Assembly (NCBI RefSeq): GCF_000328525.1
Contig: NC_019964.1
Span: 1,922,001 to 1,986,000 of the forward strand
Source of the DNA: Halovivax ruber XH-70
Lineage (GTDB): Archaea > Halobacteriota > Halobacteria > Halobacteriales > Natrialbaceae
Direction: 5' to 3'
Length of the DNA: 64,000 bases
Shown here: one piece after another, positions 1 through 64,000 of the stretch
How positions within the stretch are numbered: the stretch's first letter is position 1
Layout: each line of letters opens with the position of its first letter
The notes under the pieces: generated by a model
Told to the model about the DNA's origin: nothing
What the model saw: the letters and a program-made list of their open reading frames with translations, nothing else
Databases searched by the model: none
Translations under genes and position numbers: made by a program

Positions 1-29
1 CGCATTCGTTCCACGGTCACTCGTCCCAT
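1..29 (-). CDS. Possible 5' end of a gene leaving the left edge
   Basis: An ATG on the minus strand at 29 opens a frame reading MGRVTVERM before the window ends. A TATA-like stretch (CTTATTACC on the minus strand, positions 64-56) lies about 30 nt upstream, the usual spacing for a leaderless haloarchaeal start. Only nine codons are visible, so no function can be named. The promoter geometry is the only support. Confidence 0.35.
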
Positions 30-323
30 GCTCGTGTTTCCCTATCGAAGGAATCGGTAATAAGATGCGGGGGTGACAATCGGCATCCAAGACAGGTTCT
101 GGCGGAAAACGTACCAGTTCCTTGGCTATTTTCGGAGCGGGTTGCAACCGTTCTCTCGAGCGGCACGTGCGAAAACGTGACCAGAAAAGCCAGCAACCAG
201 ACCCGATTCAGCCACGAATTGTGGAACAGGACTCGGAGCCGCCGCTATCGATGGCCTCGTCACCACTCGGTAACCGCTCGACTGCAGAGAAGACCGCCGT
301 CTCGGAGGCTGCGACGCGTGCAT
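30..323. other. Intergenic region at left edge
   Basis: This stretch lies between the putative gene at the edge and the bactofilin-like gene. Apart from the TATA-like box at 56-64 I see no convincing gene. The short open frames here are Arg/Ser-rich and lack the acidic composition of the real genes. Confidence 0.4.
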
Positions 324-1187
324 TCAATCCGCTTCGGGACGCGGATCGTTCTGCATCGTGATCTGGCCCGCCGCGCGCATGACGCCGTCGACGACGGTGT
401 CACTCCCGAGTTCGAGTTCGCCACAGGAGATGTCACCGAGGACTCTCACTCCCTCGTCGAGTGTGATCGAGCCGTCTCGAGTCGTCACGTCACCGTGGAC
501 GATCGTGTTCCGGTCGATTTGGATGTCACCCCTGGCACGAAGACTCCCGTAGAGTTCCGTCTCGCTGCCGACGTCGATCGATTCGGCTCGAATGTTGCCG
601 TGTAAGCGACAGTCGTCGCCGATCCGTGCAGGCGTCGAAACCCGCCAGGCGTCGTCGCTGACGGTCCCGTTCGCCGGGACGACGAGCGGTTCCGCCTCCG
701 GGTCGTCCGCAGCGTCCTCGTCGATCAGTTCGTCGATCAATCGCTGGGCGGCGTCCTCGTCACCGACCACGAGCAGGTGTTTGAGGTAGACGAACAGGAA
801 CACGATCGTCGGCATCGGGTTCCGGATGACGATCCAGCCGTTGGCTTCGAATCCCTCCTCGATGTCGACGTCATCGCCGATGTCTAAGTCCCCCGCGACC
901 ATGAGTTCGCCGCCGATGTGGACGCGCTCACCGAGGTAGGCGTCCCCGCCGACGAGCACGCTCTCGGCGACGTCGCTCCACATGTCCAGGCGGCAATCGC
1001 CGTCCGCTTCGATGGCGCCACCGAATCTGACTCCCTCGCTCGCGACGACGTTTCGGCCACGGACGCCGAACTCGACCGACGACCGCGTCCCGAGGAGGAC
1101 GTCCCCGTCGGTGACCAGGTCGCGTTCCTGGGCTTCGGTTCCATCTGGAACGACGAGTTCGTCGAGTGGCGCTCCGTGTCCCGGCAC
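324..1187 (-). CDS. Polymer-forming cytoskeletal (bactofilin-like) protein
   Basis: 287 aa with a GTG start. The sequence is a run of short beta-helix-type repeats alternating Gly/Asp turns with Val/Ile strands, for example GGDAYLGERVHIGGEL and HGDVTTRDGSITL. This is the pattern of bactofilin/polymer-forming cytoskeletal proteins and of left-handed beta-helix acyltransferases. A central hydrophobic segment (about residues 127-142, IVFLFVYLKHLLVVG) interrupts the repeats, so the protein may be membrane-attached with repeats on both sides. No acyltransferase catalytic histidine context is evident. The role in haloarchaea is unknown; a scaffold or shape function is inferred from the family. Confidence 0.7.
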   Translation of the reverse strand: MPGHGAPLDELVVPDGTEAQERDLVTDGDVLLGTRSSVEFGVRGRNVVASEGVRFGGAIEADGDCRLDMWSDVAESVLVGGDAYLGERVHIGGELMVAGDLDIGDDVDIEEGFEANGWIVIRNPMPTIVFLFVYLKHLLVVGDEDAAQRLIDELIDEDAADDPEAEPLVVPANGTVSDDAWRVSTPARIGDDCRLHGNIRAESIDVGSETELYGSLRARGDIQIDRNTIVHGDVTTRDGSITLDEGVRVLGDISCGELELGSDTVVDGVMRAAGQITMQNDPRPEAD

Positions 1188-1295
1188 AACCGAAACCCGC
1201 GTGCCGAACCCTAATAAACGGCCGTCAGACGGGCGGCAGACGAGAACTGGGACCCAGTCGACTCGTTTTTGTGCCGACCGTGCGTAGCGCCACTG

Positions 1296-1493
1296 ATGAC
1301 TTCACTCGCGTTCGACGAGGACGGCGTCGACGTCGTTTACGAAGGGACGGAGTTCCGACTCGAAAAGGTACTCATCGAGGAGGCTACGGACAAACGATAC
1401 TACGACGTGACCGACCACGAAGTATTACAGATCGTCGCCGAGCACCCAGAACTCACCGGGGAACCGAGACGTATCGGGGATATCGTCGGCTGA
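1296..1493 (+). CDS. Small conserved haloarchaeal protein (DUF5800-like)
   Basis: 65 aa, starting at the ATG at 1296 (MTSLAFDEDG). A longer frame exists upstream but its extra residues (MCRPCVAPL) do not look haloarchaeal. The protein ends in GEPRRIGDIVG and matches my memory of the short DUF5800 family found across Halobacteria, which has no known function. It is divergent from the bactofilin-like gene and convergent with the zinc-binding protein that follows. Confidence 0.6.
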   Translation: MTSLAFDEDGVDVVYEGTEFRLEKVLIEEATDKRYYDVTDHEVLQIVAEHPELTGEPRRIGDIVG

Positions 1494-1534
1494 ACCCCGT
1501 CGATCGCGACGGCCGTACCCCCGTCGCGAATCGG

Positions 1535-2110
1535 TCACTCGATATCGTACCGGTCCGCCGCCGATTCGAACGCGAGTTCCGCCTGTTCGCGGCTTCGGCG
1601 CTCCTCTCGCGCTGCGAGTGCCTCAGGATCAGGATTGACGTCGTCGGCCACCCGGGCCCACGAATTGTGAATTTTCGCGTGACACCACCGGCAGAGATAG
1701 ATCGTAATCTCGTGAGAGAGCTGATCCGCTGTCGGGTCAGCCTTCGACGCAGGGTGAGCCGACTCTGACGCGTAGGAGAGGTGGTGTTCTTCGAGCAACG
1801 GCCGCGAATCGGCGTGTGCCTCCCGTCGTTCCTCGAGACCACATCGACTGCACTCGCGATCGCGGTTCCGACACCGAAAGTGCGGACAGGAACGCCACTC
1901 GATCGCGTCCGAGTTCGCGTCAGATTCAGACGGCGGGACGGCGAGACACCGATACTCCTCGGCCCGGCGTTCGCGAGCGAACGACGGATCGCGAGCTGCG
2001 TGTTCGATCGCGTAGCGACACCGACCGTCGTCGGTGAGATGATCACAACGGTCGACGTGGTCGTACGGATCCGCGACGCCGACATCGGTTCCATTTGGCG
2101 TCTTCGCCAT
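1535..2110 (-). CDS. Zinc-binding HNH-like protein (DUF7097-like)
   Basis: 191 aa with clustered Cys/His motifs: CDHL near the N terminus, CPHFRCRNRDRECSRCG in the middle, EEHHLSY, and a C-terminal CRWCHAKIHNSWARV. The EHHLSY plus CxxCHxxIH arrangement resembles an HNH endonuclease fold, and similar haloarchaeal proteins are annotated only as conserved zinc-binding proteins. Nuclease activity is not established. It is divergent from the chemoreceptor gene. Confidence 0.6.
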   Translation of the reverse strand: MAKTPNGTDVGVADPYDHVDRCDHLTDDGRCRYAIEHAARDPSFARERRAEEYRCLAVPPSESDANSDAIEWRSCPHFRCRNRDRECSRCGLEERREAHADSRPLLEEHHLSYASESAHPASKADPTADQLSHEITIYLCRWCHAKIHNSWARVADDVNPDPEALAAREERRSREQAELAFESAADRYDIE

Positions 2111-2285
2111 TTAATCAGTGTTCGGGACGCGACCTAAAGAGTATCTCGCTCGATACGGACACAGAGGGGAAATCAGCGGAGCAGTCCAACGGCCCACCGA
2201 CAACACAACAGCCCATCGTGTGGACTGGAAGTGAAGGGTTGAGAACCAATCAGTTGGCCACAACACTTTCCTACCGGAACTTCCT

Positions 2286-2302
2286 CCGTATCAAACATAC
2301 GG
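2286..2302. promoter_or_regulatory. Inverted repeat just upstream of the transducer gene
   Basis: CCGTAT-caaac-ATACGG is a perfect 6-bp inverted repeat with a 5-nt spacer, ending 9 nt before the ATG at 2312 and running into a G-rich stretch that could serve as ribosome-binding site. It could be an operator or an RNA hairpin that occludes translation. Confidence 0.4.
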
Positions 2303-2311
2303 GGGGACGAA

Positions 2312-4897
2312 ATGAGCCCAACAATACGAAATTTAGTGCCTAACGTTATACGAGAAAGTTACGTTTATAAATTCGGAATCGCCCTACTCATCCTCGGGTT
2401 GTCCGTCGGATTGATAGGATTCCTCGGAACGACGATGATCACCGATAGCGTCGAAGACCGGACGCTAGAAACCCAGGAGGATATCGCTGCACAGGAAGCA
2501 GCGAAACTCAACGAATGGGACGCAGAAAACACCCAGGTCGCAAACGACGTCGCGAGGTCGTCTGCACTCCAGTGGGGTGACGACGGGGAAATCGAAAGTT
2601 ATCTTCAGGAACTGTCGTTCGCGTTCGAGGAAGCCCACTACGTGAACGTCGAAACCGGTGAAATCGATGCATCCACCGCTTCCGGCCCAGATACCATCGA
2701 AGACGTGAATTTTCCCGATGGTGAGGCCTTGACCGACGTCACGCAAAACGACGTACTCCGAACCGAACCGTACACCAACGTCAACTATGGCTCGGGGTCC
2801 GACCAACCCGTCGTCGCGTACTACACCAAAGTACCCGTCTCGGATCACGCGTTGATCGTGACGATGAATTTGGCTGATTACGGAAGCGACACCAGCGACA
2901 ACACCATCATCACCGTCCTCGACAACGAGAACCGGATCGCCACCGACGGTCGCTATCCAAGTTTCCAGGACGAGGCAACGAGCGAGAGCGGCGAGTATCC
3001 GTCCTTCCTCAGGAGTTACGACGACCCCGATGGATTCCTCTCGGTAGCGACGGAATCTTCAGTTGCAGACCGCTCAGGTGCGGCTGTTTACGATGGCTCC
3101 GGGAGTCAAGCGATTCAGGACGGGCCGTACAATTTCGAGGCGGATGGCTACGTCGGCGCCTACCACGGGACCGACATGGGCTGGACTGTGCTGACCCACA
3201 CTTCCACCGAAGACGCCTACGGTTTCGTTGCGACGGTAAACCAGTGGGGGATCTACGCAACGATAGCCGGTGTCGTCCTCATCGGGCTCATCGGCGCCAT
3301 AATCGGCCGCAATACGGCGACGTCGATCGACAAACTGACTGGAAAGGTCGCCGAGATGGAGGACGGGAATTTGGACGTCGAGTTCGAAACCAAGCGAATC
3401 GACAACATCGGCCGCCTGTACGACGGGTTCGCGGAGATGCGTGACGAGCTCAAGACACAGATTACGGAGGCCGAAAACGCCAGGGCCGACGCCGAACAGG
3501 AACGCGAGCGCGTCCAGCAGCTCAACGACGAGCTCCAGACCGCGGCCGATTCCTACTGCGACGTGATGGAGGAAGCCGCCGACGGCGATCTTACCGTCCG
3601 CATGGATCCGTCCGCGACGGACAACGAGACCATGCAGGAGATCGGCGAGGACTTCAACGACATGCTGACCGAGATCGAGGCGACCGTCGAGAGCCTGAAC
3701 CAGTTCGCGACCGAGGTCGCGACGGCCAGCGAACAGGTGACGGCCTCGAGCGAGGAAGTCCGTTCGGCCAGCGAACAGGTCAGCGAATCCGTCCAGGAGA
3801 TCTCCGACGGCGCGAACCAGCAATACGAGTCGCTCCGATCGGTCGACAACGAGATGAGCAACCTCTCGACGACGACCGAGGAGATTGCCGCCTCCTCGAA
3901 CGAGGTCGCAGACGTCGCCGAACGGACCGCCCGGACGGGACGCGACGGGAGAGAGGCTGCACGAGAGGCGATCGATGCGGTCGAGACGCTCGAAGACGAA
4001 CGCGAATCGGTCGTCGACGAGTTCGCGCAATTGCGCGACGACGTCGCCGAGATCGACCACCTCGTCGAACGAGTCGGCGAGATCGCAGAGCAGACCAATA
4101 TGCTCGCGCTGAACGCGAACATCGAAGCCTCCCGCTCCGCGGGCGGCGACGACGACGGCGGCTTCGCGGCCGTCGCAGCGGAAGTCAAGGAACTCTCCCA
4201 GGACGTCAAGGAGGCCACCGAAGAGATCGACAACCAACTCGAAGGCATCCAGACCCAGACCGAACGCTCCGCCGACGAAGTCGAACGAACCAGCGACGAG
4301 ATCGAGCGTGTCGGCGAACTGGTGACCGAAACCGTCGACGCACTCGAGGAGATCGCCGAGTACGCCCAGGAGACCAACGACGGCGTGCAGGAGATCTCGG
4401 CGGCGACGGAAGAACAGGCGGCCTCCACCGAGGAAGTCGTCGCGATGATCGACGACGTCGCATCGATCGCCGAACAGACGACGACCGAGGCCGAAGGCGT
4501 CGCCGCCGCGGCCGAAGAGCAGACCACGGCGATGTCCGAGGTCTCGAACTCCGCGAACGACCTGACCGAGCAGGCGATGGCGCTCTCCGAAGCACTCGAC
4601 CGCTTCGAAACTGACGCCCCTTCGGAGGCATCCGTCGTCGATCTCGACTACGATAGATCCGACGACGATGACGACGGGGCCGATGGCGGCCAGGACGCTG
4701 GCGAGTCGTTCTCGTTCGGCGAACCGACGGACGACGAGGCGGACACGACCGACGGTGAAGCCGACGAGTCAACGTCGATAACGTCCGACAAGCCGAGCGA
4801 CGACGAGACGGAGGCGACGGAATCCGAGGCTGGCGTGACCGACGATGACGCCACCTGGGGCGACAAAGAAGACGAAACGTTCTCCCTGGACGGGTAG
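2312..4897 (+). CDS. Methyl-accepting chemotaxis transducer
   Basis: 861 aa. TM helix about residues 20-43, an extracytoplasmic sensor domain (about 45-310, Cache-like by length and position), a second TM (about 313-335), HAMP (about 336-390), a long coiled coil, and the signalling tip EQTNMLALNANIEASRS near residue 592. The tip contacts CheA/CheW, and Gln/Glu-rich stretches on either side are likely methylation sites. A very acidic, repetitive tail of about 90 residues (Asp/Glu/Ser/Thr) follows. No che genes are adjacent, so it would feed a chemotaxis system elsewhere. The ligand cannot be deduced. Confidence 0.93.
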   Translation: MSPTIRNLVPNVIRESYVYKFGIALLILGLSVGLIGFLGTTMITDSVEDRTLETQEDIAAQEAAKLNEWDAENTQVANDVARSSALQWGDDGEIESYLQELSFAFEEAHYVNVETGEIDASTASGPDTIEDVNFPDGEALTDVTQNDVLRTEPYTNVNYGSGSDQPVVAYYTKVPVSDHALIVTMNLADYGSDTSDNTIITVLDNENRIATDGRYPSFQDEATSESGEYPSFLRSYDDPDGFLSVATESSVADRSGAAVYDGSGSQAIQDGPYNFEADGYVGAYHGTDMGWTVLTHTSTEDAYGFVATVNQWGIYATIAGVVLIGLIGAIIGRNTATSIDKLTGKVAEMEDGNLDVEFETKRIDNIGRLYDGFAEMRDELKTQITEAENARADAEQERERVQQLNDELQTAADSYCDVMEEAADGDLTVRMDPSATDNETMQEIGEDFNDMLTEIEATVESLNQFATEVATASEQVTASSEEVRSASEQVSESVQEISDGANQQYESLRSVDNEMSNLSTTTEEIAASSNEVADVAERTARTGRDGREAAREAIDAVETLEDERESVVDEFAQLRDDVAEIDHLVERVGEIAEQTNMLALNANIEASRSAGGDDDGGFAAVAAEVKELSQDVKEATEEIDNQLEGIQTQTERSADEVERTSDEIERVGELVTETVDALEEIAEYAQETNDGVQEISAATEEQAASTEEVVAMIDDVASIAEQTTTEAEGVAAAAEEQTTAMSEVSNSANDLTEQAMALSEALDRFETDAPSEASVVDLDYDRSDDDDDGADGGQDAGESFSFGEPTDDEADTTDGEADESTSITSDKPSDDETEATESEAGVTDDDATWGDKEDETFSLDG

Positions 4898-5073
4898 TCC
4901 CCCACCACACTCGAGAACCCGCTCGATTCTTCGTTTTCCGCGGGTCGATTGATCCGTGCATTCTTTCGGGAGGTCGATTGTTCGTTGTCAAATGCCGGCC
5001 CACACCGGTAATACCGAAACACGAGGACGCAACGGGCAGAGTACTTATTGTTCGGCCATCCCCACCGGATAGC

Positions 5074-5427
5074 GTGCAGCTCGTCCACGAACCGCCGACT
5101 GGCTCGCAATCGATCGTCGCTTCGTCCGTCCGAACGGCGGACTCGTTCCTCGCGAAGGCGTTTGGACTCATGTTCCGACGGTCCCTCCCAGCAGAATACG
5201 GCCTCGCCTTCCGGTTCGACGACCGACGGACACGCACCATCCACATGGTGTTCGTCTTCGTCCCGCTCGACGTGATCTGGGTCGCAGACGGCGTCGTCAC
5301 TCACGTCGAACGGTTGCACCCCTGGCGTGGCATCGCCCGTGCCGAGGCGGATCTGATCGTCGAACTCCCCGCCGGTGGCGCCGATGGAGTGGCGGTTGGC
5401 GACCAGCTCTCACTGAGCGAGGCGTGA
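5074..5427 (+). CDS. DUF192 family protein
   Basis: 117 aa, taken from the GTG at 5074 (VQLVHEPPTGSQ). The frame could start upstream with a TTG, but a TATA-like CTTATT about 30 nt before the GTG favours the shorter form. The core AKAFGLMFRRSLPAEYGLAF followed by a TIHMVFVFVPLDVIWV segment is the DUF192 signature (small beta-rich protein, function unknown). It follows the transducer gene by about 175 bp on the same strand. Confidence 0.8.
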   Translation: MQLVHEPPTGSQSIVASSVRTADSFLAKAFGLMFRRSLPAEYGLAFRFDDRRTRTIHMVFVFVPLDVIWVADGVVTHVERLHPWRGIARAEADLIVELPAGGADGVAVGDQLSLSEA

Positions 5428-5496
5428 CAGACAGTCCCGTCGGTCTCGGTCCGTTCGGATCTCGCCGGTCCAACGAGTCCCGGGCCGGCTCGCTTC

Positions 5497-5546
5497 GCTC
5501 GTCACGTTGTTCACGAAGAAGCGCCGAGGGGGAGATTTGAACCACG
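5497..5546. repeat. 50-bp direct repeat, copy 1, with tRNA-Ser 3'-end core
   Basis: This 50-bp sequence is identical to 5713-5762. Its second half (GCCGAGGGGGAGATTTGAAC) matches the 3' end of the tRNA-Ser gene at 5881 in 19 of 20 bases, in the same orientation. tRNA 3' ends are the usual integration sites of archaeal tyrosine-recombinase elements, so an att-site relic is a reasonable inference. Confidence 0.85.
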
Positions 5547-5712
5547 CCGAGACGTTCCGGGTCGCTCGCTGGCTCACGGCTGTGCCGTTCCCTTTTCGCG
5601 GTTCTCACTCCGTATCGAACCGCGCTCCGCTCGCGTCCCGGGCTGCGACTCGTCTCCTTCAAACTCACTATTCGCGCTCTCCGCTCACGGAGACGAGCAC
5701 ACGCTACGCGGT

Positions 5713-5762
5713 GCTCGTCACGTTGTTCACGAAGAAGCGCCGAGGGGGAGATTTGAACCACG
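5713..5762. repeat. 50-bp direct repeat, copy 2, with tRNA-Ser 3'-end core
   Basis: Second perfect copy, 216 bp after the first; its tRNA-like core lies 142 bp before the core of the true tRNA. The bases that would form the rest of the T-arm do not pair, so it is only a 3'-end fragment and not a complete tRNA. Confidence 0.85.
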
Positions 5763-5880
5763 GTCGGACGTTCTCGCTCACTTCGTTCGCGAGCGTGCGA
5801 CCTCCCTGATTCAAATTCCCCGTTCTACGTTTTCACGACGCAGTGGCTCGCTTCGCTCGCCGTGTTGCGTCGTGAAAAAC

Positions 5881-5964
5881 GCCGAGAGGGAGATTTGAAC
5901 TCCCGTGTCCGTGAGGACAGCAGATTTCGAATCTGCCGCCTTGGCCGGGCTAGGCTATCTCGGC
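5881..5964 (-). tRNA. tRNA-Ser (anticodon CGA)
   Basis: 84 nt. The acceptor arms GCCGAGA and TCTCGGC pair perfectly. The anticodon stem GCAGA/TCTGC encloses the loop TTCGAAA with anticodon CGA, reading UCG codons. A variable arm (TGTCC-TCAC-GGACA) and a T-arm (GGGAG-TTCAAAT-CTCCC) are present. The long variable arm is typical of serine tRNAs. CCA is not encoded, and no intron is visible. Confidence 0.96.
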
Positions 5965-6086
5965 TCGTCATCGTCTACCGGGTGGGTGATTTTAGTGGTT
6001 TCGATTCGGGGCCGGCGTGGCCGTGACGAGGTGAGATTCTGCTCCGGGACCGCAAAAACTATCCGAGAAAGAATTAAGATACCAAC

Positions 6087-7037
6087 ATGGACGCCAACCA
6101 GGCGCACGACGAGTGCGAACGCGTTCTCGAGACGATCGGTGAGGCAATCGTCGCCGAGCGTCGCTTCTTCGAAGACATCCTCGTCGGAGTCGTCGGTCGG
6201 GGGCACGTGTTACTGGAAGACGTTCCCGGGACAGGAAAGACGCTGACAGCCCGGAGCGTCGCCACGGCACTCGGCCTCTCGTTTTCGCGCGTGCAGTTTA
6301 CGCCCGATCTCCTTCCGTCCGACGTGACGGGCACGCACATCTACAACGAGAACGACGCCACGTTCGAATTCACCGAAGGGCCCATCTTCGCGAACATCGT
6401 GCTCGCCGACGAGATCAATCGCGCGCCACCGAAGACACAGGCGGCGCTCTTGGAGGCCATGGAGGAGGGGCAGGTGACCGTCGCCGGGGAGACTCGCGAA
6501 CTCCCGAAACCGTTCTTCGTGATCGCCACGCAAAACCCGGTCGAACAGGAGGGAACGTTTCCCCTCCCCGAGGCACAGGTCGATCGATTCCTCGTCAAGA
6601 CCTCGATGGGGTATCCCGACGAAGCCGGTGAGATCGAGTTGCTAGAGAGGCGAGCGAACCGGGACGCACAGAGCCCGTCAGTCGAGGAAGTGTTCGAACC
6701 GAGTCACGTTCGCGACCTCCGTCGCGCACCGGAGACCGTCGACACCGATCCCGACCTGCTCTCGTACATCGCGGCGATCGCTCGCCAGACACGAACCGAC
6801 GGCCGCGTCGCCGTCGGCGTCTCCCCGCGTGGCACGCAGCGACTCTTCGAGGCCTCGCGAGCGTACGCCATCCTCCAGGGCCGCGATTTCGTGACCCCGG
6901 ACGACATCAAGCGCGTCGCACAGCCGGTGCTCGCCCACCGGCTCGTCCTGACCCCCGACGCCGCCGTCAACGACGTCGAAAAGTCCCACATCATCGAGGG
7001 CGTCCTCGAATCGGTTCCCGTGCCGACGGTCGAGTGA
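6087..7037 (+). CDS. MoxR-family AAA+ ATPase
   Basis: 316 aa. Walker A is GTGKTLTAR near residue 49, Walker B LADEINRAPPK near residue 107, followed by the sensor ATQNPVEQEGTFPLPEAQ typical of MoxR. The C-terminal region corresponds to the AAA lid. MoxR ATPases act as chaperones, usually next to DUF58 and vWA partners. Here those partners are absent: only a hypothetical protein follows, so the client is unknown. The vWA protein at 13.9 kb is in a separate operon. Confidence 0.92.
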   Translation: MDANQAHDECERVLETIGEAIVAERRFFEDILVGVVGRGHVLLEDVPGTGKTLTARSVATALGLSFSRVQFTPDLLPSDVTGTHIYNENDATFEFTEGPIFANIVLADEINRAPPKTQAALLEAMEEGQVTVAGETRELPKPFFVIATQNPVEQEGTFPLPEAQVDRFLVKTSMGYPDEAGEIELLERRANRDAQSPSVEEVFEPSHVRDLRRAPETVDTDPDLLSYIAAIARQTRTDGRVAVGVSPRGTQRLFEASRAYAILQGRDFVTPDDIKRVAQPVLAHRLVLTPDAAVNDVEKSHIIEGVLESVPVPTVE

Positions 7038-7107
7038 GGACGCGCCGTACCGGCTTCGCTTCTCGGGATTCGATACGTTCATCCACCCAGCGGCGAAAGT
7101 GGATGGT

Positions 7108-7659
7108 ATGCGGATTCGAGAGTGGAACGACCTGCTCGAAGACGTCAGCGACGAGTCGGCAGCCCCGGCAGACTGGCGAGCGATCGCCGGCGATCGGGCC
7201 AGCGGCGTCGGCGAGGACCTGTACCTCGCACACCCACAGGTCGGCGTCTACCTCCTCAAAACGTACGCCAAGAATCCCTACGAGGTTGGCGGCTACGGCG
7301 CCGAGGTCGCCAGATCACTCGACGACGAACTCGGCTCGTTCTTGCCGTCCGACGACGCAGACGGTCGGTTCGCCCTCCAGCAACCCCCTGACGACGAAGA
7401 TCACGCCGAGACGGTGACGAACCGGCTACAGACGGTCGTCGAGACCCACCGTGACGCGCCGACCACTCCGAAAGACTTCTTCGACGACGTGATGGACGCA
7501 CTCGAGAGTCCAGCCTTCGGACCGATGGAGTACGATCAGTTCGATCGGCCCGAGGAACTCGACGAACTCGCAGCCCGGTTTGAAGAGGCCGAATCGGTCC
7601 TCGACGCCGAACTTGACGAGCTCATCGAGGCGGACGACGTCGATCGCGGATTCATGTGA
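7108..7659 (+). CDS. Conserved hypothetical protein
   Basis: 183 aa, starting at the ATG at 7108 (MRIREWNDLLEDVSDE); a GTG nine bases upstream is the alternative. The protein is acidic and apparently soluble, with a well-conserved-looking segment YLAHPQVGVYLLKTYAKNPYEVGGYG in the first third. I do not recognise the family. It follows the MoxR gene by about 70 bp on the same strand and may be co-transcribed. Confidence 0.7.
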   Translation: MRIREWNDLLEDVSDESAAPADWRAIAGDRASGVGEDLYLAHPQVGVYLLKTYAKNPYEVGGYGAEVARSLDDELGSFLPSDDADGRFALQQPPDDEDHAETVTNRLQTVVETHRDAPTTPKDFFDDVMDALESPAFGPMEYDQFDRPEELDELAARFEEAESVLDAELDELIEADDVDRGFM

Positions 7660-8034
7660 CTGGGACCGACCGATCAGCGCCGACCAGCCGCTCGATCGAT
7701 CACAGACCCAGCGCGATTCCAGAACGACTCCCGACGAATACCTGTGCTGTCCTTCAACGGCATCGATAACACACGCTCACAGGTGGTAGAAAACGGCAGG
7801 GAATGTACCCTGCCAGTGTCAGAGGCAGGCACCCCACTACTGGTGCCGTCTATCCCTACAGATCATGACCACGTAGTAGTATGGCCTAATCGTTTAGGAC
7901 AGGTATGTGACGGCGTACCACGTGACCAGCCATGAACGAGGGCTGGATCTCGACGACAGTCCCGACCACTGGACTGGACAGATCGAACGGCGTTAGAACA
8001 CGTGACACGCCAACTCAAGGGGCGCCGGTCGGCC
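7660..8034. other. Intergenic region with two strong hairpins
   Basis: About 375 bp with no convincing gene. It contains GGCAGGG-aatgta-CCCTGCC (7795-7814, perfect 7-bp stem) and GGCACC-ccactact-GGTGCC (7828-7847, perfect 6-bp stem), followed by CCTAA-tcgt-TTAGG (7884-7897). A short frame from a GTG at 7907 to 7996 could encode 29 residues but has no independent support. A structured RNA or a decayed element end are both possible. Confidence 0.5.
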
Positions 8035-9006
8035 TCAGCGCGTCTCGTCCATCCGATCGATCCACTGCGCCGGTGCGTCCAGTTCCGCTGCGGTCGGCAG
8101 CGCCTCCGGACCGTTCCAGACTCGACCGGCGAACGCGAGGTCGCGCTTCCTGGCTACCGTCTCGAAGAAGCGCTTGCCGCGTTCGTACTGTCGACGTTTG
8201 AGTCCGAGACCGAGGAGGCGCCGAAACAGACGCTGGAGTGGAGAGCCACCCTGGCGGCGGTCGTCGAGTTTTCGCCGCAAGTCTCCGGTCTCCTGATCGA
8301 ACGCGTGGTCCATTAGCAGTTCGGCGTAGCCCTCGACGACAGTCATCGCAACGTCCAGCGTTTCGAACGCGTTCGCGTCGAAGGACCCCGACGAGAGCGT
8401 CCGGAGGCTCGTCTCGACGTGGCGTTCGAGGTGGGCAGACAGCCACGGTGCCGTCGCGAACTCCGCCGCGTGCGTGACCTCGTGAAACGCGATCCACCGG
8501 CGAAATCGATCGCGATCGAGGTCGAGTTGTTCGGCAACGCGGACGATGTTCGGGTGGACGAAGTACAGCGCGTGCGTTCGATCGGCAGACTCAGCGAGCA
8601 ACAGCGGGTCGTACTGGCCGAGGACGTTCCGACCGAGATAGCCGAGCAAGACGGACATCGTTCCCGTGTTGATCGTCCTGGCGATACCGGGAAACGACCC
8701 GAGTTCGTGCTCGATTGGCGTCATCACGCGCTCGAAGGTCGTGACGTTCGCGTCGATCCAGTGATGGCGATTGTGGACGTCGATCGCGTCGGGAAGCGTC
8801 ACGTCGACGCCGCCGACTCGCTCGATCTCCCGGCGGGCATCCCTGACGTCCGCCCTGTACCCCGCTCTGTCGGCCTCGTCTATGTCGAGCGAACCAGGTG
8901 GCGTCAGCGCCTTCGACGCCTCGGCAGCCGCTGTCCAGTCGATCGCGTGCTCGCCCGAGGCGCCGGCGACCGCCCGAGCACTCCGATACAGATTCACACG
9001 CGACAT
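8035..9006 (-). CDS. Zinc-dependent hydrolase, coenzyme F420 biosynthesis-associated (DUF2342) family
   Basis: 323 aa. The metalloprotease-type motif FHEVTHAAEF (HExxH) lies near residue 174, preceded by a helical region with ALYFVHPNIVRVAEQLDLD. This layout is that of the DUF2342/'coenzyme F420 biosynthesis-associated' proteins, first named from gene neighbourhood; no enzymatic role is proven. No cof genes are next to it here. It is the last gene of a minus-strand run behind the small membrane protein. Confidence 0.8.
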   Translation of the reverse strand: MSRVNLYRSARAVAGASGEHAIDWTAAAEASKALTPPGSLDIDEADRAGYRADVRDARREIERVGGVDVTLPDAIDVHNRHHWIDANVTTFERVMTPIEHELGSFPGIARTINTGTMSVLLGYLGRNVLGQYDPLLLAESADRTHALYFVHPNIVRVAEQLDLDRDRFRRWIAFHEVTHAAEFATAPWLSAHLERHVETSLRTLSSGSFDANAFETLDVAMTVVEGYAELLMDHAFDQETGDLRRKLDDRRQGGSPLQRLFRRLLGLGLKRRQYERGKRFFETVARKRDLAFAGRVWNGPEALPTAAELDAPAQWIDRMDETR

Positions 9007-9043
9007 ACGAAGCTACCGGGCAAAAGGGTTCGGCTCCCAGCGG

Positions 9044-9334
9044 TCAGTTGACGACGACGTCTCGCTCGTCGAACGAGTCGGGTTCGGACTCGTCACGTCG
9101 GTATCGACGAACGGCGACCGCGATGGCGATCATGGCGACCGCCCCCACGACCAGCGGACCCAGGCCGCGGCCGTCGTCGGCCGACTCCTCGTCCGCGGAT
9201 TCGGCCTGCAGCGCGGTCTCGTCATCTGCCCGTGAGTCGTCCGAACTCGAACCCAGACCGGGGAGCGACTGCGGACCGAGCTGGTACTCGCCGTCGAAGT
9301 GCAACTCCAACAGAGTGAACGTTTTCTCACCCAT
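9044..9334 (-). CDS. Small single-pass membrane protein
   Basis: 96 aa from the ATG at 9334 (MGEKTFTLLELHF). A beta-rich N terminus, an acidic Ser/Asp linker, one TM helix (about residues 64-80, GPLVVGAVAMIAIAVAV), a basic stop-transfer RRYRR and a short acidic tail. No known domain is recognised. It lies between the second kinase and the DUF2342 hydrolase on the same strand. Confidence 0.65.
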   Translation of the reverse strand: MGEKTFTLLELHFDGEYQLGPQSLPGLGSSSDDSRADDETALQAESADEESADDGRGLGPLVVGAVAMIAIAVAVRRYRRDESEPDSFDERDVVVN

Positions 9335-9388
9335 ACGTGGCCTGTCCACAGTCGGGCACTTAGCCGTTGTGTCGCCAAAATCGGTCGC

Positions 9389-10666
9389 TCAACGATCTGC
9401 CCCAAAGGTGAGGATGGGACTGTACTCCGGGCTTACGGGGGAAATCCTGGTTCCGTTCTCGAGTGACACGTGCTCGGGCGGCGATCGATCCGGCACCGAC
9501 TCCCCGGCAGCACGTCTGCGCTCGATCCCGTCGGCAGCACAGACGTACCGCCACTCGCCGTCGATATCCACGTAGGTCCCGTTCACACTTCGGTCCACGT
9601 ATCGCCAGCCACCTGGCGTCCACTCGATCGTCGCGTGCGTCGGTGAGAGATATCGCTCGACGTCGGGAAGGACGACCGCCGGTGACGCTCGATCGGAATC
9701 GATTCGACCAATCGCATCGCCCGAACGGACGGAAACGCTCACCCCGCTGTCCTCGTCGGTTAGTGTCGCCAGCCGGTCGGAGCGTCCGAGGATCGGTTCG
9801 AGCGCCGAGAGCAGTTCGATGGCGTCGTCGTAGCGATCCGCCGACCGGGGTTCGGTCGCGGTTCTGACGATCGTCGCGAGGTCGGCCGAACAGTCGGCAC
9901 CGTGGGCCCAGGGGTCGAACGGCGTCCAGTCGACAATCCGTGAGGAATCGTCACCAACTGCCTGGGTATCGGCTGTCGAGTTATCACTAACTGCCAGGTC
10001 ATCAGCTACCGTGTCGTCCGCGGCCGTGGTACCGGTAAGCACCGCCCAGATGAGCACTCCGAGCGCATAGACGTCCGACCACGGACCCGCCGGGTCGTCG
10101 CGAACGTCCGTCGGCGACAGTTCCGGCGGCTTGAACGGATCGTGATGAAACACCGTCGACGTCCCCTCCTCGATGGCGGCGGCGGAGTTGAGGTCGATCA
10201 CCACGGGCGTTCCCTGCGGTCGAAGCAGGACGTTAGACGGTTTGACGTCCAGGTGCGCCACGCCGTTTTCGTGCAAGAAGGCGATCGCTCGACAGATCGG
10301 GGCGGCGAGTGATCGAACCGCGTCGGTCCCGGGGGAGCCAACCGGAAGTCGATCCGCGAGCGACCCGCCGTCGATCAGTTCGGTCACGACGAACCCGCCC
10401 TCGTCGGTGGTCGATCCGTCGACGAACCGGACGAGCGACCCGGGGATCGGCGTCTCGGCGAACCGACGAACCCACCGGAGTTCCCGGTCGAAGTGACGCC
10501 TGACCTGCTCGCGGTCGTGAATAGCGTCGTCCGCTCGCTTGAGGGCAACCGGGCGGTCTCGATCCAGATCCGTCGCTCGCCAGACGGTCGAGAGTCCGCC
10601 AGAATCGAGGCGAGCCTCCAATCGATAACGATCGGCGACGACCAACCCTGTCGGATCCGAACTCAT
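9389..10666 (-). CDS. Serine/threonine protein kinase with C-terminal FHA domain (second kinase)
   Basis: 425 aa from the ATG at 10666; a GTG two codons upstream is possible. The kinase domain (about 10-300) has the Gly loop LDSGGLSTVW, the ATP lysine in VALKRA, the catalytic loop HLDVKPSNVLL (HRD replaced by HLD), and DLN in place of DFG, with PPE in place of APE. The catalytic and metal-binding Asp are kept. A 40-residue Thr/Asp-rich insertion lies in the C-lobe. The C-terminal FHA domain (about 320-410) has IGR, SPTH and the SVNGTYV core. No TM helix. It is last of the four enzymatic genes in the FHA operon. Its altered DFG and HRD suggest weak or specialised activity. Confidence 0.88.
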   Translation of the reverse strand: MSSDPTGLVVADRYRLEARLDSGGLSTVWRATDLDRDRPVALKRADDAIHDREQVRRHFDRELRWVRRFAETPIPGSLVRFVDGSTTDEGGFVVTELIDGGSLADRLPVGSPGTDAVRSLAAPICRAIAFLHENGVAHLDVKPSNVLLRPQGTPVVIDLNSAAAIEEGTSTVFHHDPFKPPELSPTDVRDDPAGPWSDVYALGVLIWAVLTGTTAADDTVADDLAVSDNSTADTQAVGDDSSRIVDWTPFDPWAHGADCSADLATIVRTATEPRSADRYDDAIELLSALEPILGRSDRLATLTDEDSGVSVSVRSGDAIGRIDSDRASPAVVLPDVERYLSPTHATIEWTPGGWRYVDRSVNGTYVDIDGEWRYVCAADGIERRRAAGESVPDRSPPEHVSLENGTRISPVSPEYSPILTFGADR

Positions 10667-10705
10667 TCGCACGACTCACCCTGGCGAACCGGTATCGACT
10701 CCATC

Positions 10706-12454
10706 TCAGACGATGAACTGTTCGAACGCCGATTCACCCGTCTCGTCGGGTCGATTCCGTCTGTCACGGGCGTCCGCCACGGAGCGGAAGAACTGGAAGG
10801 TAACCGTCTCGGTCGAGCGCGGATCCTGGAGCGTAAACGCCGTTCCGTCCTCGATCGTCGTCGTCGCCGAGATCGCCTCCTCGGCCGCCGCACCCGGGTC
10901 GAACCCGTGTTCGCGGTGGAGTTCGACACCCTCTGCGGAGAGCAACAGTACCCATTCACCGGGAGCGGCCTCGACGTACGTCCCGGAGGAACTCGAATCG
11001 CGAACCGTCCACGCGTCGGCGTCCTCGTCGTACCCGATCGTCGTGTGGGCCGGTTCGACGATCCCGTCCGGTCCGACGTCCAGTCCGATGTCCGGACCGT
11101 CGTCCGCCGTGTCAGTCACGCATCCGATCGTCACGCCGTCACCGACCTCGAAGACGCGGTCCTCACCGACGACGGCGATCGCGGCCGTCGGCGGCTCGCC
11201 GTCACACAGCGTCACGACGTGTTCGTCGGGAACGAGTGGATCGTCGTCAGCAGTCGAGGGAGCAGACGATTCAGGCGTACTCGAGGTATCCGTCGACGAT
11301 TCGGGCGTGCCGGACGACGCCTCGGGGTCCGCCGACGCTTCGGCGATTGTGGCCGCTGTCGAGTCGCCATCACCGGCGGATCCACCTTCGTCGGACGCCG
11401 ATCGGGCTGGTGATTCGATCTCCGTCTCCTGATCGACGAGACCCGGCGAATCGGATCCGATACCACGCGCCGGCGGTCGATCGGGTGTCTCGGCGGCGGC
11501 GGGATCGCTCGCGAGCGAGATGGAGAGGTTGTCCTTGCCGCCTCGATCGTTCGCGAAGTCGATCAGTTCCTCGACCGCGTCGGACAGATCGTCGGCACCG
11601 AGGACGATGTCGCGAATCTCGTCGTCCGTGACGAGCGTGTCACGAATGTCGGCCCGGACGGCCTCGGTGTCGGTGGCCGCCTCGTAGGCCGCCCGGAGTG
11701 GCGCGATGTCCGGGAACGCGTCGATCAGTCCGTCGCTCGTCAGGAGGATCACGTCGTCACGATAGACCGGAACCGACCCGAACTCGACGTCGACGCTTGG
11801 CTTGCCGTGGCCCGATCCGCCGACCGCGTTCGTGATCGCCGTCGCATCTTCGTGAACGCGCGCGTGCTCGTCGTGGTCGATTTCGCCTCGCTCCAGCAGG
11901 TCGTTCGTGACGGCGTGATCCCGCGTCAGCTGTTCGATCGTCTCGTGGTCCCGGTTGAGAACGTAGAGACGACTGTCGCCGACCCAGCCGTAGTGAAGGC
12001 GGCCGTCGGCGTACACGGCAGCCACGACCGTCGTCGCCGGCCGTGCACCGACGTCCCGCGCGTACTGCTGGACGTGTGCGTGCGCCTCGTCGATGGCCTC
12101 CTGGATCGCCGTCCGGATCCGGGACTCGGAGAGAGGTGACGTGCCGTCGTCGTCCGTCTCTGAGACGGTCGGCGGCGTCTCGTCGTAGGCGTCGATCGCG
12201 TATTGCTCGGGACGGTCGGTTCCGTCACCCAGCAGCGCCTCCGTCAGGTGCGCCCTGACGACCGACGTCGTCAGAAACGACGCGACGTCGCCGCTCGCTT
12301 CGCCGCCCACGCCGTCACCGAGGACGAAGAGGCCGACTGATCGACTCGTTCCCCGATGATGGTTCTCGAGGATGGTCGTCGCCACGCTGTCCTCGTTGAT
12401 GCCGTTTGCCTCGCGCTTTCGTCTACCGATGTCTACCGTGCTCGCGTGTTCCAT
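10706..12454 (-). CDS. PP2C-type protein phosphatase with C-terminal FHA domain
   Basis: 582 aa from the ATG at 12454 (MEHASTVDIGRRK), 8 nt after the upstream kinase stop, so clearly one transcript. PP2C motifs are intact: NEDS, LGDGVGGEAS, GDSRLYVLNRD, LLTSDGLID and GGKDNLSI, so metal-dependent Ser/Thr phosphatase activity is expected. A Ser/Thr/Asp-rich linker (about 330-430) leads to an FHA domain (about 440-540) that keeps IGC and PAHTTI but has SSGTYV where canonical FHA has NGT, so phosphothreonine binding may be altered. It probably opposes the two flanking kinases. Confidence 0.92.
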   Translation of the reverse strand: MEHASTVDIGRRKREANGINEDSVATTILENHHRGTSRSVGLFVLGDGVGGEASGDVASFLTTSVVRAHLTEALLGDGTDRPEQYAIDAYDETPPTVSETDDDGTSPLSESRIRTAIQEAIDEAHAHVQQYARDVGARPATTVVAAVYADGRLHYGWVGDSRLYVLNRDHETIEQLTRDHAVTNDLLERGEIDHDEHARVHEDATAITNAVGGSGHGKPSVDVEFGSVPVYRDDVILLTSDGLIDAFPDIAPLRAAYEAATDTEAVRADIRDTLVTDDEIRDIVLGADDLSDAVEELIDFANDRGGKDNLSISLASDPAAAETPDRPPARGIGSDSPGLVDQETEIESPARSASDEGGSAGDGDSTAATIAEASADPEASSGTPESSTDTSSTPESSAPSTADDDPLVPDEHVVTLCDGEPPTAAIAVVGEDRVFEVGDGVTIGCVTDTADDGPDIGLDVGPDGIVEPAHTTIGYDEDADAWTVRDSSSSGTYVEAAPGEWVLLLSAEGVELHREHGFDPGAAAEEAISATTTIEDGTAFTLQDPRSTETVTFQFFRSVADARDRRNRPDETGESAFEQFIV

Positions 12455-12462
12455 GATGTCGG

Positions 12463-13716
12463 TCAGATGTTGAATTGAACGTAGAATCGTTCGGGATAGC
12501 CCGGGCTGACGAGCGCGATGACGTCGCCGTCGTCGAGCCGGCGCGTCGACTCCAGATCGTCCGGGATCGATTCGCCCTTCTCTCGCTGGCGCTCCTGACC
12601 GGTCTCCGAGAGGAGCCGGTCCCACGACCGCTCGTCGCGCTTGCTGATGTACGTGCCGTTGAGACTCGTGTCGATCACGACCCAGTTTCCGTCCTCGTCG
12701 GTGTCGAACCGGCAGTGAACGGCCGAGAGCGCGCGGTGCTCGTCGTCGTTCAGCATGATCGACGGTCGGGGGCCGTCCCGGGTCCGGCGACCGATCGTGT
12801 CACCGGGGCTGAGTCGCCAGCGCGTGTCCTGCCCGAGCCACGAGAGCGAAGCCTGGGCTGGCATCGTCGAGTCACGCGTCTCCAGCGCCCGCTTCAGGAC
12901 CGAGGCGTTCGGGTAGCGATCGGTCTGGTCGTGTTGAGTCGCCGTCCGGATGATCTCGTCCAGATACGGCGCGCCGTCGACCCCGAAGTCCCGTGGGGCG
13001 ACGCCGTCGTCGTCCGGGACCCAGCCGACCTGGAGGAAGCAGAGGATCTTGCCGATGGAGTAGACGTCGCTCCAGGGCCCCTGTCGTTGCTCGGACCCAC
13101 GATTCAGTTCGGGCGGTTTGAACTCGCCAGGGACCGTCGAATCGCCTTCCGAACTCGCCGACGGGTTGGAATGGGTACCGCTCGTGAACTCCGCGCCGCC
13201 CATCTCCGCGACGAACCCCTTCGCGGTCGTAAAGTCGATGAGTTTCGGCTCGTACGACCCGTCCAGCATGATGTTGTCCGGCTTGAGATCACGGTAGATG
13301 ATATCGTGATCGTGCAGGAACGAGAGGGCGTCACAGATCCCGATCCCGATCTCCCGAACCTCGTCCGGATCGGTGATGGGATCTTCGTTTCTGACGACCG
13401 TCCCGAGCTCCTCGCCCTCGATCAATTCGACGACGAGGACGGAAGTCCCGAATCCCTCCTCGACGCCGTAGGCGGCCATGATGTTGGGGTGACCGCCTGC
13501 CGTTCGAATGTCGGAGAGAACCTCCCGCTCGCGCTGGAAGTACTTATCGACCAGCTCGGGTGGAGCGCTCCCCTTGTAGTTCGGATATTTGAGTGCGACC
13601 CGGGACCCGTCGGTCGTGTCCCGCGCCCGCCATACGACGCCGAAACCGCCGCGGCCGAGCTCCGTCTCGAGTTCGTACCGACCGGCGAGTTCGTCTCCAG
13701 CTGATGGTTCAGACAT
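12463..13716 (-). CDS. Serine/threonine protein kinase with C-terminal FHA domain (first kinase)
   Basis: 417 aa. The kinase domain (about 10-280) has LGRGGFGVVWRA, VALKYPN, the catalytic loop YRDLKPDNIML and IDFTTAKG, where DFG is replaced by DFT; PPE replaces APE. The C-terminal FHA (about 305-410) has IGRRTRDG, LSAVHCRF and SLNGTYI, all canonical, so it should bind phosphothreonine. No TM helix, so cytosolic. The stop is 8 nt from the PP2C start. Signals and substrates are unknown; the vWA and FHA/zinc-ribbon proteins upstream are likely partners. Confidence 0.92.
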   Translation of the reverse strand: MSEPSAGDELAGRYELETELGRGGFGVVWRARDTTDGSRVALKYPNYKGSAPPELVDKYFQREREVLSDIRTAGGHPNIMAAYGVEEGFGTSVLVVELIEGEELGTVVRNEDPITDPDEVREIGIGICDALSFLHDHDIIYRDLKPDNIMLDGSYEPKLIDFTTAKGFVAEMGGAEFTSGTHSNPSASSEGDSTVPGEFKPPELNRGSEQRQGPWSDVYSIGKILCFLQVGWVPDDDGVAPRDFGVDGAPYLDEIIRTATQHDQTDRYPNASVLKRALETRDSTMPAQASLSWLGQDTRWRLSPGDTIGRRTRDGPRPSIMLNDDEHRALSAVHCRFDTDEDGNWVVIDTSLNGTYISKRDERSWDRLLSETGQERQREKGESIPDDLESTRRLDDGDVIALVSPGYPERFYVQFNI

Positions 13717-13860
13717 GGTATACGTGGAAATCTCGTCCGCGATCGCGTCGGCGACGTCGCCCGAGTCGACACCGGTCGACTCGTCCGCTGGCCAGAGTGG
13801 CCGAGTACGGTGACGAGCCGGGCAGGAGTCGTGGACCGGGAGACGGTCTCGAGCCGACGT

Positions 13861-15066
13861 TCAGTTGAACTGACTGTCGTCGAAGACGACGGTCGTGTTC
13901 TCCTGTACCTTTCGCGCTTCGCTCTCGTCACCCTGTTCGATCCGGGTGACGTTCTCGCGGAGGACGTCGGCGATCTCCGTCTCGCCCGTGATGACCTCCG
14001 TCTCGTCGATCTTCTCACGGACTTCCTCGAGTTCGCCCGGAGAGTCGGCGTGGGCGATTCGGGTCCGGAGATCCGTGTCGTGGTAGGCGAGCGTGACTTC
14101 GGTTTCGTGCTGGGAGAGTTCCTGCGCGTCGTCGGAGTAGGTCACGGAGAGCGCCGTCGAGGCGTCGACGGCATCGGAGTCGAGTTCGACGTCGGCGATG
14201 ACCTGCTCGTCGCCGACCGTTCCCGGCGGGGCGTCCATCTTGAGGACGATCTCCTGCCGCTCTCTGTCCTGCAGGTCCGGGAGCCCAACGACGACGGAGC
14301 CGTCCTCCTCGTACTCGAGGTCGATCTGCTGGACCTGCGGGAGCCGGCGGAAGGCCATCCCGACCTCACAGCCCTCGATCGGGTCGATGACCAGTTCCGG
14401 ATTGTTCGCGAGAACCGTGGACGCCTCCTGAACGACGTCGCCGAAGAACGAGCGAATGTCCGTCGGCTTTTCGACGTGCGCCCACCGCCCCTGGGAGTGT
14501 TCGCCGACGGTACGGATGACCTCCTTGCCGTAGTTGGTCCCGATCCCCGCGGAGTAGACGGAGATGCCAGCGGTCGCGATCGCCTTCGCGAGCGGTTCGA
14601 AGTCCGGCGGCTTCGCGCGCAGGTCTCGACCGTCCGAAAGCAGGAGGATGCGCTTCGAGATATCCTCGCTCCCGTCCAGTTCGACGAGCGACTTTCGCGC
14701 TTCTTCCAGACCGGCGTAGATGTCGGTCCCACCGCCCGTCTCGATGTTCTCGAGGCGTTCTTCCGCCTCCTCGCGCTCGATGTCGCCCCATCGTGTCGCG
14801 TCCATGATCACGTCGACCTCGTTGTCGAACGTGATGATGCTCAGGTAATCGTCGTCGTTCAACAGGCCGAAGACGAGTTTCGTCGCGTCCTGGACCTGAT
14901 CCATCTTGCTGTAGGCCATCGAGCCGCTGCTGTCGACACAGAGCGCGATGTGGCGCTGGGCCGGCTGGTCCTGTGCGTCCGGTTCGATGAGTAGCTCGCA
15001 GGTGACCCCGCCCCCGTCTTCCGGCAGGTACGGTCGGTTCACCTTCGTGGATAGTTGCGTCGGCAT
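13861..15066 (-). CDS. von Willebrand factor A domain protein
   Basis: 401 aa. The vWA domain (about 35-215) has an intact metal-ion-dependent adhesion site: CVDSSGSMAY (DxSxS), TGGGTDIYAG (Thr) and LLLSDGRDLR (Asp). A beta-rich domain and an acidic helical tail follow. No signal peptide or TM, so it is intracellular, as in TerY/vWA partners of bacterial kinase-phosphatase modules. It lies about 145 bp upstream of the first kinase gene on the same strand, and probably acts as a Mg2+-dependent scaffold or substrate of the phospho-system (inference). Confidence 0.9.
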   Translation of the reverse strand: MPTQLSTKVNRPYLPEDGGGVTCELLIEPDAQDQPAQRHIALCVDSSGSMAYSKMDQVQDATKLVFGLLNDDDYLSIITFDNEVDVIMDATRWGDIEREEAEERLENIETGGGTDIYAGLEEARKSLVELDGSEDISKRILLLSDGRDLRAKPPDFEPLAKAIATAGISVYSAGIGTNYGKEVIRTVGEHSQGRWAHVEKPTDIRSFFGDVVQEASTVLANNPELVIDPIEGCEVGMAFRRLPQVQQIDLEYEEDGSVVVGLPDLQDRERQEIVLKMDAPPGTVGDEQVIADVELDSDAVDASTALSVTYSDDAQELSQHETEVTLAYHDTDLRTRIAHADSPGELEEVREKIDETEVITGETEIADVLRENVTRIEQGDESEARKVQENTTVVFDDSQFN

Positions 15067-15239
15067 TGTGACTGGTATATCGTGGCAGGAACGTCGGATA
15101 ACTTTTTCGGAGCGTTCAGTTAGTGTGACACCACGGCAATCTGAAGCATCCGCTGCGCGTCGTCGGCCGCGGCACGTCCGCGATCGATCACCCCCAACGA
15201 GCCGACAGGAAGGTCGGTGTCGGCAGCGATCGATGGTGA

Positions 15240-16130
15240 CTACAGTTCGACGGTGAGCTCGGCCCGTTCGGCGAGCGTGAGCGTATCACCGTCCTCGAGT
15301 TCGGCTTCGTCGCCGTCGAGATCCTCACCGTTCAGCGCCGTTCCGTTTCGGCTCGTATCCGTCACGGTGACGCCATCCTCGTCGACGGAGAACGTCAGAT
15401 GGTCGCTCGAGATGTACGCGACGTCGTCCGAGCCGCCGCTCTCGTCGACGAGCGTCTCCAGCCACGGTTCGTCCTGGCGACCGAACGTGTCGCCGTCGTC
15501 GAAGTCGTACGATTCGCCCCCGAAGGAGAGCGTGACCGGTGCTGAGTCGGCCTCGTCGTCAGCACCGTCGTCTGCCTCACCGTCGTCAGCATCGTCCGCG
15601 TCGGCGTCTTCGTCGTCCGCGTCGGCGTCCTCGCCATCGGCCTCGTCCGACTCGTCAGCGTCTGGCGCTTCGTCCGCCGAATCGGTGTCGGCGTCCGCCT
15701 CCGCGTCGTCCGCCTCGTCGTCTTCGGCGGCTGCCGCACGGGCCTCGCCGAGATCGGTCCCGCAATCGGGACAGTACGATTCCGTCGAGACCGCCCGACC
15801 ACAGTCGGGACAGGCGTCGAGTTCGCCATCTCCGTCGCCGTCGGTCACGGCATCATCGATGTCGGTCCCACAGTCCGGACAGTACGAGATCGAGTCGGAC
15901 GACGCGGAATCGTCGCCCTCGGACGTCCCGTCATCCGCCGAGGCCGCATCAGCGTCACCGGCCGCCTCGTCGGTTTCGTCGCCAGTCGATCCATCGTCTT
16001 CGCTCTCTTCGTCGGTCGCTACTTCGAAGTCCGGGTGCGGTGTATCACAGTCCGGACAGAAGCCACCGTTTGGTGCGGGATCGAACGTCGTCTCACAGGA
16101 AACACACTCCAGGGTCGCATCATCTGACAT
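15240..16130 (-). CDS. Zinc-ribbon and FHA domain protein
   Basis: 296 aa. Five CxxC knuckles (CVSC, then four CPDC) in the first 130 residues form at least two double zinc ribbons. A very acidic Asp/Glu/Ala linker (about 130-200) leads to a C-terminal FHA domain with FGRQDEPW, ISSDHLTF and DTSRNGTALN. It is the first gene of the operon, with a TATA-like CTATAG about 27 nt upstream of the ATG. Probably a phosphothreonine-reading adaptor for the kinases downstream. The linker coding is highly repetitive (GCCGAC/GAGTCG codons). Confidence 0.9.
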   Translation of the reverse strand: MSDDATLECVSCETTFDPAPNGGFCPDCDTPHPDFEVATDEESEDDGSTGDETDEAAGDADAASADDGTSEGDDSASSDSISYCPDCGTDIDDAVTDGDGDGELDACPDCGRAVSTESYCPDCGTDLGEARAAAAEDDEADDAEADADTDSADEAPDADESDEADGEDADADDEDADADDADDGEADDGADDEADSAPVTLSFGGESYDFDDGDTFGRQDEPWLETLVDESGGSDDVAYISSDHLTFSVDEDGVTVTDTSRNGTALNGEDLDGDEAELEDGDTLTLAERAELTVEL

Positions 16131-16531
16131 AGTAGGTAGACGCGTTCACAGTCACTATAGAAAAAAGTATTGTCGACTCACTTTATATTGTACAACGGTT
16201 CGGCCGGAGTCCGTTGGAGACACAAACGGTGGTATCGGTCCGTACGGAGCCATACTCGCCGACTCCGACGTCACAACGAGGGGCTCGCCGCCACTCGAGG
16301 TGCTGACAGGTCGGGGATGCGATCCCACAGCAATTTCGCGCTGTCATTGCAGCCAACACGGAGGGTCGTGCACCAGCTCCAGGGGGCGAGAAATTCAGAG
16401 GCGAGAAACCACACCAGCAAAGAAATCACGTCGAGTGGGGAGTTACGTCAGAACCGTGACCAACGGAGTCTCCGTTCGACTCGCAACCGGTCACGAAACT
16501 ATTTATCTGAGAAGTCCAATGTCAACCCTGA
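16131..16531. promoter_or_regulatory. Divergent promoter region between FHA operon and membrane protein
   Basis: About 400 bp without a gene, with an AT-rich island (16155-16195) next to the FHA gene. A TATA-like CTATAG on the minus strand (about 16155-16160) sits 27 nt before the FHA start, and ACTATTTAT (16498-16506) sits 29 nt before the ATG at 16532. Both genes therefore look leaderless and divergently transcribed. I see no other structure in between. Confidence 0.65.
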
Positions 16532-17854
16532 ATGGACGTTCCAGAACGGGCCATACGTGCCCACGTCACCCTCAGTTTCTACGAAGTGGCTGTGGTCCCG
16601 CTTTCGTTTCTGGCAGTATTCTTCGCGTTGCTCCTCGCCGGCGGCGTTCTGTCGGGGGTCGGGATCGCTGGCGACGCGCTCGCCATCGGATCGACCGCGC
16701 AGTCTGTCTTACGGGTGGCCGTCGTCGTCGCGACGGTCGGCTCGCTGAGCGCGCTCGGTGGGGTCGTCGTTCGACTGTACCAGGGCATCTTCGATCGGTC
16801 GTTCGGTTCACTCGCCCCGCTCCGGCTCTGTGCGATTCCGCTGGTGGCACTCGTCGGTGCCCTCGGCTACGGCATCGCGTCCGGGGGGCCGATCACGGCG
16901 CCGTGGTGGATCGCCCTGATCGCCATCGTCAGCGCCCACGCGCTCGTCTTCCGATCGATCGCGGTGTTCTCGATGCTCGATCACGCGAAACGAACCGGCT
17001 CGCGCGTGGGCACGATCGCCGCAGTGCCGGCCGTGCTCGCGCTCGTCACGGTGATCACCGAGCAGGTACTAGGCGCGGGAATGAACGCGGGCGGGACGCT
17101 GGTCGTTTCGACCCTGGACGCCACCGGAATCCCGCAGGCACCGGCCACGCTCCTGCTGGCTCCGATCGCCGTCGGCAGCGTGTACGGACTCACGACCCGG
17201 GAAGAGACGGTATCGACGGACACCGTCCGACTGTCGCTGCCGTTCGAGACGGATCGGTCGCTGCTCGACCGACTCCGGCCGTCCGGCGAGTCGACGCACC
17301 CGTCGAGAGCGTCCGGCGAATCGTCGGTTCGCAACCGTTCTGGCGAGGCACCACCGCCGTCGAGCCCACACGCGAGTAACACGACCGGACGGTCGAACGG
17401 ATCGACTCGGAACCGCTCGAACCGATCGGTCTTTCGGGGTGGCTCCAGCGGGGCAGATGGGACGGAAGACTCGTCGTCCGCAGCCAACGCCGCTGACTCG
17501 TCCGGAGGCACGTCGAACGCATCCGACGACGCGGCACAGACATCCGGGAATGGGTCGGCAGCATCGACCTCGGCACCGCCCGAGTCGGGTGGAGCGGGTG
17601 AGGAGTCGTCGCCCGACCCAACCGACGCCGAGGAGCAGGAAGCGACCAGTGAGGCGAATACCGAATCTGGGCCGGCTACGAACGGGTCGGGCACGGAAAC
17701 ACGTATTTTCACGGATGATTTCGGCGAGTACGCGGGTGCCAGCGGCGAGAGCGCTTCTGCCGACACGGACCCCGAAACGTGTCCGGAGTGTGCAACCGAC
17801 CTTCCAGCCGACAGCGTCTACTGCCCGAGCTGTGGGAACGAAATTCGCACCTGA
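16532..17854 (+). CDS. Multi-pass membrane protein with C-terminal zinc ribbon
   Basis: 440 aa. About five hydrophobic segments fill residues 12-220, followed by a long Ser/Gly/Asn/Asp-rich disordered region (about 240-400) and a C-terminal zinc ribbon CPECATDLPADSVYCPSCG. The zinc ribbon resembles those of the divergent FHA protein. The start is supported by the TATA box at 16498-16506. I do not recognise the membrane domain; a Yip1-like fold is possible but unproven. It may be the membrane anchor or sensor of the adjacent phospho-signalling operon (inference from position and ribbon). Confidence 0.75.
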   Translation: MDVPERAIRAHVTLSFYEVAVVPLSFLAVFFALLLAGGVLSGVGIAGDALAIGSTAQSVLRVAVVVATVGSLSALGGVVVRLYQGIFDRSFGSLAPLRLCAIPLVALVGALGYGIASGGPITAPWWIALIAIVSAHALVFRSIAVFSMLDHAKRTGSRVGTIAAVPAVLALVTVITEQVLGAGMNAGGTLVVSTLDATGIPQAPATLLLAPIAVGSVYGLTTREETVSTDTVRLSLPFETDRSLLDRLRPSGESTHPSRASGESSVRNRSGEAPPPSSPHASNTTGRSNGSTRNRSNRSVFRGGSSGADGTEDSSSAANAADSSGGTSNASDDAAQTSGNGSAASTSAPPESGGAGEESSPDPTDAEEQEATSEANTESGPATNGSGTETRIFTDDFGEYAGASGESASADTDPETCPECATDLPADSVYCPSCGNEIRT

Positions 17855-17991
17855 GTCCGGAACGCCGCGTTCGAAACGGCCGGAGAGAGTGAGGGTGGTG
17901 GAAGACGCTGGAGTAAACAGCGAGGCGGTCGGCGATGGTGATCGGTGCGCCGACCGATATCGTTAAGTGGGGCGTGACTGGCCTCTTTCGT

Positions 17992-18234
17992 ATGAGTGGA
18001 CGACCGCTGGACGTTCTCGAAGCCGCCCTCGGCGACCGAGTTCGCGTCCATCTGAAGACCGGAACAGAATACGTCGGTGAACTCGCCGGATACGATCAGC
18101 ACATGAATCTGGTCCTCGAGGAGGCCGAGCGGACGGCGACCAGCGAGACGACACCGGCCAATGGCGACGAGGAGACGTCGAGTCAAGACACAACGATTAT
18201 ACGCGGCGATAACGTCGTTTCGATCAATCCATGA
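17992..18234 (+). CDS. Archaeal LSm (Sm-like) RNA-binding protein
   Basis: 80 aa from the ATG at 17992 ([15 protein letters not shown]). Sm1 is [28 protein letters not shown] and Sm2 is [12 protein letters not shown], both intact, with an acidic halophilic insertion between them. LSm proteins form ring hexamers or heptamers that bind U-rich RNA. Its stop overlaps the ATG of the L37e gene (ATGA), the common archaeal lsm-rpl37e pair. Confidence 0.95.
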
Positions 18235-18407
18235 CTGGTTCAGGAACCCCGAGTCAAGGCAAGAAGAACAAGACCGTTCACGTGAAGTGCCGACGATGTG
18301 GTGAGGCCTCCTATCACACGAAGAAGGAGCGCTGCTCGGCCTGTGGGTTCGGAAAATCGGCCTCGCGCCGCGACTACGCCTGGGAAGGCAAAGCTGGCGA
18401 CAACTGA
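18231..18407 (+). CDS. rpl37e: 50S ribosomal protein L37e
   Basis: 58 aa, starting at the ATG at 18231, which overlaps the LSm stop by 4 nt. The sequence begins [20 protein letters not shown] and carries the zinc-binding CRRCG and CSACGFG pairs, followed by the basic SASRRDYAW segment. Length and motifs fit L37e, a zinc-ribbon protein of the large subunit. A run of six T follows the stop, a likely terminator. Confidence 0.97.
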
Positions 18408-18410
18408 TCG

Positions 18411-18418
18411 GTTTTTTC
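18411..18418 (+). terminator. T-tract terminator after L37e
   Basis: GTTTTTTC begins 4 nt after the L37e stop. Short oligo-T tracts at gene ends are the usual archaeal termination signal, and they are also the substrate of the aCPSF1 factor encoded at 26.7 kb. Confidence 0.6.
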
Positions 18419-18579
18419 TCGTTCGTTCGATTTCGACACCCGGTGCAGCGCTGAGACACAAGCGGCGCGATCGTCTTCCAGGGTCGTTGGACCAGGCGGG
18501 CAGAGACGGACCCACGAAGTGCACCGCCCCGATCGGCACGAATTCGCGCGATCCCTGACCACGGCGAAAATACGGACTC

Positions 18580-18585
18580 TTTTAT
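18580..18585 (+). promoter_or_regulatory. TATA box of purF
   Basis: TTTTAT ends 24 nt before the ATG at 18610, the spacing of a leaderless haloarchaeal promoter. It supports the inner ATG over the upstream in-frame start at 18589. Confidence 0.6.
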
Positions 18586-18609
18586 CGGGTGGAGGCCCAA
18601 GCGGTGTGT

Positions 18610-20121
18610 ATGACTGACGGGCGGGGCGAGACACCCCTCCGGAACGGACCGACGGAGAAGTGCGGCGTCGTCGGCGTCTCACTCGACGGCCGATCGGCGG
18701 CACGGCCGCTGTACTACGCGTTGTACGCGTTACAACACCGCGGACAGGAGTCTGCTGGAATCGTCACTCACGACGGCTTCCAGCAGCACAGCCACGTCGA
18801 GATGGGGCTCGTCGGCGACGCGTTCGACGAGGGAGACCTGGACGGCTTGACCGGCGAAGCCGGCATCGGGCACGTCCGCTACCCCACGGCCGGGAGCGTC
18901 GACAAGGGCTGTGCACAACCCTTCTCCGTCTCGTTCAAGAGCGGGTCGCTCGGCCTCTCGCACAACGGCAACCTGGTCAACGCGGACGAGATCCGCGAGG
19001 AACTCGCCGGACTCGGCCACGCGTTCACGAGCGACGGCGACACCGAAGTGATTGCTCACGATCTGGCCCGGAACCTTCTGGAATCGGACCTCATTCGAGC
19101 GGTCAAGCGCACCATGGGTCGGATCCACGGCTCCTACGCGCTCACGATCAGTCACGACGACGTCGTTCTCGGCGTGCGCGACCCGGAGGGGAATCGACCC
19201 CTCTGTATCGGGAAGTTGGACGACGGCTACGTCATCGCCTCGGAGTCGGCGGTGATCGACACGCTCGACGGCGAACTGGTCAGGGACGTCCGCCCGGGCG
19301 AACTCGTCGTCCTGGAACAGGACGGCTCCGGGTTCGACTCCTATCAGCTCGTCGAGCGCGAGCACACGGCCCACTGCTTCTTCGAGCACGTCTACTTCGC
19401 CCGCCCCGATTCGACCATCGACGGAACGCTCGTCTACGACGCGCGACGGGACCTCGGGCGCAAGCTCTGGGCGGAAAGCGGCGTCGAAACCGACGTCGTG
19501 ATGCCGGTGCCGGACTCGGGCAGGGCCTTCGCCAGCGGCTACGCCGAGGCAGCCGGCGAGACGACGGCCGATGGCGCGCCACGCGACGATGACGACGATG
19601 GCCCCGAATTCGCCGAGGGCCTGATGAAGAACCGGTACGTCGGCCGGACGTTCATCATGCCGACACAGGACGAACGCGAGCGCGCGGTTCGGCTGAAGCT
19701 CAACCCGATCAAGAGTACCGTCGAGGGCAAGTCCGTGACGCTGATCGACGACTCGATCGTCCGCGGGACGACCTCGACGCAACTCGTCGACCTACTCAAA
19801 GACTTCGGCGCCACCGACGTCCACATGCGAATCGGCGCTCCGGCTATCGTCGCCCCGTGTTACATGGGGATCGATATGGCGACGCGCGAGGAACTGATCG
19901 CGAGCGACAAGTCGGTCGACGACATCGCCGAGACGATCGACGCCGACAGTCTGGCGTACCTCTCGACCGATGCGGTTGCGGCAGCGCTAGAGACCGGCCG
20001 ATCCGACCTCTGTCTGGGCTGTGTTACCGGCGAGTATCCATACGATATCGACGGCGAAGCGACGGATCGGGACGTGACGCGGCCGGAGATCGACGGACAG
20101 GCAATGGGCGCCGACGACTGA
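18610..20121 (+). CDS. purF: Amidophosphoribosyltransferase
   Basis: 503 aa from the ATG at 18610. Catalyses the first step of purine synthesis (PRPP + glutamine to phosphoribosylamine). After a 17-residue propeptide the catalytic Cys of CGVVGVSLDG is exposed by processing (class II glutaminase). Glutaminase motifs GIGHVRYPTAG and GLSHNGNLVN are present. The PRPP loop is LIDDSIVRGTTS. Cysteines equivalent to those that bind the 4Fe-4S cluster in Bacillus PurF are all present (CFFEHVYFARPDS, APCYMGID and DLCLGC), so an Fe-S form is expected. Confidence 0.97.
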   Translation: MTDGRGETPLRNGPTEKCGVVGVSLDGRSAARPLYYALYALQHRGQESAGIVTHDGFQQHSHVEMGLVGDAFDEGDLDGLTGEAGIGHVRYPTAGSVDKGCAQPFSVSFKSGSLGLSHNGNLVNADEIREELAGLGHAFTSDGDTEVIAHDLARNLLESDLIRAVKRTMGRIHGSYALTISHDDVVLGVRDPEGNRPLCIGKLDDGYVIASESAVIDTLDGELVRDVRPGELVVLEQDGSGFDSYQLVEREHTAHCFFEHVYFARPDSTIDGTLVYDARRDLGRKLWAESGVETDVVMPVPDSGRAFASGYAEAAGETTADGAPRDDDDDGPEFAEGLMKNRYVGRTFIMPTQDERERAVRLKLNPIKSTVEGKSVTLIDDSIVRGTTSTQLVDLLKDFGATDVHMRIGAPAIVAPCYMGIDMATREELIASDKSVDDIAETIDADSLAYLSTDAVAAALETGRSDLCLGCVTGEYPYDIDGEATDRDVTRPEIDGQAMGADD

Positions 20122-20177
20122 GACGTCCGGCAGACACAGCACAGTATCGACGGCAGTTTTCCACGACGAACGTCGGT

Positions 20178-20744
20178 CTATCCGTAGACGACCCTGCCGA
20201 GGAGATACACGACGATGCCGAGAGAAAACGAGATTATCCACAGCGATGCGGCCACGCGACCAACCTTCGCGTGCGCCGTCTCTCGGAGGCCACGCACATC
20301 GTGGCTCACGGCCAGTCCAAGCGTGTAGTACAGCAGCGGAATGCAGACGATCGCGAGTCCGACGTGACCGATCAGGACGGGCAGGTAGACGAATTGGAAG
20401 ATCTCGTCGGGACCGGCGAACGACGCGGCCCCGCCGGTGACGACGAGCCGGTAGAGGTACAGGGTGAGAAAGGTCACGAACAGCCCGACCGCCGAACCCA
20501 TCGCCCGACGGTGGGTCCGAACGCGACCGCGGCGAATCGCCCGCCAGCCGGTGGCGATTGTCACGATCGCGATCGCGCTGATGAAGACGTTGACCGTTGG
20601 GATCGCCGCCAGGACGGCCTCCGGTGGCGCGGGAAGGACGGACGAGGGAACGTATCCACCCGCTGCGGCGAAGACGATGGCCAGCGAGACGGCCGACAGC
20701 ACGCCAGCAACGAGCGGAACACGATCCGGTGAGAGTGTTGCCAT
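20178..20744 (-). CDS. DUF420 family membrane protein
   Basis: 188 aa with about five TM helices. His residues lie at helix ends (RTHRRAMG, YLPVLIGHVGLA, ETAHAKVG), which fits the DUF420 family often found near cytochrome oxidase and haem-copper assembly genes. No haem ligand role is proven. It is convergent with purF and divergent from the small protein at 20948. Confidence 0.8.
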   Translation of the reverse strand: MATLSPDRVPLVAGVLSAVSLAIVFAAAGGYVPSSVLPAPPEAVLAAIPTVNVFISAIAIVTIATGWRAIRRGRVRTHRRAMGSAVGLFVTFLTLYLYRLVVTGGAASFAGPDEIFQFVYLPVLIGHVGLAIVCIPLLYYTLGLAVSHDVRGLRETAHAKVGRVAASLWIISFSLGIVVYLLGRVVYG

Positions 20745-20947
20745 CGATCGAACTGTCGCGGCGGAACCGCCTTAGCAATTGGTGTTCGACGACGGAGAAC
20801 GTGGCCACGGAGGTCTCCAACCAGCTTCCGCCACTGACTGCAGTGAGCTTCGAACTGACCAGATACTCGGCAGTTATCGCCGCCGTTCGCCACATGCATT
20901 ATGAGCATGGGTAATCTTTTGAGTGGTGCGTGCGTACCTGACTATGT

Positions 20948-21085
20948 ATGGCTACCAGTGAGCGGTCCCCACGGTCGACCCACGAACCCGACTCGCGAAC
21001 GGCCCCCAGCGACGAGGGCGCCGGTATGGCCCACCTGACGGTCGTCCCGACCAATCTGGACGACTCAGACGCCGAGCGGGAGTAA
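20948..21085 (+). CDS. Small conserved-looking protein, 45 aa
   Basis: ATG at 20948 reads MATSERSPRSTHEPDS, an Arg/Ser/Asp-rich N terminus, then GMAHLTVVPTNLDDSDAERE before TAA. The second half, with MAHLTVVPTN, looks like a folded conserved core, and haloarchaea have many such micro-proteins. A TATA-like AATCTTTT (around 20911-20918) lies about 33 nt upstream. Too short for domain assignment. An inner ATG (MAHLTV) at 21026 would give only 19 aa. Confidence 0.5.
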   Translation: MATSERSPRSTHEPDSRTAPSDEGAGMAHLTVVPTNLDDSDAERE

Positions 21086-21262
21086 CGACCGTCGATCGAC
21101 GCGCTCGGAAGTTGCGTAATCGAACGCCAGCCACATACTCGGCGGACGATCCTCGGATAGCCCACCGTTCTCGGACACAGCACCGTTTCCGGAAACAGCG
21201 CTATTCTCGTACACAGTGTGGAGAGACGAACCTTCTTGTATCCGGTCAGACTACCGTCCCCC

Positions 21263-22606
21263 ATGGGTCTCTTCGACCGGTTGCGGGGGGAGGACGACCC
21301 CCGTGTCGCCTTCATCGGTGTCGACGGTGTGCCGTACAGTCTCCTCGCCGAGCATCCAGAGAGGTTTCCGAACTTCGCCGCGCTCGCAGCCGAGGGGACT
21401 GCGGGGGAGATTTCGAGTATCGTTCCGCCGGAGTCGAGCGCGTGCTGGCCGGCGCTGACGACCGGCGTCAATCCCGGTTCGACGGGCGTCTACGGCTTCC
21501 AGGACAGGGAAGTCGGGACGTACGAGACGTACGTTCCGATGGGCCAGGACGTCCAGGCGACCCGTATCTGGGATCGGGTCACCGACGCCGGCCGGAACGC
21601 GACGGTGCTCAACGTCCCAGTGACGTTCCCCCCGCAGCGAAACGTTCAGCGAATGGTCTCGGGGTTCCTCTCGCCGGAGTTAGATGCCGCCTGTCACCCG
21701 GGTTCCGTGCAAGCCGACCTCGATGCCATGGACTATCGCATCGACGTGAACCCGAAACTCGGTCACGACGAGGATAAAACTGCCTTCATCGAGGACGCCC
21801 ACGAGACGATCGACGCCAGGTTCGAGGCGTTCTCACACTACATCCAGAAGGACGACTGGGACCTCTTCATGGGCGTCTTCATGACGACCGACCGAGTCAA
21901 CCACTTCCTCTTCAAGGACTACGAACGTGACGGGGAATACGCCGAGGAGTTCCTCGCGTTCTACGAAGTCGTCGACGAATACATCGGTCGCCTGCGTGAG
22001 ATGCTTCCGGACGACGTGACGCTCATCGTCGCCTCCGATCACGGCTTTACGAGCCTCGACCACGAAGTCCACTGCAATCGGTGGCTCACCGAAGAGGGCT
22101 GGCTCACCTACCGAACGGACGAACCCGAGGGGTTAGACGACATCGCCGACGACACGCGCGCGTACTCGTTCATCCCCGGCCGGTTCTACCTCAACCTCGA
22201 GGGGCGCGAGCCACGAGGATCCGTCTCGCCCGAGGACTACGACGACGTCCGCGACGAACTCGCCGAGCAACTGCGCTCGCTCACCGGGCCGGACGGCAAC
22301 CCGGTCGTCGATCGCGTCGTCGAGAAGGAGACCGCGTTCCGGGGCGACCACGACGAGATCGCTCCAGATCTCGTCGCGATCCCCGCGAACGGATTCGACC
22401 TCAAGTCGGGCTTTGCGAACGAGGGCCCCGTCTTCGACACCGGCCCCCGAAACGGGATGCACAGCTTCGACGACACGTCGCTGTACATCGACGACCCGGA
22501 CGTCGAGATCGACGACGTCGACCTCTTCGACATCGCTCCGACGATCCTCGAGTATATGGATATCGAGTATCGACGAGGCGACTTCGACGGCGCGAGCCTC
22601 GTCTGA
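21263..22606 (+). CDS. Alkaline phosphatase superfamily / type I phosphodiesterase-nucleotide pyrophosphatase
   Basis: 447 aa from the ATG at 21263 (MGLFDRLRGEDDPRVAF). The N-terminal IGVDGVPYSLL gives the first metal Asp, PPESSACWPALTTGVNPGS holds the likely Ser nucleophile, MTTDRVNHFLF the second metal site, and ASDHGFTSLDHEVHCN the Asp-His pair. This is the phosphoglycerate mutase/AP-type fold of soluble phosphodiesterases. No signal peptide, so it acts in the cytoplasm. The substrate is unknown. Confidence 0.88.
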   Translation: MGLFDRLRGEDDPRVAFIGVDGVPYSLLAEHPERFPNFAALAAEGTAGEISSIVPPESSACWPALTTGVNPGSTGVYGFQDREVGTYETYVPMGQDVQATRIWDRVTDAGRNATVLNVPVTFPPQRNVQRMVSGFLSPELDAACHPGSVQADLDAMDYRIDVNPKLGHDEDKTAFIEDAHETIDARFEAFSHYIQKDDWDLFMGVFMTTDRVNHFLFKDYERDGEYAEEFLAFYEVVDEYIGRLREMLPDDVTLIVASDHGFTSLDHEVHCNRWLTEEGWLTYRTDEPEGLDDIADDTRAYSFIPGRFYLNLEGREPRGSVSPEDYDDVRDELAEQLRSLTGPDGNPVVDRVVEKETAFRGDHDEIAPDLVAIPANGFDLKSGFANEGPVFDTGPRNGMHSFDDTSLYIDDPDVEIDDVDLFDIAPTILEYMDIEYRRGDFDGASLV

Positions 22607-22710
22607 GCCGCTCACACCGGATCATCCGCTCACACCACAACCAAACCCACAGCGAGCCGGTTCTACCCAGCATCGATTCCGTTTTCACCCCCACGCTCAC
22701 CCGGTTACAC

Positions 22711-23178
22711 ATGACCGAACAGGCGGACGCGTTCGACGACGACCGATACACAGAAGTCATCCACGCGTGCGGCCACGAGCACGTCAGCGGCGAGCACGCC
22801 AGTACGTTCGAGGTCTCGACTGACGACTTTCTCACCCCGGCTGGTGACTGTATTCTCGCGATCGAAGCCGACCGCGCGCCGGCAGAGTTCGACTCGGACT
22901 TCGTCGCCGCGTGCCAGGACGCCACCGCGACGATCACGATGAGCATCACTGCTGGCGGTTCCGAGACGACGATCACCGGCCGGGGCGATCCACGACTGAC
23001 CTTCGAGAGCGAGCGAAGCGCCGTCGGTCGGACGAGCGACTACGTCGACGACAGGACGATTATGCTAGACGCCGATCGAGCGGCGGGCGACGTAGATCGA
23101 GAACTGATCGATGCGCTGGCCGACGGCGCCGACGCGCGGGTCGTACTCGCAGTCGAAGACGGGAACACTGAAGCATAG
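22711..23178 (+). CDS. DUF371 family protein
   Basis: 155 aa, starting at the ATG at 22711 (MTEQADAFDDDRYTEVIH). The motifs CGHEHVSGEHASTFEVS, FLTPAGDCILAIEADRAP and GDPRLTFESERSAVGRTSDYVDDRTIM are those of the archaeal DUF371 family. Residue patterns suggest a small beta-rich fold; the function is unknown. It lies about 100 bp after the phosphodiesterase gene on the same strand. Confidence 0.85.
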   Translation: MTEQADAFDDDRYTEVIHACGHEHVSGEHASTFEVSTDDFLTPAGDCILAIEADRAPAEFDSDFVAACQDATATITMSITAGGSETTITGRGDPRLTFESERSAVGRTSDYVDDRTIMLDADRAAGDVDRELIDALADGADARVVLAVEDGNTEA

Positions 23179-23196
23179 CGCGTCGCTACGACCGGT

Positions 23197-24135
23197 ATGA
23201 GCGAGGCTGTCGATCGGCGGCGGTTCGCCCGGGCGGCCTGGGTGAACGTCCTTGGCAACGCGGCGAAGATCGTCGTCGAGGGAATCGCTGGCCTGGCGTT
23301 CGGCAGTGTCGCGCTCCTCGCCGACGCGGCGCACTCGGTGGGCGATCTGGTGGCGAGCGTAGTCGTCCTCGTCTGGGGCGATACGCGGTTTCAGGACCCC
23401 GACGACACCCATCCACACGGCCACGCCCGAATCGAACCGCTGACGGCGCTGTTCGTCGGCGCGACGATCGTCGTACTCGGGGGAAGTCTCCTTTTGGAAT
23501 CCGCACAGGGCCTCCTCGAGGGAGAGAGTGCGACCTTCAGCTACGTCCTCCTCGGCGCGCTCACCTTCGCGATGGTGCTCATGTACGCCACCTATCGCTA
23601 CACCGAGCGCGTCAACGCGACCATCGACTCGACGGCACTCGCCGCCCTCGCCGCCGACTGCCGGAACGATATCTACACGACGATCGCCGCCTTCGTCGGG
23701 ATCTTCGGGCTCATGATCGGCTACGAACCGCTCGATCCGATCGCCGGCGGCCTCGTGAGTTTCCTGGTCGTCTATCAGGGCGTCTCGATCGCGCGTGAAA
23801 ACGTCGGCTACCTGGCCGGCGCCGCCGCCCCGGCTGACCACCGCGCCGAGATCACGGACCGACTCCGAGAACACCCCGCCGTCGAAGGGGTTCACGACCT
23901 CGTCGTCTACTACGACGGCACGGTCCTCGAAGTCGAGGCACACGTCGAAGTCGACGGCGGGCTGACGCTCAGAGAGGCCCACGAAATCGAGACAGACCTC
24001 GTCGAGCGCGTCCGCGCCCTCGAAGCAGTCGGCGACACGCACATCCACCTCGATCCATCGGGGATGGGCGAGTGGAAAGACGCGACCGACGGCGGGTGGA
24101 CGGCGGAAGAGTCTCCGCATCCCGGTCGCTCCTGA
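23197..24135 (+). CDS. Cation diffusion facilitator transporter
   Basis: 312 aa with six hydrophobic segments in residues 15-205 and a cytoplasmic ferredoxin-like C-terminal domain (about 215-290) with HVEVDGGLTLREAHEIE and GDTHIHLDPSG. TM2 has ADAAHSVGDL (HxxxD), followed by the loop HPHGHARIEPL. In TM5 the usual HxxxD is replaced by DCRND (DxxxD), so the metal could be Zn, Fe or Mn. It exports divalent metal in exchange for protons. Confidence 0.92.
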   Translation: MSEAVDRRRFARAAWVNVLGNAAKIVVEGIAGLAFGSVALLADAAHSVGDLVASVVVLVWGDTRFQDPDDTHPHGHARIEPLTALFVGATIVVLGGSLLLESAQGLLEGESATFSYVLLGALTFAMVLMYATYRYTERVNATIDSTALAALAADCRNDIYTTIAAFVGIFGLMIGYEPLDPIAGGLVSFLVVYQGVSIARENVGYLAGAAAPADHRAEITDRLREHPAVEGVHDLVVYYDGTVLEVEAHVEVDGGLTLREAHEIETDLVERVRALEAVGDTHIHLDPSGMGEWKDATDGGWTAEESPHPGRS

Positions 24136-24259
24136 CCAGCTGGTACCGGCCTGGCCACCGACCGGCGCGCCGACGGGCGATGCGAAACCGGTCAGCCGAT
24201 CGGACACCGACGGTCCGGTGACCGCAGGGCATTTCTTCAGTCCGTGCCTCTCGTCGGGC

Positions 24260-25150
24260 ATGAGCGAGGAGTCCGACGGTGACCCCGCGGACGCGGACGA
24301 ACCCACCGTCAACATTAGCGGTGGCGCCAGCGGCGGTGGTGCGGCCGCGACGTTCGATCCGGGGACGGCCGACTCCCGGGCGGAGCGGGTCGTGGATCGC
24401 CTCGGCGAACTGTACTGGCAGAAGACCTACGGCGGGCAGGACGCCTTCACCTGCCTCGTCCGAACGATTCTGAGCCAGAACACCAGCGACGTGGCGAGCC
24501 AACCGGCCCACGACGCGTTGATCGAGCGGTACGGGCCCGACGGCGGGGAGGCCGACGAAAACGGCCACGAGGGGGCAACCGACGGCGAGACGGAATCCAC
24601 ATCCGATCTCGCGGCAACGTTGGCCGATGCCGATCGCGAAGAAATCGCCGAGACGATCAGCGCTGCCGGACTCTACAACCAGAAGTCCCGGATGATCCAG
24701 GAAGCGGCCGAGTGGGTTCGCACGGAGTTCGGAACGGCACCCGCGTTCGACGCGTACGTCAGAGAAACGGCGCCGGCCACGGTCAGAGACGAACTCCTGT
24801 CCGTCCACGGCGTCGGGCCGAAGACAGCCGACTGCGTGTTGCTCTTCGCCGGTGGGCAGGACGGAGTCTATCCCGTCGATACACACGTCCACCGGATCAG
24901 CCGCCGGCTCGGCATCGCCCCACCCGAAGCGGGTCACGAGGGCGTCCGCGAAGCGCTCGAAACGACCGTCCCGGGCCCAAAATGCGGCTTCGGTCACACG
25001 GCGATGATCCAGTTCGGTCGCGAGTACTGCACTGCTCGCAAACCAGCGTGCCTCGATGGCACCGAGGCCTGTCCGCTCGCCGGGGAGTGCGATCGGGTCG
25101 GCGTCGATATCGAGGCTCAGTCTGTGGTCGATCCAGCAGAGGCGGACTGA
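24260..25150 (+). CDS. nth: Endonuclease III / DNA glycosylase-lyase
   Basis: 296 aa from the ATG at 24260 (MSEESDGDPADAD). The first 40 residues are a disordered Gly/Ala-rich tail. HhH-GPD motif: LSVHGVGPKTADCVLL, with the catalytic Lys in GPKTA and Asp in PVDTHVHR. The C terminus has four Cys (YCTARKPACLDGTEACPLAGEC) spaced x6-x6-x5, whereas the classical Fe-S loop of endonuclease III is x6-x2-x5. An acidic insertion also lies between helices near residue 100. Base excision repair of oxidised pyrimidines is expected. Confidence 0.88.
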   Translation: MSEESDGDPADADEPTVNISGGASGGGAAATFDPGTADSRAERVVDRLGELYWQKTYGGQDAFTCLVRTILSQNTSDVASQPAHDALIERYGPDGGEADENGHEGATDGETESTSDLAATLADADREEIAETISAAGLYNQKSRMIQEAAEWVRTEFGTAPAFDAYVRETAPATVRDELLSVHGVGPKTADCVLLFAGGQDGVYPVDTHVHRISRRLGIAPPEAGHEGVREALETTVPGPKCGFGHTAMIQFGREYCTARKPACLDGTEACPLAGECDRVGVDIEAQSVVDPAEAD

Positions 25151-25233
25151 CGCAGGGTCGGGTTCTGCCACCGCAACGGAACGGCTGCCGTCCCCACGCT
25201 AGTACCGGTGTCGCACCGCGGTACTGACCGTTC

Positions 25234-25488
25234 CTAGCCGCCAATCGGCTCCTCACCGCTTCCAGCGCGCGCCTTCAGCCGAGCAGAAAACTCGGAGAGG
25301 TTCATCGCGGCTGCACAGTCCGGGCAGCAAAATCGCTCCGCGGTCTGGTAGTCGCGCGAAAGCGCGGTCGGTGGCTGGGAGACGAGCCGAAAGAGCCGCG
25401 CCGGTGCCACGTCGCGATCACACCGATAGCACTCCCGGTCGTGAGTCGAATCGCCGGGCCCGTCGCTCGTCCGCTCGACGGATTTCAT
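25234..25488 (-). CDS. Small zinc-finger protein
   Basis: 84 aa. Two CxxC knuckles, ECYRCDRDVAP and FCCPDCAAAM, are separated by about 30 residues with FRLVSQPPTALS, which forms one treble-clef or zinc-ribbon finger. No further domain. Similar short zinc-finger proteins are widespread in haloarchaea with no assigned role. It is convergent with the endonuclease gene. Confidence 0.65.
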   Translation of the reverse strand: MKSVERTSDGPGDSTHDRECYRCDRDVAPARLFRLVSQPPTALSRDYQTAERFCCPDCAAAMNLSEFSARLKARAGSGEEPIGG

Positions 25489-26086
25489 CCGAGTACCCCG
25501 CAGTCCGACAGTTCGAACTGATCGAAGCGACTCGGCCCCCCATCCCCGAAAACGAAGGTGAACGACGGGTAGCGATACGACTCTCTAGGCAACGGGCGTG
25601 CGAGACCTTTTTGTCTCGATGGTGTCTTTCGGAACATGGCTGACGAAAACCCCACATAGGGTTTCGGAAGCCACGTCTCGGGTGCCTAAACACCCGGGGC
25701 ATTTCTACCCCAATCGAGTCCGTGGCTTCCGTGTGTATTATTGACTCGATGTATAATATAGTTACTGGTTGTGGTGTGAAAACAATAGTGGATGGCGAAG
25801 TGAACCCGCCAGGCCTCACTTCGGTAGCCCTGCCCAGTGGTTCGATCGGGTAATTCGATTTACTACAGGCGCTCGAATGTGTAGCGGTCGGGACTCACTG
25901 CTAGAGACGATCGTAACGTTACTCGTCCTCAGCCGCATGTCGAGCAGGTGACTCCTGTAGAAGGAGTAATCCCAGTCTCCGATCGGTCGATCAGACTGGA
26001 CAACCATGGCTACCCGGTATTACCCGCCCTCGCACCAATATGCCCACCCCAATAGTTTAGAAAACAAAACACATCGGCAAAAACAC
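25489..26086. other. Hairpin-dense gene-free region
   Basis: About 600 bp with no credible gene and more AT than its surroundings. It holds at least five inverted repeats: CGAAA-CCC/GGG-TTTCG (25644-25666), an 11-bp perfect stem enclosing two smaller hairpins (25665-25731), CGAAGTGA/TCACTTCG (25796-25823), ACTCC/GGAGT (25951-25967), and CCAGTCT-cc-GATCG-gt-CGATC-AGACTGG (25972-25999). This is a candidate for an unannotated structured RNA or for the end of a degenerate transposon. The next gene has its own promoter at 26087. Confidence 0.6.
25665..25731. ncRNA. Candidate structured RNA or element end: branched hairpin
   Basis: CGGAAGCCACG (25665-25675) pairs perfectly with CGTGGCTTCCG (25721-25731). 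Inside, CTCG (25677-25680) can pair with CGAG (25715-25718) and encloses two adjacent hairpins, GGTG-cctaaa-CACC and GGGG-catttcta-CCCC. The whole folds as a three-way junction on either strand. No Rfam family comes to mind. Strand and transcription are unknown. Confidence 0.4.
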
Positions 26087-26094
26087 TTTTTATA
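26087..26094 (+). promoter_or_regulatory. TATA box of the PH-domain gene
   Basis: TTTTTATAG or a close match lies 24-31 nt upstream of the ATG at 26118, indicating a leaderless transcript that starts close to the start codon. Confidence 0.6.
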
Positions 26095-26117
26095 GTAAAG
26101 GGAAGATCCGTATCCGG

Positions 26118-26651
26118 ATGTCGAAAGCAAAATCAGCAGGCGGGGGACCGGGAAGTTTCGAACAATCGGGCACGGGACGGGAACAATACCTTTTCGATGG
26201 TGAAGATGTGCTGATCGATGCACGACCGGCGTGGACCGCGTGGATGGTCCACCTCGTCGTCGCGATCGTCGCCGGTCTCGGCGGGCTCCTCGCCGACGAA
26301 TCCGGGATGCAGCTCTTCGGCATCTTGATCGCGGCGGCGATCGTCGGCTACGTCTGGTTTCAGCGCAAGAAAGTCCGGTATCTCGTGACCGACAGGCGAA
26401 TTCTCGTCGTAACGGGAATCAGTTCCAGATCGACGAACGAGGCCTGGATGGTCGACGTCCGCGGCATGCAGACCGGCGCCTCGTTCATGGAGCGACTGCT
26501 CGGGCACGGCCACATCACGGTCTCGACCGATATCCTCTCCCAGGGATCACTGCTCGCCAGCCGGCTGAACGGGATGACTCTCGGCGGCATCAGTAACTAC
26601 GAGGATGTCGCCGCTGTGATCAGAAAGCGACAGGCCCAGGAAAAGCACTAG
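26118..26651 (+). CDS. Membrane protein with bacterial PH domain (bPH2/YdbS-like)
   Basis: 177 aa. Two TM helices (about residues 40-57 and 64-80) are followed by a PH-like domain with KVRYLVTDRRILVVTGISS, GASFMERLLGHGHITVSTDI and LGGISNYEDVAAVI, the typical bPH2 features (VTDxRI and the GxITV strand). This family is membrane-anchored with unknown ligand. It is convergent with the aCPSF1 gene. Confidence 0.85.
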   Translation: MSKAKSAGGGPGSFEQSGTGREQYLFDGEDVLIDARPAWTAWMVHLVVAIVAGLGGLLADESGMQLFGILIAAAIVGYVWFQRKKVRYLVTDRRILVVTGISSRSTNEAWMVDVRGMQTGASFMERLLGHGHITVSTDILSQGSLLASRLNGMTLGGISNYEDVAAVIRKRQAQEKH

Positions 26652-26681
26652 CGTCGTACGGCGGCTTCGAGACCGAGCGAA

Positions 26682-28619
26682 TTACAGGAACCGGAACGTC
26701 TCCAGATTTTTCGGCGCGAACGTCCGCATGTTGTAGTCGTGGTACAGCGCCGAGGAGAGGTCCTGCACGGACCGTTCGTCCCCGTGGACACAGAGGACTT
26801 TCTCCGGGCGCGGGTTCATCGTCTTCACGAAGTTCTCGAGGCCGGCGCGGTCGGCGTGGCCGGAGAACCCGTCGACGGTTTCGACGTTCATGTTGAGCGA
26901 GAGGGTACCGCGGCCGCCGCCACCGTTGTCGTGGCGACCGATGTCGGAGACGGGAATCTCGTCCCAGCCGTTCTGGATGCGCCGACCGAGCGTCCCCTGG
27001 GCCTGATAGCCGACGAAGGTCAGCGTCGAGTCCGGATCGGGGCCGATGTGGCTGAGCCAGGACATGATCGGGCCACCGGTGACCATCCCCGACGTCGAGA
27101 GGATGATACACGGCTCACCGTCGGCGACGTCCTGGCGTTCCTCCTCGCCGCCGTCGATGTGGTTGAACTGCTCGGCGAGGAACGGGTTCTCGTCGTCGTG
27201 GAAGATGCGATCCCGGAGGTCGTCACGGAGGTACTCGGGATAGGTGGTGTGGATGGCCGTCGCCTCCCAGATCATCCCGTCCAGATGAACCGGCATCGTC
27301 GGAATGTCGCCCTCGCGCATCGCCTCCTCCAGAACGAGCATGATCTCCTGGGAGCGACCGACGGCGAACGCCGGGATGACGACCTTGCCGCCACGCTCGT
27401 AGGTTTCGTTGATCACCTCCGTCAGGTTTCGCTCCGAGTCAGCCTGGTCGGTCTGGTAGTCGTTTCGCCCGCCGTAGGTTGACTCGAGAACGAGCGTCTC
27501 CACGCGCGGGAAGTCGTTGACGGCGCCGTTGAACAGCCGGGTGTCTTCGTAGTGGATGTCACCGGAGAAGGCGACGTTGTAGAGGCCGTCCCCGATGTGG
27601 AAGTGCGAGACCGCCGACCCGAGGATGTGGCCCGCGTTGTGGAACGTGAGCTTGACGTCCGGCGCGATGTCGGTGACGTCGCCGTACTCGAGGGGGATGC
27701 AGTGTTTGATGGCCTCGCGAACCTGCTCTGACTCGTACGGTGGCGTGCGGCCTTCCTTGGCTGCGACGTCCAGGTAGTCGAGCGTGAGCAGGCCCATGAG
27801 GTCGCGAGTGGGTTCCGTACAGTAAATCGGCCCGTCGTAGCCGTATTTGAAGAGAAGCGGGATGAGCGCGGAGTGGTCGAGGTGGGCGTGGGTCAGGACG
27901 ACCGCGTCGATTGTCTGGGGACCGGCACCGAGCGCCTCCGGCGCGTGAAGGTACGGCACTTCGCCTTCGGCACCCGGTTTGTCCCCACAGTCGATGAGGA
28001 TCCGGGTTTCGGGTGTCGACAGGATGAACGCTGCCCGGCCGACCTCGCGGCTACAGCCAAGCGTCGTGATGCGGACGTACTCGTCGTCCGACATCTCTTC
28101 ACGGTGGATCTGTCGGCCAACTCGTTCGAGAACGTCACGGCGTTCGTCGCGTTCGTGTTTCAGGAAATTCCTGACGTTCGAGACCGTCGAGGATTCGATC
28201 GGCGGCGTTCGGACGACTTCGGGCGTCCAACCGACGGTCTTGGTGATCTCGCGGAGCGTCGAGCCGTGGCGACCGATTACCATGCCCGGCTTCGCCGCTT
28301 CGATGACCACCTCGCCGGTATCGGCGTGGAAGTCCAGATCTTCGACGCCGGCGTCGTCCGGGATCACGTTCATGATCTGCTCGCGAGCTTCTTCCGGTCG
28401 GGAGAGGACGCTCGGATCCGGTCGCACGGTGATCCGCTTGCGGAGTTTGCTCGCCAGTTTCCGAACGAGGTCTCCCTCCTGGGCGAACTTTTTCGGATCG
28501 TGCGTGTAGACCACGAGTTCTGGGCCTTCGTACTTCACCGACGACACCGAGATATCGCTCGGCAATTCGCTGGTGATCTCTGCTTTCAGATCGTCGAGTT
28601 GCTGCTCTACAGTACTCAT
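26682..28619 (-). CDS. KH-domain beta-CASP ribonuclease aCPSF1
   Basis: 645 aa. Two N-terminal KH domains (about 10-165; GMVIGRHGSTLREI is the GxxG loop), then a metallo-beta-lactamase domain with THAHLDHS (residues 243-250) and SGDIHYEDTRLF, and a beta-CASP domain with LESTYGGRNDY and the C-terminal CVHGDERSV. This is the archaeal CPSF73-like nuclease that cleaves at U-tracts and drives transcription termination. Full length with no missing motif. It has its own upstream region. Confidence 0.96.
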   Translation of the reverse strand: MSTVEQQLDDLKAEITSELPSDISVSSVKYEGPELVVYTHDPKKFAQEGDLVRKLASKLRKRITVRPDPSVLSRPEEAREQIMNVIPDDAGVEDLDFHADTGEVVIEAAKPGMVIGRHGSTLREITKTVGWTPEVVRTPPIESSTVSNVRNFLKHERDERRDVLERVGRQIHREEMSDDEYVRITTLGCSREVGRAAFILSTPETRILIDCGDKPGAEGEVPYLHAPEALGAGPQTIDAVVLTHAHLDHSALIPLLFKYGYDGPIYCTEPTRDLMGLLTLDYLDVAAKEGRTPPYESEQVREAIKHCIPLEYGDVTDIAPDVKLTFHNAGHILGSAVSHFHIGDGLYNVAFSGDIHYEDTRLFNGAVNDFPRVETLVLESTYGGRNDYQTDQADSERNLTEVINETYERGGKVVIPAFAVGRSQEIMLVLEEAMREGDIPTMPVHLDGMIWEATAIHTTYPEYLRDDLRDRIFHDDENPFLAEQFNHIDGGEEERQDVADGEPCIILSTSGMVTGGPIMSWLSHIGPDPDSTLTFVGYQAQGTLGRRIQNGWDEIPVSDIGRHDNGGGGRGTLSLNMNVETVDGFSGHADRAGLENFVKTMNPRPEKVLCVHGDERSVQDLSSALYHDYNMRTFAPKNLETFRFL

Positions 28620-28939
28620 AATCGCAGGTGGTCGGTTCGCCGGAGGTGGGAAACGACAGTGGACGAGGCGGCCCGTCTGTGGGCCGAATCGGCGTGACGC
28701 CGCGACACAACGTCTACGGACGTGACGCCGCTCTCTGGCCTCGCGGACGAGGCCGGTGTCACCACGGGACTGTCGGACCAGTACATCGTGTCACGACTGT
28801 CGTTGGATGACGAAGACGCCCACTGGATTCCGATCGACACGGGAGGACTCCAGCGAGAACCCGCTTACTCCGAGATACTCAATCCAGCGTATAAAAGCCT
28901 TCGCAAACGTCAGGGTCCGTCGCACCTAACCGGTGGCAC
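28620..28939. other. Intergenic promoter region between aCPSF1 and next gene
   Basis: 320 bp between divergent genes. GTATAAAA (28889-28896) is a good TATA box for the plus-strand gene at 28940. Its distance of about 45 nt from the ATG implies a short leader with a GGTGG-like ribosome-binding site just before the ATG. I see no gene in between; the frame that crosses it lacks a conserved-looking start. Confidence 0.55.
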
Positions 28940-29440
28940 ATGGACCTCACACCGGAGCGTGTGGCGGCGGAACGTGACTGGGTACGCGATCGATCGGATC
29001 GCATCGTCCCGTTGATCAACGACGTTCGATCGGCCCTCGCGACCGAGTTCGACACCACTGTCGACCAGGTCACGGCCACGCAGTACCGTGCTGCCGTCGA
29101 CCAGGTGTTCGCCGATGGCGACCTCGCCGTGAACGTCGCCGCACTCGTCGCCCTCCTTCGTGAGATCGACGTCGAGGGTGACTATCCGGGCTTCGTCGTC
29201 GACGAGTTACTGGGCCGCGAACTGGCAGCCACGATCGGCGGAACACAGCCGTTCAGAACGCTGGGAGAGGCGACGTTTCACTACGCCGACGTCGGAGTCC
29301 ACGGTGAGGGGGACGAGCCAGCTGGACTCGACGACCTGGACGCGGCACTGGCAGCGGGCTTCCAGGAACGAATTCCGGGCTGGCCCTGGACGGACGAACC
29401 GAGTCCGTTCAGTATCGAACCACCGCAGGAGGATGACTGA
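28940..29440 (+). CDS. Conserved hypothetical protein
   Basis: 166 aa, starting MDLTPERVAAERDWVRDRSD. Mostly helical and acidic with no TM or Cys. The middle has VAALVALLREIDVEGDYPGFVVDELLGRELA. The family is not recognised. The start is supported by the TATA box at 28889-28896 and GGTGG shortly before the ATG. Its stop lies about 130 bp before the next gene on the same strand. Confidence 0.65.
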   Translation: MDLTPERVAAERDWVRDRSDRIVPLINDVRSALATEFDTTVDQVTATQYRAAVDQVFADGDLAVNVAALVALLREIDVEGDYPGFVVDELLGRELAATIGGTQPFRTLGEATFHYADVGVHGEGDEPAGLDDLDAALAAGFQERIPGWPWTDEPSPFSIEPPQEDD

Positions 29441-29571
29441 GCGGACATCGACGAGTGACGGCTGGGCGGACCCCGAAGAGCGAGGACTGAGCGGGCCCCG
29501 ATTTCGGCCCAACAGATCACACATCAGAGGGGAAGACCTATTACGGAGACAGCCATTTGCGCCGACCAGTC

Positions 29572-30873
29572 ATGCACTCGTCCACGTCGTCACTCACCGC
29601 CCTCGCCGTCGGGCTGGTGCTCCTGTGCGGGCTCACCGTCGGGGGCGCGAGCGCCACGACAGGCGGACAGGCGACCTTCGTGGACAACACCACCGAGGAA
29701 CTGACAGAACCATCCGAAGAGCTAGACGAATCCACGGAGGACCTCGTCAACTCCTCCGAGACCCTCCTCGACGACACCGAGACCACGGTGGACGCGTCCG
29801 AGGAACTGAACGAGACAGCCGACCAGTTGAACGAATCGGCAGACGAAGTGACGAGCGGCGCCGACTCCGGGACGGAGCTACTCGAGGACACCAACTCGAC
29901 CGACGAAGACGGCAGCCTCGATGGCGGGATGGATCTCGATGGGACACTCACAGAGGTCGAGTCGGTTCTCTCCCTCGAAACACGGTCGAACGAGTCGGTG
30001 ATCGCTGTCCGACTCGACACTGCACTCGGCCAGACGAATTCGTCAGTTACCGTCGAACTCGGTTCCCAATCCACGGCCGACGACGGATCGGAATCGACCG
30101 ACGACGAGACGGATCGTTCCGAGGCGATGGTCCCACCCGCGAGCGACTCGGGTAATGTCGTCGACGCAGGCCTGGTCGGCCTGCTCGGCGGTCTTTCGCT
30201 CCTCGGCGGAGTCGGGACGGGAAGTGGCGCGGGCGCTGGCGGGGCAGGGGCGGCTGGGGCGACGAGTTCGCTCTTCGGACAGACCGTCGGGTCGGTGCTT
30301 CGGCTTCTCGGCGGTGTTTCAGGCCTGGCAGGCAAACTCCCGCTCAGTCTCCTTCGATACAGCCGCTACGACGACTCCGATCCGCTGGAACACGAGACCC
30401 GCCGTGCCATCTTCGACTCGATCGAGGGTGAGCCCGGTCGCTACCTCACGGCCCTCGAATCAGCCCACGACGTCTCGCTGTCGACCATCCGCCACCACCT
30501 CTCCGTGCTCGAAGACGAGGGACTCGTCGAGGCAAGAAAACAAGGTGGAAAACGCCGGTACTATCCCGCCCAGACCGACGGTGTCGAACTCGCCGCAGCC
30601 CTGGACGAACCGGCGAAGGTCGACATCCTGACGACGCTCGAAGCGGTTGGCGAGGCCCACAACGGCCGGCTCGCCGACGAGCTCGGGCTCGATCCGAGTA
30701 CCGTTTCTCACCACGTCTCGACACTCGAATCGGACGGCCTGATCGAACGGCGACGCGACGGCCGCACGATCATCAATACGCTCGCACCGAACGTCGAGAA
30801 CGCCCTCGGCGATCGAGCCGAAACCGATCGGACGACGACGCACCGCCCGGTTCGCGTCCCCAGTGACGACTGA
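29572..30873 (+). CDS. Membrane-anchored regulator with tandem winged-helix domains
   Basis: 433 aa from the ATG at 29572 (MHSSTSSLTALAVGLVL). A signal peptide ends near ASA (about residue 29). An acidic Thr/Ser/Glu coiled region (about 30-190) lies outside. Gly/Leu-rich hydrophobic segments (about 195-250) cross the membrane. Two ArsR/MarR-like winged helices follow: ETRRAIFDSIEGEPG with HDVSLSTIRHHLSVLEDEGL, and EPAKVDILTTLEAVG with DPSTVSHHVSTLESDGLIE. A one-component sensor that carries its DNA-binding part on the cytoplasmic side is inferred. It is separated from the gas vesicle cluster only by the CHY-type zinc finger gene. Confidence 0.8.
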   Translation: MHSSTSSLTALAVGLVLLCGLTVGGASATTGGQATFVDNTTEELTEPSEELDESTEDLVNSSETLLDDTETTVDASEELNETADQLNESADEVTSGADSGTELLEDTNSTDEDGSLDGGMDLDGTLTEVESVLSLETRSNESVIAVRLDTALGQTNSSVTVELGSQSTADDGSESTDDETDRSEAMVPPASDSGNVVDAGLVGLLGGLSLLGGVGTGSGAGAGGAGAAGATSSLFGQTVGSVLRLLGGVSGLAGKLPLSLLRYSRYDDSDPLEHETRRAIFDSIEGEPGRYLTALESAHDVSLSTIRHHLSVLEDEGLVEARKQGGKRRYYPAQTDGVELAAALDEPAKVDILTTLEAVGEAHNGRLADELGLDPSTVSHHVSTLESDGLIERRRDGRTIINTLAPNVENALGDRAETDRTTTHRPVRVPSDD

Positions 30874-30933
30874 GTCAGCGATGGACTGACACAGCGACCG
30901 GTCGCTTCCGTCGACGATCACGCCAGCTCGAAG

Positions 30934-31269
30934 TCACTCCGTTTCGAAGTAGCGGTCGCGGTGGGCCCGACAGCCCGGATTGAACGCCGCGTCGCACGCC
31001 GGGCAGCGATTGGCAGCGTCGAAGTACGCCTCCGGAGTCAGCGTAGCGCCGCACACACCACACAGCACCGCCGCTTCGTCGAACCGGGACCGGGGCCACA
31101 CCTGCGCCTCGTGGTCGGTAACCGCCTCGTGGCACGCGTGGCAGGCGTAGTACGAGTCACAGCAGCCAAACCGAAGGGCGACGACGTCCCGATCGCTATC
31201 GTAGTGGGCACACCGGGTCTCGGCGTCGAGATCGACGCCGTAGACTGGGACGCCGTGAACTGATTTCAC
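30934..31269 (-). CDS. CHY zinc finger protein
   Basis: 111 aa. The order HG...RCAHY...CCDSYYACHACHEA...CGVCGATL...CPACDAAFNPGCRAHRDRYF is the CHY zinc finger arrangement (the CHY domain, alone in prokaryotes, binds several zinc ions). No catalytic domain. It is convergent with the winged-helix gene and lies about 100 bp downstream of gvpO on the same strand, possibly read-through from it. Confidence 0.88.
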   Translation of the reverse strand: MKSVHGVPVYGVDLDAETRCAHYDSDRDVVALRFGCCDSYYACHACHEAVTDHEAQVWPRSRFDEAAVLCGVCGATLTPEAYFDAANRCPACDAAFNPGCRAHRDRYFETE

Positions 31270-31373
31270 ACACGGACGAATGCCAGGTTCGACCCTGAAT
31301 GTTCTGGTCGGTAGCGATGGCGATCGAGGAGGGCGTGGTGACCAGACAGGCTGTGTGTCCGCCGAAACCCGAG

Positions 31374-31892
31374 TTACTGGACGGGGTCGAACGCGGTGGT
31401 GTCCCCTCGCCGATATCGGTCGAGTCGACGGTAGCCCTGTACCGTGCCGTTCTCGTCGAGATCGATCCGATACCGGCCGATGACGTCCTGTGTGTCGGGG
31501 ACTGCTTTGCGTTCGATCACCTCGACGACGGCGTTCCAGCCCTCCTCGGCGGCCGTTATCTCGGAGACGCCGTCGAACGGATGGCCGACGAGGTCTCCGG
31601 CCGACGATTTGACGGTCTGGCGAATCGAGAGGAGCCCCTCGATCTGCTCGTCGGCCTCCTCCGCTGTCACCTCGATTTCGTCCAGTTCCGGTTCGGGCTC
31701 GTCGACTGCGTCACCACTCGACTGGTCTGTCTCGCTCGATTCGTCCTCGGAAGCTGTCTCGGCGTTACTCACGGTTGAATCACTCTCGTCGTGTTGATAG
31801 CAGTAGTCGCCCGAACCAGCGGTCCGTGAACAGCGCTCACCGTCCGCGGTGAGGGCGATACACTGACCGTCGGAGGTCGCCGTCTGTGCCAT
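31374..31892 (-). CDS. gvpO: Gas vesicle protein GvpO
   Basis: 172 aa. An N-terminal zinc-binding motif, CIALTADGERCSRTAG followed by YCYQH, a disordered Ser/Glu linker (about 38-75), then the GvpO domain with GLLSIRQTVKSSAGDLVGHPFDGVSEITAAEEGW and DVIGRYRIDLDENGTVQGYRR. GvpO is one of the essential Gvp proteins in haloarchaea, probably in assembly. It follows gvpA by only 23 nt; the usual gvpC and gvpN in between are missing. Confidence 0.93.
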   Translation of the reverse strand: MAQTATSDGQCIALTADGERCSRTAGSGDYCYQHDESDSTVSNAETASEDESSETDQSSGDAVDEPEPELDEIEVTAEEADEQIEGLLSIRQTVKSSAGDLVGHPFDGVSEITAAEEGWNAVVEVIERKAVPDTQDVIGRYRIDLDENGTVQGYRRLDRYRRGDTTAFDPVQ

Positions 31893-31915
31893 ACGTTACA
31901 CCCGGATCTGTGCCG

Positions 31916-32209
31916 TCACGATGTTTCAGCCGTCGACATCGGCGAGGACTCCGGCCGGCGCTCGATCTCGAGTTCCTCCAAGTCCTCGAGTTCACCGTCA
32001 GAGACGGCCCGTTCGATCTTGGCGATCTCGTGGGCGTAGTGCAAGAACGTATCGACGGAGGCCACGACGACCCTCGCCTCGACGGTGAGGAGTTCGATGC
32101 CGACGACGGAGACTCTCGCCCAGACGTCGATGACGACGCCCTTGTCGAGGATCCGGTCGAGAACCTCCGCGAGGCTCGAGGAATCTGGCCGGCGTTGTGG
32201 TGATGTCAT
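31916..32209 (-). CDS. gvpA: Gas vesicle structural protein GvpA
   Basis: 97 aa from the ATG at 32209 ([19 protein letters not shown]). The core [45 protein letters not shown] is the canonical GvpA, the small hydrophobic protein that forms the ribbed vesicle wall. The C-terminal tail ([23 protein letters not shown]) is longer and more charged than the usual 76-78 aa form. It starts the minus-strand operon. The 250-bp divergent region to gvpF should carry both promoters. Confidence 0.96.
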
Positions 32210-32480
32210 GCGTCCGTAGTCCCCCAGCACGACGTATCACGGTTGACGTGGCACTCGCAGGCACTATGGTAAGGGGCCGCCGCGTGGCACTCCGTTCTGA
32301 CTCGCGCGGTCGAGCAAAAAACGGCCGTGAGTGCCCCATGAGATACGAGACAGCCACCGATCGAACATCCGTACCCACCGTTGCTCGCTTCCGAACGGGA
32401 CAGCACCGAAGTGACCACACCGCAGGACACCGAGAGAGGCCGCGATTCAGGGTGCAGGCACGATGTCGAGAGGCGGAACG
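32210..32480. promoter_or_regulatory. Divergent gvpA-gvpF regulatory region
   Basis: About 270 bp between the two divergent halves of the cluster. In Halobacterium and Haloferax the equivalent space is bound by GvpE. No gvpD or gvpE gene is visible in this window, so control must differ or be supplied elsewhere. I cannot assign a TATA box with certainty. Confidence 0.5.
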
Positions 32481-33107
32481 ATGAGCCGACCGTACGCGTA
32501 CGGCGTCGTCGACGTCGAAGAGACCATCGAGCTCTCGGTCGACGGCGTCGGCGACGGCGACACCGTCTATCCGATCGCCGATCGATCGATCGCTGCCCTC
32601 GCCTCAGACATCGAGTCAGCCGAACCCGAACGGTCGGACGAGAACGTCCGCCGCCACGACGAGGTCTTAAGAGCGGTGATGACGGCCGACGGGGGCCGAA
32701 CCGTCGTCCCGATGCGCTACGGGATGGTGTTCCGCGACGAAGAAACGCTGAAGAACGTCCTCTCCGGCGCCCGCGACGCGTTCGAAGACGCACTCCGAAC
32801 CGTCGAGGGTGCCGAGGAACTCGGCGTCTCCGTCGTCACGCCACCGTCCGGGTCGGTAGACGAGGCGGCGATCACGGCGACCGTCGAGGACGAACTCGAA
32901 CCGCTCGCCCGTGAGGTCGTCAACAACCGGCTGTTCAGCGATCGACTCGTCTGTAATCGATCGTTCCTCGTCGATCGCGACGACAGAGATGCCTTCGACG
33001 AAGCGGTGGGGCGCCTCGAGGAGCGTCACGACGGCGCGATCGTCCGCTATACCGGACCGTACGCTCCCTACAGCTTCGTCGATGTAAAAATCGGAGCCCA
33101 GCAATGA
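32481..33107 (+). CDS. gvpF: Gas vesicle protein GvpF
   Basis: 208 aa from the ATG at 32481 (MSRPYAYGVVDVEET), preferred over the ATG at 32463 because GAGGCGG sits just upstream. Features of GvpF/GvpL are the N-terminal YAYGVVDV, the central RYGMVFRDEETLKNVL and the C-terminal RYTGPYAPYSFVDVKIG. GvpF binds GvpA and is thought to deliver or nucleate it. It overlaps gvpG by 4 nt. Confidence 0.93.
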   Translation: MSRPYAYGVVDVEETIELSVDGVGDGDTVYPIADRSIAALASDIESAEPERSDENVRRHDEVLRAVMTADGGRTVVPMRYGMVFRDEETLKNVLSGARDAFEDALRTVEGAEELGVSVVTPPSGSVDEAAITATVEDELEPLAREVVNNRLFSDRLVCNRSFLVDRDDRDAFDEAVGRLEERHDGAIVRYTGPYAPYSFVDVKIGAQQ

Positions 33108-33358
33108 TCGTCATCGACGACCTGCTGTTCCGACCGATCGTCGGCCTCGCGAACACCCTTCGAACCACGGCGCTCGACGAACTGTACGACGTCGAGGAGA
33201 TTCAGGACGAACTCTCGGAGAATCGACTGCTCTACGAGCTGGGTGAACGCTCACGCGAGGAGTACGAAGAAACCCGAGACCAACTGGAGGCAGATCTGGA
33301 GGTCGCAGAGGAGGTTCACGAGTGGCTCTCGAGCGGGCGCGTGGAGGTGAAACGGTGA
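33104..33358 (+). CDS. gvpG: Gas vesicle protein GvpG
   Basis: 84 aa, MIVIDDLLFRPIVGLANTLRT then a charged coiled-coil region (EEIQDELSENRLLYELGERSREEYEETRDQLEADL). Typical GvpG size and layout. The start overlaps the gvpF stop (ATGA), and the stop overlaps a GTG that opens the following 40-codon frame. Confidence 0.92.
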   Translation: MIVIDDLLFRPIVGLANTLRTTALDELYDVEEIQDELSENRLLYELGERSREEYEETRDQLEADLEVAEEVHEWLSSGRVEVKR

Positions 33359-33477
33359 TTCTGGAGCTGCAGGCCGGTACCCCTCGAATCGAGGGGGATC
33401 GGAGCGATCCCGTGCGCGGATACTGCCACGATGACAGAACGAACCCAGCCACGAAACCAGCGATGATTCAGTCATGA
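33355..33477 (+). CDS. Small ORF (40 aa) between gvpG and the next gvp gene
   Basis: The GTG at 33355 overlaps the gvpG stop (GTGA), and the frame runs 40 codons to a TGA at 33475 that overlaps the ATG of the next gene (ATGA). It reads MILELQAGTPRIEGDRSDPV and ends MIQS. The double 4-nt overlap, as used by the rest of this operon, suggests real translational coupling. It could equally be a remnant of gvpH, whose position it occupies. No similarity is recognised. Confidence 0.5.
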   Translation: MILELQAGTPRIEGDRSDPVRGYCHDDRTNPATKPAMIQS

Positions 33478-34316
33478 CACCAGCCACCGACGACAATCGA
33501 GACGCAAACGAATCGACACTCGAGGCAGTCACGACTGCCATCACGGACGAAGTCAGCGAGTCTCCCGGCACGGCTCTCCAGGCGGTCGTGACGATCCTCC
33601 AGGAGGCAGAGAACGTCCTCGAGGCGATCGACGTCGAGGAACTCCCCGAAGCAATCGACGGCGAGACGATCAGCGAGGCGATCGACGTCGGAGAGATCCC
33701 CGACGCACTTCGGGGCGACGAGAGCGCCGACGCCGTCTCGCTCAGGAAGGTGATTCAGGCGATCGATCTGGGGCGTACCCTGGCCGCGATGGACGTCAAT
33801 CAGGTCTGGGAAGCGAAACAATCGATCGAGGGTGCGACGGACGATCTCGGTGGCGACCTGTCCGATGGCGATGACGATGGACTGCTGGGCGGAATGCTGG
33901 ATAGTGCCGACATCGACGGCGAACTGGTCGATACCGACCTGGTGGACGCGGCCGCAGAAGAACTCAAAGACGACGTGGATATTGAGAGTGGCGACCTCTC
34001 GGCATATCAGGCCGTCATCCAGCAACAGGCGATCGAGGGCGTCGACGCGTTCCGCGACGCCCTCCTCTCGACGCACGGGACGTTCGAACGGATCGTCGAG
34101 ACGAACCGTGAGCTGATGCGAAAGCAGGACCGTCAACCGAACTCGCGCAACCCGACGGCAGTGTCGACGCTCCCGACGGGGCGAGCCGACGTCGCGTCGG
34201 TGCCGAACTACGCGACGATGCCGCGGACGATTCGCCACAGTGACGGCCCGACGCGCTCGCACATCTACGGCGACCGGTTCAGACGCGAGCGCGAAAAACG
34301 GGAGGGACGCCGATGA
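33474..34316 (+). CDS. Unrecognised gas vesicle cluster protein in gvpH/gvpI position
   Basis: 280 aa. The N-terminal half is acidic with the repeating pattern AIDVEELPEAIDG, ISEAIDVGEIPDALRG, VIQAIDLGRTLAAMDV. A Gly/Asp-rich linker (about 125-150) leads to a helical segment, and the C terminus (about 215-280) turns basic, with YATMPRTIRHSDGPTRSHIYG. It is not the small heat-shock-like GvpH. The basic tail may correspond to GvpI, which I cannot confirm. It overlaps both neighbours by 4 nt, so belongs to the operon. Confidence 0.75.
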   Translation: MTPATDDNRDANESTLEAVTTAITDEVSESPGTALQAVVTILQEAENVLEAIDVEELPEAIDGETISEAIDVGEIPDALRGDESADAVSLRKVIQAIDLGRTLAAMDVNQVWEAKQSIEGATDDLGGDLSDGDDDGLLGGMLDSADIDGELVDTDLVDAAAEELKDDVDIESGDLSAYQAVIQQQAIEGVDAFRDALLSTHGTFERIVETNRELMRKQDRQPNSRNPTAVSTLPTGRADVASVPNYATMPRTIRHSDGPTRSHIYGDRFRREREKREGRR

Positions 34317-34747
34317 CCGACTTCCAACCCAGTCGCCAGCAGGCGGACCTGGCCGACGTCCTCGAACTGCTGCTCGACAAGGGCATCGTCATCAACGCCG
34401 ACATCGCCGTCTCGATCGGCGATACGGAACTCCTCGGCGTGCAGTTGCGGGCAGCCATCGCCTCGTTCGAGACGGCGGCGAAGTACGGCCTCGCCTTCCC
34501 GGAAGGCACGGACATGGACCGACTCGCAGCCGCCGTCGACGAACCCGAGTTAGCAGAGAGCGACCGCCCGCGCATTCCGATCGACGCGACCCGCGGCGTC
34601 AACGTCACGGACGAGGACGGTCGGATCCAGAGCGACCGTTCCACAGCCGATCGGGAGCATACGCCCGACGAGTTCGAAGACGATGACACGTCGACGGACG
34701 AGGAGGCCGAGTCAGATCGTGAACCAGCCACGGAGGACGACGCATGA
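34313..34747 (+). CDS. gvpJ: Gas vesicle protein GvpJ
   Basis: 144 aa. The GvpA-like domain (residues 12-70: LADVLELLLDKGIVINADIAV, LLGVQLRAAIASFETAAKYGL) belongs to the GvpA/J/M family; the FPEGTDMDRL that follows is typical of GvpJ. A highly acidic tail (about 90-144) extends it. GvpJ is a minor essential wall-associated or nucleating protein. It overlaps the previous and next genes by 4 nt. Confidence 0.93.
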   Translation: MTDFQPSRQQADLADVLELLLDKGIVINADIAVSIGDTELLGVQLRAAIASFETAAKYGLAFPEGTDMDRLAAAVDEPELAESDRPRIPIDATRGVNVTDEDGRIQSDRSTADREHTPDEFEDDDTSTDEEAESDREPATEDDA

Positions 34748-35085
34748 CGACGATCGACGTCGACGGCGAGTCGGCCGCCGACGGGCTCCTGACGCTCGTG
34801 CTCGCGGTCGTCGAGATTCTGGTCGACGCACTCGAGCGCGAAGCGATCAGGCGGATGGAGTCAGGCCGCCTGACCGACGAGGAGGTCGACCGACTCGGCC
34901 AGCAGCTGGCCGCGATCGAAACGCAGATCGAGGAGATCGAAGCCGATCACGAACTGGAAGACGACGTGGCGAACCTCCGGGGCGATCTGGACAACCTCGT
35001 GCGAGACGCGATCGAGCGCCTCGGTGAGGCGGACGGAGACGACCGAAGCGTCGCGGATCAGTTTCTCGCTGGTGATCGACCGTGA
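34744..35085 (+). CDS. gvpK: Gas vesicle protein GvpK
   Basis: 113 aa. GLLTLVLAVVEILVDALEREAIRRMESGRLTDEEVDRLGQQLAAIE is the hallmark GvpK core, followed by an acidic coiled coil. Start overlaps gvpJ (ATGA), stop overlaps the GTG start of gvpL. One of the essential assembly proteins. Confidence 0.95.
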   Translation: MTTIDVDGESAADGLLTLVLAVVEILVDALEREAIRRMESGRLTDEEVDRLGQQLAAIETQIEEIEADHELEDDVANLRGDLDNLVRDAIERLGEADGDDRSVADQFLAGDRP

Positions 35086-36113
35086 CCGACGAGGATCGTC
35101 GCGCAACGACCACAGCCGCGTCCGATCACGGGCTCGACGAGGGCAGATACCTGTACTGCGTAGTGGATCTCCGCGGAAGCGACGCCGGACGTGAACGCGA
35201 CGCCGAACGCGACGTTGCAGCGTTCGACGTGGCGGGAGTCGACGACGAACCGGTCTCGATCGTCACCAGCACGGGAGAACGGTGGGATAGCGGCCAGACT
35301 CCGGAGCGCGTGGAAGCAGGCATCGGTGCGGTCGTCCACGACTGCGACGAACTCTACGACGCGGCGGATCCACGGCTACTCAAGCGGTGGCTCGTGCAGC
35401 ATCAGCGCGTCGTCGACGAAGCCACCGCGCAATTCGACACGCCGATCCCGTTTCAGTTCGACACCATCCTCCGCGGTGGTGACGCCGGTGTCGGTTCGTG
35501 GCTCGAATCGGAGTCCGAGACGCTTCGTCGGGCGCTCGAGACAGTCGCTGGACTGTGTGAGTACCGAATCGTCGTCGGTCGAACCGAACCGATACCGACG
35601 ACAGCGATCGTCACCGAAGACGACGAACTCGCAGCCCTCGAATCGCGAATCGACGCCGCCAGCGAGGGAACGGCTCACCTCCTCAAAAAACAGTACGAGC
35701 GGCAACTGGACAGCCGCCGGCGGGAACGAGACCGGCAGCTCGTGGCCGGGCTCGAAGAACGCCTCGAACCGCTGGTAGCGACGTTGCAACCCCTCGATCG
35801 ACGACCTTCGGTCTCGCTCGCAGACGTCTCGAGCACGACGAAGGCGGCGGGTGGCGAGGAGAGTGGGACGGCGGATGGTGCCACCGACGAGAGCGCGAAA
35901 GGGGACGAGGTCACTGACGACGGCGAACCGGTCTGTCGGTACGCGATCCTCGCGGCCGACGACGCGATCGACGAGGTCGGCTCGCTGCTCGACTCGGTCG
36001 CCGACCGCGACGGTATCACCGTCCGGTTTACGGGCCCCTGGCCCCCGTACTCCTTCGTTCCAGCGTTCGACGAGGATTCGGACGAGCCCCCACGACAGAC
36101 GGAGGTGCCCTAG
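35082..36113 (+). CDS. gvpL: Gas vesicle protein GvpL (GvpF/L family)
   Basis: 343 aa with a GTG start overlapping the gvpK stop. GvpF/L features: RYLYCVVDLRG, the central FDTPIPFQFDTILRGGDAG region and the C-terminal VRFTGPWPPYSFVPAF. An acidic Ser/Asp/Glu-rich stretch (about 245-285) is inserted before the last domain. GvpL is known to interact with several Gvp proteins and may serve as an assembly platform. Confidence 0.93.
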   Translation: MTDEDRRATTTAASDHGLDEGRYLYCVVDLRGSDAGRERDAERDVAAFDVAGVDDEPVSIVTSTGERWDSGQTPERVEAGIGAVVHDCDELYDAADPRLLKRWLVQHQRVVDEATAQFDTPIPFQFDTILRGGDAGVGSWLESESETLRRALETVAGLCEYRIVVGRTEPIPTTAIVTEDDELAALESRIDAASEGTAHLLKKQYERQLDSRRRERDRQLVAGLEERLEPLVATLQPLDRRPSVSLADVSSTTKAAGGEESGTADGATDESAKGDEVTDDGEPVCRYAILAADDAIDEVGSLLDSVADRDGITVRFTGPWPPYSFVPAFDEDSDEPPRQTEVP

Positions 36114-36116
36114 ACC

Positions 36117-36494
36117 GTGGAACCGACGACCGACGAGGCGCTCGTGGATCTGGTCGACGTGCTGTTGCGCGACGGCGCCGTCCTCAGAGCCGACGTGATC
36201 GTCACCGTCGCGGACGTCCCGCTGATCGGTATCAGTCTGTCCGCAGCGATCGCCGGGATGGAGACGATGAACGAGTACGGCATGTTCACGGAGTGGGACG
36301 GATCGATGCGGGCGAACGCCATCGCTCGACGCCAGTACGCCGAGGACGGCCGACCGCGACACCGAGCGATCCCCAGCCGAGAACGGGTGAGACCGAGCGG
36401 AGGCGATAAACCGGACGTCGAGACGGGCGACAGACCGAAGGTCGACACGGGTATCGAAACAGGCGGCGACTCGACGCGAGGGGAAACGAAATAA
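36117..36494 (+). CDS. gvpM: Gas vesicle protein GvpM
   Basis: 125 aa with a GTG start 3 nt after the gvpL stop. The GvpA-like core (EALVDLVDVLLRDGAVLRADVIVTVADVPLIGISLSAAIAGMETMNEYGMF) matches GvpM. The C-terminal tail is Arg/Gly/Asp-rich and longer than usual. Last gene of the plus-strand gvp operon; essential and highly aggregation-prone in studied haloarchaea. Confidence 0.93.
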   Translation: MEPTTDEALVDLVDVLLRDGAVLRADVIVTVADVPLIGISLSAAIAGMETMNEYGMFTEWDGSMRANAIARRQYAEDGRPRHRAIPSRERVRPSGGDKPDVETGDRPKVDTGIETGGDSTRGETK

Positions 36495-36539
36495 CGAGAG
36501 CGGTCCGATTCGGGCAATGCGCGACCGATGACCGTCGGG

Positions 36540-36752
36540 TCAGGCGTATTTCGGTCGTTCGGTCGTCACGGTGATGTCACCGTTGACCTCCACGTCGTTG
36601 TCGTCTGACCGGGCGTAGGTGCCGGTCGCGTTGCAGAGCGTACACTCGTAGCGCTCGGAGATTTCGTTGATCACCTCCCCGTCCTCGAAGTAGACCCGGC
36701 TCCTGACGATCTGGAGGAACTGGGCCGTCTCACAGTTCGTACACTCGATCAT
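36540..36752 (-). CDS. Small zinc-ribbon protein
   Basis: 70 aa. MIECTNCETAQFLQIVRS and YECTLCNATGTYARS give two CxxC knuckles forming a zinc ribbon, with a beta-rich C terminus (EVNGDITVTTERPKYA). Common in haloarchaea without a known role. It is convergent with gvpM. Confidence 0.75.
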   Translation of the reverse strand: MIECTNCETAQFLQIVRSRVYFEDGEVINEISERYECTLCNATGTYARSDDNDVEVNGDITVTTERPKYA

Positions 36753-37336
36753 ACACCTACTGGGGCGGAGAGAGACGTAGTTATCCTGCAGGTACTGGAC
36801 GGGTCCGGACGCAGGCAGGCGATTAGACGGAGACTACCGGCACCCGGTCGGTGAAACGACCGATACGTTTTCGACGCTCGGATCCCTCGAAGTGGGCACT
36901 CGCTACTGCTCGTGGACGGGGACACTGAGTCGGCTCACCGCATCGTGAGACGGTTTTTCGGCCAGCAGCAGCCGGTACGAATCGCCTACGATGCCATCGA
37001 TCGGAGTAGGAAGTCGCCAACGATGGTCGCGAATTGCCAATAACTCCATAACAAAAGGGTCCGAACGCGAGAGGTCAGATGCGGGGCGGACGCCCCGCGT
37101 CGGGTGCGGCCTCGGCTCCGCCCACCATGCGCCCACCGGCCCGCCAGGGCTCGCGCCCAGTACTCAAGTGGACTCGCCCCCGCTTCGAGTGCGCTCATGT
37201 CTCTCACGCCAGGGCGGGAACGCCCCGCCCCTTCCCCCTACCCACGTTCCACAGTTCCATCGACGACCACGCAGCGATCGGTGCGCGCTCGGCGTGGATC
37301 CCACCACGTTTGTACCCCCTTCCCCATACCACGGAT
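36753..37336. other. Intergenic region with GC-rich hairpins
   Basis: About 580 bp without a convincing gene. The segment from 37081 to 37235 is very GC-rich with several potential stems: GCGGGGCG-ga-CGCCCCGC (37081-37098), a bulged GGTGCGG/CCGCCCACC right after it, and GGGCGGG-aacgc-CCCGCCC (about 37211-37229). An upstream extension of the MutS-like frame crosses it but is Pro/Arg-rich and unlikely to be protein. A structured RNA is possible. Confidence 0.45.
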
Positions 37337-39121
37337 ATGCGACTGGAGGAGTACTGGGGAGTCGGTCCGAAGACGCGAGAGCGACTCGTCGACACACTCG
37401 GTGCCGATCGAGCGGCGACGGCGATCGAACGAGGTGACGTTCGGGCGCTCACCGACGCCGGCCTCACGCGTGGGCGCGCGACACATATCCTTCGCCGGGC
37501 CACGGGCAACGACGGCATGGAGACGTTAGCGACGGCCGACGCCCGGGAAGCGTACAAGGACGTCCTCGATCTGGTCGTCGAACACGCGCTGACCGAACGC
37601 GCCGCGGATCGGATCCGAATTCTCACACCACTAATCGATCCGGCGGCGATGGAATCGCGGCTCGACGACGTCGAGCAGGCCCGCGAGGTCTGGGCCGGGC
37701 TCTCCGACGACGACCAGCGCGCAGTGCTGGCCGCGTACGACACCTACGACGACCGCGACGGGACGGAACTCGCTGCCGTCGAGACGGCCATCACCCTCGC
37801 CGAGCTCGGCGTCGACGACGGCCCCTTCGAACCCGTGTCGTCGCTCGATCCCGAGGCACTCGCCGATGCAACGACCGCGCTGGAAGCCAGTGCCGGTGAC
37901 CGGATTCAGGGCGACGTCGACGCGGAGCTCGACTCGTTGCGGACGGCACTCGATTCGCTCGAGGGGCTGGACGCCGACACGCTCGTCTCGGAGTTGCGCG
38001 ACGGCGGCGTGACAGACGTCGATCGGTTCCGCGAGGCGCTCGAAGATCGATTGCTGACCGAAACCGATCTCACCATCGACCGCATCCGAGAGGCGATGGC
38101 GACGGACGCGGCCGACGCCGCGGACTTCGTCGCCCAGACGCTCAGACAACTACGCATCTCCGTGCAATCGGCGACCGACGAACGGGAAGAGGCGGTGATC
38201 ACGGACGTCGAATCGACCGTCGAACGCCACCGCGAGGCCATCGACGACGCCGTCACGGCGGTCGACGAGATCGCGCTCTCGCTCTCTCTGGCCAGGTTCG
38301 CCGACGCGTACGACTGTACGCGACCGACGTTCGCGACCGCCGACGACGCGGCGATTTCCGTCGTCGAGGCGCGGAACCTCAGACTCGCCGCGGAGGCAGA
38401 CGAGTCGGTGCAGGCGATCACGTACGCGCTGGGCACCCATGACGTCGAGTCCGGCCCAGATGCGGCCGGCACCCCCGGCGACGAGCGCGTCAGCGTCCTG
38501 ACCGGCGCGAACAGCGGCGGGAAGACGACCCTCCTCGAGACGCTCTGTCAGGTGACCGTCCTGGCGAGTATGGGGCTCCCCGTCCCGGCAGCGCGAGCCG
38601 AGGTGACGCCCGTCGACTCGCTCGTCTTCCACCGGCGCCACGCGAGTTTCAACGCTGGCGTCCTCGAATCGACGCTCAGATCGATCGTCCCACCGCTGAC
38701 CGACGACGGCAAGACGCTCATGCTCGTCGACGAGTTCGAAGCGATCACGGAACCCGGTCGGGCCGCCGACCTGCTCCTCGGGCTGGTGACCCTGGCCGTC
38801 GACCGCGACGCGCTCGGCGTCTTCGTGACCCACCTCGCCGAAGACCTGGATCCGCTCCCCGACGCGGCACGCGTGGACGGCATCTTCGCCGAAGGGTTGA
38901 ACCCGGAACTCGAACTGCGCGTCGACTACCAGCCCCGGTTCGACACGCTCGGGCGGTCGACGCCGGAGTTCATCGTCTCCCGACTGGTTGCCAACGCCGA
39001 CGACCGTACCGAACGCGTCGGCTTCGAGACCCTCGCCGAGGCCGTCGGCCAGGAGATCGTCCAGCGAACACTCGCCGACGCACGGTGGACCGACGGGAGT
39101 TCGTCGACGGTCGGCGAGTAG
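37337..39121 (+). CDS. MutS-family ATPase with N-terminal helix-hairpin-helix
   Basis: 594 aa from the ATG at 37337 (MRLEEYWGVGPKTRERL). The first 60 residues form a helix-hairpin-helix DNA-binding motif. A long helical core (about 75-365) follows, then the MutS domain V ATPase: TGANSGGKTTLLE (Walker A), LMLVDEFEAITEPG (Walker B) and FVTHLAEDLD. It lacks the mismatch-recognition domain of MutS1, so it is closer to MutS2/MutS5-type proteins. A role in recombination or repair is inferred; no nuclease domain is visible. Confidence 0.88.
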   Translation: MRLEEYWGVGPKTRERLVDTLGADRAATAIERGDVRALTDAGLTRGRATHILRRATGNDGMETLATADAREAYKDVLDLVVEHALTERAADRIRILTPLIDPAAMESRLDDVEQAREVWAGLSDDDQRAVLAAYDTYDDRDGTELAAVETAITLAELGVDDGPFEPVSSLDPEALADATTALEASAGDRIQGDVDAELDSLRTALDSLEGLDADTLVSELRDGGVTDVDRFREALEDRLLTETDLTIDRIREAMATDAADAADFVAQTLRQLRISVQSATDEREEAVITDVESTVERHREAIDDAVTAVDEIALSLSLARFADAYDCTRPTFATADDAAISVVEARNLRLAAEADESVQAITYALGTHDVESGPDAAGTPGDERVSVLTGANSGGKTTLLETLCQVTVLASMGLPVPAARAEVTPVDSLVFHRRHASFNAGVLESTLRSIVPPLTDDGKTLMLVDEFEAITEPGRAADLLLGLVTLAVDRDALGVFVTHLAEDLDPLPDAARVDGIFAEGLNPELELRVDYQPRFDTLGRSTPEFIVSRLVANADDRTERVGFETLAEAVGQEIVQRTLADARWTDGSSSTVGE

Positions 39122-39236
39122 TGCCCCTCCGGCTTCGTGCACGGTCCACGCACCGGCTGGACGAGGGAGCTCAACAGTCCGCCCGACCTTCTCGGCGACG
39201 TAACGCAGAAATCGTTCGAGCCCGTAAGAGACATCG

Positions 39237-39893
39237 ATGCGATACGACGCCCTCGTGTTCGACAACGACGGGGTTCTCACCACGCCGACTGAGCTGACGG
39301 TGCTGGAACGGGCGATGGCGACCGCGTTCGAGCGCGTCGGTGTCGCGGAGCCACCAGCCGCACACGTCGAGACGCTGATCGGGCCGACCGTCGACGGCCT
39401 GCAGTCGGTTGCGCGGACCCACCAGGTCGATCCCCACGACCTGTGGGCCGCTCGCGAGGAGGCGGCGATCGACGCCCAGCTCGAGGCGATCCGGGCGGGC
39501 GAGAAACGCCTGTACGACGACGTGTCGACGATCACCGACCTGTCGGTGCCGCGTGCAATCGTCAGCAACAACCAGCACGAGACGATCGGCAACATCGTCG
39601 AACACTTCGAACTCGACGGGTTCGATCCGTGGATCGGTCGCGAGCCCACGCTCGAGGGGATCCGCCGCAAGAAACCGCGACCGTACTACATCGAACAGGC
39701 CGTCGAGGCCCTGGACGCATCGAACCCACTGTACGTCGGAGACAGTCACAAAGACATCACCGCCGCCCACGCCGCTGGCATCGACGCGGCGTTCGTCCGG
39801 CGTCCCCACCGCGAGGGCTACCAACTCGAAACCGACCCGACCCACGAACTGTCGTCGCTCGACAGGCTCGCGTCGCTCGTGTCCAGCGAGTGA
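39237..39893 (+). CDS. HAD-superfamily hydrolase
   Basis: 218 aa. Motif I is VFDNDGVLTTP with the nucleophile Asp and general acid Asp, motif II is AIVSNNQHETIG, motif III Lys in RRKKPRPYY, and motif IV is LYVGDSHKDITAAHAAGI. A helical cap of type C1 lies between motifs I and II. Phosphatase of the phosphoglycolate-phosphatase/beta-phosphoglucomutase group; substrate unknown. The ATG at 39237 fits. Confidence 0.93.
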   Translation: MRYDALVFDNDGVLTTPTELTVLERAMATAFERVGVAEPPAAHVETLIGPTVDGLQSVARTHQVDPHDLWAAREEAAIDAQLEAIRAGEKRLYDDVSTITDLSVPRAIVSNNQHETIGNIVEHFELDGFDPWIGREPTLEGIRRKKPRPYYIEQAVEALDASNPLYVGDSHKDITAAHAAGIDAAFVRRPHREGYQLETDPTHELSSLDRLASLVSSE

Positions 39894-39980
39894 GTTCGAC
39901 GGAGTGTCGGTGACAGGACAGTCGTGACACGTGGGTTCGCCGGACGCTGGATTGATTGCCGTTCGACTCCCAGTGGCTGT

Positions 39981-40616
39981 ATGATCGAGGAGTGTCTCGT
40001 GGTCGAGTTCCGCGTGACGGGCGACGGGTGCCCGCTCGCGGAGGCGTCCGCGGCCGTCGAGGCACCGATCGACGCCGCCCCGCCGCTCGATCGGGCGAAC
40101 GGAACGACCTTGCTGCGATTCTCGACGCCGGATGGCGAAGTCGGGGAGGTGCTCGACGCGGACGATCGAATCCGGTACCTCCACCGTACCAGCGGCGAGC
40201 AGGGGACGACGTTCCGCTGCGTCTCGACGGAACGCTGTGTGGTCCACCGCTTGATCGACCGCGGTTTTCTCGTCGAATCGATTCGCTACCGGGACGGGAG
40301 TGAGCGCCATGTCGGCGCAGTCGTGGGGCAGACGGTCCTGCAAGACGTCCTCGAAACCGCCGGTGAGACGGTCGGCGTCCAACTGGTCCGGCTCACACCA
40401 CTGGGCGAAGACGACGACTCGCCGATCGTCTCGCGGTGGAACCTGACCGCGGGACAGGCCGAGGCACTCGAGACGGCCCACGAGATGGGCTACTTCGAGG
40501 TCCCCCGGCGAAACGACGCGGCCGCGGTCGCCGCCGAGCTGGGCGTCTCGAAGTCGGCGTTTCTCGAGCGGTTACGACGGGCGGAGGGGACGCTACTGGA
40601 GCGGGCGATGGAATAG
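39981..40616 (+). CDS. Bat-type helix-turn-helix transcriptional regulator
   Basis: 211 aa from the ATG at 39981 (MIEECLVVEFRVTGDG). The C-terminal 55 residues carry the HTH_10 (bacterio-opsin activator-like) domain: LTAGQAEALETAHEMGYFEVPRR and AAVAAELGVSKSAFLERLRRAE. The N-terminal part resembles the unnamed beta-rich input domain of this family. Haloarchaea carry dozens of these regulators; the target is unknown. Confidence 0.88.
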   Translation: MIEECLVVEFRVTGDGCPLAEASAAVEAPIDAAPPLDRANGTTLLRFSTPDGEVGEVLDADDRIRYLHRTSGEQGTTFRCVSTERCVVHRLIDRGFLVESIRYRDGSERHVGAVVGQTVLQDVLETAGETVGVQLVRLTPLGEDDDSPIVSRWNLTAGQAEALETAHEMGYFEVPRRNDAAAVAAELGVSKSAFLERLRRAEGTLLERAME

Positions 40617-40667
40617 AGTCGGCGACGCCCAGAACGTTCGATGGGAAGTCTCGACGAAACGTAGCGG

Positions 40668-41135
40668 CTATTCTGCGTCGCGGCGCTTGAACAGGAACTT
40701 CATGTCGCCCTCGAAGACGGAGCGACCGTCGTCGGTGGTCATCGTGGTGTCGATCTCGACGTAACCGGCGTCGTCGCGGCTGTCGAGTTCGCGCAGTTCG
40801 GTCACCTCGTACTCGCCGCTGATCGTGTCGTCGATGTACAGCGGGTTCGGGATGTCCATGTAGTTCATCCCGAGGAAGGCGACGACCGTGCGCTCGACGA
40901 TGCCGGTGCGCTGGAAGAGCCCGGTCGCGACGATGAACGTCATCGGGCCGTGGGCGATCCGCGCGCCGAAGGGGCCGTCCTCGGAGTACTCGGCGTTCGT
41001 GTGCAGTTCGGTCCAGTCGCCGGTGAACATCGAGTGAAAGACGAAGTCCGACTCGGTGATCGTCCGGGCGGCGCTCTCGAACGTCTGGCCCTTCTCGAGA
41101 TCCTCGAAGTAGTGCGGTTCGTAGCTGTAGGGCAT
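40668..41135 (-). CDS. MaoC-family (hot dog fold) hydratase
   Basis: 155 aa. Catalytic motif DWTELHTNAEYSEDGPFGARIAHGPM gives the Asp and His of R-specific enoyl-CoA hydratases (MaoC). Single hot-dog domain of typical length. It acts on acyl-CoA substrates; the role here is unknown. It may be in the same minus-strand group as the GST-like gene upstream, at 66 bp distance. Confidence 0.92.
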   Translation of the reverse strand: MPYSYEPHYFEDLEKGQTFESAARTITESDFVFHSMFTGDWTELHTNAEYSEDGPFGARIAHGPMTFIVATGLFQRTGIVERTVVAFLGMNYMDIPNPLYIDDTISGEYEVTELRELDSRDDAGYVEIDTTMTTDDGRSVFEGDMKFLFKRRDAE

Positions 41136-41201
41136 GCCTCGATAGAGTTCACCTATCGTGATAATACTTATCGAAGTGATCGCCAGGGCGTGGCTCGGTC
41201 G

Positions 41202-42194
41202 TTACGGCGACGTGGCCAGCGGGTCGCGGTCGGTGAGCCGATCTCGGTCGTGTGGCGCCTCGAAGTAGAGATCGGGGCCACGGGCGACGATCCGGTGTGG
41301 GTTCACGTCCGGGTGGGTCGTGTAGTAGTGTTCGGCGATGTGGTCCATCCGGACTGTCTCGGTGACGCCTGGCGTCTGGTAGACGTCCCGGAGGTACGGC
41401 CAGAGGTTGTCGTAGTCGACGATTCGGTTGACGTTGCACATGAAGTGTGTATGGTAGACCCGATCGAAGCGGACGAGGGTCGTGAACATTGCGACGTCGG
41501 CCTCCGTCAGTCGATCACCGGCCAGGTAGCGCTGGTCGGCCAGGTGCTCGTCCCAGCGATCGAGGGCGCCGAAGAGGTCGTCGATCGCCTCGTCGTAGGG
41601 TTCCTGTTCGGTCGCGAATCCGGCCCGGTAGACGCCGTTGTTGATGGGTTCGTAGATGGCGTCCATGATCTCGTCGACCTCGTCTTCGAGCCCGTCCGGG
41701 AGCAGCGTTCGATCGGCCGTCCCGAGATCGGCGAAGGCCGTCTCGAACAGTCGCATGATTTCGCGCGACTCGTTGTTCACGATGGAGTCCGTCTCCGTGT
41801 CCCAGAGGACGGGGACGGTGACCCGGCAGGTCGCTTCGGGATCGGATCGGACGTACAGCTCTCTTAGGTAATCGGCGTCGTGAACGTGATCGGGCGAACA
41901 GCCGTCCTTTTCCGGGGTGAACTGCCAGCCACTTTCGTCGCGGAACGGGTCGACGACCGACACCGAGATGGCGTCTTCGAGGCCGAGCAGGCGCCGCGCG
42001 ATCAGCGTTCGGTGTGCCCACGGGCACGCGTAGGAGACGTACAGGTGGTATCGACCGGCTTCCGGCTGATACGTCGCGCCGGGTTGGTCTCGAACCCAGT
42101 CTCGATACTGTGTCGTCTGGCGCTCGAACGACCCCGACTCGTCCGTCGCTTCGAACGCGTCGGTTCGCCACTCGCCGTCGACGAGCATGTTCAT
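41202..42194 (-). CDS. Glutathione S-transferase family protein, glutathionyl-hydroquinone reductase-like
   Basis: 330 aa from the inner ATG at 42194 (MNMLVDGEWRTD), supported by a TATA-like CCTAAATAC about 27 nt upstream; an upstream in-frame ATG at 42227 is less likely. The active-site motif YVSYACPWAHRTLIARRL, with a catalytic Cys, and the C-terminal helical domain match the Xi-class (YqjG/PcpF) enzymes. Haloarchaea use gamma-glutamylcysteine rather than glutathione, so the thiol partner probably differs (established for the group, inferred here). Confidence 0.9.
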   Translation of the reverse strand: MNMLVDGEWRTDAFEATDESGSFERQTTQYRDWVRDQPGATYQPEAGRYHLYVSYACPWAHRTLIARRLLGLEDAISVSVVDPFRDESGWQFTPEKDGCSPDHVHDADYLRELYVRSDPEATCRVTVPVLWDTETDSIVNNESREIMRLFETAFADLGTADRTLLPDGLEDEVDEIMDAIYEPINNGVYRAGFATEQEPYDEAIDDLFGALDRWDEHLADQRYLAGDRLTEADVAMFTTLVRFDRVYHTHFMCNVNRIVDYDNLWPYLRDVYQTPGVTETVRMDHIAEHYYTTHPDVNPHRIVARGPDLYFEAPHDRDRLTDRDPLATSP

Positions 42195-42354
42195 CGTCGA
42201 CGCTAGGGGCTCACCGTATTTAGGCACTCAACTGACATCGGTGTAACCGCCCCCAGTCGATACTCGCCAGCACAGTCCGATCACCGATGCGCCCTACCGG
42301 TTCGATGTCGGGACGAGACACTGAAGTCCGACGCGAGCGGGCGACGGACACAGC

Positions 42355-42360
42355 GTTTAT
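42355..42360 (+). promoter_or_regulatory. TATA box of the DNA methyltransferase gene
   Basis: GTTTAT lies 26-31 nt upstream of the ATG at 42386, which selects this start over the earlier in-frame codons. Confidence 0.55.
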
Positions 42361-42385
42361 GCGACGGCGGGCGGGACATCCCTCC

Positions 42386-43411
42386 ATGGACGAGGGCGAC
42401 CGGCACCGACAGAGTCGGCTGTTCACCGACGACGATGGGTCGTTCGACGAGTCGCGTGCGCGCGAAGAAGCCCTTCCTGTCGAAGACGGTGAGGTCATCG
42501 ACACGGACGAACTCGCCGATCACCAGACGTACCTGGAGGGTCGGGGGATCTACGACGAACGAAATCGAGTCAACGACCTCACTGGTCGCGAGTGGAAGTA
42601 CGCGACCAAGTCCGTCATCACGGACCGGTATCCGCCCGACCTCCAGCACGACCTGCGAAGCGAACACGGTGGGCAAAAACCGCCCAGACTGTGTACGGAC
42701 CTCATCGAGCGATTCAGCTCGGCCGGAGACCGTGTTCTCGATCCCTTCGCCGGTGTCGGCGGCACGCTGCTTGGGGCGAGTCTGTGCGAATACGAAGGGA
42801 CGGGCCGGCGAACGGCGATCGGCTTCGAACAGACGGAACGCTGGATCGACGTCTACGAGACGGCCCTGGAGCGTGAAAACGCCGATCGACGGGCTCGCGG
42901 CGAACCACCGCTTGCCGAACAGGACATCCGCCATGGTGACTGTACGACTCTGATCGATGACCTTGACGCGGATAGCATCGACCTGCTGTTGACCGACGTC
43001 CCGTACTGGCACATGGACGACCTGGAACAGACGCGCAACGAGGACAACGTGCGCGAGAGTAAGCTCGATTCGTTCGACGACGGCGAAGACGGGACCGCGA
43101 CGCAGTGGGAATCGAAGGCCGATTGGCTGGCGGACATGGGCGAGTGGTTCGCGTCGTTCACCGACGCCGTGAAACCGGACGGCTACGTCGTCGTCTTCAT
43201 CGGCGACATGTATCGCGACCAGTCCTACGAATTTCTCTCCGCGGACCTTGCCCGATCCATCGGCGATGCGGCCCCACTCACACTGAAGGCTTCGCTCGTG
43301 TGGTACGACCCGACCAAGGACTTGCACGTCTACGGCTACCCCTTCTCGTTCGTTCCGTCGATGGTCCATCAGAACGTGCTCGTCTTCCGAGTAGAATCCA
43401 CCGCGACGTGA
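42386..43411 (+). CDS. Orphan DNA methyltransferase (beta/N4-cytosine or N6-adenine type; probable Zim/CTAG methylase)
   Basis: 341 aa. The SAM-binding motif DPFAGVGGTLLGA lies near residue 115, and the catalytic motif is LLLTDVPYW, with DVPY replacing the usual DPPY/SPPY. N-terminal segments EGRGIYDERNRVNDLTGREWKYATKSV and DLRSEHGGQKPPRLCTDLI resemble the conserved haloarchaeal 'zim' family, reported to methylate CTAG. I recall this family from memory and cannot verify. There is no restriction endonuclease nearby, so it is an orphan. Confidence 0.8.
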   Translation: MDEGDRHRQSRLFTDDDGSFDESRAREEALPVEDGEVIDTDELADHQTYLEGRGIYDERNRVNDLTGREWKYATKSVITDRYPPDLQHDLRSEHGGQKPPRLCTDLIERFSSAGDRVLDPFAGVGGTLLGASLCEYEGTGRRTAIGFEQTERWIDVYETALERENADRRARGEPPLAEQDIRHGDCTTLIDDLDADSIDLLLTDVPYWHMDDLEQTRNEDNVRESKLDSFDDGEDGTATQWESKADWLADMGEWFASFTDAVKPDGYVVVFIGDMYRDQSYEFLSADLARSIGDAAPLTLKASLVWYDPTKDLHVYGYPFSFVPSMVHQNVLVFRVESTAT

Positions 43412-43466
43412 CCAGCCGTTCGAAGCCCTACCCAGAACGCAAGGATACCGCTCGCAGTGAACGCAC

Positions 43467-44123
43467 TCAGGCGGCGGTAAACTGGGTTCGCAACGACTCG
43501 ACGGCGGAGTCGTCCATGATGATCGCCAGTTCGTCACCCGAGGCGAGCTCGATGCCGGGAAGCGGAATCGTCAGCGATTCGTCCGCGCCCCCGTGGGCGT
43601 AGACGCGGACATCAGCTGGGAGGTCGAGTTCGCTCAATCGCCGCCCGATCGCCGGCGAACCGGCTTCGACTTCGACGACACGTAGCTGCAGGTCGGTCGC
43701 GAGCTCAGTCACGACGTTGAAATTGCCCCCGAGGAGTGCGGTCTTCGCCCCGGCCGCGCCGAGGCGTTCCGGATAGACGACGTCGTCGACGTTCTCGGCG
43801 TACCTGTCGTACAGTTCCTCGCGATAGTCCTCGTCGATCCGCAGGACGGTTCGACAGCCGTGTTGGTCACCGATCATACAGGCGGTGAAGTTGACGTTCA
43901 GGTCCGGGGTGAACGCACCGATTGCATCGGCCGTTTCGATACCCGCCTCTTCGAGAACCCGTTCCTCGTCCCCGCTGCCGATGATTGCGTCGAACCCGGC
44001 GTTCGTCGCCCGGTCGACGCGATCCGGGTCGGAATCGACGATCGTAACCCGGTGACCTTCGGTCGAGAGGATACGCACCGTTCGACGCCCGACGCGGCCG
44101 TACCCCACGATAACAATGTGCAT
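43467..44123 (-). CDS. TrkA-family potassium uptake regulator
   Basis: 218 aa from the ATG at 44123 (MHIVIVGYGRVGRRTV). Rossmann RCK-N domain: GYGRVGRR, VTIVDSDPDRV, and GSGDEERVLEEAGI; then a short RCK-C domain (about 140-215: LRVVEVEAGSPAIGRRLSELDLP and LASGDELAIIMD). The protein binds NAD(H)/nucleotide and gates a Trk/Ktr-type K+ channel, which is not encoded next to it. Confidence 0.9.
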   Translation of the reverse strand: MHIVIVGYGRVGRRTVRILSTEGHRVTIVDSDPDRVDRATNAGFDAIIGSGDEERVLEEAGIETADAIGAFTPDLNVNFTACMIGDQHGCRTVLRIDEDYREELYDRYAENVDDVVYPERLGAAGAKTALLGGNFNVVTELATDLQLRVVEVEAGSPAIGRRLSELDLPADVRVYAHGGADESLTIPLPGIELASGDELAIIMDDSAVESLRTQFTAA

Positions 44124-44361
44124 GGGAAGCGGTTCGGCCCCATCACACAAATGTACACAGGGTTATCGTAATGTGATTGATCAATTGGTGACCGACGGCG
44201 ACTCGATTCCACCGTTTCGACAGATTACGACCAGAAGTTGGACGAGCAGGAAACCTCTCTCGAATAGTTCATGAATTGAAGCGCCCAGTGAACGATATAA
44301 ACGGAAAAAACGGTACGGACTGGCGGTACAGTTTATCATATTCACAGAATTTCAGTAGTAC

Positions 44362-45867
44362 ATGACCGGACGTGCCGCCGTGCCCGCGGAGGAGTCGCCG
44401 CCGGATCGGGCACAGGCAGAGGTTCTCGGAGTCGTGTTACTACTCGGGCTGGTTGCTGTTGGTTCGCTGTCGCTCATGGTGGTTGCAACCAGCGCCGTCT
44501 CGGACACCCAGAGCCAGGCAGAGACGGAACGAATCGAGCAATCCTTCGTCCAGCTCAGCCAGACGATGGCGACGGCAACGACGGCCGGCGACATGCCCAA
44601 AGCGGTCTCGTTCGACGCGGGTGAGTCCGGCGCGATCACCAAAACGGACGCCGGAACGTTCACGATACAGGGCGGAAACGTCAACGTCACCAGAACGGTC
44701 GGGGCGATCGAGTACAGACACGACGACGGAAGCGTCGTCGCCTATCAGGCTGGTGGGGTCTTCGCAGAACGCGGAAATCAGACTCGCGTCATCTCTAACC
44801 CACCGATTTCGTACGATCCAGTCGACGAGACGCTCACACTCCCAATCACGGACATGAGCGAGAGCCAGGACCTCTCGTCCGGACCAGTGCGCGTTTCGAC
44901 GGCAGCCACAGACCCATTACGTGAGGCGAGTCTGGTCGAAAACGACACGGTGACACTGACGATCCAGGGTCCGTACTATCGTGGCTGGGAGGAGTACTTC
45001 CGCGATGCCGCCGGTTCCGGCGTCGTCGACTCCATCGATCATAGCAAAAACACCGTCGTCGTCAAATTCGGGTACTTCGAGCTTGACGAAGCACTCGATA
45101 CAGGAGCGACGGTTGGAGGGAAGGAGTCGAAATACTTCCACGACAAACACGGCAATATCGGGGAATATTACCGACAAGGAGTTCTCATGCCCGAGATGGA
45201 CCCAGTGATTGACCAAATCATAAAAGACTCAAAATCAGATCCAGTCGCCGACTCTGATAATTTGAGGATGACGAACGGCACCTATTATGTCGACGAAATC
45301 GACGGCGCCGTCGATTACGATGTTGACCTTACAAAAGACGACGTTACCCTCGTTGTGGGGGGCGACGTTAATTTAGACGGTGGAGACATACACGTGACGG
45401 ATAGAGACGGAAAAAAGGAGAACGTATTTCGGATCTATGCTGGCGGAGATAAATTCACATTAGACGGGGAGGTCTGTGTCCAGACTGGTAGCGAATGTGA
45501 AGAAGATGCGACGGCTATTCAGTTCTACGGACCATCCACGATGGCAGTCGATCTGGGTCCTGGATCTGCAGGAACATTCGAGGGACTACTGTACGTTGCA
45601 TCGAACAGCGAGCAGAACGATTGGTGGAACAATCCAGAGGGGAAGTGCGGAGCACACCATCAAATTCACGAACAAGCAAATGGTGCAGATTTCACCGGTT
45701 CGATGGTGGCATACTCCGTCTGTGCCCAATCGAACGGAAATGAGTTCGACTACGACACCGATCTTGCAGACATCGACCTAGATGCGTATCCCGACGAGTA
45801 TTCCCTTCCCCCACAGCTCACGTATCTCAACGTGGCTGTGTACCAAATGGACGTCGATAACAGCTAG
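44362..45867 (+). CDS. Secreted/surface protein with pilin-like N terminus (DUF7289-like)
   Basis: 501 aa. The N terminus RAQAEVLGVVLLLGLVAVGSLSLMVV resembles class III (pilin) signal peptides or the N-terminal anchor of haloarchaeal DUF7289 proteins. The rest is an Asn/Asp/Thr-rich extracellular region with conserved-looking EYRHDDGSVVAYQAGGVFAERG. It contains three Cys and many N-glycosylation sequons. Codon and GC use drop toward the 3' end. First of three related consecutive genes; function unknown. Confidence 0.75.
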   Translation: MTGRAAVPAEESPPDRAQAEVLGVVLLLGLVAVGSLSLMVVATSAVSDTQSQAETERIEQSFVQLSQTMATATTAGDMPKAVSFDAGESGAITKTDAGTFTIQGGNVNVTRTVGAIEYRHDDGSVVAYQAGGVFAERGNQTRVISNPPISYDPVDETLTLPITDMSESQDLSSGPVRVSTAATDPLREASLVENDTVTLTIQGPYYRGWEEYFRDAAGSGVVDSIDHSKNTVVVKFGYFELDEALDTGATVGGKESKYFHDKHGNIGEYYRQGVLMPEMDPVIDQIIKDSKSDPVADSDNLRMTNGTYYVDEIDGAVDYDVDLTKDDVTLVVGGDVNLDGGDIHVTDRDGKKENVFRIYAGGDKFTLDGEVCVQTGSECEEDATAIQFYGPSTMAVDLGPGSAGTFEGLLYVASNSEQNDWWNNPEGKCGAHHQIHEQANGADFTGSMVAYSVCAQSNGNEFDYDTDLADIDLDAYPDEYSLPPQLTYLNVAVYQMDVDNS

Positions 45868-46143
45868 CCGAAGGCAGGGTCGATTGACGTAGCTTCGTAT
45901 ACCTCAGGCCCTCAATCCGCAACAGATTGACTCCATAGCGGGTCGTCCGAATATCCGATCTCCGTACGCGCACTTCCAGCAGTGTATTGAACCGCACGAC
46001 GGGCTAAAGCCCAGTAACACCACCATCCAGGAAACGCGTGCAGTAATTTTTCCAACGATCCACTCACGACGATCGACACACCAGCATAATTTAGTGAAAG
46101 TAATAAATAATGTTATTACAGTTGGATCCATTTGCTCCTAGCG

Positions 46144-48486
46144 ATGACTCATGGGTTGGGGCCGAACCGAACGAATGGAAATCCACCATCCACCGGGGAC
46201 GGGTGCCATCGTCGGTTCGGGAGACGGACGAATCGAAGCATCTCCGCAGTCCTCGGCATCGTTCTCCTGTTCGGGATGGTTCTCATCGGTGCCGCAGTAC
46301 TCGCTGTCTCAGGGATGGCCCTGATCGATTCGCTGCAATCGGACTCAGCGGAGAGCCAGGGGCTCAACGAACTGGACCAGCTAGATCACACGCTCACGAC
46401 GCAGGGCTACGATTCCGATAGCGTCCGCTCCTTCGCGCTCTCGGACGGTGCCTACGAGATGGTGCAGGACGGGACGATCACCATCACGGCGAAGGGACAG
46501 TTCGCCGGGTCGGAAACGGTCGTCGACGACCTCGCCCTCCAGACGATCAGTCTCGAGACCGACGAGGGCCAGACCGTCGGCTATCAAGCTGGTGGGGTGT
46601 TCGTCGGCACCGACGACAGCAGTCGCGTTCACTCAGAGCCAGCCCTCAGCTACGAGACACGGAACGCAACCGGAGACGCATCGAAGCACCTCTCGTTTTC
46701 CGTCGTCGACTTGCAAGGAAATCTGAGCACCGGAGAAAACCGGGTCGAAGAACGATCGAGAGAACGCTCTCGAGAGACGCTCGAGAACATTAGATACGTC
46801 GCTGGTGTCGAAATCCGCATCGAGAATACGACGTACCACCACGCGTGGGACACCTTCCTCAGCGACGAATTTGGCCACTCGGCAGTTACTCACTACGAAC
46901 ACAACCAGACTGTCGTCGTCGAGGCGGACATCGATCACAACCGTCCGTTCTCACAGTACGTCAATCTCTACCCGACGATATACGGCGGTCTTCACGCTGG
47001 TGCCAATTCTCCCGTCGAGCTGAGTGCGGACGGACTCACGATCGACAGTTACGATAGTCGAGACGGACCGTACGTGTCCGGTAACACGACGGCTGACCTC
47101 TTCACCGTCGACACGAGTGAGTTGCGAGTGACGTCAGCAGCTGACATCGACGGCCTCCCCGTGGCGAACGAGAATCTCAAAATACAACCGGGGGCGAGCG
47201 TCACACCGTTTGCCTTCTACGAAGACTCGCTCTTACCCCCCTCCCAGAGTTCGGACGTTCTGACGGCCAACTTCACGGAGCCGTTCGATACGATCGAACC
47301 CGTCACCGACGAGGTGACGAATCAGGCGATTCCGAACCTGAAAGCCAATGATACAGCGCTAACACCCAATCCCGGACCGGGCCTCTACTATCGTGACGGT
47401 GACGCAACCCTCACACACGAGACGATCGACACCGGGTCCGGCAACACCGGTGTTCACATCGGCGTCACCGGCGATCTGACGATGAAAAACGTCGACCTGA
47501 CCGGCACCGGGCAGGCGCACCTCTACGTGACCGGGGACGAAATCGACCTCACCAACGTCGACGTCCCGGACCACAACGCCAGCAGTCTGTGGATCTACGC
47601 CACCGAGAACACGTCGATCACGATCGGCGATCGGTTCGAGGGTGTGGTCTACGCTCCGGGGAGTGACGAACTGACGATCGAAGATGGGACGGATATCTAC
47701 GGCAGCGTCGTCGGCGGGACCCCGGACATCGGCGACGATGTCGCCGTCCACTTCGACGAGTCGCTCAGATCGGCCGAGGCACTGTCGGAAGAGGACCTGA
47801 ACCAGTCCTGGTCGTCGACCGAACCGAACGAACTCGACGTGAGCTTCGTGCTGGACTCGACCGGATCGATGGAGTGGAACGACCCCGACGATCTCATCAA
47901 ACCGGCCACGCAGAATGCGATCGGGATGCTAACGTCGCCGTATCATCGTGCTGGCGTCTATGAGTTCGACCAGTCAGGGCGGACGTTACACGACATCAGT
48001 GGTGACCTCGACGCCGTGCACGATTCGGTCGTCGCGAACGAGGATGGTGGAACGGACATCAGTACGGGCATCGAACACGCACTCGATCGGCATGCAGCGT
48101 TCGAAGATCCCGACCGCGAAAAGCACATGATTCTGATGACCGACGGGGAAAACTCGCCAGTGTGGTGGGGCCCAGATCCAGACGAAAAAACGCTCGACCA
48201 AGCAGAACGAGCAGCGGCAAACAATGTCACTATCTGGACGATCGCCTTCTCAGATAACGCCGACGCAGACCTCATGGGAGAAATAGCCTCGATCACTGGT
48301 GGCGAAAGCGAAACAGTCGAAGAGGCAGCTGACATCGAAGACGTCATGGAACAATTCCTCGCGGAAGTAATCGACGAAGAGGAGACGATCGACCTCGACG
48401 TCAACCTCGAGTTTGACGCAAATCCACGGACCAATCACGACGCGTTCGACGTCGAGACGTTCACGTTCGAGATCGAAGGGAACTGA
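46144..48486 (+). CDS. Pilin-like anchored surface protein with von Willebrand factor A domain
   Basis: 780 aa from the ATG at 46144; a TTG four codons upstream is possible. The N terminus NRSISAVLGIVLLFGMVLIGAA is the same anchor as in the neighbours, and GQTVGYQAGGVFVGTDD parallels the first gene. Residues about 430-545 look like a beta-helix (polyPro-like turns with GNTGVHIGVTGDLTMKNV). A C-terminal vWA domain (about 555-750) has MIDAS residues VLDSTGSMEW, EDGGTDISTG and MTDGENS. Probably an extracellular adhesion or assembly protein (inference). Confidence 0.82.
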   Translation: MTHGLGPNRTNGNPPSTGDGCHRRFGRRTNRSISAVLGIVLLFGMVLIGAAVLAVSGMALIDSLQSDSAESQGLNELDQLDHTLTTQGYDSDSVRSFALSDGAYEMVQDGTITITAKGQFAGSETVVDDLALQTISLETDEGQTVGYQAGGVFVGTDDSSRVHSEPALSYETRNATGDASKHLSFSVVDLQGNLSTGENRVEERSRERSRETLENIRYVAGVEIRIENTTYHHAWDTFLSDEFGHSAVTHYEHNQTVVVEADIDHNRPFSQYVNLYPTIYGGLHAGANSPVELSADGLTIDSYDSRDGPYVSGNTTADLFTVDTSELRVTSAADIDGLPVANENLKIQPGASVTPFAFYEDSLLPPSQSSDVLTANFTEPFDTIEPVTDEVTNQAIPNLKANDTALTPNPGPGLYYRDGDATLTHETIDTGSGNTGVHIGVTGDLTMKNVDLTGTGQAHLYVTGDEIDLTNVDVPDHNASSLWIYATENTSITIGDRFEGVVYAPGSDELTIEDGTDIYGSVVGGTPDIGDDVAVHFDESLRSAEALSEEDLNQSWSSTEPNELDVSFVLDSTGSMEWNDPDDLIKPATQNAIGMLTSPYHRAGVYEFDQSGRTLHDISGDLDAVHDSVVANEDGGTDISTGIEHALDRHAAFEDPDREKHMILMTDGENSPVWWGPDPDEKTLDQAERAAANNVTIWTIAFSDNADADLMGEIASITGGESETVEEAADIEDVMEQFLAEVIDEEETIDLDVNLEFDANPRTNHDAFDVETFTFEIEGN

Positions 48487-48611
48487 TCGACTAGAACGCA
48501 ACCGTTCTTCGATTCATTCACATTTTTAATCAAACCTCTCGGTCCAATGGAGCGTGGGTGACCAAACTGATTCGAGATCGATAGTGAAAAGTGTCAAAAT
48601 GCAGTATAGCG

Positions 48612-48627
48612 CCACCAACGTTGGTGG
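48612..48627. promoter_or_regulatory. Perfect 16-bp palindrome (candidate operator)
   Basis: CCACCAACGTTGGTGG reads the same on both strands with no spacer. It lies about 130 bp upstream of the ATG at 48743 and 125 bp after the previous stop, in an AT-rich spacer, where a dimeric regulator could bind. Confidence 0.5.
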
Positions 48628-48742
48628 GAGAGTCACACGCACATTCGAGGTGCTTGAGTATCATCCGTATTCAATTTTACATGTATGAGTCGTTATCATT
48701 CCGGTAGCATTATGATTGGCTGAGAGAATACCACGTCAACTA

Positions 48743-51613
48743 ATGGGATTTGGGGAAGATACACAGGAACAAGGGGGCCGTGGGATTACCGAAACTGATC
48801 CCACGTCGAATTGCGAACGAAGTGTGTCCCCCATCGTCGGGATTATTCTACTGTTTGGACTGGTGTTCATCGGCGCTGCCGCCGTCGCAACTGCTGGGAT
48901 TGTACTGATGGACGATATTCAATCGACATCAGTCGCTGAACGGACCGAACAGTGTACGATGGAGACCAACCATCGGATTGCAACGGTGATCGCTAACGGT
49001 GGTGTCGAGGAACTCCCGTGTGATGGTGGCCAGTATGTCGACGATGGTACGGTGCACCTCGTCTGGCACAATGGGAGTGCGGGTCAAGATATGCTGACTA
49101 CGTTCTCTCACTCGACAGCGACGATCGACGAACTAGGTGCCCTCGAATACAATATCGAGGGAGAGTCCTATGCCTATCAGGCAGGAGGCATCTGGAAGGG
49201 GACAGGGGACTCCATAAACCCAATTACAGGGCCTTCGTTCTCGTACCAGTCAGCGGCCAATTCAAATACAAATTCCGCAGCACTAGAGATCAACCCGATT
49301 GTCGTCGACGGGCAACAAAGTGGAACCACCCCGAAACAACTGTCACGGGGAATGAACAGTAGTGATGCGTTTGCAGATGCTCTGCGTGCCGGCGAACGAA
49401 ACGGATACACACACCTTACCCTGCTCGTCGAAAGCAAGTACCACGCTGGGTGGAAGAGTCACTTCGACTCTAAGATGAACGGATCGAACGTGGCCATCAA
49501 ATCTGGTGGTGCACTCAATATCGACGGCGTAAACGAAGACCAAACAGTTGCTGTGGAAATTAGTAACGCGATCGATCCGGAACCTCGATTCGAAGTCGTC
49601 GCCGATAACGGATTGGTTGGCGCAACTGCTGCTCAAACAGACGTGTACGCCCCACAGGCTGGTGGAGGGGGAGCCGGTGCCGGAGGTAACAAACTTCGAA
49701 TTTCGGCGGCAATCGAGAATACCGGCGTCCAGACCGGCAGTACGACAGCAACACTCAAAATCCCAGGAACGGGTATCACTGATGACGTCGATATCACGAA
49801 TATCAAACCGGGAGAGACGGAAACCGTAGAATTCGCCGTCAACTACGGTAACGTTGTGAGTAGCAACATGGAACCAGGGAACGTCTATGAGTACAATATC
49901 ACTACTGAAGACGATTACCTCAACAAACACGGTTCGTTCCTCTATGCCACACAAGAAGACGCTGATTTAGCGGTCGAAAACCCACGTGTCGATGGTAAAG
50001 ATGCTTCGAGTGAATCGTCACCAGTACTGGCTAACGAGCAGAACGTAACCCTGAGCGTCGATGTGCATAATATCGGTGGCTCGTCAGTGACGGATGCCGA
50101 ACTGGCACTTTCGATGGTGGTTGACGAAGCTGGCGAATCTGATCCGTACAATCTCGCAGGTAAATCCTACGAAGTCGACCGAAAGTACGGGGAGAATGCG
50201 ACCGTTACGTGGGAACTCAATCGTAGTTCCCTCCTCGAAGCAGAACACGAATTCACTGTCTCGGCCGTTAACAACGCTAGCTCGACGACTGGCTACTTCG
50301 TCGTGGAAAACGGTGTCGACATCGGCGACACGGAACTGCGCCTCGACCCGGGGACTCAGGTGAACGCGACGGTAGCTGGGACGGAGATGTCGAGTGCCAG
50401 CCGAAGCTACTCGGGAGAACATACGGTCGGCCACCCAATTACCGACAGAAGCGCTGGTTCATTCACGACCGACGAGAACGGTATGTCGTACAGTTTCGAT
50501 GCACCAGGGCCGGACTCGGAGAGTGATGAACTACAGATGTCCGACGATGGAGGGTGGGTCGCACCGGATGGAACTAAACCGGATGTGTCGGTTGAATGGA
50601 ATTGGGGTTGGGACTATAGCTGGACCTGGGACACCGATGAGCTCGTCTGGGACGAAGATGCCGGCTACGAGTTGACGTGGGAACAAGGTGGCAACTGGGG
50701 CTGGACCGGACCGACTGGTGACGACGTCGTGATCGCCGGGAAAGAAGGGGAGACAGTTGGCGAACCAACCGGGACCCTCCCCCGATATGATATTCAATGG
50801 CTCCCGGGAAGCGCGACGCTCATCACGCAGCCGGTGGACGAGAACAACGACCCAATCGAAGAACCGTCACCGATTGACGGTGTCGATTGGCACGGAACAA
50901 ACCTCAACGTCGAAAAGGACGCGACGAGACCGATTTACGAACACTCGTTCCAGACGAACGAACGAGTGAGTTTCCAGATGGAAGCATCGTCACATATGCA
51001 CGGCGGTGGCGGCTTCTGTGGACCATACGCAACCGAAACGAGTTACGAGTTCGTAGACGGCAGCGTATATGCGAACGAATACTGTGCAGGCAGTGGCTCC
51101 GTAAACGGCGGAGATCTCGTCAACCTCAACGCGGATACCAACACGGAATCGACGAACGTTCGCGTACTCCAGGATGGAGATCAGCTCCCCGACATCGAGT
51201 CCGGGAGTGAGTGGCAGCGGGACGTAGACGAACTCCTCGAACGAGACGGAATCGATGCCACGGTTCGACCAGATGGAACACTCGATCTAAAAGAAAATGA
51301 GTTCATCTTCGCGTTCGAACTGACGCATCACCCTGAGCAGTACAATACCGCCCCAAACGTTCCCCAGGATATCAGCCAAGAGGATTACTGGAATCTCGCA
51401 CACAGTAATGACGGCGATCCAAACTTCAACGACATGATCGTCCACGTCGAGATCAACCCGCCAGATGTCCCTGCTGACTTCGAACTCGACGGGGACTTCC
51501 ACAGCGGTTCGGGGACAACGAGCATCGGTCCCGGTTCATCGAACGGCACAGGCGGTTCCAGCAGCGACACCGATAGCGTGGATGTCGGGTCAGACGAGAT
51601 CATCATTGGATAG
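48743..51613 (+). CDS. Large pilin-like anchored surface protein with CARDB-like and Trp-rich regions
   Basis: 956 aa from the ATG at 48743; a TTG nine codons upstream is possible. The N terminus ERSVSPIVGIILLFGLVFIG is a pilin-like anchor, then GESYAYQAGGIWKG parallels the other two proteins. Repeated beta-sandwich stretches with AIENTGVQTGSTTATLKIPG and VDVHNIGGSSVTDAELAL resemble CARDB adhesion domains. Residues near 620-660 form a Trp-rich patch (nine Trp in about 38). The Ser/Gly-rich C terminus has no anchor. Lower GC than the core genome suggests fast evolution or transfer. Confidence 0.78.
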   Translation: MGFGEDTQEQGGRGITETDPTSNCERSVSPIVGIILLFGLVFIGAAAVATAGIVLMDDIQSTSVAERTEQCTMETNHRIATVIANGGVEELPCDGGQYVDDGTVHLVWHNGSAGQDMLTTFSHSTATIDELGALEYNIEGESYAYQAGGIWKGTGDSINPITGPSFSYQSAANSNTNSAALEINPIVVDGQQSGTTPKQLSRGMNSSDAFADALRAGERNGYTHLTLLVESKYHAGWKSHFDSKMNGSNVAIKSGGALNIDGVNEDQTVAVEISNAIDPEPRFEVVADNGLVGATAAQTDVYAPQAGGGGAGAGGNKLRISAAIENTGVQTGSTTATLKIPGTGITDDVDITNIKPGETETVEFAVNYGNVVSSNMEPGNVYEYNITTEDDYLNKHGSFLYATQEDADLAVENPRVDGKDASSESSPVLANEQNVTLSVDVHNIGGSSVTDAELALSMVVDEAGESDPYNLAGKSYEVDRKYGENATVTWELNRSSLLEAEHEFTVSAVNNASSTTGYFVVENGVDIGDTELRLDPGTQVNATVAGTEMSSASRSYSGEHTVGHPITDRSAGSFTTDENGMSYSFDAPGPDSESDELQMSDDGGWVAPDGTKPDVSVEWNWGWDYSWTWDTDELVWDEDAGYELTWEQGGNWGWTGPTGDDVVIAGKEGETVGEPTGTLPRYDIQWLPGSATLITQPVDENNDPIEEPSPIDGVDWHGTNLNVEKDATRPIYEHSFQTNERVSFQMEASSHMHGGGGFCGPYATETSYEFVDGSVYANEYCAGSGSVNGGDLVNLNADTNTESTNVRVLQDGDQLPDIESGSEWQRDVDELLERDGIDATVRPDGTLDLKENEFIFAFELTHHPEQYNTAPNVPQDISQEDYWNLAHSNDGDPNFNDMIVHVEINPPDVPADFELDGDFHSGSGTTSIGPGSSNGTGGSSSDTDSVDVGSDEIIIG

Positions 51614-51687
51614 GCCGTCAACTAGCGAATCCAACACTCACTCTGCTCGAAACAGTTACTAGAGAGAATTGCGAAGAATCGACGCCC

Positions 51688-52341
51688 TTACTCGGTTGCT
51701 TCTCGCTCGATCGTCGTCTTCACGTCGTCCCACACCTCGTCAGGTGTCTGTTCCCCGTCGATACGCGCTAACTGGTCCTGTTCGTCGTAAAACTCGATGA
51801 CCGGTTCGGTGTTGTCGTGGTAGACACGCAAGCGGTCTTTGACGGTCTCCTCGGTGTCGTCATCGCGCTGGACGAGTTCGCCACCGCACTCGTCGCAGAC
51901 ACCGTCGGTTGCCGGCGGATCGAAGTCGACGTGGAAGTTCGTCCCGCACTCTTCACAGACGCGACGGCCGGTGAGTCGATCGACCAGTTCGTCCTCGCTC
52001 ACGTCGAGGGCGAGGACGACGTCCAGATCGGTCATCTCCTCGAGCTCTCGCGCCTGTTCCATGTTCCGGGGGTAGCCATCGAGGACGAATCCGTCGGCTT
52101 CGATGAGTGCCGTCTCGACGATCGTGTTGACGACTTCGTCGGGGACGAGTTCGCCCTGGTCCATGTACTCCCGCGGGGTGTCGTACTCGAGCCCGAGGTC
52201 GGAGATGTCCATGTCCTTGTTCGCCCGGAGGGCATCACCCGTCGTGACGTGCTCGACATCGAACGTCTCGGTGATACGTGCGCTCTGTGTTCCCTTCCCG
52301 GCGCCTGGCGCGCCCATGATAAGAATCCGTGGGTCGGTCAT
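51688..52341 (-). CDS. adk: Adenylate kinase
   Basis: 217 aa from the ATG at 52341 ([19 protein letters not shown]). P-loop [32 protein letters not shown] and the zinc [11 protein letters not shown] with CDECGGEL are all intact, so a long-form zinc-containing enzyme that interconverts ATP+AMP and 2 ADP. In many archaea adk follows secY directly; here a respiratory gene block lies between them. Confidence 0.97.
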
Positions 52342-52399
52342 GAGAAAGCGTTCACCGCCCCCGCATAAATGCTTAAAGAATGGACCGCGAACTGCGCGT

Positions 52400-52798
52400 G
52401 TGAGCCGGTTCGACGCAACCACGCGAGACGAACGGGCGGCGCTGATCGAAGCCGGAATTCGAGCCCACCGAGAACGGTTGAGTGAATTCTGCACGTTCGA
52501 GGCGGACGAATCCACCACCGATGACGGAGCAAACCTCGGGATCCCGTGGGTCCAGTGCGCTGGCGACGAAACGTCGTTCGACAGTACGGAGGAGGAACTC
52601 GACCGAGTCAAGTCGCTCCTGGAATCGTATCCCCGGTACCAGATCGCGGAGTTACACCGCCCGGAAGACGCCGACGGAGTTCACGTGATAGTGGACACAC
52701 CAGGCGAGTTGCATCGCCGAGCGCAATTCGTCGACGACCTCTTCATCCACGTGTTCGAACGGCCGGAATCGTACAGATTGTGGGCAAGTGCGATCTGA
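52400..52798 (+). CDS. Conserved hypothetical protein
   Basis: 132 aa with a GTG start at 52400 ([19 protein letters not shown]). Acidic and soluble with the central [34 protein letters not shown] and a C-terminal [24 protein letters not shown] do not recognise the family. It is divergent from adk with only 58 bp between starts, so the two likely share a promoter region and leaderless starts. Confidence 0.65.
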
Positions 52799-52981
52799 GT
52801 GACGAAACAGGCCGCAGACGTATCAGCGAAGGCAGGAACGGTAGAATCAAGACGATTCTCTCCAAGTACTAGTGAGTCGCGATGTCGTGGTCGTAATGCC
52901 CCGAAATTTCGCGGGCCGCGGAGCGAAGTCCCAATAGATAAGTAGATACGCACGCCATCGTCGGACAACGATCAAATAGAG

Positions 52982-53947
52982 GTGAACACGATCTATCAAG
53001 CACTACTGACTCCGACATCGGAGATGACACGCGGGGACGTGTTCGAGTTGATTTTCCAGGTCTTCCTGGGGCTCGGCACACTCGTCGGAATCGTCGTCGT
53101 TCTGTATATCATGTACAACGCGTACATTTACCGCGACGACGAAGCCGTCGACGATCCCAAAGCGGATAGTCGCCCCGAAGTCGGAGAGTTACCGGTCGGT
53201 GGAACGGGCGGAAAGAAACTCTTCATGTCCTTTATCCTCTCGGCGATCATCGTCATCTCGCTGATCGTCTGGACGTACGGCATGCTGCTGTACGTCGAAG
53301 ATGGACCAGGCGGAATCGGACAGGGAGGAGACATTCAGGTTCAGAACGAAGAAGAGGTCGACCAGTACCACGACCTTACGGTGAGAGCGAGCGCATTTAG
53401 CTTCCAGTACGAACACAACTATCAGGGAGAGGGTGGTGGAACGCAGGGGAACGAACTCGTTATCCCCGCTGACGTCCCGATCGCCACGAACGTGACCGGT
53501 ACCGACGTCTGGCACACGTTCGGAATCTCCGAGTTCCGCGTGAAAGCGGACGCGATCCCGGGCGAATACGAGAACACCTGGTTCGAAGCCGATGAAACGG
53601 GTGTCTACGATACGGGCGTCCAGTGCTACGAACTATGTGGCAGTGGACACAGCGGGATGAACCACGACCTGATCGTCGTGAACGAAGAGCTCTTCGCCGC
53701 TGCCATGGACGCAGAGGCACCGGGAGACCTGTACAGCGCAGTCGAGTCCGGTGAGCTCTCGGTCGACGCCACGGCCGAAGAGTTCGAATCGTACATGGCT
53801 GCCCAGCAGTCAGACGACGAAGAGAGCGACGGTGGAAACAACAGTGAAGGTGACAGTGGAGACAACAATGACGAAGGTGCAGACAGTCCCGACGAGGGAA
53901 CGTCCAACAATAACGAACAGACCAACGAGTCCGGAGGTGAGAACTGA
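52982..53947 (+). CDS. coxB: Cytochrome c oxidase subunit II
   Basis: 321 aa with a GTG start; an ATG at 53024 is the alternative. Two TM helices (about 20-45 and 78-103) and a periplasmic cupredoxin domain with all CuA ligands: WHTFGI then CYELCGSGHSGM. A long Asn/Asp/Glu/Ser tail (about 265-321) is unusual and probably surface-exposed. First gene of the cox operon; it overlaps coxAC by one base. Confidence 0.95.
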   Translation: MNTIYQALLTPTSEMTRGDVFELIFQVFLGLGTLVGIVVVLYIMYNAYIYRDDEAVDDPKADSRPEVGELPVGGTGGKKLFMSFILSAIIVISLIVWTYGMLLYVEDGPGGIGQGGDIQVQNEEEVDQYHDLTVRASAFSFQYEHNYQGEGGGTQGNELVIPADVPIATNVTGTDVWHTFGISEFRVKADAIPGEYENTWFEADETGVYDTGVQCYELCGSGHSGMNHDLIVVNEELFAAAMDAEAPGDLYSAVESGELSVDATAEEFESYMAAQQSDDEESDGGNNSEGDSGDNNDEGADSPDEGTSNNNEQTNESGGEN

Positions 53948-56640
53948 TGAGTGAGCTTCCACCACGACGCTCGCTGAAGCGGTGGCTGGTGACGACCAAC
54001 CACAAGGACGTCGGGGTTATGTATCTCGTCACCGCAATGTTCTTCCTGCTGCTCGGCGGGCTCTTCGCCCTGGTCTTCCGCGCACACCTCTGGGAGTCCG
54101 GTGGAACCGGACTGCTGAGCGGGGCCGAGTTCAACCAGTCGGTAACCTCACACGGACTCATCATGGTCTTCTGGTTCCTCTCGCCGTTCGCGACCGGGTT
54201 TGCGAACTACGTCGTCCCGCTACAGATCGGTGCCGACGACCTCGCGTTCCCACGACTGAACGCCCTGAGTTACTGGTTCTACCTGTTCTCGGGCATCCTC
54301 TTCATGCTCGCGTTCTTCCAGGGTGGCTCGTTCGGCGGCGGGTGGACGATGTACGCACCGCTCAACGTGCCAACGTACACGCTCGCGATGGAAGCGACGG
54401 CAGGTTCGAACATGACGATCATCGCGCTGATGATGTTCGTCATGTCGATCAGCTTCGGGACGGTGAACTTCATGACCACCATCCATCGCATGCGGGCTGA
54501 GGGACTCGGCCTCTGGAACATGCCGTTGTTCACCTGGTCGTGGCTCCTCACCGTCTGGATGATGCTCTTCGCGTTCGCGGCGCTCCTCGCAGCGCTGTTG
54601 CTTCTCTCGATCGACCGCATCTTCCTGACGCAGTACTTCGCGACCGCAGAAGGGTCGTCCCTGTTGTGGGGCCACCTCTTCTGGTTCTTCGGCCACCCAG
54701 AGGTCTACATCGTCTTCTTCCCCGCACTGGGACTCATGTTCGAGACGTTCCAGACCTTCACGGGTCGACGCCTCGTCGGCCGCAAGTGGGTCATCATCGC
54801 GATGGTCCTCGTTGCCGTCCAGTCCTTCCTGGTCTGGATGCACCACATGTTCCTCACGACGATCAACCTGGAGATCAAGACGCTCTACATGGCGACGACC
54901 ATCGGGATCTCGTTACCGTTCGACCTGATGGTCTTCGCACTGATCTACACGATGGTCAAGGGGCGCGTCCGCTTCACGACGCCGTTCCTCTTCAATCTCG
55001 GAGCCCTCGTCCTGTTCATCCTGGGCGGGATCACCGGGGTCTTCCTGGGCGCCGTCGTGCTCGACTACGAGTTCCGCGGCACCTACTGGGTCGTGGCCCA
55101 CTTCCACTACGTGATGGTCTCCGGTGTCACTGCCCTCGTCGGCGGGCTGTACTACTGGTGGCCGAAGATCACGGGGAAGATGTACCACGAGTTCGCCGGG
55201 AAGCTTCACTTCGCCGCCTACTTCATCGGGTTCAACCTGCTTTACTTCCCGATGTTCCTCACCTGGGAGACACCCCGACGCGTCTTCCACTACCAGGCTG
55301 GCGACCTGATCTGGCATCAGCTCACGACCGTGGGAGCGTACTTCTTCGGATTCTCGTTCCTGATCATGTTCGTGAACTTCGCCTGGAGCCTGCTCTACGG
55401 GCCAAAAGCACCCGACAACCCGTGGAAATTCTCCCGCACGGCCGAGTGGGCGATTCCATCGCCGCCACCGCTCGACAACTGGCCGGGTCGACCGACCTAC
55501 CGATCCGGCACACTCGAGTTCGTCGACGATTCGACCGAGACCGCCACTGACGGCGGCGAGGCGGACGACCCAGCAGTTGCGACGGACGGCGGAACGACAG
55601 TGGACGATACGGAACCCGACGACGATGACGATCCGACCATCATGACGGACGGCGGCACAGTCATCGACGACGAAGCCACTGACGGTGTGACCGAACCGGT
55701 CGCAACTGACGGGGGCGCCGTCACCGACGCGACGATGGAGGCCGACAGGACCGACGACGCGGCGAGTACGCACGAAGAAGCACACGTCGATCACGCCAGC
55801 ATCTGGCCGTTCATGCTGGGCCTCAGCACGTTCATCATGTTCGTCGGCCTCTCGGGCATGACCAGCGTGGTCATCGAACTGCTCGGCGATCAACTCGCCA
55901 ACAACTTGAACGAAGCAGCCATCTCCGATCCGGCGGCCTCTACGGATCTGATCGTCGGTTCCGGCGAAATGCGATGGGGCTACATCACCGCGTTCGTTGG
56001 CGGCCTCGGCCTCCTGCTTTACTCGCTGTTCAAGCTGGGGACCGAACAGTTCGAGGCGCCGACGATGAACGTCGCCGAGCGCTGGCCGTTCGAAGGAATC
56101 GACACCACGAAGTTCGGCGTCTGGGTGTTCCTGGCGTCCGACGTGATCGTCTTCGGTGCCGCCATCGGCGCGTACGTCTTCATGCGCCTGTGGTCCGGCT
56201 GGGGGACGTTCCACACGATTCCGAACTACACCTGGCCAGGGCTCCTCAACACGTACGTGCTTCTCACCTCGAGCTTCACGGTCATCCTTGCACTCGTGAT
56301 GGCCGAACGCTCGAACAAGAAGGGCGTGCTGGCGACGCTCGGGGCAACGATCATCCTCGGCATCGGCTTCCTCGGCATCAAGGGCTGGGAGTGGGCTGGA
56401 AAGTTCGCAGATGGTGACTACTGGTTCAGCGGCCTCGAGTACTCGATGTACTACGTCACCACCGGCCTCCACGCGCTGCACGTGATCATGGGGCTCCTGA
56501 TCGGGATCTTCATGCTCTACCGTGTCTACACGATCGATGCCTACCTGGGTGACAACCGACACCTGGAGTACTTCGGTCTCTACTGGCACTTCGTCGACAT
56601 CGTCTGGGTCATCCTCTTCCCGCTGTTCTACCTGATGTAG
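53947..56640 (+). CDS. coxAC: Cytochrome c oxidase subunit I-III fusion
   Basis: 897 aa. Subunit I (about 1-510) has the haem ligands in SHGLIMVFWF and AHFHYVM, CuB ligands in GHPEVYIVFF and WMHHMF, and the Tyr of GHPEVY cross-linked to His in A-type oxidases. A repetitive acidic linker (about 525-605, with several TDGG units) joins it to subunit III (about 615-897; GSGEMRWGYIT, WAGKFADGDY). This fusion is known from haloarchaea. It reduces O2 to water and pumps protons. Confidence 0.96.
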   Translation: MSELPPRRSLKRWLVTTNHKDVGVMYLVTAMFFLLLGGLFALVFRAHLWESGGTGLLSGAEFNQSVTSHGLIMVFWFLSPFATGFANYVVPLQIGADDLAFPRLNALSYWFYLFSGILFMLAFFQGGSFGGGWTMYAPLNVPTYTLAMEATAGSNMTIIALMMFVMSISFGTVNFMTTIHRMRAEGLGLWNMPLFTWSWLLTVWMMLFAFAALLAALLLLSIDRIFLTQYFATAEGSSLLWGHLFWFFGHPEVYIVFFPALGLMFETFQTFTGRRLVGRKWVIIAMVLVAVQSFLVWMHHMFLTTINLEIKTLYMATTIGISLPFDLMVFALIYTMVKGRVRFTTPFLFNLGALVLFILGGITGVFLGAVVLDYEFRGTYWVVAHFHYVMVSGVTALVGGLYYWWPKITGKMYHEFAGKLHFAAYFIGFNLLYFPMFLTWETPRRVFHYQAGDLIWHQLTTVGAYFFGFSFLIMFVNFAWSLLYGPKAPDNPWKFSRTAEWAIPSPPPLDNWPGRPTYRSGTLEFVDDSTETATDGGEADDPAVATDGGTTVDDTEPDDDDDPTIMTDGGTVIDDEATDGVTEPVATDGGAVTDATMEADRTDDAASTHEEAHVDHASIWPFMLGLSTFIMFVGLSGMTSVVIELLGDQLANNLNEAAISDPAASTDLIVGSGEMRWGYITAFVGGLGLLLYSLFKLGTEQFEAPTMNVAERWPFEGIDTTKFGVWVFLASDVIVFGAAIGAYVFMRLWSGWGTFHTIPNYTWPGLLNTYVLLTSSFTVILALVMAERSNKKGVLATLGATIILGIGFLGIKGWEWAGKFADGDYWFSGLEYSMYYVTTGLHALHVIMGLLIGIFMLYRVYTIDAYLGDNRHLEYFGLYWHFVDIVWVILFPLFYLM

Positions 56641-56771
56641 ACGGCGGAGACACCCACGGATTGTTCGCTCGAAACCCGACTTCTTCATTGACTCACTCGC
56701 TGAATTTCACAGCGCCTGCATCTCCAGTAGCCTGGCGAACGCGACCCTATCGTGACGGCTACGAGTGAGCA

Positions 56772-57122
56772 ATGGCGCAAAACCCGCAGACGGGAGCTAC
56801 CGGCGACGACACGCATGAGGAAGCTATAAGTGACGCCCACACCGAGTACGTCGTAATGAGTAGCATCAGGACCTACACGATCATTTACATACTGTTGCTC
56901 GCGTTAGCAACGGCGAAGGTCGGATTCGAAATGCTCCCCCTCGGCACGGGCATGTTCGTCGGTGTCATCGTCGTCCTCGCGTCGATCAAAATCGTCCTCA
57001 TCGCCGGCTGGTTCCAGCACCTCGTCGAGGAGCCGCGATCGATCACGTACATGATGTTGACGTCGCTCTTCATGGTGCTCCTGCTCGTCGCCGCGGCAGG
57101 GTACTCGATTCAGGGCGCGTAA
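56772..57122 (+). CDS. Cytochrome c oxidase subunit IV (CoxD-like)
   Basis: 116 aa with three TM helices (about 37-52, 55-80, 90-113). The TM2 segment FVGVIVVLASIKIVLIAGWFQHL is the motif of the prokaryotic subunit IV/CyoD family. It follows the fusion gene by 130 bp on the same strand, completing the oxidase. Confidence 0.9.
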   Translation: MAQNPQTGATGDDTHEEAISDAHTEYVVMSSIRTYTIIYILLLALATAKVGFEMLPLGTGMFVGVIVVLASIKIVLIAGWFQHLVEEPRSITYMMLTSLFMVLLLVAAAGYSIQGA

Positions 57123-57240
57123 GTTCACCGACGACGGTTCTCTTCGCTGAGTTGGACCGCACGGACGACTATTTGATTGCGATCGATCATCCTGCGACCA
57201 CCGCGACCGTATCACCTCGCTTGCAACGATCCGCCATCGA

Positions 57241-58560
57241 CTATTCGAACCGGACCGTCCCTTCCTCCAGACGATCCATCTCGTTGTCTAGCAAGCCGGC
57301 TTCTTCGTAGCTAATCGGGCCCGGAACCTGTTCCGCGTGCGGACCGGGTTCGTTGCCGACGTAGATGACGTTCGGGTCGGTTCCAACCTCGGCGAGTAGC
57401 TGAAACGTCGCGGCGCTTTCGCCGGCCGCGTCGTCGACGAGGGATCGCGCTTCCTCTTCGGTCAGTCCCTCCGCAGCCGATTCCGCCGGTTCTTCCTCGC
57501 CGGTGAGAATAGCGACCGCCGCCTGTAGTTGCTCGTCGTCGGGGTTGCGCTCCTGGAGCCTGGCCAGAGGGATATCCGAAAGATACTGCTGCGGGTCGCT
57601 CTCTTCGTCGTTCATATCACCGAACTGAATCGCCCCCGGGGGGCAGGCGTCCTCGCACGCGGTCGTCCCGACGGCGTCCTGGCCGCGCGATCCGTCCTGC
57701 CGGGTCGGACAGAACGTACACTTGCTCATGACGCCGCGCGGAGCCCTGCTCGAGACCGGTCGCCCACGGGCATCGTAGTAGTGATTCTCCTCGATCTCGT
57801 TGAGCGGAACGTAGGGCTCGTTCCACTGGAAATAGTTGACGCCGTAGGGACAGGCCACCTGACAGTACCGACAGCCGATACAGACGTCGTAATCCGTCAG
57901 GACGAGTCCGTCCGACCCCCTCGTGTGTCTGGCCGTCGTCGGACAGACCTTCTCGCAGGGCGCGTCGGTGCAGTGTTGGCACGGCCGAACGAGGCGACCT
58001 CGGCCGGTGTTGAGATCCGCCTCGGGCGACTCCCAGTCCATCACGTACATCCAGTTCATCCCCGGATCCCACCGGTGTTCCTGCTGGCAGGCCTGCATAC
58101 AGGCCAGACACCCGTCGCAGATCTCGAGGTCGATCGACATCCCCCACTGGACGCCCGTCTCCGTGCCTTCGTCGACCTGTGCTGCGGTCGATTCGGGCCG
58201 ATCGTCACCGACAGCATTTCCCAACCCGAGAGCGGCTCCCGCTGCGCCGAGTGTCGCGAGCACCGCCCGACGATCGACGTCACCATCGAGGTCGGTGAGC
58301 GATTCGACTCGAGACTGCGACGCTTGCTCGGCAGCCTCGGCAGTCGGTCGGTCATCCTGACCGAACTCCGACAACACAGCCTCGTGATACCGCTCGTGGA
58401 AGGTTTCCTCGGAGAGTTCACCAGCCGTGACGGCCATCGCGTCCTCGGCCATGGCGAGTCCGAGCTCGGTGTCGTACTCGGTCTCGTCGAGCGTCGCCTC
58501 GAGGTCGGCCTCCCACTCGGGGCCGAGTGGGTGGAACGAATCGTCCGCCGAATCACTCAT
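57241..58560 (-). CDS. Four-cluster ferredoxin-type subunit (DMSO reductase/HybA-like electron transfer protein)
   Basis: 439 aa. Four Cys-rich clusters: CDGCLACMQACQQEH, CQHCTDAPCEKVCPT, CIGCRYCQVACPYG, and CTFC...ACEDACPPGAI, which would bind four 4Fe-4S clusters as in the beta subunits of molybdopterin oxidoreductases. An N-terminal acidic domain of about 95 residues precedes a Tat-like RRAVLATLGAAGAALGLG, an unusual position. No catalytic or membrane subunit is encoded here, so partners must be elsewhere. It is divergent from the HiPIP gene. Confidence 0.88.
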   Translation of the reverse strand: MSDSADDSFHPLGPEWEADLEATLDETEYDTELGLAMAEDAMAVTAGELSEETFHERYHEAVLSEFGQDDRPTAEAAEQASQSRVESLTDLDGDVDRRAVLATLGAAGAALGLGNAVGDDRPESTAAQVDEGTETGVQWGMSIDLEICDGCLACMQACQQEHRWDPGMNWMYVMDWESPEADLNTGRGRLVRPCQHCTDAPCEKVCPTTARHTRGSDGLVLTDYDVCIGCRYCQVACPYGVNYFQWNEPYVPLNEIEENHYYDARGRPVSSRAPRGVMSKCTFCPTRQDGSRGQDAVGTTACEDACPPGAIQFGDMNDEESDPQQYLSDIPLARLQERNPDDEQLQAAVAILTGEEEPAESAAEGLTEEEARSLVDDAAGESAATFQLLAEVGTDPNVIYVGNEPGPHAEQVPGPISYEEAGLLDNEMDRLEEGTVRFE

Positions 58561-58758
58561 CGGGGTTCACCCCCGTGTCGGTCGTATCCGCGCAGGTCAC
58601 GGTAAGCCAAGCCAGCTCGACTGGATGGGGAGGGTCCGTCATCGATTCTCACGGGGTCCCTTCCACAACGATTGACAAATAACCTGTATTCACGTTCACC
58701 GACCGGTTCCCTCGCGAATGCGTACAAACGGCTTCAGCAGGTGCTGGCCCGGATGGGC

Positions 58759-58766
58759 ATTATAAC
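58759..58766 (+). promoter_or_regulatory. TATA box of the HiPIP gene
   Basis: ATTATAAC lies 23-30 nt upstream of the ATG at 58789, which identifies the real start well inside a longer open frame from 58672. Confidence 0.65.
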
Positions 58767-58788
58767 GCCGAACGGTGTACGACGGGCT

Positions 58789-59199
58789 ATGGATTCAGGG
58801 AGGACGACTCGCCGACGGATACTCATGCTCGCTGCCGGTGGCTCGTTGGCGCTCTCGGCCGGGTGCATCAACACACCCACGAGCGAGCCGATTGCCGTCG
58901 AGGAACCCAACGACTGCCTCGAACAACTCGACGACAGCGTCCCCGAGGAAGAGGCGACGGCGCTGAGTATCGATGGCCTCGAACGACAATCCGAAGAGAA
59001 CCTCGCGTCGAAGACAGAGGCTGGTTACGCGTGCGGTCCGCAGGAAGGGATGCTCTGTGGGAACTGCACGTTCTATATCGACGATAAATCGGGTGACGGG
59101 ATCGGTGCATGTGCCGTCGTCGCCGGCGAGGTCCGGTCCGTCGACTGGTGCGGGCTCTGGCAACCGAGAGAGAAGTACGGCGGCACCGGATCTGGATGA
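58789..59199 (+). CDS. High-potential iron-sulfur protein (lipoprotein)
   Basis: 136 aa from the ATG at 58789. Tat signal TTRRRILMLAAGGSLALSAGC with a lipobox Cys, so it is anchored outside the membrane. The HiPIP domain has the Cys set LCGNC, GACAVVAG and VDWCGLW that binds one 4Fe-4S cluster. It likely shuttles electrons among respiratory complexes, possibly to the oxidase upstream or from the ferredoxin subunit that is transcribed divergently. Confidence 0.9.
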   Translation: MDSGRTTRRRILMLAAGGSLALSAGCINTPTSEPIAVEEPNDCLEQLDDSVPEEEATALSIDGLERQSEENLASKTEAGYACGPQEGMLCGNCTFYIDDKSGDGIGACAVVAGEVRSVDWCGLWQPREKYGGTGSG

Positions 59200-59279
59200 A
59201 ACGTATGCCCTATCGGTCGCCGATCGCGGGCAAACCGTTCTGTGAATAGCTGAACGCGGGCAAAAGCGACCGAGGTCGA

Positions 59280-60740
59280 TTACTCGGAGCCGAACATCTG
59301 GCGCATCATCGGGTGCATCTCCATCATCTGCTCTTCGGCGATCTCCTCGTAAAGCTTGTAGGTGATGGAGACGGCCAGCAGCAGGCCAGTCCCGGTGACG
59401 CCGCCGATGGTCCCGAGCATGTTCGCCCAGACGGCCAGGAGGCCGACGAGCGCACCGCCGATGACGGTCACCTGCGGAATGTACCGCTCCATGACCTTCT
59501 CGACGACGCCGACGTTCTGGCGGAAGCCGGGAATCTGCATCCCGGAATTCTGGATCTGTTTGGCCGTCGACTCCGGCCCCATGTCGGTCGTCTCGACCCA
59601 GAAGATGGCGAAGATGGCACCGCCGATCACCATGAACGTGAGGTCGACGCCGATCCGCAGGAGTACCTGCCACGTCTCCTGGGTGACACCGGCCCACCAC
59701 ATCCAGTCATCAGGCCGGTAGATCGGCGCCGTATAGTAGAAGAACCCGCTCGCCGGTTCCCCGCCGGAGTAGGTGCCGAGGAACTTTGGCATCTCGCTCC
59801 ACTGTTGATTCAGGATTTGGCCCATGAACTGTATGTTCGCCTGGACAGCGCGAACGAGGATCATCGGCAGGACGCTCGCGTAGATGAGTTTGACCGGGAA
59901 CCGTCCCCGGGCACCCTTCACGCGCGAGTGGCTGAGCGGAATCTCCACGCGAACCGACTCCGTGTAGACGACGATCAGGAAGATCAAGAGCGTCGTCATC
60001 AGCGCGATGATCTGGCCCTCCGAGACGAGCAACTGGTAGAGCCCGTTCCCGCCGATAATGGAGTCGATCTGGACGTCGCCAGTCAAGATGAGGAACCAGT
60101 TGTAGAAGAACCCGGCTCCTCGTTCCAGGGCGAAGAAGCCCCCAATGAGCATCTGGCTCACGCCGGCGATGATGAAGAGGCCGACACCGCTGCCGACGCC
60201 CCACTTGCTCACGACCTCGTCCATGTAGAGGATGAGGATCCCCCCGACGAAGATCTGGGCGAACATGATCAGTTTCACGCCCGTCGGACCGAAGGTGAGA
60301 CTTCCCAGTTCTAGCTGCTGGGCGGGTACCAGGAAGCCGCCTCCCGCCAGCACCAGCGGCGCGGCGGTTAGTGCCGTCATCACGACCACGAGCAGCTTCT
60401 GCAGTCCCTGATAGAGGACCTGATCCCGTGGATCGTCAGTGTCAAGCCCGAGCAGGTTCGCCCCACCGAGCAACTGTAAGACGATGCTCGCCGTGACGAT
60501 CGGACCGATCCCGACCTGCAGGATGGAGCCCTGCTGACCAGCCAGAATCGCCCGGAACTCCCCAAAGAGGTCCTCACCTCCCCCTGACGTCCCCAAGATG
60601 GCGATGTTCGTCAGGAAGAAGTACAGTACCAGGATCGCCCCGGTCCACATGAGTTTTCGCTTGAAGGGAACGTGTCCCTCCGGTCTGCGGACCGTGGGCA
60701 TCCGCGCGAGTACGGGTTCTGCGGCTTCCTTCCAGCCCAT
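59280..60740 (-). CDS. secY: Preprotein translocase subunit SecY
   Basis: 486 aa with ten TM helices. Typical SecY features: the N-terminal GHVPFKRKLMWTGAIL, the plug/TM2 region, LLFIIAGVSQM-like central helices, EIPLSHSRVKGARG in a cytoplasmic loop, and the C-terminal EIAEEQMMEMHPMMRQMFG. Forms the protein-conducting channel with SecE and Sec61beta. It is 3 nt after the L15 stop on the same strand, in the spc-like ribosomal operon. Confidence 0.97.
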   Translation of the reverse strand: MGWKEAAEPVLARMPTVRRPEGHVPFKRKLMWTGAILVLYFFLTNIAILGTSGGGEDLFGEFRAILAGQQGSILQVGIGPIVTASIVLQLLGGANLLGLDTDDPRDQVLYQGLQKLLVVVMTALTAAPLVLAGGGFLVPAQQLELGSLTFGPTGVKLIMFAQIFVGGILILYMDEVVSKWGVGSGVGLFIIAGVSQMLIGGFFALERGAGFFYNWFLILTGDVQIDSIIGGNGLYQLLVSEGQIIALMTTLLIFLIVVYTESVRVEIPLSHSRVKGARGRFPVKLIYASVLPMILVRAVQANIQFMGQILNQQWSEMPKFLGTYSGGEPASGFFYYTAPIYRPDDWMWWAGVTQETWQVLLRIGVDLTFMVIGGAIFAIFWVETTDMGPESTAKQIQNSGMQIPGFRQNVGVVEKVMERYIPQVTVIGGALVGLLAVWANMLGTIGGVTGTGLLLAVSITYKLYEEIAEEQMMEMHPMMRQMFGSE

Positions 60741-60743
60741 GTA

Positions 60744-61229
60744 TTAGTCCTCTGTCTCCTCGTCGTCGGTTTCGGCGGCTCGCGCCTCGCCACGCTCGGT
60801 AAGGACGGCGGCGCCACCAGCGGCTTCGAGTTTTTCACGTGCACCGTCGGTGAACGCGTCGGCGGTCACGGAGAGCGCGTCGTGGACCTGACCGGAGCCG
60901 AGAACCTTCACGAGGTCGACGTCGTCTCCGTCGTCGGCGACGTCGCGGGCATCGATCGCGTACCCGTCGTCGGTCTCCTCGGCCACACCGTCGGCGACGA
61001 GCAGCGGGAGGTCCTCGTCCAGCGTACGGACGTCTACCTCTTCGACCGTCGGCTGCGCGTCCTGCGGGCGCTTGAAGCCGTGTTTGTGCTTCGGTTCGTA
61101 GTTGTGGAACTCGTGTTTGCTCCGCCCGGCGCGGCCGCGGCCGCCTCGATGGCCGGCTCCACGGCGGTTCTTGTGCGTCCCGCCGCTGTGGGTTCGCGAT
61201 CCGCGCTGGCGCTTTTTCTTACTCGTCAT
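60744..61229 (-). CDS. rpl15: 50S ribosomal protein L15 (uL15)
   Basis: 161 aa. The basic N terminus RGSRTHSGGTHKNRRGAGHRGGRGRAGRSKHE is the RNA-binding region of uL15; the C-terminal half is acidic. It sits between L30 and SecY with spacers of 2-3 nt, as in the archaeal spc operon. Confidence 0.97.
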   Translation of the reverse strand: MTSKKKRQRGSRTHSGGTHKNRRGAGHRGGRGRAGRSKHEFHNYEPKHKHGFKRPQDAQPTVEEVDVRTLDEDLPLLVADGVAEETDDGYAIDARDVADDGDDVDLVKVLGSGQVHDALSVTADAFTDGAREKLEAAGGAAVLTERGEARAAETDDEETED

Positions 61230-61231
61230 GG

Positions 61232-61699
61232 TTAGCGCATCGATTCTAGCAGGTCGTTAATCTGCTCCGTTGTATGCTTTCCGAGTTGGCCACCGTCGCC
61301 CGTCGGCTTCTTGATACCGTCGTGCCCACCGCGTGGCGGGTGCAGGCGAAGCGTCGGGGAGAGTCCTTCCTCGCGAAGTGTCGTTTCCTCTTCGAGTAGT
61401 GCCTCGGCGAGCCCATCGAAGTCGCCGTAGGCCGTGTTGTCGGCGACCCACGCTTCGTCGACGTCGGACTGGCGGCCTTCGAGCGGCTCGGCCCGCTTCG
61501 AGAGCACCGTCGCGAGCACGTCCGTGCTGGGTTCACCGTACGCGACGTAGTCGTGGACCTTCGTGATCATCCCGCGGTAAGTGTCCCGTTCGGGGACGAG
61601 CGTCGCGTGGTTGACCTCGGGGATGTTGAGCATCATCAGCGTGTCGTCGACCGCGTCCGAGCGGTCGACCTCGCCGCGAAGCTGGACGAGTGCCTTCAT
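61232..61699 (-). CDS. rpl30: 50S ribosomal protein L30 (uL30)
   Basis: 155 aa: [37 protein letters not shown] is the archaeal-type long L30 beginning. [24 protein letters not shown] follows later. It overlaps the S5 stop by 4 nt. Confidence 0.97.
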
Positions 61700-62349
61700 C
61701 GCTCGACCACCTCGGCGTCCTCGTCAGCCTGCGTCCGAGCCGGCATGCGGGACTGCGAGGCGTTCTCGAGCGCGTTGAACGTCGCTTTCGCGAGGTTGAC
61801 CGTCGTCCGAGTGTTGCCGTGGCTCTGTGTCCAGGCGTTCTCGATACCCGCGAGTTCGAGGACGGCGCGAACGGTGTCGCTCGCGGCCAGTCCAAGCCCC
61901 TCGGGTGCCGGGATGACGTCGACCTCGACCGAGCCGGCCTTCCCGCTGGTTCGGTGGGTCAGCGAGTGTGGCCGGTCCGATCGGTCCTCCCACGACCCGG
62001 AGCCGCGGGGAACCTCGATGATGTTCAGTTTCGCGATCTCGATAGCCTTCTGGATGGCCGATCCGACCTGGTCGTCTCGCCCCTCGGCGTAGCCGACGAA
62101 GCCGTTTCGGTCACCGACGGTGACGACACAGCGGAACTTCACGCGTCGTCCGGAGTCGGTCATCCGCTGGACCATGTTGATGTCGAGTACCTCGTCGTCC
62201 AGCCCCGGCAGGAGCTGGTCGACGAGCTCCGGCTCCTTCAGCGGAAGCCCGGAGTCGAGTGCGGCCGACATCGTGTCGATCTCGCCCTCCTGTACCTTTC
62301 GCCCTAGTCGTGTGACGGGTTCCCACCCGCCGTCCTGTCGGTTACTCAT
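61696..62349 (-). CDS. rps5: 30S ribosomal protein S5 (uS5)
   Basis: 217 aa from the ATG at 62349 ([19 protein letters not shown]). The conserved [26 protein letters not shown] and [26 protein letters not shown] confirm S5. The start lies inside the end of L18 (8-nt overlap), so translation is probably coupled. Confidence 0.97.
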
Positions 62350-62893
62350 TGCTGATCTCCTCTCGTACCGTATCGAAGTGCTCGGGGAGGTCGGCCGCAT
62401 CGAAGTCACCGCTGTACAGCGGTTCGTCGAGCGACTCGGCGTACTCGGCGATGTGTTCGCCGCGCGTGCGCGACCAGTCGGCGAGGACGCTGTCGTTGTG
62501 CGGGATCTCGAGCCCCGCGTCGATCGCACCCTCCTGAACCGCGAACACCTTGTTGCCCGGCGTCGCCGTGTGGAGACCCAGATCGAGAACCGCTTCCTCG
62601 ACACCGGCCTCGACCGCTCGCGTGCCGGCCAGGAGGCCGGTCAGATACGCCGCAGGCAGGTTACTCGTGGGTGCTTCCCAGCCGAACTCGGCTAAGTCAC
62701 CCGAGTGTGCGCTTGCATGTGTTTCGTCGCCCTGGGGGCCGGGAGTGATCAGCTGCGCCCTGACGTGCGCGTTGGACGTCCGCGCGACGAGGCGCGGCTT
62801 GCCCGATTTCAGCAGGCGCAACCTCTGATGGTAGTCCGTCCGGACCTCCCGGCGACGTCGCATCGGTACCTTATATCGTGGTCCTGTTGCCAT
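62342..62893 (-). CDS. rpl18: 50S ribosomal protein L18 (uL18)
   Basis: 183 aa: [41 protein letters not shown] is typical of archaeal L18, with [22 protein letters not shown] later. Binds 5S rRNA. Overlaps the L19e stop by one base and S5 start by 8 nt. Confidence 0.97.
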
Positions 62894-63342
62894 TATTCGT
62901 CACCGTATTCGTTCTCGATGAAGGTCAGCATGTACCGGACGCTGCGGAACTCGCCACCGCCAGCTTTGCGGTAGAGTTCGCGGTACTCGGTCGGCGTAAG
63001 CTCGTCCGAGTCACGCAGTTCGCGCAGTTTCCGTCGCTGAGCCCGAATCTGATTTCGCCACTGTTCCTTGCTATCCTGACGGGCACCCGCCTTCCCGCGT
63101 CGCTTGCCCGGCCCCTTCTGGTGGCCGTATGCTCGCTTCGCGTTCCGTTCGCGGGCTCGACCGCGGGAGTTACCGCGGGCGTCCTCGGCACGGATCGTGC
63201 CGTCGTCGACGAGTTCGCGGATCTCCTCGCGCGTGATCGCCTGGGAGATCTCTCCCTGGGCGTCCGGATCGAACCAGATACGATTCTTGCCGACGTCGAG
63301 GACGTCTGCTGCGAGTCGCTTCTGTGCACTCAGGTCCGTCAT
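62893..63342 (-). CDS. rpl19e: 50S ribosomal protein L19e
   Basis: 149 aa: [32 protein letters not shown] is the L19e hallmark start, with the basic [30 protein letters not shown] segment in the middle. It overlaps L32e by 4 nt. Confidence 0.97.
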
Positions 63343-64000
63343 TCGTCTACCTCCACTTCGACGTAGGTCGGGTTGAGAACGCGAATGCCTGCGTCCTCGG
63401 CCTGTTCTTCGATGCGTTCGCGCTTGCGAGCACCGACCGACCCGGCGATACGAACAGCTTCGGTGTCGCCGTCGACGCCGTCTAAGTCGTCCGTGTTCTC
63501 GACGCGGATTTCCTCGAATCCGCTCGGGTGCTTGCCGCGCACCGTCGTCGGCGTCCGGTAGCCGGCCTCGACTTTCGGGCCCTTGCCCTTCACGCCGCGG
63601 CGCTGCTTCGAGAGACCACCACGCGGCTTTCGCCAGGATTCCGGCGTCCGCTTTTTCTTGTGGTAGTCCTGTCGATTGAACTGCGGTTTGCCCTCGTGGT
63701 GCCGCTCGGTCAGGAGCCGCCCCTCCTCGTCGGAGAGATCGGGCTCCTTCTCGGTCAGACCCCGGGGCTGCAGTTCGGTCTCGACGTCTTCGGCCTCGTC
63801 CTCCGCTTCGGGCTCGGCCTCGTCTTCGATCTCGGCTTCGGTCTCCTCGTCGACCTCGAGATCGCCGACGTCAGCCTTGATTCGGGCCGCAAGCGCCATA
63901 CCGACGCCTTCGACCGCCGCCAGGTCGTCCTGGGAGGCTTCTTTGACGTCGTCGACGGACTCGAATCCGGCCTCGCGAAGTGCGTCGGCCTTGCTCGCGC
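63339..64000 (-). CDS. rpl32e: 50S ribosomal protein L32e, N terminus beyond the window
   Basis: The C-terminal domain (from [22 protein letters not shown] to VRVEN-like [14 protein letters not shown]) is clearly L32e. The frame remains open to the right edge, reading [20 protein letters not shown] and [20 protein letters not shown], the helix-hairpin-helix extension found on halobacterial L32e. The start codon is outside the window; the ATG at 63899 is internal. An acidic linker (Glu/Asp-rich) joins the two domains. Confidence 0.93.

Follow-up and report, generated by a model that had tools for sequence, protein, structure and literature searches.

In the 64,000-nucleotide stretch of the Halovivax ruber genome analyzed here (the window), positions 9389-16130 comprised five consecutive minus-strand open reading frames. 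The open reading frame listing and Pfam assignments placed these genes, and the domains they carry, where the original prediction had put them: a zinc-ribbon-FHA protein, a vWA protein, a kinase-FHA protein, a PP2C phosphatase, and a second kinase-FHA protein. All five are real, but the unit is larger than had been proposed, and the divergent gene at 16532-17854, which had been missed, belongs to the cluster. Specifically, the features are:

9389..10672, minus strand: accessory kinase K1 with an FHA domain (427 aa from GTG; Pfam kinase 3e-25, FHA 1.5e-5)
10706..12454, minus strand: PP2C phosphatase, Stp1-like (582 aa; Pfam PP2C 7e-11), with the linker Thr tag Q-E-T-E-I-E
12463..13716, minus strand: core Hanks-type Ser/Thr kinase K2 with a C-terminal FHA domain (417 aa; Pfam kinase 9e-31, FHA 8e-8)
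13861..15066, minus strand: vWA protein with an ArnB fold (401 aa; Pfam vWA 4e-21)
13873..13899, minus strand: vWA protein, C-terminal tail bearing Thr tag N-T-T-V-V-F-D-D-S, the second Thr being T392
15240..16130, minus strand: zinc-ribbon-FHA reader (296 aa; Pfam FHA 1.5e-8)
16131..16531, no strand: intergenic region between the divergent genes (401 bp), presumed to hold the promoters of both arms
16532..17854, plus strand: membrane/zinc-ribbon protein (440 aa), a divergently transcribed core member
17699..17710, plus strand: Thr tag T-R-I-F in the membrane-protein linker (residues 390-393)

The K2 and PP2C genes are separated by 8 bp and the PP2C and K1 genes by 33 bp. Gaps of 144 bp before the K2 gene and 173 bp before the vWA gene make more than one promoter possible. 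For K1 the GTG start was taken, and an ATG two codons downstream is also possible. The reader consists of N-terminal zinc-ribbon-like Cys clusters, an acidic linker, and a C-terminal FHA domain in which GR, SSDH, and NGT are all intact in Halovivax ruber. In the vWA protein, an intact MIDAS (DSSGS) is followed by a beta-sandwich and a C-terminal four-helix bundle, while the membrane protein has predicted N-terminal membrane helices, a long disordered linker with E-T-R-I-F as its tag, and a zinc ribbon at the C-terminus (structural model of low confidence, pLDDT 60).

The original prediction staked itself on co-conservation of the gene set, and the same order indeed recurs across haloarchaeal families. 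Homologues of the vWA protein (E <= 1e-20) were present in 22 of 145 Halobacteria genomes, and 20 clusters were located in 19 of 145 haloarchaeal genomes, of which 18 clusters (the Halovivax ruber window among them) were read directly and two were inferred from an adjacent PP2C match. A scan of named genomes, which overlaps the 145-genome set in that several loci come from the same genomes, gave 26 loci. All had the vWA, K2, and PP2C genes in that order, with the zinc-ribbon-FHA gene detected in 24 and the membrane/zinc-ribbon gene in 20. Two layouts were apparent: type A, in Natrialbaceae and a few others, runs reader, vWA, K2, PP2C (and K1, where present), usually with a divergent membrane gene, and type B, in Haloarculaceae, runs vWA, K2, PP2C, reader, membrane gene. 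The duplicated kinase emphasized in the prediction does exist, but it is not a defining trait, as K1 is accessory, with only nine distinct copies found and none in most loci; moreover, K1 and K2 are only 31% identical, which points to an old paralogy.

All 24 significant PF00498 matches in the 145 haloarchaeal genomes belonged to the cluster, apart from one that directly adjoined it. At this whole-genome threshold some diverged type B FHA domains escape Pfam, and the count makes no claim that these are the sole haloarchaeal FHA domains, a separate ESCRT-linked FHA family having been published (PMC10936438). Likewise, 20 of 26 PP2C_2 matches were inside the cluster. Given the recurrence across families and the location of the FHA matches, the gene order is more than chance. 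Halovivax asiaticus has a vWA protein that is 100% identical. In the vWA tree, the cluster proteins were placed apart from stand-alone homologues (support 97/97), and one Haloarculaceae copy was nested beside Halovivax (support 100/98), the latter of which suggests transfer between families. A small TM gene (9044-9349), a DUF2342/zincin_2 metallopeptidase gene (8035-9006), and a MoxR-type AAA ATPase gene (6087-7037) were considered as members and rejected, being kept beside the cluster only within the same genus; the latter two flank it in Halovivax only. Among the loci L073-L125, which are bacterial and came out of the vWA scan, related neighbors were seen in L103 only, a Cloacimonadota contig in which zinc-ribbon-FHA, vWA-TM-FHA, and PP2C-TM genes adjoin (2461-5644) and linkers contain T-V-I-L and T-I-I-L, a bacterial analogue.

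With respect to the enzymes, the catalytic-loop HRD and DFG Asp motifs of K2 were present in 39/39 relatives, and its conserved Lys in 39/39 by a loose pattern and 32/39 by a strict one, while its FHA domain retained GR in 36/39, SxxH in 38/39, and NGT in 39/39. Key PP2C motifs were present in 39-40 of 40 relatives and the vWA MIDAS was kept in 40/40. Judging from these motifs, K2 and PP2C look active. The catalytic motif of K1 was looser, two Natrinema-type copies having HLDVTP in place of HLDVKP, and type B readers have HRxH where a canonical FHA has SxxH. Three of the four FHA domains that had been predicted, one on each enzyme and one on the reader, are intact; that of PP2C is not, since in Halovivax ruber its C-terminal FHA is degenerate (Pfam E 0.033, below the cut-off), with GR replaced by GC, SxxH by EPAH, and NGT by SGT. 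Elsewhere this domain has the full motif in the relative L041 and is absent from aligned type B copies. Taken together, co-conservation and the conserved catalytic residues support the earlier suggestion of a putative self-contained phosphothreonine circuit. The nearest relatives of the kinases were PknB/StkP and that of the phosphatase was Stp1, such that these enzymes look bacterial.

AlphaFold modeled the vWA protein with high confidence (pLDDT 91.5, pTM 0.88) as a vWA domain, a beta-sandwich, and four C-terminal helices. Foldseek ranked 4fx5, an actinobacterial vWA protein, first, followed by ArnB (8s05, TM 0.74-0.79) and ArnE (5a8j, TM 0.66-0.72), with nearly the whole protein covered, and the 4fx5 match was as good as that to ArnB. 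A sequence-profile search of the PDB placed 8s05, the ArnAB crystal structure (PMC12852372), first (E 4e-25). No ArnB_C domain was named by the Pfam scan of the vWA protein, nor was ArnA found by a phmmer search from the reader. The reader and vWA protein have the architecture of ArnA and ArnB; orthology does not follow from this, because the bacterial protein fits equally well and both types of enzyme are bacterial in appearance.

This Sulfolobus precedent, in which a zinc-ribbon-FHA reader is paired with a vWA protein and a kinase and a phosphatase exert control, was overlooked in the original prediction. There, ArnA is laid out as zinc ribbon, linker, and FHA domain (PMC10470591, PMC6509490), and binds ArnB at its C-terminal bundle once this is phosphorylated, the pair repressing the archaellum (PMC6509490, PMC12852372). 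All known ArnB phosphosites are in that bundle, and the kinase ArnC and phosphatase PP2A act on ArnB. The haloarchaeal cluster resembles this archaeal system (ArnA/ArnB with ArnC/ArnD and PP2A) in the reader with its N-terminal zinc ribbon, linker, and C-terminal FHA domain, in the partner formed of vWA, beta-sandwich, and C-terminal helix bundle with a Thr-bearing regulatory C-terminus, and in the kinase/phosphatase control. It differs in that kinase and phosphatase are within the cluster, the kinase has an FHA domain of its own, the phosphatase is a PP2C rather than PP2A, a Thr tag is common to several proteins, and the core includes a tagged membrane/zinc-ribbon protein.

The tag, T-x-[IV]-hydrophobic, occurs in the membrane-protein linker, the vWA tail, and the PP2C tail. 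In the membrane-protein linkers, which are acidic and otherwise unalignable, T-[RQ]-[IV]-[FY] was present in 17/17 non-redundant sequences versus 0.55 expected from shuffling, which here and below ignores the relatedness of the sequences; type B membrane proteins often had a second tag, D-T-[SA]-[VI]-F. The vWA tail had N-T-T-V-V-[FY] in type A and two T-x-I-V copies in type B, and T392, placed with its tag after the last predicted helix, was invariant across 15 relatives (alignment A1). In PP2C the tag reads [ED]-T-x-I and is in the linker or at the C-terminus. Membrane proteins and type A vWA proteins had the stricter aromatic form, while PP2C had the looser form only (T-x-[IVL] in 16/17 tails versus 7.6 expected by shuffling). 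The same looser form was in 7/7 vWA tails versus 4.0 expected and, as a control, in 22/24 linkers of the zinc-ribbon-FHA reader versus 16.4 expected, and by itself would be weak evidence for a tag. The better argument is the constant aligned position together with the absence of the tail tag from stand-alone vWA homologues outside the cluster.

The tag also bears a resemblance to the GarA phosphosite, ETTS (PMC5448819), which is a lead. Like the haloarchaeal proteins as proposed here, GarA/OdhI of Actinobacteria has a Thr in a short disordered motif that is phosphorylated by a Hanks-type kinase and bound by an FHA domain. Unlike them, it is a single protein that works intramolecularly and binds metabolic enzymes, with no vWA protein, PP2C, or membrane partner in the operon. 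Tagged clients spread across the Halovivax ruber genome were considered and rejected: the strict pattern [DE]T-x-I-[FY] gave nine matches versus two in the reversed control and only that of the membrane protein sits in a disordered stretch. In L041 (genome G111), four cluster neighbors (3502-3969, 12469-13113, 14803-15531, and 15744-15995) have T-x-[IV]-[FYW] in disordered stretches, three of the four tags being at the extreme C-terminus (TEIF, TEIY, TKIY); one of these three is a HEAT-repeat protein and one of the four an apparent membrane protein, and they are possible clients. It is doubtful, in our estimation, that T-x-[IV]-[FYW] serves as a portable phosphothreonine tag code by which the FHA kinase/phosphatase/vWA cassette recruits unrelated clients, which would include membrane proteins and, in L041, several neighbors (HEAT-repeat, small membrane, and zinc-ribbon proteins).

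From this anatomy and from Sulfolobus, we infer an ArnA/ArnB-type phosphothreonine switch that is self-contained, in that kinase, phosphatase, and membrane partner are all encoded in the cluster, and we put the probability of this reading, through the resetting of the tags, at roughly two in three. The vWA protein, PP2C, and the membrane protein each have T-x-[IV]-hydrophobic tags in disordered tails, and K2, together with K1 in some species, would phosphorylate the Thr of these tags. Once phosphorylated, the tags would be bound by the FHA domains of reader and kinase, and this binding would bring the reader, the vWA protein, and the enzymes together, probably at the membrane protein. PP2C, which has a tag of its own and would be recruited through it, would reset the tags. 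The reader/vWA pair, either assembled or released, may then act further downstream; following the Sulfolobus example, the most plausible target is the transcription of genes for the archaellum or for other surface appendages.

The ArnAB likeness could have another origin, to which we give slightly less than an even chance: haloarchaea would have acquired a bacterial STK-PP2C-vWA-FHA cassette, and the resemblance would reflect only common blocks (vWA with beta-sandwich, zinc-ribbon-FHA), a history compatible with the proposed mechanism. The PknB/StkP and Stp1 affinities of the enzymes, the fit of 4fx5, and the adjacent zinc-ribbon-FHA, vWA-FHA, and PP2C genes of L103 would all be expected from such an assembly; however, the whole gene set was in none of the bacterial loci fetched, and the L103 vWA protein is laid out differently, with TM and FHA. 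The TerY-P frame of the original prediction fared worse. We consider it highly improbable that the cluster is a TerY-P-like stress or defense module in which a vWA, PP2C, and kinase switch acts on an anti-phage or DNA-processing effector encoded elsewhere, even though these three classes are encoded together in both systems, the distribution is patchy with apparent transfer between families, and the kinases match defense-kinase models such as PD-T4-6 and mad6. Those PADLOC matches reflect generic kinase similarity, and the defense reading was rejected. In TerY-P the kinase bears a zinc ribbon (PMC11090510), or else is fused to an OB-fold, whereas Pfam found no zinc ribbon on K1 or K2, both of which end in FHA domains alongside an FHA reader, and the fold of the vWA protein is of the extended ArnB type. 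TerY-P also accompanies ter, restriction, or defense genes. In line with the prediction, neither ter nor secretion genes were recognized nearby: among annotated neighbors, no ter, restriction, nuclease, or other DNA-processing or defense genes were recognized in the ~10 kb neighborhoods of seven loci and the window flanks, and no type VI secretion genes, as would be expected of a PpkA/PppA/Fha system, in the flanks and the loci inspected. Kinase fusion and gene context thus do not fit membership in TerY-P.

For the proposed phosphothreonine switch, the output is a separate matter. ArlDE was present in 113 of 145 genomes overall and in 19/19 sampled cluster carriers (Fisher p about 0.008, uncorrected for phylogeny). 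Within genus g2, 2 of 12 genomes are archaellated and the same two, and only these, carry the cluster, located about 5.5 kb from the second ArlDE gene. Of 17 further carriers, 14 had ArlDE and the three without a match are metagenome bins. Linkage was rejected as a general rule, since it holds in the two g2 genomes only; in Halovivax ruber the archaellum locus and the cluster are 1.3 Mb apart, and many archaellated genomes are without the cluster. With the loci unlinked outside g2, archaellum control is plausible, at clearly less than even odds. A 2026 Haloferax study attributed archaellum control to an as yet unidentified network, citing ArnA/ArnB only as a Sulfolobus parallel (PMC13286277). 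The same switch may instead serve a DNA-damage response, cell surface or envelope stress, or the activity of membrane proteins, in which case the membrane zinc-ribbon protein would be the sensor or effector; this is a real contender at somewhat short of even odds. ArnA of S. islandicus is a repressor of the DNA-damage response (PMC10470591), the membrane protein is a conserved, tagged cluster member, and both the general lack of linkage and the three bins without ArlDE agree with such an output, which the archaella of all sampled carriers and the g2 linkage speak against. The interval that separates the cluster from the archaellum genes in the two g2 genomes contains a PadR-like regulator (L030:1427-1927).

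According to a 2023 paper, conservation of FHA proteins in archaea is confined to Crenarchaeota, with occasional examples in other groups (PMC10470591); in Halobacteria, many Haloarcula species among them, the cluster is an FHA system that recurs with its gene order preserved. It would be a variant of the ArnA/ArnB kind of switch, new in that a membrane member and a common Thr tag accompany an ArnA/ArnB-like core in one self-contained cassette. A paper search, with most subscription journals outside its reach, did not find a description of this cluster. The Halo_FHA ESCRT loci (arCOG13166) likewise encode an FHA protein of haloarchaea, in some cases next to genes for a kinase and a phosphatase, but are centered on Vps4 and ESCRT-III, with Halo_FHA fused to a CdvA-like domain (PMC10936438); neither Vps4 nor ESCRT-III was recognized among the annotated genes neighboring the cluster. 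The cluster predicts which Thr are phosphorylated, and the short motif offers a handle for finding clients. Moreover, the ArnAB signaling mechanism would become testable in a mesophilic euryarchaeon with all components in one cassette.

Finally, elsewhere in the window, three 24-nt direct repeats of the tRNA-Ser 3' end were present at 5497-5900, the third within the tRNA-Ser gene (5880-5964), and look like attachment-site scars of integrated elements. Positions 44001-54000 had a lower G+C content (52-59% versus about 64%) and are perhaps an acquired island.
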